Of a stretch of 32,546 nucleotides of DNA, positions 1 to 32,546 are shown in pieces. The notes beneath the pieces were generated by a model. The model made no database searches, was not told where the DNA came from, and was given only the letters and a program-made list of their open reading frames with translations. This DNA is from a virus: IMG/VR virus record IMGVR_UViG_3300006922_000097, positions 1 to 32,546 of that record. One strand, given 5' to 3'. The first letter of the stretch is position 1, and the number at the start of each line of letters is the position of its first letter. The position numbers were made by a program, and so were the translations under genes.

Positions 1-1347
1 AATAATCGACCAGACTTTGACAGTGTATATAGAACATCAAAGTTTGTTATAACGCCAGAAGATCAAAGATTAGGATATAATTTTGCAAAAGTTGTTCATG
101 TTACTGATGATGGTGACGAAGAATCAAATACAATTGAGTGGATTAATGATAATAACACAGACACACCAGATTTTACAGATAATGGTGCAGCTACTTATTC
201 CATTGATTCTGCACAAATATCTTCAACAGAGACAAACAGCTTATCTGGAATTGCATATTATAAAAAAGTAACAAATGTACCTTACGAAATAAGCGTAAAA
301 AATATGTATAAAAATATTTACAGTTCGGCATCTGATGCTGTTGTAGTATCAGATGCAGATAATAATTCAAAAATTAAATCTATTTTATTGACAGGTATAA
401 ATAATAATGCAATTACGAATGTAGGATCACATACTTTGCCTGGCAATTCAAGATCTGGAAGTAAAGCTTTACCTGTTATAACAGCTTTAGGCGATGAGTT
501 TGAAGTTCTAAAAGTTGCATCAATCTTTGAAGTTGACTATGCTAAGTCTATACTAGATTTAGACGCAGTTGATAATTATGCAAATATGAACGACATTACT
601 ATTAATACAACTGTTAAACATCCAATAAATGCAGCTAATGGTGAAATAACAAGTGGTGTTAATGAAACTGCAACATCAAATAAATTTTTGCAATATACAG
701 TCAGTACCGATAATCAATCTTTAGTTGAAGAAGACTTTAGTAACGAAACAAGAAGACTTCTTTCTAGCTGGGCAAACGCAAATGATAATCAAGCAGCTGC
801 AAGTGGATCAAGTTGGGTCTCTACAGCAGAGCTTACTGACGGGTTAATGATGTATGACGATAAAATTAGATATCCTGATGGTGACTTTAGAGATGCAAAT
901 GTAAATATACATGCGCCAGCTGGCAATCCAAACTATACAGGATCTACAGGAACAAAGAGTTTTTATAGAATATTTCAAAACACTACACAAAATGCTAAAA
1001 CTGGATTTAGTTTGCAACTTCAAGGTAGTGGTAGTGTTATAGTGGACCCAGGCACAGCTTTCTCTGCAACAAATATTAAAATAGCAGTCAAGATACCAGA
1101 AACTGGCGATGCACAATCAACAGGATATCTAAATATTGCAAAAGCATTTGAAACAGGACAATATAATGATGGTGATGGCTCTCTAAGTGGTAATCTATCA
1201 AATTCTATTACAAACGGGCAGACAATAACAAATACAATAACTTTTGGACAAAAATTCCTGCAACCTAATGAATACTTTGTTTTAAAACTGGAAGCAAATG
1301 AAAATTGGACAGGATATTTAAGTAATATAACAGTGGATTGGAGTTAA
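1..1347 (+). CDS. Virion structural / fibre-like protein, 5' end cut by window
   Basis: The frame is open from the first base, so the gene begins upstream; 448 residues are visible, ending in a double stop (TAA TAA). The first ATG in this frame, at 304, is unlikely to be the true start because coding continues unbroken above it. The last ~130 residues (from about visible residue 316, Lys-Ser-Phe-Tyr-Arg-Ile-Phe) look like a compact beta domain: a Phe-Ser-Leu-x-Leu-x-Gly-Ser stretch, a KIP segment, then Phe-x-Thr-Gly and Asp-Gly-Asp-Gly, and a closing WTGYLSNITVDW. I associate this pattern with C-terminal domains of large structural proteins in marine T4-like phages; that is recall, not a search. 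No enzyme motif or transmembrane segment is visible. It precedes another structural gene by 3 bases, so they are probably co-transcribed. Role as a virion surface protein is likely; the exact part is unknown. Confidence 0.6.
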   Translation, partial: NNRPDFDSVYRTSKFVITPEDQRLGYNFAKVVHVTDDGDEESNTIEWINDNNTDTPDFTDNGAATYSIDSAQISSTETNSLSGIAYYKKVTNVPYEISVKNMYKNIYSSASDAVVVSDADNNSKIKSILLTGINNNAITNVGSHTLPGNSRSGSKALPVITALGDEFEVLKVASIFEVDYAKSILDLDAVDNYANMNDITINTTVKHPINAANGEITSGVNETATSNKFLQYTVSTDNQSLVEEDFSNETRRLLSSWANANDNQAAASGSSWVSTAELTDGLMMYDDKIRYPDGDFRDANVNIHAPAGNPNYTGSTGTKSFYRIFQNTTQNAKTGFSLQLQGSGSVIVDPGTAFSATNIKIAVKIPETGDAQSTGYLNIAKAFETGQYNDGDGSLSGNLSNSITNGQTITNTITFGQKFLQPNEYFVLKLEANENWTGYLSNITVDWS

Positions 1348-1350
1348 TAA

Positions 1351-2382
1351 ATGTCGTTATCATCTTCTTCAAAAGAAAATATTTCACTTAAAAAGCTAGT
1401 TGGTAAAGCTCATACTTCCAACGCACTTGAAGCTTTTAATGAAAACAAAACTACAGGTTTGACGTTAAGCACAACTTCAATATTTGCTGAAACTATTTCT
1501 ACAACTCCTGTTAGCACAAACCTATATGAAATTACAGGCAATACTGTAGAGTATGTTAGATTAGTAGCAACAGCTTTACCTGAGTCACTTGTAAATGGAA
1601 AATATCATGCTTTTAAATTAAGCTTGCCCACTGATTATGAAGCTAATTCATCAAATACAAAGGCAGGCACATTATCTTTTTTAGACAGTCAAGTCTTAAA
1701 TACTTCGATTGGAAAACTACAATTAGTATCACCACAGTTTTCTGATTTATATGAAGCAAAAGTTTACTATAATGGTGATGGAACAAAGTCAAACGGTACA
1801 AGAATTCCTTTATTAGACGACAGATCTTGGTACTTGGACTATTTTAATGGCATACTTTTTCAAGAAATACCTCCAGACAATGCTAATGAAAATCCAAGTC
1901 ATGTTGAGGCTTATATTTATATTGGTAATATGGCTTCAACGGAAATAGCTAATGGAAGTGTTGATTTAACAACATCATCAATTGGAGACTTGAGTGATGT
2001 TAGTATTGCAGGAATACAAGATGGACAAATTTTAAAGTGGGATACTGATGCAGTAGGTGGTCCTAAATTTGTACCTTCAGCAGATGGTGGTAATGGTTCG
2101 TCTTTCACAGCAGATACTTCTACATTATGGGCTTTAGATGACAATGGAAATCTATATCCTCATGGAATAATTGATGGAACTTTAGATACAGGAATGTTTG
2201 CAATAGAGTTAAGTTCTGGCAATATGGATTTTACTAGTAATAATACTACTTTAGATGATATTGTTAATGCAATACAAAATATGAATGCTTATACTTTATC
2301 CGGTAGAAATCAGGCTAGCATAAGTGATACTTATTGGGAGTTTGATGTAAACGGTAATGTAACACCTAAAGCTGCTGAATAA
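1351..2382 (+). CDS. Phage structural protein, 343 aa
   Basis: ATG directly follows the upstream double stop, with GGAG at 1340-1343 as ribosome binding site, so the start is well supported. The N-terminus (KKLVGKAHTSN, residues ~14-24) and a central block around residues 154-195 (LLDDRSWYLDYFNGILF, then VEAYIYIGNM) resemble conserved segments of structural proteins in marine T4-like phages. Residues ~208-235 (IGDLSDVSIAGIQDGQILKW) form a linker also common in phage fibre proteins. The C-terminus carries two related short units, TLWALDDNGNLYPHG (about residue 255) and TYWEFDVNGNVTPK (about residue 327), suggesting a small repeat that caps the protein. No catalytic motif or membrane helix is seen. 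It sits between a structural gene and a giant fibre gene, which supports a tail-fibre or adhesin-attachment role, but the exact function is not known. Confidence 0.6.
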   Translation: MSLSSSSKENISLKKLVGKAHTSNALEAFNENKTTGLTLSTTSIFAETISTTPVSTNLYEITGNTVEYVRLVATALPESLVNGKYHAFKLSLPTDYEANSSNTKAGTLSFLDSQVLNTSIGKLQLVSPQFSDLYEAKVYYNGDGTKSNGTRIPLLDDRSWYLDYFNGILFQEIPPDNANENPSHVEAYIYIGNMASTEIANGSVDLTTSSIGDLSDVSIAGIQDGQILKWDTDAVGGPKFVPSADGGNGSSFTADTSTLWALDDNGNLYPHGIIDGTLDTGMFAIELSSGNMDFTSNNTTLDDIVNAIQNMNAYTLSGRNQASISDTYWEFDVNGNVTPKAAE

Positions 2383-2414
2383 TATATTCAAATCAATAAA
2401 ACTTTTTGCAAACT

Positions 2415-2422
2415 AATAAATA
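2415..2422 (+). promoter_or_regulatory. Candidate T4-like late promoter (AATAAATA)
   Basis: Exact match to NATAAATA in the 79-base gap before the 1353-aa fibre gene, 39 bases upstream of its ATG. A near-match TATAAATG (one base off the T4 consensus TATAAATA) follows at 2425-2432. The local sequence is very AT-rich, so chance is possible; the same motif at three other gaps is what makes it credible. Confidence 0.4.
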
Positions 2423-2461
2423 TTTATAAATGAAATGAAATCAAGTTAGGAATAATAAAAT

Positions 2462-5400
2462 ATGGCAACTCGAAATTTAGTACCAAGAGGCAATAATGAA
2501 GGTAGTTTAGGAATCGACGGTCAGCGTTGGTCCGCACTTCATGTAGCCAGCATATCGACTGATACATTAAAAGTAACTAATATACAGTTAAAAGCAAACG
2601 ACAATTTATCGCTGTTTACTAAAGGTGCAGGTATAGAAGATATATCAACAAATGGCAGCGGACAATTTGTTATTGCTATGGACGATACTTTTTTATCAAG
2701 TTTAGGCTTTAATGCAGATGGTTCAAAACCTGACTTTTCTGCTAACGGAACAGTTTTGGCAGGTGATAGTTTTATTGTTGCTATTAACAAGTTAGATACA
2801 GCAGTGAGTAATGTTGCTGATCCTACTAGTTTAGATACAACAAACTTTACAAACGGTGTAATCGACACAGATATTTCTGACGTTTCCGGTGCAGATGATA
2901 CTCTTGCGTCAGCAAAAGCAATAAAGACTTATGTAGATGCTCAAATAACTCTACAAGATTTAGACTTTCAAGGCGATAACGGAGGTGCTTTAGCAGTAGA
3001 CTTAGACAGTCAAGTTTTGACGATTGCTGGCGGAACAGGATTGACTTCAACGGGTGCAGGTCAAACTTTAACTATGACTTTAGACGACACAGCAGTAACG
3101 CCAGGCTCTTACGGATCAGCAACAGCTATTCCAACATTTACAGTCGACCAGCAAGGTAGATTAACAGCAGCAAGCTCTGTTGGAATAACAACAGTACTTA
3201 CAGTTGATGCAGATGGCGCTGGATCGCAAAACGTTTCTCTTTCAGCAGACGATTTACAGATTTTAGGTGGCACTGGATTAACATCTTCGATTTCAAGACC
3301 TGATGTTGATGGAAACCCAGGCACAGATGTAATAGTTTCAATAGCCTTAGACGACACATCAGTAACAGCAGGCTCTTACGGATCAACAACAGCTATTCCT
3401 ACATTTACTGTAGATGATCAAGGTAGACTAACAGCAGCAGGAACAACTAACGTAGCAATTCCTTCAACACAAGTTACAGACTTTGAAGAGGCTGTACAAG
3501 ATACAGTAGACGCACAATTTGATAATGGTACACATACAGGAATTTCTGTAACTTATACAGATGATGGTGGTGGAAGTGATGGTGCTCTGAGCTTAGCAAT
3601 CATAAATTCTGGTGTAACAGCAGCAATGCTAAATAACGACATAATATCAGGAAAATCTGCTTTAGAAGCCGGTCTAGCATCAACAGATGAATTTTTAATT
3701 AGTGATGCAGGTACTGTTAAGAAAATGGATGTTTCAGTACTTCAAACATACTTGCAGTCTAACTTAAACTTTACATCAAACACAGACGTTGATGTATCTA
3801 AGGCAAATTTATCAACAAGATTAGCTTCATATGATAGTAATGATACTTTAAACATTGGTGATGCTGATAATGATACTTCGGTAGTTATTAGAGGTAACTT
3901 AACTGTTAAAGGAAATACAACTACAGTGGATTCAACTACAGTTAGTATTCAAAACGCATTTGTTTTTGAAGGAGCAACAGATGATGAATTTGAAACAACT
4001 CTAACAACAATTGATCCAACAGCTGATAGATCAATAACTTTGCCAGACCAAAGTGGTAGTATCTTAGTTTTAGACTCAGCTACTGCTGATAATGATAAAA
4101 ATACAGTTGTTACTTCAACACCTTCAGAACTTAATCTTTTAGACGGATCAATAGCTGATACTGTAGTTGATAGTAAAGCAGTCATTTACAGTAATGCAGG
4201 AAACGTAAGAGCAACATCATTTACTGGCCCGTTAATTGGAGATGTAACAGGCAACGCTGACACTGCTTCTACTTTGGAAACTGCTCGTGCCATAACACTT
4301 GGCGGCGATTTAGGTGGTACAGCAAATTTTAACGGTTCATCTGATATTACGATAAATGCTACAATTCAAGCTGGATCTGTTGAAAACACAATGTTAGCAA
4401 TCGACGGTTGGTCATTAAGTTTAAACGGTGCAGCACAAGAAGATATAAACTTAGGCGACACTTTAGACTTTAACGGTACAGCTAGTCAAGTTACAATAGC
4501 ATATGACGCTGCAAATCAAGATCTAACATTTAGTCTTCCAGCAACTATAGATGTAGATACTAGCGGAAATGCTGCTACTGCAGCTGCTTGGGAAAATGCA
4601 AGAACGCTAACTCTCGGGGGAGACTTAACAGGCAACGTTTCAATTAACGGCTCTCAGGATGTAACACTAAATGCAACAGTTGCTGACGGTTCTATTGAAA
4701 ACTCTATGTTAGCAGATGACGCTGTAGGAGCAGCTGAGCTTGCATCTGATGCTGTGGTAAATGCATCAATCGCAGCAAATGCAGCAATAGATCTAGATAA
4801 ATTAGACTGGACATCAGAAAGTGCAGTTTTAACAGACTTTGCTCAAGATGATAAACTATTTATTTATGATAAAGATGTTACTACGATTAAATCTATGACT
4901 TTGAGTAGTCTTGAAGATGCAGTATTTGGAAACATCAGCGGAGATGCAACAATTGCAGCAGGCGGAGCTTTGACAATAGCAAATAATTCTGTTGAAAATG
5001 GAATGCTAGCTGGAAGTATTGCAAATGATAAGTTATCTAATTCATCAATTAATTTTGGTGGTATATCATTAGCGCTAGGTGGCTCTGATACAACGCCAGC
5101 ATTTAATTTATCAGACGCAACAAATTATCCTACGACGTCTCTCGTTGGAACAATAACAAACGAACAATTAGCAGGCACCATAAGTGACGATAAATTAAGC
5201 CAATTAACAACAGCAAACAAAGTATCAGTCTCTGCGATTGATTTAGACGGAGCAACAGCTTCAGGCGCATTAGTTGCTGCAGATTTAATACTTGTAGACG
5301 ACGGAGCAAATGGAACAAATAGAAAATCTACATTAACACAGCTAGTTTCTTTCTTACAAGATAATACCTCATTAACTTCTTTAAGTTCACTTTCAGGCGT

Positions 5401-6523
5401 TGGAACAATAACCTCAGGTGTTTGGAACGGTACAGCAATTGCTGATGCTAATGTTGCAAATGACTTAACAATTAGTGGTGGATCTGTTGATAGTTCTATT
5501 ATTGGTGCAAATGCTCCTGCTGCGGGCACATTTACAACATTAACAGCAAACACAAGCTTAACAATTGGCGGTACTACAACAGTTACTCAAATACTAGACG
5601 AAGACAACATGGCGTCTGATTCAGCAACATCTCTTGCAACTCAACAGAGTATTAAAAAATATGTTGATGATCAAATTACTGCACAAGATTTGGACTTTAC
5701 AACATCTTCAGGCGCAGGTGCAGTTGATTTAGACAGCCAAACACTAGCATTAACAGTAGAAGCAAATAAGTTAATTATAACACACGAAGATCAAACAGTT
5801 AAGTTTGACGTAGGATCTGATATTGTACAATTAACTGAAGCTCAAACTTTAACTCAAAAAACTTTAACTTCACCAATAGTTTCAGGTTTATCATTGAGCG
5901 ACTCTTCTATAGTATTTGAAGGCGCAACTTCAGACGACTTTGAGACAACTTTGTCTGTAGAAGATCCAACTGCTGATAGAACTGTTACAATACCTAATGC
6001 AACTGATACTCTTGTAGGTAGAGCTACGACAGATACACTTACAAATAAATCAATTGATGCTGACAATAATACAATTACTAATCTTGAAGTTGATAATCTT
6101 AAAGCAGGAGTTTTAGATACAGATTTATCAGCAGTTTCTGCAAATGATGACACAGTAGCTTCTGCAAAAGCTATTAAGACTTATGTTGATGATCAATTAG
6201 GAAGATTTGGAGGTATATTCTTAACAGACAAAGCTAATGACAATGGAAAAGAAATAGTAACTACAAGATCTCAAGCACTTGGAATTGACTTTGATTATAC
6301 TCGAGATGTTATCTTTGAAGCTGCTCCACTTGTTAGATCGCACTTTGGTCCTTTCGCATATAGTTTAAAAGACTTAAGAGACTCATCAGGAGATCAAGGC
6401 TCTGATATTGTTTTCTTTGGTGCAACATCAACAGGCGCTTCAGATAGACACTTCTTGGTAATCGGAAGTGGTGCTGACAAAGGTGATACGAAGTTTACAG
6501 GAGCACACGAAGAAACGCCATAA
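2462..6523 (+). CDS. Giant mosaic tail-fibre-like protein, 1353 aa
   Basis: Start ATG with AGGA at 2448-2451. The protein is built from repeating Ala/Thr/Asp/Gly/Ser-rich units typical of elongated beta-structured phage fibres. Residues 1-30 hold a head module (RGNNEGSLGIDGQRWSALHV) shared with the 1421-aa neighbour. Repeats inside it: TAGSYGS...IPTFTVDxQGRLTAA near residues 211 and 300; FEGATxDxFETTL followed by DPTADR near 501 and 1152; and an AKAIKTYVD(A/D)Q unit near residues 145, 1064 (variant) and 1230. A ~105-residue C-terminal domain (after about residue 1247) is non-repetitive and may be the tip or a trimerisation head. There is no signal peptide or enzyme motif. It is a likely host-recognition fibre or whisker-like virion protein; which fibre is not determinable here. 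Confidence 0.65.
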   Translation: MATRNLVPRGNNEGSLGIDGQRWSALHVASISTDTLKVTNIQLKANDNLSLFTKGAGIEDISTNGSGQFVIAMDDTFLSSLGFNADGSKPDFSANGTVLAGDSFIVAINKLDTAVSNVADPTSLDTTNFTNGVIDTDISDVSGADDTLASAKAIKTYVDAQITLQDLDFQGDNGGALAVDLDSQVLTIAGGTGLTSTGAGQTLTMTLDDTAVTPGSYGSATAIPTFTVDQQGRLTAASSVGITTVLTVDADGAGSQNVSLSADDLQILGGTGLTSSISRPDVDGNPGTDVIVSIALDDTSVTAGSYGSTTAIPTFTVDDQGRLTAAGTTNVAIPSTQVTDFEEAVQDTVDAQFDNGTHTGISVTYTDDGGGSDGALSLAIINSGVTAAMLNNDIISGKSALEAGLASTDEFLISDAGTVKKMDVSVLQTYLQSNLNFTSNTDVDVSKANLSTRLASYDSNDTLNIGDADNDTSVVIRGNLTVKGNTTTVDSTTVSIQNAFVFEGATDDEFETTLTTIDPTADRSITLPDQSGSILVLDSATADNDKNTVVTSTPSELNLLDGSIADTVVDSKAVIYSNAGNVRATSFTGPLIGDVTGNADTASTLETARAITLGGDLGGTANFNGSSDITINATIQAGSVENTMLAIDGWSLSLNGAAQEDINLGDTLDFNGTASQVTIAYDAANQDLTFSLPATIDVDTSGNAATAAAWENARTLTLGGDLTGNVSINGSQDVTLNATVADGSIENSMLADDAVGAAELASDAVVNASIAANAAIDLDKLDWTSESAVLTDFAQDDKLFIYDKDVTTIKSMTLSSLEDAVFGNISGDATIAAGGALTIANNSVENGMLAGSIANDKLSNSSINFGGISLALGGSDTTPAFNLSDATNYPTTSLVGTITNEQLAGTISDDKLSQLTTANKVSVSAIDLDGATASGALVAADLILVDDGANGTNRKSTLTQLVSFLQDNTSLTSLSSLSGVGTITSGVWNGTAIADANVANDLTISGGSVDSSIIGANAPAAGTFTTLTANTSLTIGGTTTVTQILDEDNMASDSATSLATQQSIKKYVDDQITAQDLDFTTSSGAGAVDLDSQTLALTVEANKLIITHEDQTVKFDVGSDIVQLTEAQTLTQKTLTSPIVSGLSLSDSSIVFEGATSDDFETTLSVEDPTADRTVTIPNATDTLVGRATTDTLTNKSIDADNNTITNLEVDNLKAGVLDTDLSAVSANDDTVASAKAIKTYVDDQLGRFGGIFLTDKANDNGKEIVTTRSQALGIDFDYTRDVIFEAAPLVRSHFGPFAYSLKDLRDSSGDQGSDIVFFGATSTGASDRHFLVIGSGADKGDTKFTGAHEETP
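3081..3440 (+). repeat. Two tandem-like ~93-base coding repeats in the fibre gene
   Basis: A unit starting at 3081 recurs at 3348, 267 bases (89 codons) later. Over ~93 bases they differ at about a dozen positions, many of them third-codon positions. Both encode xVTxGSYGS, then AIPTFTVDxQGRLTAA. Amino-acid-level conservation with silent drift points to an old duplication kept for structure. Confidence 0.6.
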
Positions 6524-6580
6524 TCTAATCGCTCTGTTTTTTATCTGTTAAACAAAACAATAATTTGTATAAAAATATAT

Positions 6581-6883
6581 GTGAAACAAACGAAAGTGAA
6601 ACAGATGAAAAACAAGGCAATATCTGAGTCTATGAAAAAGTTCTGGGAAGAAAAAGGGAAAGACTTTCTTAGCGAAGTAAACAAAAAAAGAAGTAATACA
6701 TTAAAAAATCAGTGTGTTTATCTTAAAAAAGAAGGTGAAAAGCCTTTTCCTTGCAATATTGAATTAATACTTTCAAAACTTTCTGAAGGTTATTTGATAG
6801 TTAGCACAACGAAAAACAAAGAAAAAGTATATAACTATTTCGGGGAAGTTCCGGACTTTTTTTGGGCCGAGAAAAATAAATAG
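6581..6883 (+). CDS. Small lysine-rich hypothetical protein between the two giant fibre genes
   Basis: Up to 100 residues. The span begins at the first possible start (GTG 6581); an ATG at 6605 is equally plausible because neither has a convincing ribosome binding site. The protein is basic. Residues ~13-45 (ESMKKFWEEKGKDFLSEVNK, then KKRSNTLKNQ) recall the short helical DNA-binding NUMOD3-type repeats of phage homing endonucleases, but no GIY-YIG, HNH or LAGLIDADG nuclease core is present. The rest contains IELILSKLSEGYLIVSTT and ends VPDFFWAEKNK. It could be a remnant of a homing endonuclease, a small regulatory protein, or a fibre-assembly helper; I do not recognise the family. Its composition differs sharply from the Ala/Thr/Gly-rich genes on both sides, and the 57-base gap upstream has no strong promoter motif. 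Confidence 0.5.
   Translation: MKQTKVKQMKNKAISESMKKFWEEKGKDFLSEVNKKRSNTLKNQCVYLKKEGEKPFPCNIELILSKLSEGYLIVSTTKNKEKVYNYFGEVPDFFWAEKNK
6839..6863 (+). terminator. Weak candidate intrinsic terminator inside a gene end
   Basis: A short stem TTCGG / CCGGA (6839-6843 with 6851-6855, one G-T pair), a 7-base loop, then C and seven Ts (6857-6863). The hairpin is only five pairs and lies inside the coding end of the small gene, so the T-run may simply encode Asp-Phe-Phe. If real, it would separate the two giant fibre genes transcriptionally, just before a late-promoter-like motif at 6875. Confidence 0.2.
6875..6882 (+). promoter_or_regulatory. Candidate T4-like late promoter (AATAAATA)
   Basis: Exact NATAAATA match overlapping the last codons and stop of the small gene, 78 bases upstream of the 1421-aa fibre ATG. 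A ribosome binding site (AAAGGGA) lies just before that ATG. The motif fits late initiation by a gp55-like sigma such as the one encoded at 14908-15699. Confidence 0.4.
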
Positions 6884-6960
6884 CATAAAATTAAATTACA
6901 ATAGAATAATTAAGCATATGATTTTGTGGTTAGTTAGACAAACCAAAGAAAGGGATTAAC

Positions 6961-9900
6961 ATGTCCGCATTAAAACCAGATGTCGATGGTACTCATGATT
7001 TAGGTACTTCGGCACTTAGATGGAGAGCTCTCCATGTAGATACAATTACAACAGCAACTGCTGCCCAAGGAGGTTCAGACTGTACTGTTGGAACAAATTT
7101 AGTAGTAACTGGAAACTTAACAGTAAACGGTGACACTACTACTTTAAGCACAACAAATTTAGTTATTGAAGATAAAACAATTACACTTGCAAATGGTGCA
7201 GCAGACTCAGCAGCTGCAGATGGAGCAGGAATTTCAGTTGATGGCGCATCAGCAACATTAATTTACGATCATACAGGAACGCAATGGGAATTTAACAAAC
7301 CTTTAGAAGTTCAAGGTAATGTTTTACCGCAAGCAGATGCAACACATGATTTAGGCTCTACTTCTTTAGGATGGAATGACTTACATCTTGGAAGTGGCGG
7401 AGTTATTAACTTTAATGATGGTGACGTAACTGCAACGCATTCAGCAAATTTATTAACAGTTACAGGTGGTAATACTAGAGTTGATAGACTTGAAATTGAT
7501 AGCGCTGATGATCATATTGATGTAAACACAGATTTGACTTTGACAGCATCAGCTGGAATCGTTCTTGACGCTGTAACAGATATTGTATTAGACGCTGATG
7601 GTGATGATATTACTTTCAAGGCAGGCGCCGGCGATTCTACTGGTTTAAAATGGTCACAAAGTAATTCAGGCGATTGGACTAATTTAGTTGGTACTCAAGA
7701 CAAAGACTTGATTTTCCAAGTTAATGATGGTGGCGCAGCGACTGAAGTAATGAGACTTGACGGTGACGTTTCTTCATTGCTTATGGCAGGAACAAAGAAA
7801 ATTACTTTTGGTGATGCAGGATCATTTGTTCATCAATCTGCTGATGGTAAATTAGCAATTAGCTCTGATGGTGCTGTTGCAGATGCTGTAGTAGTTACAT
7901 CTTCAAATGCTGCTGGCGGTATTGATATTGATGCAGGAACTGGTGGCGTTTCAATTGATTCAACAGGAGCTTTTTCTATAGATGGTGCAGCTGCTTCAAA
8001 TATTTCAGTTGCAACAGACTCTGATGCAGAAGATTTAACAATTTCAGTTACTGGCGATACAAATTCTAGTTTAGTATTAAGCTCATCAGGTACAGCAGCA
8101 GATGCTTTAAGTATTTTAACTTCTGCTGGTGGTATGGATATTACAGTTGCAGGTGCAGCTGCTGGTGAAGATTTGGACATAACTTCAAATACTTCTATAA
8201 ATATTAATGCAACAGAAACGCAACCTAACGCTATAACATTACTTGCTACTAATGGTGGAATAATGTTAGATTCAGCTTTGAAAATCGACATTAACTCTAC
8301 AGGTGGAGTTATTAATATAGGTAATCAAGACAACAGCCAAAATATTAATATAGGTACTGATGGTGATAGAACAATTAATATTGGTGTTGATAATCATTCA
8401 AACACTATTGATTTAAGTGCTCAAACTCTTACTTTAGATGCAGGATCAAGCGGATTTACTATGGATGGAGCTGCTGCATCATCTGTTTCAACTTCTGATG
8501 GTGCATTAACAGTTAACGGTAAAACAGGATTAAACCTTCAAGAAGATGGAACAAGCGTTATCGCAATTGACACTAATAGAGACGTTTTATTCTCGCAAAC
8601 AGGCGGATCAACTGGTGATCCAGACGTTGAATTTGATGGATATGTAAGATTTGATGGATCTTCTGAATTTGATGGCGCAGTTCAAGTTGACGGAACATTA
8701 ACAGCAAACGCAGCAGTTTCTGTTCAAAGTACATTAACTGTTGGCGAAGATGATACTGGGTATGACGTTAAGCTATTTGGTGCAACTAGTGGACAATATT
8801 TACTTTGGGATGAAAGTCGGGACGAGCTAGTTCTTGCTGGTGATACAAAACTTTCATTCCACGATGATTCTTCGTCAGGTGGAGAAAACATTGTAGCTTC
8901 TGCTGATGGTCATTTGGAAGTAAACGCAGGAACAACATTAGACATGACAGCTCCTACGGTTGATATTAATGCTACAGCCGTTACTATTGATACTGATACT
9001 GTAACAGTAGGATCAGCTAATGCTTCTGATCCTTTATTTGTACTTAAAAATACAACTAATGACGCTGATGGTGCAAGACTAAGATTTGTTAAAGATAAAG
9101 GTGCAGCTGGTGCGCAAGGTGATGATGCAGGTGTTATTCAGTTCTTTGCTGACAATGCAGCACAACAACAAACTGAGTTTGCAAGAGTTACTGCAGAAGT
9201 TCAAACAGCTACAGACGGTCAAGAAGGAGGTAAGCTTTCTTTAAGCGTTGCTGAGCATGATGGTACAATGACAGCTGGTTTAGTTCTTACAGAAGGCAGT
9301 ACTGATGGTGTTATTGATGTTTCAATTGGTGCTGGTACTGGTTCGACTACAACAATTGCAGGCAATTTAACTGTTAATGGAACTACAACAACTGTTAACT
9401 CAACTACTGTGCAAGTTGATGATAAAAACATTGAATTAGGTGTAGGCTCAGCAAATGATGCTGCTGCTGATGGTGGAGGTATTACTCTCAAATCAGGTGA
9501 CGGTGATAAAACATTTAACTGGATTAATTCTACAAGCTCTTGGACTTCTAGTGAAGATCTAGACTTAGTCAACGGAAAACACTTGAGCATTGCTGGTACA
9601 ACAGTATTAACAGCTGACGGTGTTGCAAAGGTACAATCAGGCGTTGCAGGTGCAGGTTTATCTCATACTGATGGTGTGCTAGCTTTAGATATAGACGAAT
9701 TAAACGCTCTAGGCGGAACGGGTATTGATCAAGCTGATCATTTTGTTTTCTCAGATGGTGGAACTGAAAAGAAGATTACTTTCTCAAACCTTGAAGATGC
9801 AATTTTTGCAAATGTAAGTGGCGATGCTACAGTAGCAGCAGGTGGAGCTTTGACAATTGCAGCAGGTGCAATTGAACATGGAATGCTTGCAGAAGATATA

Positions 9901-11226
9901 ATTTCAGGTCAAGATGAACTTGCTCATGCTGATATTGCTGATGCAGATGAGTTAATGATTTCTGATAATGGAACAATTAAACGTGTTGGAGTTGATAGCT
10001 TAAGAGATCATTACTTTGGAGTTGTAAGCGGAGATATTGCTGTTGCAGATGGTGGTGCAGCTACTATACAGGCAAATGCAGTTGAAGGATCAATGTTAAA
10101 CAACAATGTTGTTTCTGGTCAAGCAGAGCATACTGGAGCAATTGACGATACTGATGAGTTCTTGATATCTGATGCTGGAACAATTAAGAGAACAGACTTT
10201 AGCGTATTAAGAGACGCAGTTTTTGCTGACGTTAGTGGCGATGCTACAGTAGCAGCAGGTGGAGCTTTGACAATTGCAGCAGGTGCAGTTGAAAATTCAA
10301 TGTTAGCAAATGATCACATTACAGTTGCAGGCGATAGCGGTAGCCAAGACATTCACCTTAACGATACATTGACAATTAGTGGTACTGCTGGCGAAATTGA
10401 AACATCAGTTTCTGGTGACACAATAACTATCGGACTACCAGATAATGTAGATGTTGATGGTACATTTACTGCAGCTGGATTATCTTCTCTTGACGGTGGT
10501 GTTAATATTAATGACCAAGTTACTATTGCTTCAAATAACGGAGACTATCTAAGTACAAACGGAGATTTAACTTTAACAAACGGAAACTTAACACTAACAT
10601 CAGGTGATCTTGAAGTCGGAGGTGATCTAACAGTTTCTAGCGCACTTTCAAGCAACGGAACAGAGCTTACTATTAAAGACTCACACGTTCTTTTTGCTAG
10701 CTCTGGCGCGAATAATATTTCTGCCGGCCAGACTTTTGATATGGGTTTTTATGCTAAGAGAGACTCTGCTAGCGCTTCATCTCATGTTGGCTTAATTTAC
10801 GACAATGAAACTTCTGGAGCAAAGTGGAGACTACATGAAGGCCTTTCAGCACCAAATGGAATTACTGGTAAATTTGATTTTTCTGGGTCTACTGCTTCAA
10901 CTTTAGAAGTCGGAGGCTTATTAGTTGTAAAAACAGCATCTTCTTCAAATCAAGATACCTCATCAGGAAACTTTACTTCAAATGTAGCTTCTATTTCACA
11001 TACTTTAACTCTTGATGGTGCATTGGCAAATGAAGCTGCAGAATCAATAACTGTAACGAGCGATAAAGTTTTAGCAACAAGTGTAGTATTAGGAAGTTCT
11101 AATAAAAACGCAAACATTAGAATACACACAGTTCAAGCAGGATCGTTTATTTGTGAAATAACAAACAAATCAGGTTCAGACTTTACAGATGACTCTACTA
11201 TTGTTTTAAACTTTGTAGTAATGTAA
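6961..11226 (+). CDS. Giant mosaic tail-fibre-like protein, 1421 aa
   Basis: Start ATG is preceded by AAAGGGA at ideal spacing. Residues 1-26 (DGTHDLGTSALRWRALHV) form a head module, and a second copy (ADATHDLGSTSLGWNDLHL) starts near residue 124. A module with NLTVNGxTTT, a TT(N/Q)LVIEDK-like strand and an AAADGxGI segment occurs near residues 50-120 and again near 800-870. VSGDATVAAGGALTIAAGA occurs at about residues 952 and 1091, encoded by a perfect 54-base DNA repeat, with variants of DEFLISDAGTIKR nearby that also occur in the 1353-aa protein. The last ~185 residues are less repetitive and end in a hydrophobic strand (STIVLNFVVM), probably the C-terminal tip. There is no membrane helix or enzyme motif. 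The predicted role is an elongated virion adhesin or fibre with beta-helical or beta-prism repeats. Host specificity cannot be inferred. Confidence 0.65.
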   Translation: MSALKPDVDGTHDLGTSALRWRALHVDTITTATAAQGGSDCTVGTNLVVTGNLTVNGDTTTLSTTNLVIEDKTITLANGAADSAAADGAGISVDGASATLIYDHTGTQWEFNKPLEVQGNVLPQADATHDLGSTSLGWNDLHLGSGGVINFNDGDVTATHSANLLTVTGGNTRVDRLEIDSADDHIDVNTDLTLTASAGIVLDAVTDIVLDADGDDITFKAGAGDSTGLKWSQSNSGDWTNLVGTQDKDLIFQVNDGGAATEVMRLDGDVSSLLMAGTKKITFGDAGSFVHQSADGKLAISSDGAVADAVVVTSSNAAGGIDIDAGTGGVSIDSTGAFSIDGAAASNISVATDSDAEDLTISVTGDTNSSLVLSSSGTAADALSILTSAGGMDITVAGAAAGEDLDITSNTSININATETQPNAITLLATNGGIMLDSALKIDINSTGGVINIGNQDNSQNINIGTDGDRTINIGVDNHSNTIDLSAQTLTLDAGSSGFTMDGAAASSVSTSDGALTVNGKTGLNLQEDGTSVIAIDTNRDVLFSQTGGSTGDPDVEFDGYVRFDGSSEFDGAVQVDGTLTANAAVSVQSTLTVGEDDTGYDVKLFGATSGQYLLWDESRDELVLAGDTKLSFHDDSSSGGENIVASADGHLEVNAGTTLDMTAPTVDINATAVTIDTDTVTVGSANASDPLFVLKNTTNDADGARLRFVKDKGAAGAQGDDAGVIQFFADNAAQQQTEFARVTAEVQTATDGQEGGKLSLSVAEHDGTMTAGLVLTEGSTDGVIDVSIGAGTGSTTTIAGNLTVNGTTTTVNSTTVQVDDKNIELGVGSANDAAADGGGITLKSGDGDKTFNWINSTSSWTSSEDLDLVNGKHLSIAGTTVLTADGVAKVQSGVAGAGLSHTDGVLALDIDELNALGGTGIDQADHFVFSDGGTEKKITFSNLEDAIFANVSGDATVAAGGALTIAAGAIEHGMLAEDIISGQDELAHADIADADELMISDNGTIKRVGVDSLRDHYFGVVSGDIAVADGGAATIQANAVEGSMLNNNVVSGQAEHTGAIDDTDEFLISDAGTIKRTDFSVLRDAVFADVSGDATVAAGGALTIAAGAVENSMLANDHITVAGDSGSQDIHLNDTLTISGTAGEIETSVSGDTITIGLPDNVDVDGTFTAAGLSSLDGGVNINDQVTIASNNGDYLSTNGDLTLTNGNLTLTSGDLEVGGDLTVSSALSSNGTELTIKDSHVLFASSGANNISAGQTFDMGFYAKRDSASASSHVGLIYDNETSGAKWRLHEGLSAPNGITGKFDFSGSTASTLEVGGLLVVKTASSSNQDTSSGNFTSNVASISHTLTLDGALANEAAESITVTSDKVLATSVVLGSSNKNANIRIHTVQAGSFICEITNKSGSDFTDDSTIVLNFVVM
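9817..9870 (+). repeat. 54-base perfect direct repeat, copy 1
   Basis: Identical base for base to 10234-10287; begins AGTGGCGATGC and ends GCAGCAGGTGCA. It encodes SGDATVAAGGALTIAAGA. The copies are 417 bases (139 codons) apart and in the same frame, so recombination between them would keep the gene open while deleting or adding 139 residues. Confidence 0.85.
10234..10287 (+). repeat. 54-base perfect direct repeat, copy 2
   Basis: Second identical copy of the unit at 9817-9870. The flanks diverge at once: copy 1 is followed by codons for Ile-Glu-His-Gly-Met-Leu, copy 2 by Val-Glu-Asn-Ser-Met-Leu. Complete identity including third codon positions suggests recent duplication or gene conversion. 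Confidence 0.85.
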
Positions 11227-11232
11227 TAAATA
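11225..11232 (+). promoter_or_regulatory. Candidate T4-like late promoter (AATAAATA)
   Basis: Exact NATAAATA match overlapping the stop codon of the 1421-aa fibre gene, 54 bases upstream of the nuclease ATG at 11287. A second near-match, TATAAATT, is at 11237-11244. It would start transcription of the nuclease / glycosyltransferase / sigma block. Confidence 0.4.
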
Positions 11233-11274
11233 GTTTTATAAATTGACCTTATTTTTATTATAATATTATTGAAA

Positions 11275-11280
11275 GTGAGG
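11275..11280 (+). promoter_or_regulatory. Ribosome binding site that decides the nuclease start
   Basis: GTGAGG ends six bases before the ATG at 11287. An in-frame TTG at 11269 would give six extra residues but would place this site inside the gene and has no good site of its own, so ATG 11287 is preferred. Confidence 0.6.
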
Positions 11281-11286
11281 TCAATT

Positions 11287-12120
11287 ATGACTATATTGAA
11301 AGAGCATGTCTCTTATTCTGAAGTTCGTCAATGGAAGGAATGCTCTTGGCGACATAAGTTGTTATACGTAGAAAAACTTTCTACTTTTGAAGAAAGTCCT
11401 CATTTACATTATGGAACAATAATCCATGATGCATGCGAGCATTTCCTTAAAACAAAAGAGCTTAAAATAGAAGAAGCTAAAGAAAAGATAAAAGTAGCTT
11501 GGGATGAACACGGTTTTGACTCAGAAGACTTTATTCAATTGCAAAGTCAAAAAGCACAGTTGCAAGGATGGAAATATAAACACAACAAGCTAAAAGACTG
11601 GCTTGATTGGACAGCAGCAAGTTTAAACTCAATACTTTCTTTTATGGATGAAACATTCCCAGGATGGGAGTGCGTTTCAGCTGAGGAAGCTTTGTATGAG
11701 CGAATAGATAATATTGATACAAAGTTTAAAGGGTATATCGATTGTATTATAAAAATACCATATAAAGACGACTTTAAGTATTGGGTATTAGACTGGAAGA
11801 CTTCTAGCGGTAGAGGTTGGTCATTGGACAAGCAAAGAGACTTTAACGTACAGGCTCAAGTAATACTTTATAAGGACTATTGGGGAAGAAAAAACAATAT
11901 TGAACTAAAAAATATACAATGCGGATTTATTTTACTTAAAAAAGTAAAAACAATAGGTAAATCATGCCAGTTAATTAAAGTTTCAAGTGGTCCTAAAAAC
12001 CTTGAAAAAGCTTCTAAGTTGGTAAGAAGCATGATAAAAAACGTTGAAAATAAATTTTATTTAAAAAATAGAAATTCCTGCATGTTTTGTGAATTTAAAA
12101 ATACAGTTCACTGCAGGTAA
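11287..12120 (+). CDS. Cas4/RecB-like PD-(D/E)XK nuclease with probable Fe-S cluster
   Basis: 277 residues. Seen motifs, in order: Cys19 within VRQWKECSWRHKLLY; His47 in HYGTIIHDA (the N-terminal histidine motif of RecB/Cas4-type nucleases); GYIDC with Asp152; DWKTS with Asp169 and Lys171 (the D...DxK catalytic core); and QAQ (189-191) followed by a Tyr-rich helix. The C-terminus has Cys265-x2-Cys268-x7-Cys276. One N-terminal plus three C-terminal cysteines is the known 4Fe-4S arrangement of Cas4 and AddB-type nucleases. Known family members degrade or resect DNA ends as metal-dependent exonucleases. No cas genes or CRISPR array are nearby, so a CRISPR role is not supported. Roles in host DNA degradation, replication-recombination or genome end-processing are all possible. 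A glycosyltransferase gene starts 13 bases downstream, so the genes are co-expressed. Confidence 0.8.
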   Translation: MTILKEHVSYSEVRQWKECSWRHKLLYVEKLSTFEESPHLHYGTIIHDACEHFLKTKELKIEEAKEKIKVAWDEHGFDSEDFIQLQSQKAQLQGWKYKHNKLKDWLDWTAASLNSILSFMDETFPGWECVSAEEALYERIDNIDTKFKGYIDCIIKIPYKDDFKYWVLDWKTSSGRGWSLDKQRDFNVQAQVILYKDYWGRKNNIELKNIQCGFILLKKVKTIGKSCQLIKVSSGPKNLEKASKLVRSMIKNVENKFYLKNRNSCMFCEFKNTVHCR

Positions 12121-12128
12121 AGGAAGAG
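12120..12128 (+). promoter_or_regulatory. Ribosome binding site supporting a TTG start
   Basis: AAGGAAGAG lies 5-9 bases before the TTG at 12134. No in-frame ATG occurs near the conserved N-terminal strand of the glycosyltransferase, so this site decides for TTG. Confidence 0.55.
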
Positions 12129-12133
12129 AATAA

Positions 12134-13387
12134 TTGAACGTAAAAACAAAAATACTTTTGATATCAGATCATTTGCAACATAACACAGGAGTTGCAGTAC
12201 AATCAAAGCACTTAGTTGAAGGCTTAATTGAAACAGGCAAGTATGAAGTTGTACAGCTTGGCGCAGCTATTTATCACGAAAATCATGAACCAGTAAAAGT
12301 AAGTAATGACTTAAATATAATTCCTGTCAACGGATTTGGAGACAGAGACACAATTAGGTCTATGCTTGTTTCATATGTTCCTGATGTACTTATTATTTTT
12401 TCTGATGGTAGATTTTTCAATCATATCTTTGAAATGGAAGATGAAATTCATCAAGTTTGTCCTATAATGTGGTGGCACGTTTGGGATAATAGGCCAGCAC
12501 CTCATTTTAACAAGAAAAAGTATGATTGTATTGATAAAATTAATTGTATATCTGATTTAACTTACGATTTATGTAAAATAGTTACATGTAACGACAATAA
12601 AGTCGATTATATTCCACATACAGTCCCAGAAAATATTTTTAAAAAATTAACAGAAAAAGAAATTTCGTATCATAAAGAAAAAATTCTTGGAGTTCATAAA
12701 GATAGTTTTGTTTGTACTTGGGTCAATAGAAACATAAGAAGAAAAAGACCATCAGATGTATTAAAATCTTGGCAAATGTTTTTATTTAGTTTAGAAGAAA
12801 AAACAACAAAAAAAGAAGCAATTCTTATTATGCACACTGATCCTTATGATAGTGCAGGAGCAAACTTACTAGAAGTTGCTAAGTATCTAGGAATATTAGA
12901 AAATGTAAGGTTTTCTGATCAAGAGGCAAGCTTTGAAAAACTAAATATATTGTATAATATTAGTGATACAGTTTTAAACATATCACAAGCAGAAGGCTTT
13001 GGTCTAACTACATTAGAAGCAATGTCAGCAGGAGTTCCTATTATAGCAACAAAAACTGGCGGATTGACTAGACAATTAATAGATAAAGAAACTTTAGTTA
13101 TAAACGGAATAGCTCTAAAGCCAGAAGTAACAACAATTTCAGGCACACAATGTACACCTTATCTAAACGAAGACTTTGTGTCTGTAGAGAAAGTATCTAT
13201 GGCAATTATGAAAATGTATAGTATCGGAAGCAAGAAAAGAAAAGAAATTGGTCTAACAGCAAAGAACTATGTTAATAAAAGTTTTTCTTACAATAAAATG
13301 ATAAGACAGTGGGATGAATCAATTAGTGAAACTTTATCTTTATGGAAAGAAAATTATAAAAGAATAAAAGTAGAGGAAATTTTATAA
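12134..13387 (+). CDS. GT-B glycosyltransferase (GT4-like), first of two
   Basis: 417 residues from a TTG start (see the ribosome binding site at 12120). The N-terminal half opens with a Rossmann strand (TKILLISDH) followed by the small-residue turn HNTGVAVQS, as expected of a GT-B acceptor domain. The C-terminal half carries the nucleotide-sugar site: Glu287-Gly-Phe-Gly-Leu-Thr-Thr-Leu-Glu295, the EX7E motif of retaining GT4-type enzymes, followed by AMSAGVPIIATKTGG. A strand VCTWVNRN and an Arg-Lys-rich RRKRPSD (about residues 195-210) fit the donor phosphate-binding region. The known family moves a sugar from a nucleotide donor to an acceptor. The acceptor here is unknown: virion protein, host surface polysaccharide or modified DNA base are possibilities, and no hydroxymethyl-pyrimidine genes are visible to favour DNA. 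It overlaps the next glycosyltransferase by one base (TAATG), so the two are translationally coupled. Confidence 0.8.
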   Translation: MNVKTKILLISDHLQHNTGVAVQSKHLVEGLIETGKYEVVQLGAAIYHENHEPVKVSNDLNIIPVNGFGDRDTIRSMLVSYVPDVLIIFSDGRFFNHIFEMEDEIHQVCPIMWWHVWDNRPAPHFNKKKYDCIDKINCISDLTYDLCKIVTCNDNKVDYIPHTVPENIFKKLTEKEISYHKEKILGVHKDSFVCTWVNRNIRRKRPSDVLKSWQMFLFSLEEKTTKKEAILIMHTDPYDSAGANLLEVAKYLGILENVRFSDQEASFEKLNILYNISDTVLNISQAEGFGLTTLEAMSAGVPIIATKTGGLTRQLIDKETLVINGIALKPEVTTISGTQCTPYLNEDFVSVEKVSMAIMKMYSIGSKKRKEIGLTAKNYVNKSFSYNKMIRQWDESISETLSLWKENYKRIKVEEIL

Positions 13388-14616
13388 TGAAAGTAATTAT
13401 AAGTGGTCCTCTTCTAAGCATGTCTGGATACGGAAATCATGCCAGACAAGTTCTTGACTTTGTTTTTGAAAAGCATAAAAATGACGAAATATTTTGTGAT
13501 GTGACTAGTTGGGGTAACACTAACTGGAACTTGACAAAAGACTTTTTGTCAAAAAGCGTTTTTGATAAAATAATCAATAATTTTATATCTGAAGCTGACA
13601 TAAACAGACTAGCAGATAAAAATACTCCCTACTTTAACGTATCATATCAGATATGTTTTCCAGATCAATGGTCTACAAGAATAGCAAAACATAATATTGG
13701 TTTTTTTGCAGGAATTGAAACTACAATTTGTTGCGAAAAGTGGATCGATCAAATTAATTTAATGGACAAAGTTGTAGTACCTTCAGCTCACGCTTTAAAC
13801 TCAATAAACAACGCAGTCAAGCATTACTACTGCCAGAAGCTAGACACTGAAGTCTGTGTTATTCCTGAGTGGTTCTACGATGATTTTTCTATCGAAACTA
13901 CAGTTGACATATGTAGTCTAAAAGAAGTTAAAACAGAGAACAACGTATTGATCATAGGACAGCTAAACAAAATAAACCCGGAAACTGATAGGAAAAATAT
14001 TCTGAATACATTAGAAGCTTCAATATTAGCTTTGAAAGGTACAGAGTGGGGAATAATTTTAAAAATGTTTACTGAGAACAATTCATGTTTTGATTTTTAT
14101 AAAACTAAAAAAATATTAAAGACTTATATCGATCTTACTTTTAAAGATGTAAAATTACCAAAAGTTTATCTTGTTCACGGTAATATGAAAAATAAAGAAA
14201 TTAAAGAACTGTACAGTAGCAGTAAAGTTAAGTGTTTGGTTTCTGGTACAAGAGGCGAAGGATTTGGTTTAACTTTTTTAGAGGCAGCTGCAAGTGGAAT
14301 ACCTATTGTTGCAACAAAATGGTCAGCTTATGACGAGTATCTAGACTATTATCTTGGTGTAGACTTTGACTTAGTAAATATACCTACATCATTAAGCAAT
14401 GTAAAAAATGAATTCGAAGTTTACTCAAATATATGGGTTGAAAATTCAAAATGGGCTGAGTTTAACAAGAAAAGCATGATAGATAGTATTATAAAAGTTA
14501 CAAAAAAAGATTTTAACAGCGTTAAAATATTAAATCAGAAAAAATCTATTTTAAACAAATACTCGAAAAATTCAATAATGTGTATTTACAATAAACAACT
14601 TGGCAGGCAATACTAA
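13387..14616 (+). CDS. GT-B glycosyltransferase (GT4-like), second of two
   Basis: 409 residues. ATG overlaps the preceding stop; AGAGGA at 13372-13377 is the ribosome binding site. The N-terminus (KVIISGPLLSMSGYGNHARQ) has the strand plus Gly-rich turn of a GT-B fold. The mid region FFAGIETT and VVVPSAHALNSI is typical of phage members of this group. The donor site contains Glu291-Gly-Phe-Gly-Leu-Thr-Phe-Leu-Glu299 (EX7E) and AAASGIPIVATKWSAYDEYL. The strand VLIIGQLNKINPETDRKN (near residue 188) replaces the usual GRL...KG segment. It differs clearly from its upstream partner outside the donor site, so the pair is not a recent duplication and may act in sequence on one acceptor. It overlaps the small membrane-protein gene by one base. 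The substrate is unknown. Confidence 0.8.
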   Translation: MKVIISGPLLSMSGYGNHARQVLDFVFEKHKNDEIFCDVTSWGNTNWNLTKDFLSKSVFDKIINNFISEADINRLADKNTPYFNVSYQICFPDQWSTRIAKHNIGFFAGIETTICCEKWIDQINLMDKVVVPSAHALNSINNAVKHYYCQKLDTEVCVIPEWFYDDFSIETTVDICSLKEVKTENNVLIIGQLNKINPETDRKNILNTLEASILALKGTEWGIILKMFTENNSCFDFYKTKKILKTYIDLTFKDVKLPKVYLVHGNMKNKEIKELYSSSKVKCLVSGTRGEGFGLTFLEAAASGIPIVATKWSAYDEYLDYYLGVDFDLVNIPTSLSNVKNEFEVYSNIWVENSKWAEFNKKSMIDSIIKVTKKDFNSVKILNQKKSILNKYSKNSIMCIYNKQLGRQY

Positions 14617-14930
14617 TGTTTTACACTTCAATTGCAATTTTATTTTTAATATCAGTGATTTCTTTGTACTTTTGTATAAAGTTTGCAATGATTATAATAA
14701 GCATGCAAGAAGTAATTGAAGAATCACTGGATATTATTGATGAAAAATATAATAATTTAAGTAAAATCTTAGACATTCCTTTATTTCATAACAACACAGA
14801 AATAAAAAATGCGATAAGAGAAGTTCAAGAAACTCGAGATGTATTACTTTATATTGCTAACCAACTTGTTAAAGATAAAAAAACTTTAAAAGAAGAGGTT
14901 AGCAACATTGAAGTCAAAGAAAACTCGTAA
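14616..14930 (+). CDS. Small membrane-anchored helical protein, 104 aa
   Basis: Start ATG overlaps the upstream stop (TAATG). Residues ~4-29 are a hydrophobic segment (FYTSIAILFLISVISLYFCI) that predicts one N-terminal membrane helix. The remainder is charged and helical (IEESLDIIDEKYNNLSKIL, then a VQETRDVLLYIANQLV segment), suggesting a coiled-coil domain on one side of the membrane. Similar one-helix proteins next to sigma/structural genes occur in T4-like marine phages (recall only); no function is established. Its 3' end overlaps the sigma gene start by 23 bases, so the two are likely coupled. It is too long for a typical holin with a single helix, and no lysin gene is adjacent, so a lysis role is not favoured. 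Confidence 0.6.
   Translation: MFYTSIAILFLISVISLYFCIKFAMIIISMQEVIEESLDIIDEKYNNLSKILDIPLFHNNTEIKNAIREVQETRDVLLYIANQLVKDKKTLKEEVSNIEVKENS
14893..14898 (+). promoter_or_regulatory. Ribosome binding site supporting a TTG start for the sigma gene
   Basis: AAGAGG ends nine bases before the TTG at 14908, inside the upstream gene. The next in-frame Met is at residue 55, beyond the YYFGIDVQNKIVEYQ segment that looks conserved, so TTG is preferred. Confidence 0.5.
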
Positions 14931-15699
14931 AAGGCAGCTAGATGGCGTCGGCACCTTAGAAGAGTCTAATAGTTTAAAAGACAAAACAGCTGTAAAAAAG
15001 AAAAAGAAAAAAAATTATTATTTTGGTATTGATGTTCAAAATAAAATAGTAGAATATCAAATAACTGAATGTATGAAGAAAAAAGAAAAGATTTATGAAG
15101 AGTCTATAAATCCAGCATTTACTGAGTTAGTTAACAGCTTAGTCGCTGTTTATGGTTTTAAGTCTTCAAATGAAGATATAATGCATCTTAAAGCAGACTG
15201 CGTTTCTTTTCTATATGAAACATTATATAAGTGGAGTCCTGAAAAGAAGTCTAAAGCTTTTTCTTACTTTAATGTTGTAGCAAAAAACTGGTTAACAATC
15301 CAGTCGCGAAGACTCTTAAAAAATGTAAGAAGAAGTGCATACATTGATGATCCTCATGCATTATCAGCTGCTGAAAAGTCTGAGTTGTTTGATCAAGAGT
15401 ATGTAGATGCAGAAGTTGCATTAGCTGAGTCTCTTGTCAGGTTTGATAAAATTATTGAAATGATTACTTATATTGAAGGTCATCTTAAAGATGAAAGGGA
15501 TATAAGATGTTGCTTAGCTGTCAAAAAAGTATTTAATAGCATTGAAGACTTAGAGTTTTTTAATAAAAGAGCAATATTCGTTTATCTTAGAGAAATTTCT
15601 GGACTAAATAGTACAGAGTTAAGCTCTTCTCTTTCTAGCATAAGAAAGATATATAGAAAAGTTGCAGGACCAGACAAGATGTTTGATATATTTGGATAG
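14908..15699 (+). CDS. gp55-like late RNA polymerase sigma factor
   Basis: 263 residues from TTG. The first ~35 residues are a very basic tail (a run of six Lys). Conserved-looking blocks follow: YYFGIDVQNKIVEYQ (~37-51); a helical segment with NPAFTELVNSLVAVYGF; DCVSFLYETLYKWSP; and the central FSYFNVVAKNWLTIQSRRL (~118-136), which matches sigma region-2 logic in T4 gp55-type factors (aromatic-rich helix followed by basic residues). Then RRSAYIDDPHALSAAEKS. The C-terminal part (~216-255) is helical with LREISGLNSTELSSSLSSI, possibly a helix-turn-helix. Known role: gp55 directs host RNA polymerase to the -10-like late promoter TATAAATA together with the sliding clamp. AATAAATA motifs in this window are its candidate targets. 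It sits just ahead of the packaging and baseplate genes it would control. Confidence 0.7.
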   Translation: MKSKKTRKRQLDGVGTLEESNSLKDKTAVKKKKKKNYYFGIDVQNKIVEYQITECMKKKEKIYEESINPAFTELVNSLVAVYGFKSSNEDIMHLKADCVSFLYETLYKWSPEKKSKAFSYFNVVAKNWLTIQSRRLLKNVRRSAYIDDPHALSAAEKSELFDQEYVDAEVALAESLVRFDKIIEMITYIEGHLKDERDIRCCLAVKKVFNSIEDLEFFNKRAIFVYLREISGLNSTELSSSLSSIRKIYRKVAGPDKMFDIFG

Positions 15700-15714
15700 A
15701 AAGGTTAATTTAAC

Positions 15715-16089
15715 ATGAGTAATCATATAGAAAAAGTTTTAGATAAAGTTGAAAAAAACGAGAAAAAAGAAGATAGTATTAAAAATTTTGCTGATATTTT
15801 AGATAATATTGATTCTCTGGAAGACAAAAAAAAGCTGCTCTGGAAAGAAATATATGAAAATGCTCTTGAAGATAGAGAAAAATCTAAAATGCTGTTTAAT
15901 GATGCTTATATTTCAATGCAAGGTGGTGTAAATGAGCACATGAACATAGGTGCAATTATGTCAAAATATATTGAAAGAATGAGCAAATCAAACGATCAAA
16001 TACTTAAACTAGCTGAACTAATAGCTAAAGAAGAAGAAAAGTCAGAAACTATTAGCGAAGATGAAATATTTGGAAAGATAAACGGTTGA
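15715..16089 (+). CDS. Putative small terminase subunit (T4 gp16-like)
   Basis: 124 residues, start ATG with AGAAAGG upstream. The protein is entirely helical in appearance, acidic and lysine-rich at both ends. The key segment is residues ~75-105 (EHMNIGAIMSKYIERMSKSN, then DQILKLAEL). By memory it aligns with the central oligomerisation helices of T4 gp16, which has an HM pair followed by MTTTNKEILKLHKDM; the shared pattern is HM...M-x3-N-x2-ILKL. Known role: the small terminase forms a ring that binds DNA and regulates the large terminase. The length is shorter than the 164 residues of T4 gp16. No large terminase is in the window. An alternative is an unrelated helical phage protein that always follows the sigma gene. 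The link rests on a short pattern, so it is moderate at best. Confidence 0.45.
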   Translation: MSNHIEKVLDKVEKNEKKEDSIKNFADILDNIDSLEDKKKLLWKEIYENALEDREKSKMLFNDAYISMQGGVNEHMNIGAIMSKYIERMSKSNDQILKLAELIAKEEEKSETISEDEIFGKING

Positions 16090-16093
16090 TAGA

Positions 16094-17917
16094 ATGTTAA
16101 GCTCAGGCTTTGTTGTTCATTATATAAGGGACTACTCTGTTTCTTCTATAGAAAAAACAAAATCAATATTAAGTGAATATTTAAGCAGCGGAATTTTAAA
16201 CCCTAAAGTTGAAACAGGTGATAGTTTAGATAACTTTACTGAAAATTTGCCAATTGGGACTGTTATATGTATTGATATAACAGATACTAAAACAAAAACC
16301 GCTTATGTTTGTTTGCCTATGCTTTCTACACACATTTCTCTTCCTGTTAAGCCAGGTGAAATAGTGTGGTTTTATAAAAATCAAACACCTACATTTGATG
16401 ATACATCTAAGAAAGCGCATCCGATGCTTTCAATTGAAAACTATTGGCTTTCTAGAAAAGTTGGTAGCAGAGTTTCTGAAGATTTGTCTTTTGCTTTTTT
16501 ATCTCGTGACGTTAGTATAAGTAATAAGCTACAAACAAAAGATACAAACTTAAAAGGCTTAGAAAGCAAAAAAACAGATATAAAAAAAAGAAATAAAAAG
16601 TTAAAGATAGAAGAAGACAAAAAAATAAAGCTTCCTGACTACAAAATACCAGAAACTTACACTAACAAATATCCTTTCTTGAAAGACGAAGAAATTTCTA
16701 ATGTATATAATAATTCTAAAAAAAGCTTAGATGTTTATCCAACAGCAGTGCCTAGATGGAATTCAAAACCTTTTGAATTAACTTTACAAGGATCTAATAA
16801 CTCTTTAATTAATTTAACAAAAACTTTTTCTAATGAATTATCTCATGAGTCTAGCGGCGCAATTGACTTAGTTGCAGGTAGGCATATGTTAGAAGATTAT
16901 ACGGATTATGAAGAAGAAGACTTTTTTAGTTTAAATGAAAAAGTCGTTCAAAATCAATCAGACGTTGAAAAAAGAAAAATCGATAAGCTATCTATTAACA
17001 AGTCTAGTGCTTATTTAAAAATTAAAAACTTAACTGGTGACAAAGAAGTTTTAAAAAACCAAAAATTTTACTTCGGTGAAGATTTTAAAAAAGAAAGCTT
17101 AAATGCTGAAGGTGAAAATAATTTTAAAAACGATGCTTCTAGAATTTACATAACTGAATTTGATAATTTGGATAACAACGTCTATTATAATGCTATGAAC
17201 ATTTTGTTTCATAATCAAATAAACATTAGCGCTAGTGAAACTGACTTACTTTATACAGAAAAAAAATATTTTATAGATGAAAAAAATGTCGCTGGAAAAA
17301 ACTTTCCTTCAACAACAATAAAAAAAAGCACTAGCAGTCTACCTAGTGTACTAATAAAGTCTAATGACATTAGAATTATTGCAAGAAAAAGCAAAGAAAG
17401 TAAAGAAAAGTCTTTAGAAGAAGGTTCAATAAGGTTGATTAAGGAAAGTAATAGCTTTTATAACTCTTCTTGTGTTATGCTAGAAAAAGATGGAAAAGTT
17501 TTTATAGACGGAAGCATAATTCACTTAGGTAGCTTTCAAAAAGAAGTAGAAAGATCAAAAACTAATTTAGAAAGTGAAGAAGACATACAAAAAATGTCAG
17601 GAAATGGATATGGCTTATTGATAGGCTATGAACCTAAACTTTCTGAACCTTTGGTTTTAGGCAATACTTTAGAAGCAATGCTTAAAGAAATGATAAATGT
17701 CAACATAAAGTTAATTGATGAAATTAAAAAACTTTCAGATGATTTATCAAAGCATACTCATCTAGGAATTCCAATAACAGGTATATCTGGACCTCCTCAA
17801 GTTCCTTTGCCTTATACAAATTTTTCTGGAAATGAGCATAAAAACATAAAAAAAAGATATGAGGATCTTCAAAAAGGTTTGAAAGACATGCTTTCAAAAT
17901 TTGCAAAAACAACTTAA
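16094..17917 (+). CDS. Baseplate hub/spike-like protein with N-terminal OB-type domain (gpV/gp5-like)
   Basis: 607 residues, starting 4 bases after the previous stop. Residues ~45-110 (PIGTVICIDITDTKTKTAYV, then LPVKPGEIVWFY) read as an OB-fold of the kind at the base of P2 gpV and T4 gp5 spikes. A long Lys/Asn/Ser-rich middle (about 145-460) contains PFELTLQGSNNSLINL and SSGAIDLVAGRH, motifs I recall from marine phage baseplate proteins. Near the C-terminus, VFIDGSIIHLG and LSEPLVLGNTLEAMLKEMI precede a coiled coil and His554-Thr-His556, resembling the metal-binding HxH of gpV-type spike tips, although here ~50 helical residues follow it. No lysozyme domain is visible, unlike T4 gp5. Position directly ahead of gp25 and gp6 supports the hub/spike assignment. 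Confidence 0.6.
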   Translation: MLSSGFVVHYIRDYSVSSIEKTKSILSEYLSSGILNPKVETGDSLDNFTENLPIGTVICIDITDTKTKTAYVCLPMLSTHISLPVKPGEIVWFYKNQTPTFDDTSKKAHPMLSIENYWLSRKVGSRVSEDLSFAFLSRDVSISNKLQTKDTNLKGLESKKTDIKKRNKKLKIEEDKKIKLPDYKIPETYTNKYPFLKDEEISNVYNNSKKSLDVYPTAVPRWNSKPFELTLQGSNNSLINLTKTFSNELSHESSGAIDLVAGRHMLEDYTDYEEEDFFSLNEKVVQNQSDVEKRKIDKLSINKSSAYLKIKNLTGDKEVLKNQKFYFGEDFKKESLNAEGENNFKNDASRIYITEFDNLDNNVYYNAMNILFHNQINISASETDLLYTEKKYFIDEKNVAGKNFPSTTIKKSTSSLPSVLIKSNDIRIIARKSKESKEKSLEEGSIRLIKESNSFYNSSCVMLEKDGKVFIDGSIIHLGSFQKEVERSKTNLESEEDIQKMSGNGYGLLIGYEPKLSEPLVLGNTLEAMLKEMINVNIKLIDEIKKLSDDLSKHTHLGIPITGISGPPQVPLPYTNFSGNEHKNIKKRYEDLQKGLKDMLSKFAKTT

Positions 17918-17926
17918 TGTATAATT

Positions 17927-17934
17927 AATAAATA
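17927..17934 (+). promoter_or_regulatory. Candidate T4-like late promoter (AATAAATA)
   Basis: Exact NATAAATA match in the 34-base gap before the gp25-like gene, only 17 bases ahead of its ATG. That is close for a leader carrying its own ribosome binding site (a weak AAAGAAAG at 17936-17943), so this copy is less convincing than the others. Confidence 0.3.
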
Positions 17935-17951
17935 AAAAGAAAGTCTTTGAT

Positions 17952-18539
17952 ATGCCTGTCAAAAATAATTACGAGCTTGGTAGATCTGTAAGTCAGTTAA
18001 AAGCAATAAGCGATTGGAAAAATAAAACTGTAGAAAAAGAGTCTAAACCAATCGGTATTAAAACGCCTCTAGAAAAAGGTAATTTAAAAGACGAGACCTT
18101 ATTTAAGATGCATTTTAATATTCTTGATCAAATAAGAGACAATTTAAAAAATTTAATTATGACACAAAAAGGTGAAAGGCTTGGCTTTCCAGATTACGGA
18201 ACAAGATTAAGAGCAGTTTATTCAAATACTTCTTTGACTGATGATCAGATAGCAGATTATGCTTCTTTAGAAATAAAAAACGTTGTTAGCAAATATATGC
18301 CGAACATAACGTTATCTGAGTTTTACTCAAGTGAAGTAGACAATAATGATTTTTCTAGAGGCGAAGATTTTATTAACAAGCAATCAAGCATTGAAATATC
18401 AAGTGCATCTAGCATTGAAACAAAAAACAAAAAAAACAAAAACTTAAATAAACTTTATTTAATAAAAATAATCTTTAGTATACCTTTATTAAATAGCGAA
18501 GATAACTCAGTAATTTTATTTATTAATAATGCAGTATAA
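17952..18539 (+). CDS. 25: Baseplate wedge protein, gp25/gpW family
   Basis: 195 residues. The diagnostic block is residues ~50-105: LFKMHFNILDQIRDNLKNLI, then MTQKGERLGFPDYGTRLRAV and a following helix with DDQIADYASLEIKNVVSKYMP. The pattern NL...L.T..GER...P.(Y/F)G..L is the hallmark of the GPW/gp25 family. The known role is an inner wedge subunit, tied to sheath polymerisation, that joins the baseplate wedge to the tail in P2, T4 and contractile injection systems. It is longer than T4 gp25 (132 residues): an N-terminal extension of ~30 residues and an Asn/Ser/Lys-rich insert (~130-165) before the last hydrophobic strands account for this. The order gpV-like, W, J matches P2 and related phages. 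Confidence 0.85.
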   Translation: MPVKNNYELGRSVSQLKAISDWKNKTVEKESKPIGIKTPLEKGNLKDETLFKMHFNILDQIRDNLKNLIMTQKGERLGFPDYGTRLRAVYSNTSLTDDQIADYASLEIKNVVSKYMPNITLSEFYSSEVDNNDFSRGEDFINKQSSIEISSASSIETKNKKNKNLNKLYLIKIIFSIPLLNSEDNSVILFINNAV

Positions 18540-18548
18540 GGAAAAGAT

Positions 18549-20414
18549 ATGCCTTCAAGTCAATTTGAAAACTATTTAAAAAACAACAATACAAAGCAAT
18601 TTTCAAGCCAGACTTTTTCTGACTTTAGAAATGAACTTTTGCAATACGCAAATACTTTTTACAAAGATCAGATCGTAGACTTTTCTGAAGTTTCTCTAGG
18701 TGGAATGCTTTTAGACTTTGCAGCAATTGTTGGTGATTCTTTGGTTTTTTATGCTGAGCAACAATTCAATGAGTTGGATTATGAGACAGCAACTGATCCT
18801 GTAAATATAGAAAAACATTTAAGAAGAGCAAATATAAAAAACTCAGTAGCATCACCTTCTTCTGTAAATTGTACTTTTTCAATTGAAGTGCCAATAGATA
18901 AAGCCTCACCACCAAGCGATTTAAAACCTGATTCAAAGTTGCTGCCAATAATAAAAAAAGGTACTCAAGTTTCTTCTTCAAACGGTATAAACTTTATTCT
19001 TCAAGAAGATGTCAACTTTGCAAATGTTCAGTTTAAGAAGGAAGTAGGTGAAGAAAATGAAGATGGAACTGCATCAACATTGTTTTTAAGTGCTGACGGG
19101 TTGTGTATATCAGGAAATATTACAAGAGAAATTTTTGCTTTTCCAGATGAAGAAAAAGACTTTTTTTTGGCAAGAGAACTAAACAATACAGACGTTACTT
19201 CAATAATTAGTGTCCTAGATGAAGAAAATAATGAATACAATCAGGTTGATTACTTAACACAAACTACTGTTTTTAAAAAAATAGAAAACTCAAACGAAAA
19301 CTATTTAACAATTTTACCTTCGCCTAGAAGATTTATAAGAGAAGATTCTTTTCAAACTGGTAGAACTTTAATTAGATTTGGCAATGGCAAAGGAAAAGAA
19401 ATTAAAGACAATATGTTTTCAAATCCAGAAGATTTAATTCTTCCTATAAAAGGTAAAAATAATTTTTCTAGAATTGATTTAGACCCAAGCACACTTTTAG
19501 AAAACAGCACTTTTGGTATATCACCAAAAGGAAGAACTTTAACAGTTACTTATAAGTATGGCGGAGGTACAAGACATAACGTAAGAGATGGATCAATTAA
19601 TTCTGTTTTAGAAAATCCAATTGTAGTTTTTGCAAACAATAATGACTTGTTAAACGATGAAGATACAAGATTCATTGTTGTATCATTAAGCGTTACTAAT
19701 AAAAATAGTGCTGTTGGAGGATCAGATCCACTTACTCTAGATGAGCTTAAAGCTCAAATACCAAGTGTAATAAGATCACAGTCTAGGATAATAACTCATG
19801 AAGACTTAATTGCAAGAATTATGACTATGCCTTCTGATTTTGGTAGAATAAACAAGGCAGTTGCATTAGAAAACAATGTCAGCGCTGGCTCTGTTGATTT
19901 ATATGTAATATGCAAAGACAATGAAGGTTTTTATACAGAAGCTTCAGACGCAATAAAGACAAACTTATCAAGATATATAAATGAATACAGACTAATTGGA
20001 TCAAATTTTAATATCTTAGACGTTCCTGTATTTAACTTTGGAATTGCAATGAAGATAAACGTTAAATCTGGATTTGATCCTTTTGAAGTAATATTTGATG
20101 TTAATTCTAGAATAGTTGAAACAATGAGATTTGACCTGTTTCAAATAGGTACGCCAATTAATGTTAATGAATTAATTAAAGTAGTTGAAGCAACTGGTGG
20201 TGTTCATAATATTATTACTAATAGGAAGTCTATTGTAGTTTCAAAAACAGAAGAAGATAGCTTTTTTGACATGGATGATCTTACTACAAGACAATATAAT
20301 AAAAGTGTATTTAACCCTTTAATGAATTATAGAGAAGGCTTGATATATCCTCAACGTGGAGGTTTATTTGAAATGAGATACACAGCTAGAGATATTATTA
20401 TTGCTGCACAATAA
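18549..20414 (+). CDS. 6: Baseplate wedge protein, gp6/gpJ family
   Basis: 621 residues, close to T4 gp6 (660). ATG with AAGGA at 18538-18542. The N-terminal block (~17-90) has FSDFRNELLQYANTFYKDQI, then DFSEVSLGGMLLDFAAIVGD and FYAEQQFNELDYETATDP, the conserved opening of gp6/baseplate-J proteins. The C-terminal half carries LDELKAQIPSVIRSQSRIIT and HEDLIARIMTMPSDFGRINK (~397-435), then a ferredoxin-like region ending IGTPINVNELIKVVEATGGV (~535-555), which matches the J-family C-terminal module. Known role: gp6 dimers form the iris ring of the baseplate that opens on sheath contraction. It directly follows the gp25 gene with a 9-base gap, as expected for wedge partners. Confidence 0.85.
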   Translation: MPSSQFENYLKNNNTKQFSSQTFSDFRNELLQYANTFYKDQIVDFSEVSLGGMLLDFAAIVGDSLVFYAEQQFNELDYETATDPVNIEKHLRRANIKNSVASPSSVNCTFSIEVPIDKASPPSDLKPDSKLLPIIKKGTQVSSSNGINFILQEDVNFANVQFKKEVGEENEDGTASTLFLSADGLCISGNITREIFAFPDEEKDFFLARELNNTDVTSIISVLDEENNEYNQVDYLTQTTVFKKIENSNENYLTILPSPRRFIREDSFQTGRTLIRFGNGKGKEIKDNMFSNPEDLILPIKGKNNFSRIDLDPSTLLENSTFGISPKGRTLTVTYKYGGGTRHNVRDGSINSVLENPIVVFANNNDLLNDEDTRFIVVSLSVTNKNSAVGGSDPLTLDELKAQIPSVIRSQSRIITHEDLIARIMTMPSDFGRINKAVALENNVSAGSVDLYVICKDNEGFYTEASDAIKTNLSRYINEYRLIGSNFNILDVPVFNFGIAMKINVKSGFDPFEVIFDVNSRIVETMRFDLFQIGTPINVNELIKVVEATGGVHNIITNRKSIVVSKTEEDSFFDMDDLTTRQYNKSVFNPLMNYREGLIYPQRGGLFEMRYTARDIIIAAQ

Positions 20415-20423
20415 GGAACAAGA

Positions 20424-22334
20424 ATGATTATAATATTAGAACCTCAAAAAGACACTTATGTTACAAATCTTAAAACACAGAATAATGATGCTTCTCTTGC
20501 AAATGTCGGTCATGCTGCAACTTTAGATTTATTTAAACTTTACAACGAAAATAAAAATTCACATTCTTGGGCAGTTTTTGAATTTAGCAATACACCATCA
20601 GATTTAATAAGTAATGGTAATACATTAACTTTAATTGATTCTGTAGGCGTAAGCAAAACTTTTGAGTTTGATACTGATGATCCTGCAAATGTTGCTGGAG
20701 ACAATATTCGAATAAATATTAAAGCTGCAAATGACATTAATGATAACAGAACATACGCAGCAACGATAGCAGCCTCTATTAATGCAGTTAATGACTTAGA
20801 CATAATTGCTTATAGTAATTCAAATAATCAATTAATATTAAAACAGAATAAACCTGGTGAGTCTGGTGATACAAATATTGTTTTTAATATGACAAATACA
20901 TCACTTAAAAATAAATATATAGACGATGAAGGTGATGCTATTAGAAAATTTGCTAGAATTGAATATAGCAATATACTAATTAAGTTTGATTTAGAGAACT
21001 TTAAAAAGAGTTGGAATATAGGTAATGACATAACAGCTGAAGGTGCATTTAATAATTTAAAAGCAGAATTAATATTAAAAGATGTAACAACAGGAATATC
21101 AAAGCCTAAAGACTATAGCTTAGAACTATATAGCCTAAATAAAGATTTTGATGAAGGTATAGGAAAAGATACAATATACTTTTCAGATAGTGATACATGC
21201 AATTTTAAAGATATATCATCTACTCAAACTTGGGAAGTACAAAATATAATATCTGATGGTGATGCTGCAGCTTTAAGTACAGCTTCATCAACAGGAAACA
21301 TAGAAAAAGGCGACGAAGACCTAGCTTTTAATATTACAAACTATGTAAAAGCTGAATTAGAAAAAGGTACTGTTGCTGATCCTGCTTTGACTGACAAAGG
21401 CTTTTTAATTAAGTTTTTAGATAGTGACATTTATGACAACAAGTCTTATTTTGTTAAAAGATTAGGCAGCAGACATTTAATAAATAAGAAATTTGTGCCG
21501 CAGCTAAGAATTAAAATAGATGACTCTTCTTATAATATTCCTACTAACTCATTTAATAAAGTAAGATATCTAGATAGCACTGAAGATTTTTATCTGTTTA
21601 ACAGAGCAAATGGCTTAAATCAATCTTTTAAATTTCCTGTTGGCTTTGATCCTGATACAACTTTAAAGATGAAAATATCTAGTAGAGATACTGTGCCTGT
21701 TGATTTTGTTACATTAATAGCTAATAATCATACTGACAGCCCTGTTACTAATTTTTCTGGTGACCCAATTCCTGGAATAAGAAAAGTTCTATTGTCTGAT
21801 ACAGAGCTAAGTAGATTTAACAGCAATATAAGTGATAAAATTAAAAACAACAAGCTTGAAGCAAAAATTACTTGGTTCTGGGATGACGGCATTAATTCTC
21901 ATACAATATCAGAAGAGAATACACAGTTTTCTGTAAGTGAAAACATTAATGAAACAAAATATGAAAACCTTGTTACTTCAATAAGAATAACAGAGAATGA
22001 TTTGTTTGCAAATGACGGCACAAACTCTGTAGAAGTATATTTTGTTGACACTAAAAAAGAGTTTACTGCTGTAAAGGTTCCTTATGAACTACCAAGTGAA
22101 AATATCGGTGAAGTATTCTATCAAGTCTATGACGTAGAAACAGGTAATATTTTAATAGACTATGATAATCCAGCAACAAAGATGTTTTATGACGGTGAAA
22201 AATACAAGTTTAATTTGTTTGTTCCTAATCTATTTAAAAACTTAAGAATTAACTTTAAATTCAAGTATAAGGATCCGATTACAAATGTGAACAAATTTAT
22301 CTTTAATAAAAAGTACTCAGTTAGGATAATATAA
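20424..22334 (+). CDS. DNRLRE-type (carbohydrate-binding-like) baseplate protein with inserted domain
   Basis: 636 residues. Opens with IIILEPQKDTYVTNLK and then ANVGHAATLDLFKLY, the start of a DNRLRE-like beta domain (DTYV... then a DLFKL strand). That domain resumes after residue ~172 with ARIEYSNILIKFDL, a SLELYSLNKDFDEGIGKDTI strand, GDEDLAFNITNYV and GFLIKFL, ending in SYFVKRLGSRH...PQLRIKIDD near residue 365. Between residues ~52 and ~170 lies an extra module (TLTLIDSVGVSKTFEFDTDD..., AATIAASINAVNDLDI..., QLILKQNKPGESGDTNI), a unit I recall as widespread in marine phage structural proteins. The C-terminal third is Asn/Asp-rich beta-like sequence of unknown function. The known fold binds sugars or mediates adhesion. 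It lies between J and the I-like gene, so a baseplate-periphery adhesin or wedge-accessory role is inferred. Confidence 0.6.
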   Translation: MIIILEPQKDTYVTNLKTQNNDASLANVGHAATLDLFKLYNENKNSHSWAVFEFSNTPSDLISNGNTLTLIDSVGVSKTFEFDTDDPANVAGDNIRINIKAANDINDNRTYAATIAASINAVNDLDIIAYSNSNNQLILKQNKPGESGDTNIVFNMTNTSLKNKYIDDEGDAIRKFARIEYSNILIKFDLENFKKSWNIGNDITAEGAFNNLKAELILKDVTTGISKPKDYSLELYSLNKDFDEGIGKDTIYFSDSDTCNFKDISSTQTWEVQNIISDGDAAALSTASSTGNIEKGDEDLAFNITNYVKAELEKGTVADPALTDKGFLIKFLDSDIYDNKSYFVKRLGSRHLINKKFVPQLRIKIDDSSYNIPTNSFNKVRYLDSTEDFYLFNRANGLNQSFKFPVGFDPDTTLKMKISSRDTVPVDFVTLIANNHTDSPVTNFSGDPIPGIRKVLLSDTELSRFNSNISDKIKNNKLEAKITWFWDDGINSHTISEENTQFSVSENINETKYENLVTSIRITENDLFANDGTNSVEVYFVDTKKEFTAVKVPYELPSENIGEVFYQVYDVETGNILIDYDNPATKMFYDGEKYKFNLFVPNLFKNLRINFKFKYKDPITNVNKFIFNKKYSVRII

Positions 22335-25300
22335 TGGCTTTAGTAAGTGATTCACAAAAAAGTAATAGCTTGTTTTCTCCAAGCAAAAATAGCTTAAGCC
22401 TAAGAAAAAGTAGTACGCAAGACTTTCAGGATATTTTAAAAAGTTTAAACATAATTGATCCTGAAAGTCTTTCAAAAGAAGACCTTTCAAATATTATACG
22501 TAGAATTGATGATTATAATGGACTGTTTACAACACAGCAGTTAAAAAACATAAAGTATGAAGATTTTTCTGAACATGTGTTTTTTGATTCTGCAGTAAAT
22601 AAAGTTGCATATGCTTTCGATAGAATAGCAAATATTCCTTATGATAAAGATGAACTAGAAAATATAAAGTTCAATAACAAAACAGAAGGTTATACAAATC
22701 ATGTTCTTAAGAATTTATATCCAAGCTCTCTAGGCTATATTAATTTTTCAGGTTCAGAAAGAGTCGTTGTTTACGATCAAAAAGGTAGGATATTAAACGA
22801 CATAAGTAAAGAAAAAAGAAAAGTTGGTACTCTTAGCCCAGATAATCAAAAATTTTCATTTGAGTTTTGGCTAAAGATAGATGCACCAGAAGTTTTAGGA
22901 AATCAGGTTTTATTTAAAAAAGTAAAAAATGAAAATAATATTTTAGACGGATTTATTTGTTACATAGAAGAATCAGATGACGTTTCGGACAGCTATTTTA
23001 AAATAAATATGCTTATAATAATAAATAACAAATACAGTCTTTCTACTTGCTTAGTAGAAAAAAATTCTTGGCAAAATATTGTAATAAGTATTAACGAAGA
23101 AAAAGGCTTTAAGAAGACAAACTTTTTAATAAATGGAATAATAATAGAAGAAAACAAAGTCGCTAGATCAGGAAGTGGAGTTAAGCATACAAGTTTTAGT
23201 GAAAACATCAAATCTCTCAACGTTCCCTTTGTTTTAGGTGGTGTTTTTATTCCAAATGATCAAAATAGTTCAGCTGAAAGTGTTTTTACGTGGAACAACG
23301 TTGCCTTTACAGGTCTTGTTGGCAAAATAGATGAATTTAGATACTTTGCCAAAATTAGAAGTAGTAATACAATAAAAAAATATATGCATAGAAATATATT
23401 TGCGCAAAGAGGTTTAAAACTATATTTAAGAATGAACGAACCAGGCGGAGAATATACAAATAGTTGCCTTGTTATTGACTATTCTGGTAATAAATTACAT
23501 GGTATTTTATACTCAAAAGATCAACAAAATAATTTTTCTGTAATTACTAATACATCTAGTGTAAAAGAAAACATAAACACACCTTTGAAAAATGAAATTA
23601 AGATTGATTCTCCTGTTTTAAATGCAGGATATACAAGTATACAAGCAATAAGAAAAAAGCTTACAGATGTAGCAAAAGAATATGATAAAAACAATCCAAA
23701 TTTAATTTTTAATTTAATGCCAAAACATTACTTTTTAAATGCATCTGACTTCCAAAATCTTCCAGTGTTTTCTAATGATAGTGAGTACACTTATCCTGTA
23801 TCTGTTGTAGGTGAAGATGGTTTTTCAACTAATACAAAAAATACAAGTTTAAACTCAACAATACCTGCAAATAATGAGCTGGTTAATATTGTTTTAATCT
23901 GGGCAAGATTTTTTGATCAACTAAAACTATACATTTCATCTATAGGTAATTTTTTGAATGTTGATTATGATTCAATCAACAAAGAAAGCGTTATAGGGAT
24001 GCAAATCCCTATTTTATGTAAAATGTACGGAATAAATTTCAAAGAAATTCTTCCAAGTGCTACTAAAGAAAAACTAAACAATTTTAATCTTTCACATGAA
24101 GATATTATTTCTAATATTGGAATTAGAAAAATACAGAACATTTTATGGCAAAGATTTTTAATTAATACACAAGACTTTCTTAAGTCAAAAGGAACAATAA
24201 AAAGTGTAGAAAGTACTTTTAATTCTTTTGGAATTGAATACTCAAAGTTTATAGACATAAAAGAATATGCAACTTTTAATGATATTAAGCTTGATAATAA
24301 CTTTTTTGTATTAGAAAAGAAAGCAAATCTTTTAAACTTTGGAAATTCAAAAGAAATAGCTGTAAGCCCTACTTACACTGATGTTTCTGTTAATGATTTT
24401 TCTAATAACAAAACTTTTCTAAATATAGAAAACATAAGGACACACAGCACTTCTAAAAGTGGCGTTGGAGAAGATATTTTTCTAGGCTTAAATATCGACT
24501 GGTCTATAGAAATGTTTTTCATGTTTAAGGACACTATTAAAAGTAAAAACATAACTAATGAAAGTGGTTATGGATTAAAACAGTGTTTGTTTAGACTAGA
24601 CGAAGGAAACGAAAAAAATCTAGCTCTTATCGTGTATTATGAAAACTATGACAATGTAAAAAAAGATTTAGGTAAACTAACAGTAAACATACAGCCTATT
24701 AAAAACAACGCTAGCTATAATGTTACAATTGAAATTCTTGATGTAAACATATATGACTTGCCTAAATATTTCTGTATATCACAGAAAATAGATTATAATA
24801 ATAACTCAATTACATATGATTTGTTCTTAGATGATATAGGAAAACATGACAGCTTAAAGAAAAGTCAAAAGTTATCAAAAACTATAAGTGATATCACTTT
24901 AAGAGACGCAAACAATAATATAACAAAAACATTGCAACAAATTATTAATGATGATTTAAATCATAGTTTTCATAAAAACATATTAGACATGAGCATTGGC
25001 AATTACAATTACATAAGTAACAATATGCTTACTCACTTAATTTCTAGTGGTGCTGACACTAATTTTGAAGGGCAAATTATCAAAGTAAGAGGCTGGAAAA
25101 AGAAACTGTCTAATAAAGAATGCAAGTCTCATTCTGAGAATATTGATAATATTGGCACAGAAAGTAATATTATGCATGACAATGTTATTTTTGACTTTGA
25201 ATTTAGTGAAACAGTCAGCACAAAGCAAACTCAAAACAACATATCAACATACATAGCAAAAAACAATTCTAGAATATTTTCAAATGCTGACTTTTCTAGC

Positions 25301-25975
25301 TTAATTAATACATGCAGTATTAAAACAAGAAATACGTCACAGATTAATCAGTTTAATATAGAAAGCTTCTTTATCAAAAAGCAAAATATCAATATTGATT
25401 CACCGATTAGATCAAACAGAGTTAACATAGTAAGTTACAGCGAAGAAGAAAATAAAGAGCTTAAAAATAACTTTAACTTTTTTCCATCAAATAACATACC
25501 TATTGACTTTAACTACGATGAAGTATCCAGAGTTTCTATAGACATGTCTATTACAAAGTCAATCAATAGTGACATATCAAATATACTTTCAGACTTAAAT
25601 GGCTTTACTTATAAAATGACAAATTATTTTGGTAAATATGACTACAGCTACAAAGAAATAGAAAGCTTAAGAGATCAATACTTTGAAAAATTTAGTGATT
25701 CTATTCTATTGAATTACTCTTCTATCGGTAATATATTTAAATATTTCGACAATATTATGTCTTCTATACTATATGATATTGTTCCTAGCAGCGTAAGATT
25801 TGAAGGCTTTAACTATGTATATGAATCACATATTTTAGAAAGACATAAATATCAATATAAAAACTTAAATAGTTGTATTGCTATTAATGATCTAAGTAAC
25901 AGCGCCAGTTTTTCTCGAGAAACAGGTAAATTTAGAAGAAGTATTGTGTATAATAACAATAGAAAATTAACTTAA
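22334..25975 (+). CDS. Giant baseplate protein: LamG-like, gpI-like, second LamG-like
   Basis: 1213 residues; ATG overlaps the upstream stop, with TAGGA as ribosome binding site. Residues ~174-395 look like a LamG/concanavalin jelly roll (FSFEFWLKI, SWQNIVISIN, GLVGKIDEFRYFAKIRS, then LKLYLRMNEPGG). Residues ~515-650 resemble the P2 gpI tail-assembly segment: VNIVLIWARFFDQLKLYI, then a Trp-Gln-Arg-Phe-Leu helix and FLKSKGTIKSVESTFNSFGI, the KGT...(A/V)E...G signature. A second LamG-like sandwich spans ~720-940 (DWSIEMFFMFKD..., QIIKVRGWKKKLSNKECKSH). The C-terminal ~100 residues (IGNIFKYFDNIMSSILYDIV, VRFEGFNYVYESHILERHKY) form a conserved-looking helical end. Inferred role: a wedge-to-fibre connector carrying sugar-binding lectin domains. 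Domain labels are from pattern recognition, not searches. Confidence 0.6.
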   Translation: MALVSDSQKSNSLFSPSKNSLSLRKSSTQDFQDILKSLNIIDPESLSKEDLSNIIRRIDDYNGLFTTQQLKNIKYEDFSEHVFFDSAVNKVAYAFDRIANIPYDKDELENIKFNNKTEGYTNHVLKNLYPSSLGYINFSGSERVVVYDQKGRILNDISKEKRKVGTLSPDNQKFSFEFWLKIDAPEVLGNQVLFKKVKNENNILDGFICYIEESDDVSDSYFKINMLIIINNKYSLSTCLVEKNSWQNIVISINEEKGFKKTNFLINGIIIEENKVARSGSGVKHTSFSENIKSLNVPFVLGGVFIPNDQNSSAESVFTWNNVAFTGLVGKIDEFRYFAKIRSSNTIKKYMHRNIFAQRGLKLYLRMNEPGGEYTNSCLVIDYSGNKLHGILYSKDQQNNFSVITNTSSVKENINTPLKNEIKIDSPVLNAGYTSIQAIRKKLTDVAKEYDKNNPNLIFNLMPKHYFLNASDFQNLPVFSNDSEYTYPVSVVGEDGFSTNTKNTSLNSTIPANNELVNIVLIWARFFDQLKLYISSIGNFLNVDYDSINKESVIGMQIPILCKMYGINFKEILPSATKEKLNNFNLSHEDIISNIGIRKIQNILWQRFLINTQDFLKSKGTIKSVESTFNSFGIEYSKFIDIKEYATFNDIKLDNNFFVLEKKANLLNFGNSKEIAVSPTYTDVSVNDFSNNKTFLNIENIRTHSTSKSGVGEDIFLGLNIDWSIEMFFMFKDTIKSKNITNESGYGLKQCLFRLDEGNEKNLALIVYYENYDNVKKDLGKLTVNIQPIKNNASYNVTIEILDVNIYDLPKYFCISQKIDYNNNSITYDLFLDDIGKHDSLKKSQKLSKTISDITLRDANNNITKTLQQIINDDLNHSFHKNILDMSIGNYNYISNNMLTHLISSGADTNFEGQIIKVRGWKKKLSNKECKSHSENIDNIGTESNIMHDNVIFDFEFSETVSTKQTQNNISTYIAKNNSRIFSNADFSSLINTCSIKTRNTSQINQFNIESFFIKKQNINIDSPIRSNRVNIVSYSEEENKELKNNFNFFPSNNIPIDFNYDEVSRVSIDMSITKSINSDISNILSDLNGFTYKMTNYFGKYDYSYKEIESLRDQYFEKFSDSILLNYSSIGNIFKYFDNIMSSILYDIVPSSVRFEGFNYVYESHILERHKYQYKNLNSCIAINDLSNSASFSRETGKFRRSIVYNNNRKLT

Positions 25976-25988
25976 ATTAGAGAAAAAT

Positions 25989-27059
25989 ATGATCAATGAA
26001 AACAATCCAATACAGCTAGATGAAAACTCGGTATTTTTTGACAATAGAAATATTTTCTACGAGCATGTAGAAAAGCAAAGCTTTAAAAAGTCTATTTTTA
26101 AAAATACTGATCATTTTTTCGACTCAGACAACAATAAAATTACTCAAAAATATAACGTTTTAAATGAAAATACTTTAAACATAAGTCTATTTATAGGTTT
26201 TGGTTCTACATACTGTAAAAACAATATTTGTAATAGTGACATTTATAAAAAAGACACTAATTACGGCAAAAAAAGACTAAGTTATTTTAATGATAGTGAA
26301 GATTACAAAGGAAATGATTTAAGTTTAAACAACAACTTGTTAATTTTTAAAAAAACTTATGGTCTAGAAAATCCTGATGAGCTGTTTGAAAAAGTGCAAG
26401 AAGAGCCTTTTGAAGAAGTTGAAAACATAGAAAATGTTTCCGAGTTTTTTAAAATGCCTTCTGAGCTTAAATATCCCAGGTATTTTAACTATTATTCACT
26501 TTCAAGATTAAACTCTAATATTAGCGTTTTCGGAACAATAGAAGAAATTGACGGTACAAGTCTTACAGAAAAATCATTAAAAGGTATCACGTGTGAAATC
26601 ATCAGTAACGGAACTGATGCAAGAGAAAGATCCATAAACTTTTCAGATAGAATAACACTTCAAGAATTAGAAATAGATGCGAGCAATAGGCAAAAGTACT
26701 CAATCGAAAGCTATTCAGATGAAGAGTATGAAGACATAGTAACTGGTGAAGATACTTTGCTGAAAAGATCTTTTGCTTATGTCAACAAAGTCATAAATGG
26801 TCAAGTTGTTACAGTTTTTGACACTAGTGATAGTACTTCAAGCTTTATACCTAGACTTACAAATAAGATAATATTCTACACTGAAGACTCGAATACCATT
26901 ACGCCTTTTGAAGATAGAAGTATTGTTGAAAATAGAGATAATCAAACCGCAAATAGCGATTATAATAAAGGAGACGTTTATCCGTCTCATGGAAACGATA
27001 GAGATAATTCATTCGGGTCTGGACCAGATTCTAGTGCATACACAGGAGAGCTTGACTAA
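25989..27059 (+). CDS. Unrecognised phage structural-region protein, 356 aa
   Basis: ATG with TTAGAGA upstream, 13 bases after the previous stop. I do not recognise the family. The protein is hydrophilic and acidic, rich in Asn, Asp, Ser and Glu. Residues ~1-90 contain many Phe and Tyr (SVFFDNRNIFYEHVEKQSF, LNISLFIGFGSTYCK with two nearby Cys). An acidic linker follows (EKVQEEPFEEVENIENVSEF, ~134-153), then a beta-like stretch (~160-300). The last ~45 residues are an unstructured-looking Asp/Asn/Ser/Gly tail. There is no signal peptide, membrane helix or catalytic motif. It is joined by a TAATG overlap to the very large gene downstream, which suggests the two products act together, for example as a connector or assembly partner. 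Confidence 0.5.
   Translation: MINENNPIQLDENSVFFDNRNIFYEHVEKQSFKKSIFKNTDHFFDSDNNKITQKYNVLNENTLNISLFIGFGSTYCKNNICNSDIYKKDTNYGKKRLSYFNDSEDYKGNDLSLNNNLLIFKKTYGLENPDELFEKVQEEPFEEVENIENVSEFFKMPSELKYPRYFNYYSLSRLNSNISVFGTIEEIDGTSLTEKSLKGITCEIISNGTDARERSINFSDRITLQELEIDASNRQKYSIESYSDEEYEDIVTGEDTLLKRSFAYVNKVINGQVVTVFDTSDSTSSFIPRLTNKIIFYTEDSNTITPFEDRSIVENRDNQTANSDYNKGDVYPSHGNDRDNSFGSGPDSSAYTGELD
27044..27048 (+). promoter_or_regulatory. Strong ribosome binding site of the giant 3'-partial gene
   Basis: AGGAG, ten bases before the ATG at 27059-27061. That ATG shares bases with the upstream TAA stop, so the site both decides the start and lies within the preceding gene. Confidence 0.55.
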
Positions 27060-30000
27060 TGCCAAAGATAAGAAAAAAGTTTATTACAACAGGTATAGAT
27101 GAAAGCTATTATAGCATTATTAACAATATTAACGATGAATATTCGCATGCTAAAATTAATGATGATAATGATGTAAATAGTGTAGTAATAAAATCAGGTT
27201 TACTGTCAAGCTCTAGTGGTAAGTACTTAAAACATGCTAACTCTGAAGCTGGAACTTTACCTTCGGTGTTACAAACAACAGGTCAAATTCTTCAAGATTA
27301 TAATGACCCGTTTAATGAGACAAATGTATTAGAATATAAAAGTATACTGTCAAACTCAAATGTTGGATTACCACTTGTTACGCTTACTCAAAGTGATGGA
27401 TCTCAGCAAATAAGTGTAGGACACTATATGACTACAGATTCTAGTCTAATTTCAGCTGGAACTATATCTAAAGAAGATAGTCATTATGTTTCAAAATATG
27501 ATTTATCAAACGCAAAGATATTCGACAATCCTAATACTTTTAATGATCACATGAAACACAATGGAGTTTCAGGTTCTGTGGCAAGAAGCATTAAATCTTC
27601 TATTGATAGTGTATTATTGCAGCAAACAAGATTTAATGAAGAGTATAAGCCCTTCAAAGAAGATTTTTCCAGTTTCTCAATTCCTTACGAAAGTGACTTT
27701 TATTATGAAACTATAGACAGTGAGATTTCAAAAAACTACAATCTTGGCAAACAGAGACAAATCAAAATAATACTTGATTTTTCTAATGAAAACTCAGTTG
27801 ACTTAACTCTTTTAAATACAAAAATGACTTTTAATTTGCCTGATGTTACTTCAAACTACACAGAAGACAATCTTATATCTACAAAGTATATTAATTTTAT
27901 TGAAGGGGATGCTAAAGCTTCTTATAGCTCACACTTCTTACCTACAGCATACTGGAATTTTAAAAAAAATAGATGGAACTATTTAGATGGCAATTTGCTA
28001 GAATTTGACAGTGATCAAGAAAGTAATCTAGATTTAGCTGACTTTCCTGTTACACAAAGTAGTGATATAAAATATTCTTACTTAGGTGCAATAAACAATA
28101 CGGGTTCTTCTACTACAATAAGTCCAAATTTTATATATAGCGGATCAAGCATACAGAGTCAAGAAATATATGATAAAAATATTAAAAACAATGTCTTATC
28201 TGTTTATAACAAACCTATAGTTACTACACCAGGATTTAGACCTGATGGTAGTATGACATCTTCTAGTAGTGGCAGTGATTATAATAAAACTGCTATATCA
28301 AAAATAACTAATACATACGGTTTTCCTTATAAACAAAATTGGCAGCCAACAAATGACCAGCTGCTAGATATGTCAAATTATATCGCAAACGACTTTTTGC
28401 TAGAAAAAATATCAATTAAAGGCAAGTTTACTTCGCAAGGTGAGATTCCTAACAAAAAAGGTAATTTTTCTAGTGGTTATTCTCAAGAAAGCAATGCATT
28501 AAACAGCACAACTTTTAATCAATCCTATGATTACAAGGACAATTTTGAAGACTATATTTCAAATAACTTAACTTTTTTCATTCTTAACGAGAGAAAAGGT
28601 TTTAACCACGTAAAACAGGAAATAAATGCTGAACCTTTACAAAGTTACTTTTTCTCAAAGCCATTAAACCTTTCTCAGCCTATAGACTATTACAATGTTA
28701 AAGGAAAAAAGCTTGACAGCTACATAGGCAGCTATTCTTCATATGAGAATTTTCAAAATACTCTAAATGTATATAGCCAAATTATTCCAAATACTTTTAT
28801 ATATAGCGTTAACGAGTACAACGAATTAAAACTGAAAAGTAATTATACTATAACTAGTGGTGTTAACAATACAGAAGTTAAAAATAATAATAGACAGAAT
28901 ATATTTCACTTTTTTGAAAATATAAGTGATAGTAGCAATAATGAAACTATAGATTCTGTTTATATAAAGAATGGAGGAATCAATCACTCTTTAGACGTAT
29001 TAAGTGGTAATGACAATAAAAAATATAATATAAAACTAGAGAGTATTCTTCTAGAAAATAATACTGAGATTTCAAAAAACAATTTTAATTTAAATTCAGG
29101 AAGAGAACTTGTTACATACTCTAATTTTTTAATTGCAGGTAAAAAAAATAACATTAGCTTAGATGAAAAAACTCTTATTAATATTGATGAAAAGAAAGTT
29201 ATAGACTTTAACACAGGTGAAGTCAATATAAACATAAATGAAAAAGAAGAGTTTATAGTAAACAGCATGGTAAAAAGTGCGCACATTTCAGACTACTCTG
29301 ATGAGTCTATCTATAAAATTAAAAGCAACTTTAAAGAAGAAATAATTTCTAGGCAAGAGGAGACATCATCAGTAAATATAGGTATTCCAAAAGCAGTTGC
29401 ACAAAGTATTTTGACGAACAACCTTTTTGATTTTGATGGATCAGCTGATAAAGACGGAGACGAATTATTAAGAATACTAGGCATGCCAGATGCAAGTAAA
29501 GGATTTGGTGACTTTAATACGTTAACTGAGTATATAAACAACACGCAGAATCATGGTCTTACTGATAATATAATTACTAGTGTCGATGCGGCCTCGCAGA
29601 CGCTTACTAATGCAAATTGTACTTTTTTAAACAGCATTTTTACGACTACTGTAAAAGATCTTGCTGATGATCAATTAAAAGAAAGTAATATTTTGCTTTA
29701 CTTTACTTACAGCAACAGTTCAGCAGTTAATAACGAACACTATTCTTCTACTAGCGGACCTTCTTCTGTTAACTTACAAGATTTTATTACTTATACAAAG
29801 ACTACACATCCTTTAACTGGTAGTGATATAAATACTAACATATTTTTTAATTTAAGGTTCTTAGACCCATTCCAGACTTCTGGAATTTCAGATGATTTTT
29901 TCAATCTAGGTTTTTTAGGATTTAACAATAATTACTGGGCAGACTTTGATCCTGCTATTTTGAAAGGAATAGACTACAGCTTTTCATTAAAAAATAATAC

Positions 30001-32546
30001 AAATGATATATGGTCTAGTACTACTAACCAAATTAAATTATCTAACTTTTTAAAATTTATATATATGGGAATATTCAATGCAACGCTATACAACAAAGAA
30101 AACGGAGTTGCAATAGAAGACTCAGGCGGCAATTCAAGAACTATTTTTGAATTCTTAGAGTTTAATTTGTCAAACAACACAATAAAAGCTAAAGATATAA
30201 ACGGATTTAATGCAGGAACTAGCGCAGAATTTAGCTTTTTTGAAACAAAATTTAATCCATACAAGAGCAGTAGTAATAATGAAATTAAAGACTTTTTTGC
30301 TGAAGAGTTGGGTGATATAGATATACAACATGCGTTTGTAAAGATTTTTGATATAAGCAACAATTTAAGAGGTCTAACTGAAATTTCACAAGATGAAATA
30401 TTTTATAACATAAATAACATTTTAGAAGGAAAGTCGCTTGGATCGCCAAACAATTTAGGGATTAGTAACGAAAGAATTGTAGATAGAAAAAGAAACAAAA
30501 ACTCTAATATTTTAGAAAATGCAGTAAAAACTATTTCTGGCAAAGAAATAAAAAGTAAAAATTCTTTTAATTTCACTGAAAATAGTACGTATTTGCTTAA
30601 GCCTGAAGATAACTTGATTTTTGGCGTAAGCTCAAATTGTAATGGTGAGGTTGCGCCAACAGTAGTAACACTACATGATAAACTAGAAATTACTTTAATA
30701 GGCAGAGACTTTACTAAAAACAAAAAGCATAGAACAAATGAGTGTAAGTCAATTAGAAAAGTAGTTACAGGTGATAGTAATATTCAAAGAATAGGTAGCA
30801 GTGTATACCAAACAGAAGACTCTTATTTCGACAGTGTGTGGAATAAAAGCTCTTCTTTTGATAACTTGAAAGATTTTAACACAAAGTTTGAAATTGGCAA
30901 AAACTCTTCTAGGGACTTTGGAACATATACAGGTGTAATAAGCTTTGACAAAGAATTTAACGAAAAAAGCGAAGTTACTTATAAAGCAGACACAGTTCAA
31001 CCTTCTTTGGCAAAAGTTTATCTGTCAGAAAGTTGTTTAAATAAAAAACAACTATATAGCATAGATTCTCGAGACAGATATGAATTTAATAAAGCTAATA
31101 GAAGAAATATTAAACTACCTTCATATAAAATGACTTTTAGCGACAGTATTAAAGAAGAATTTTTGACAGAGTATCCTAATCGATACTCAAAGGTTGAAAC
31201 AAACTGGCACAAGACTTTTCATATGCAAGTGTATAAAGAGTTTTTTCAAAGTAGTGAAAACAAAAAAATAGTAGATTATTCTTATAATACTTCACTAGCA
31301 AAAAGCAATGATATTAAAAGCAATCATTTTGTTTATTTTGATATTAACAGTTATTCAGCTGGATTAAACTATGAAAATCATACATCATTATCAAAAAAGT
31401 ATATTGAAAATGGTAACAAAACAATTGTTACTGAAGAAATTGCAGACCCTACATCACCTATTATTAATAAAATACCAAGGTACTATAAATCTTTAAAAAC
31501 ATATATGTTACCTTTTTCAAAACATTTTATTGTACAAAATTCTTTAAATATTGAAAATAATTTGTATTCTAGACAGGACAAGTTTATTAGAAATGATATT
31601 CTTATACAGAAAAACTTGACAGATACAGCAGCTTTTGACATTGAAAACTATTCTATCCAATACTTGCTTCACGACATTGAGCCTGAGTATTGTGATTTAT
31701 CTCAAGACGTCAGTTACAGCCTCTTTGGATTAAATAAAATTCAGTACTCTAGCGGCTGGTGCATTGTATTAGAAGTTGATTTGCTTTTATTTGACAGCTT
31801 ACTTTCAAACCTTAGCAGCAAAGACTACGAGCTTTTTAATAGTAGCAAAAAAGATGTAAACCCAGCTGGTGAAGGCTTTACTGTTACATACTACGAAAAA
31901 AATATCTTCCTAAACATTTCAGAAAAGCCACAGACTTTTTCTAGCATTAGTGACATTGATTTGTCAAAAACAGTTACTAAAAAGTTTAAATTCATCAAAA
32001 AAACTTATGACAATAGCAGTCCTACAGAGTATTTTTTAGTAGCTCCTTTACATTTCTGGGAAACTGGCGAGCTTGATACTTCAAAGAATTCTGTCAACAA
32101 TATTTTTGACAGAGAAAAAGATTCATCAACAACAAGTAGTATTGTAGGCTTTGGCAGGAAGTCAAGTCAGTTTAACGACGCAAATAGTTTGGCAAATCCA
32201 TCTGCAGCTTGGTTTGCTAAATTAGAGGATAATACTAGTATTGCAACTGCAGCTGCAAGTTCTAACATTTATGAGAATTTTCTAATACTAGAAAGTAATG
32301 AAAACTATGAAAATAATTTTGTACATCCACCTTCAACACTTAATAGAAAAATAACAATAACAGGACTTAGTTCTACTGCTTTACTAGGTGTTAATGGGCC
32401 AATTGCTGGTAGTATTATTAATAACACTTCTATTTTTGTACCATTTAAACAAACTGAGCTAAGTAACAATGCAGAAGCTTCTGCGCAAAACTTAGTTATA
32501 ACAAGAAATATTATTTTATCTAATTCAAGTAACAGTCAAAAAAAAA
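27059..32546 (+). CDS. Giant virion-protein frame, at least 1829 aa, 3' end cut by window
   Basis: I translated this frame codon by codon from ATG 27059 to the window end: no stop occurs, so at least 1829 codons are coding and the 3' end lies outside. It starts MPKIRKKFITTGIDESYYSI. The protein is Asn/Ser/Lys/Phe/Tyr-rich with no clear enzyme motif, signal peptide or membrane helix. Segments worth searching: YNLGKQRQIKIILDF (~residue 230); GIPKAVAQSILTNNLFDFDG (~772), which includes DGSADKDGDELLRIL; LLKPEDNLIFGVSS...LHDKLEITLIGRDF (~1180-1220), which I recall from conserved structural proteins of large marine phages; and a beta-rich C-terminal part (YYKSLKTYMLPFSKHF..., ~1475 on). Coupled to the 356-aa gene by a TAATG overlap. 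It is probably a very large baseplate-periphery or tail protein; the exact role is unknown. Confidence 0.6.
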   Translation, partial: MPKIRKKFITTGIDESYYSIINNINDEYSHAKINDDNDVNSVVIKSGLLSSSSGKYLKHANSEAGTLPSVLQTTGQILQDYNDPFNETNVLEYKSILSNSNVGLPLVTLTQSDGSQQISVGHYMTTDSSLISAGTISKEDSHYVSKYDLSNAKIFDNPNTFNDHMKHNGVSGSVARSIKSSIDSVLLQQTRFNEEYKPFKEDFSSFSIPYESDFYYETIDSEISKNYNLGKQRQIKIILDFSNENSVDLTLLNTKMTFNLPDVTSNYTEDNLISTKYINFIEGDAKASYSSHFLPTAYWNFKKNRWNYLDGNLLEFDSDQESNLDLADFPVTQSSDIKYSYLGAINNTGSSTTISPNFIYSGSSIQSQEIYDKNIKNNVLSVYNKPIVTTPGFRPDGSMTSSSSGSDYNKTAISKITNTYGFPYKQNWQPTNDQLLDMSNYIANDFLLEKISIKGKFTSQGEIPNKKGNFSSGYSQESNALNSTTFNQSYDYKDNFEDYISNNLTFFILNERKGFNHVKQEINAEPLQSYFFSKPLNLSQPIDYYNVKGKKLDSYIGSYSSYENFQNTLNVYSQIIPNTFIYSVNEYNELKLKSNYTITSGVNNTEVKNNNRQNIFHFFENISDSSNNETIDSVYIKNGGINHSLDVLSGNDNKKYNIKLESILLENNTEISKNNFNLNSGRELVTYSNFLIAGKKNNISLDEKTLINIDEKKVIDFNTGEVNININEKEEFIVNSMVKSAHISDYSDESIYKIKSNFKEEIISRQEETSSVNIGIPKAVAQSILTNNLFDFDGSADKDGDELLRILGMPDASKGFGDFNTLTEYINNTQNHGLTDNIITSVDAASQTLTNANCTFLNSIFTTTVKDLADDQLKESNILLYFTYSNSSAVNNEHYSSTSGPSSVNLQDFITYTKTTHPLTGSDINTNIFFNLRFLDPFQTSGISDDFFNLGFLGFNNNYWADFDPAILKGIDYSFSLKNNTNDIWSSTTNQIKLSNFLKFIYMGIFNATLYNKENGVAIEDSGGNSRTIFEFLEFNLSNNTIKAKDINGFNAGTSAEFSFFETKFNPYKSSSNNEIKDFFAEELGDIDIQHAFVKIFDISNNLRGLTEISQDEIFYNINNILEGKSLGSPNNLGISNERIVDRKRNKNSNILENAVKTISGKEIKSKNSFNFTENSTYLLKPEDNLIFGVSSNCNGEVAPTVVTLHDKLEITLIGRDFTKNKKHRTNECKSIRKVVTGDSNIQRIGSSVYQTEDSYFDSVWNKSSSFDNLKDFNTKFEIGKNSSRDFGTYTGVISFDKEFNEKSEVTYKADTVQPSLAKVYLSESCLNKKQLYSIDSRDRYEFNKANRRNIKLPSYKMTFSDSIKEEFLTEYPNRYSKVETNWHKTFHMQVYKEFFQSSENKKIVDYSYNTSLAKSNDIKSNHFVYFDINSYSAGLNYENHTSLSKKYIENGNKTIVTEEIADPTSPIINKIPRYYKSLKTYMLPFSKHFIVQNSLNIENNLYSRQDKFIRNDILIQKNLTDTAAFDIENYSIQYLLHDIEPEYCDLSQDVSYSLFGLNKIQYSSGWCIVLEVDLLLFDSLLSNLSSKDYELFNSSKKDVNPAGEGFTVTYYEKNIFLNISEKPQTFSSISDIDLSKTVTKKFKFIKKTYDNSSPTEYFLVAPLHFWETGELDTSKNSVNNIFDREKDSSTTSSIVGFGRKSSQFNDANSLANPSAAWFAKLEDNTSIATAAASSNIYENFLILESNENYENNFVHPPSTLNRKITITGLSSTALLGVNGPIAGSIINNTSIFVPFKQTELSNNAEASAQNLVITRNIILSNSSNSQKK

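Follow-up and report, generated by a model that had tools for sequence, protein, structure and literature searches.

What part of a contractile tail could be formed by a giant protein that combines a segment resembling the baseplate protein gpI of phage P2 with two lectin-like folds? This question is raised by an ORF of 1213 aa in a virus fragment from IMG/VR (32,546 nt, henceforth the window). The first-pass annotation had described a gpI-like segment lying between two lectins and followed by a distinct C-terminal domain. In the reading that we consider likely, the ORF encodes a gp7/gpI-type wedge subunit of a T4-like baseplate that carries two LamG-type β-sandwiches, inserted at loops of the scaffold and displayed for glycan contact.

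The ORF and its genomic context

The ORF is real, and the coordinates given by the first-pass annotation agree exactly with the ORF list of the window (Table 1). Its ATG overlaps the stop codon of the preceding 636-aa gene (TAATG), and an AGGA sequence is located just upstream. It is not a chance reading frame, because dozens of relatives encode full-length counterparts (28-56% identity) at the same place in related viral contigs. One very long ORF with mixed domains might also have originated by fusion of unrelated genes, e.g. of gpI with lectin genes, through an assembly error or a one-off recombination. However, the architecture is shared by the 32 measured relatives from many samples and by the same gene in a near-identical independent contig of 133 kb (L002/G001). 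A conserved family contradicts such a fusion, which is hardly conceivable.

The locus has a conserved order: Genes for proteins of ~124 aa and ~600-690 aa are followed by the gp25-type and gp6-type genes, a gene for 600-760 aa, the homologue of the 1213-aa protein, a gene for ~300-490 aa and one for a large protein. This means, the gene lies in a contractile-tail operon behind those of the gp25 and gp6 types, which is the position of a gp7/gpI-type gene. The order gpV-like, W, J, 1213-aa gene proposed previously is correct in that the gene is located downstream of gp25/W and gp6/J, but the gene for the 636-aa protein separates it from gp6/J. Despite this one inserted gene, the locus is better compared with the T4 order gp6-gp7-gp8 than with the P2 order V-W-J-I. 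The gp6/gpJ-type protein would be the expected partner of the 1213-aa protein in a (gp6)2-gp7 heterotrimer.

The 636-aa protein is kept in related loci and is weakly homologous (P=4e-5) to the corresponding neighbour in Microcystis phage Mel-JY01, which has a sub-threshold CBM96 match; it is possibly a further sugar-binding-type neighbour of the wedge. Between the 356-aa neighbour on the other side and gp8, similarity was not detectable. The subsequent ORF (27059-32546) lacks a family match and is truncated by the end of the window. Its counterpart in the near-identical contig comprises 2222 aa, and this place in relatives is taken by proteins of either 1900-2500 aa or about 740-1045 aa. Far upstream, at 2462-6523 and 6961-11226, the window encodes two proteins of low complexity and great length (1353 and 1421 aa), which are probably fibre-like. 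Between these and the baseplate genes, at 11269-14616, a PD-(D/E)XK nuclease (Pfam, 1e-21), an exonuclease, is followed by two probable glycosyltransferases.

A T4-type gp23 capsid gene was found in all five related large contigs (E 1.5e-65 or better). The sheath family was matched in three of them, twice above the cut-off, and the near-identical contig holds both a gp23 and a sheath gene. Because of the gp25/gp6-type wedge genes and the gp23 and sheath matches, the window is part of a distant T4-like myovirus.

Table 1. Features of the baseplate locus (window positions; aa numbers refer to the 1213-aa protein).
Feature	Position	Strand	Basis
607-aa ORF, labelled gpV-like spike in the first-pass annotation	16094..17917	+	Conserved at this place in 32 relatives
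gp25/gpW-type sheath initiator	17952..18539	+	Pfam GPW_gp25 E 2e-4 (below cut-off); phrog_261 2.3e-6
gp6/gpJ-type wedge protein	18549..20414	+	Pfam Baseplate_J E 1.8e-4 (just over cut-off); phrog_6 1.2e-15
636-aa protein, possibly CBM96-like	20424..22334	+	Weak homology to Mel-JY01 neighbour
1213-aa protein, proposed baseplate wedge subunit of the gp7/gpI type, carrying two LamG-like insertions	22334..25975	+	ORF; homologues embedded in the same gene order
Conserved N-terminal helical motif (aa 55-115; IKYEDFSEHVFFDSAV...)	22496..22678	+	56% mean identity in family
LamG1, first lectin-like β-sandwich (aa ~130-395)	22721..23518	+	Pfam Laminin_G_3; AF2 strands; gap size
Core, first half (aa 506-660): helices, KGT helix, first strand; gpI-like	23849..24313	+	hhalign vs P2 gpI
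KSKGTIKSVESTFNSFGI motif (aa 617-634)	24182..24235	+	Aligns to P2 gpI HCHKGTIGAIRRVVEPLGY
LamG2, second lectin-like β-sandwich (aa ~660-945), inside core	24311..25168	+	AF2, high pLDDT
Variable spacer after LamG2 (aa 946-1040)	25169..25453	+	Least conserved part, 24% mean identity
Core, second half (aa 1050-1175): strand RVSIDMS, helices, FDNI...VP...ESHILERHKY	25481..25858	+	Joins first half once LamG2 is removed
Conserved 356-aa protein where T4 has gp8	25989..27059	+	Position only

A probable gpI-type core split by a lectin-like domain

For comparison with gpI, ten diverse P2 gpI-type proteins were drawn from annotated phages, because a viral scan with P2 gpI yielded only near-identical copies. 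Using hhalign, the KGT...FGI segment was the sole match between the window family and these ten proteins. A profile of 33 core sequences, distant relatives included, reached a score of 34.0 with P2 gpI (P=6e-4), compared to 19.8 for the best of 300 column-shuffles, 13.7 for the reversed profile and 19.2 for the best of 13 real unrelated families. At default settings, this match is short (about 30 columns). The permissive alignment with gpI starts at its first helices, includes the KGT helix and the strand after it and, skipping LamG2, resumes at RVSIDMS. Thus, KGT helix and strand order of gpI are found with scores far above the controls, and the gpI-like segment recognized in the first-pass annotation is present.

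By contrast, neither the window protein nor its close relatives attained the gathering score of Pfam Tail_P2_I, and one of the 33 core segments matched at E 0.12. NCBIfam and PHROGs gave no coherent match, and neither the whole protein nor several profiles found a relevant one by BLAST, HMMER or PDB sequence search. The best alignment with T4 gp7 in the profile comparison falls on its KG motif (735-760) and is not significant (P=0.3). In the AF2 model of the nearly complete protein, the core has low confidence. A model of the LamG-free core of Flavobacterium phage immuto, folded without partners and of moderate quality (pLDDT 70, pTM 0.41), found neither gpI nor gp7 in a Foldseek search of the PDB; a moderate, partner-free model weighs neither for nor against the assignment. 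Since this search had no match, the relation to gpI rests on sequence profiles, topology and gene order, by which a gpI-type core is strongly supported.

The extent of this core became apparent from relatives in annotated collections that were found with the gp6-like protein as bait: phage immuto, phage Mel-JY01 and a 484-kb phage genome. Each of them encodes at the same place a giant hypothetical protein with the KGT segment and a later segment of the form ...P..R......(I/V)xPxxLxR(S/D)(K/R). In immuto, these two segments are about 160 residues apart. When LamG2 is excised, residues 415-665 and 1040-1180 of the window protein align with 49 immuto-type proteins over 314 columns (98.5%, P=3.7e-15); without excision, the C-terminal part alone yields P=1e-6. 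The N-terminal helical motif matches LamG-free relatives, too (P=6.6e-4). Since the excised core aligns continuously with LamG-free relatives, LamG2 is inserted inside one fold, a split gpI/gp7-like core, with LamG1 upstream of it. Consequently, two parts of the previous description have to be abandoned. The VYESHILERHKY region is the second half of the KGT-containing core instead of a distinct C-terminal domain, and the gpI-like part is not a compact segment between two lectins, as both the alignment and the gap classes (see below) indicate that LamG2 interrupts it.

These data also bear on another reading, according to which the protein is a receptor-binding or tail-fibre-type adhesin outside the wedge and the KGT match to gpI a short coincidence. 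LamG domains are common in phage fibres, and Foldseek and Pfam detect only the LamG parts, while Tail_P2_I remains unmatched. However, LamG-free relatives at the same genome place retain exactly the core, the gene follows gp25 and gp6, the gpI profile score is far above the controls, and a separate Tail_P2_I gene was not seen with Pfam in the five related large contigs. We regard an adhesin of this kind as very unlikely.

Two LamG-like domains and their distribution

An AF2 model of residues 11-1204, built with a 33-row alignment, displays two confident β-sandwiches and a poorly resolved centre (mean pLDDT 66). Foldseek comparison with the PDB revealed LamG, pentraxin, PAPP-A and related folds (E 1e-8), in rows that do not say which of the two domains matched, and comparison with BFVD several near-full-length uncharacterised marine viral proteins. 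LamG1 combines a jelly-roll β-sandwich (AF2, Foldseek) with a match to Pfam Laminin_G_3 (E 3e-5, below the cut-off; best among relatives 2.6e-8). LamG2 of the window has no Pfam match of its own, and Laminin_G_3 weakly matched three of the 27 second-insert segments scanned (best E 0.0012). LamG2 and the insert of Mel-JY01-type proteins are homologous (P=4.6e-9); immuto-type proteins lack LamG2. Taken together, both flanking β-sandwiches look real and LamG-like, the LamG fold being strongly supported for the first and probable for the second. The two sandwiches postulated in the first-pass annotation are present, but they begin earlier, nearer to residues 125 and 660 than to 174 and 720. The structural comparison that it suggested returned LamG-type folds for the nearly complete model and, as described above, no gpI/gp7 match for the core.

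The distribution of the inserts was analysed in 187 proteins. The distance between the core halves (gap 2) is either 42-72 residues (146 in two cases) or at least 253. In 74 proteins, neither insert is present (gap 1, upstream of the core, 71-99; gap 2, 42-146), whereas 80 contain only the second one (82-126 and 253-709). Both inserts are found in the 32 proteins of the window family (312-344 and 361-420) and in L041. LamG1 is thus an insertion relative to the relatives with a short gap 1 (71-126). For most second inserts, the assignment to LamG follows from their position and family relationship rather than from individual identification. On a core tree with 73 rows, whose root is not fixed and whose sampling is centred on three queries, two changes suffice to explain the three insert states. 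Insert 2 could be ancient and have been lost in the immuto group, because the second inserts of window and Mel-type proteins are homologous. L190 and L198 were left out of the tree because their insert sits at another loop: Both are immuto-type proteins in which a long insert separates the FGVKLY-like segment from the KGT helix. Therefore, the scaffold takes insertions at at least three places. To judge from these alignments, entire lectin domains can be taken up by the gp7-type scaffold at defined loops, in one case within the conserved fold. The family is large: one scan yielded at least 570 matching stretches. It takes in the cultured phages immuto and Mel-JY01 as well as the 484-kb huge phage, which means that many giant 'hypothetical' proteins of aquatic phages are likely gp7/gpI-type wedge subunits.

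Proposed role in the baseplate

In the proposed wedge subunit, residues 506-660 and 1050-1175 would fold together into a conserved core of helical bundle plus trifurcation, expected to associate with two molecules of the gp6-like protein from the upstream gene. LamG1 would be accommodated between N-terminal helical motif and core, LamG2 between two adjacent core strands. Six wedges would then expose twelve lectin-like domains, presumably around the baseplate rim. Most likely, this array would contact surface glycans with low affinity and in a multivalent manner, either ahead of fibre-mediated adsorption or in its course, so that a structural element of the baseplate might reach the host surface as well.

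Known systems provide precedents for such a plan. P2 gpI (Pfam Tail_P2_I) and XM1 gp17 have the KGT helix, the next strand and the downstream strand-helix pattern in common with the 1213-aa protein and are also encoded after gp25/W and gp6/J. They differ in being short (176-242 aa), uninterrupted and devoid of lectin domains, and the sequence of the window protein is too distant for the Pfam model. T4 gp7 (1032 aa), encoded between gp6 and gp8, is likewise a wedge subunit of ~1000 aa with a small core among extra domains, although these have other folds (Pfam Gp7_5th, Gp7_6th, fn3-like). XM1 gp17 has two peripheral attachment regions, comparable to the additions described here, which bind the spikes (PMC10457771). 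TssG, the gp7/gpI equivalent of the T6SS, uses two sheet-protruding loops to bind the receptor-binding-like TssK; these are short loops rather than folded lectin domains (PMC6300606). The gp7-like part of Alg12 from AlgoCIS interacts with fibres and was called an evolutionary hotspot (PMC8894135). This means that adhesins attach at the gp7 homologue in XM1, T6SS and AlgoCIS (PMC10457771, PMC6300606, PMC8894135). Wedge proteins with inserted carbohydrate-binding modules have been published, too: Alg11 of AlgoCIS carries two (PMC8894135), and Gp119 of Bacillus phage Vp4 has a CBM fold and binds cells (PMC11406892). In these cases, the modules are located in another wedge protein of an injection system and in wedge protein 3, respectively, and not in the gpI/gp7-like subunit. 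The direct core homologues, immuto gp109 and Mel-JY01 WWT39511, are located at the same place after gp25 and gp6 and annotated as hypothetical; gp109 lacks both LamGs, and WWT39511 contains only the second one. Hence, the plan of a small core with peripheral additions already exists in T4 gp7, XM1 gp17 and TssG, and the 'little-described' design suspected in the first-pass annotation would be new only in its version: A LamG-bearing gp7/gpI-type subunit appears to be undescribed in the openly licensed literature. By analogy, adhesive modules built into the gp7-type subunit itself would be the likeliest arrangement.

A LamG fold alone does not imply sugar binding, and LamG folds also mediate protein contacts. 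In the same wedge subunit, LamG1 and LamG2 could instead have a docking or structural role, towards tail fibres, adjacent wedges or the large downstream gene products (356 and 2222 aa). The spike-, TssK- and fibre-binding gp7 homologues would agree with this function, which is possible, with somewhat less than an even chance. However, mean identity amounts to 56% for the N-terminal motif and 52% and 47% for the core halves, but to 36% for LamG1 and 28% for LamG2. This far lower conservation of the LamGs fits, without proving it, peripheral domains that contact a changing host surface better than fixed docking, and a connection with attachment has been reported for carbohydrate-binding modules in other proteins of the wedge (PMC11406892, PMC8894135). 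For these domains of the wedge subunit, we therefore prefer glycan contact, which we infer. If the lectins bind glycans, the record of wedge proteins with carbohydrate-binding modules would be extended to the gp7 subunit. A bolder version, in which the wedge LamG array is the primary host sensor and glycan binding moves the core and triggers baseplate opening, is unlikely; if true, a single molecule of these phages, an abundant marine T4-like group, would combine receptor binding with the contraction trigger. A homologue with 56% identity is encoded in L042 (1-6472), a sequence filed under the marine archaeon MAG ARS1414; this could reflect mis-binning of virus DNA or else point to an archaeal host.
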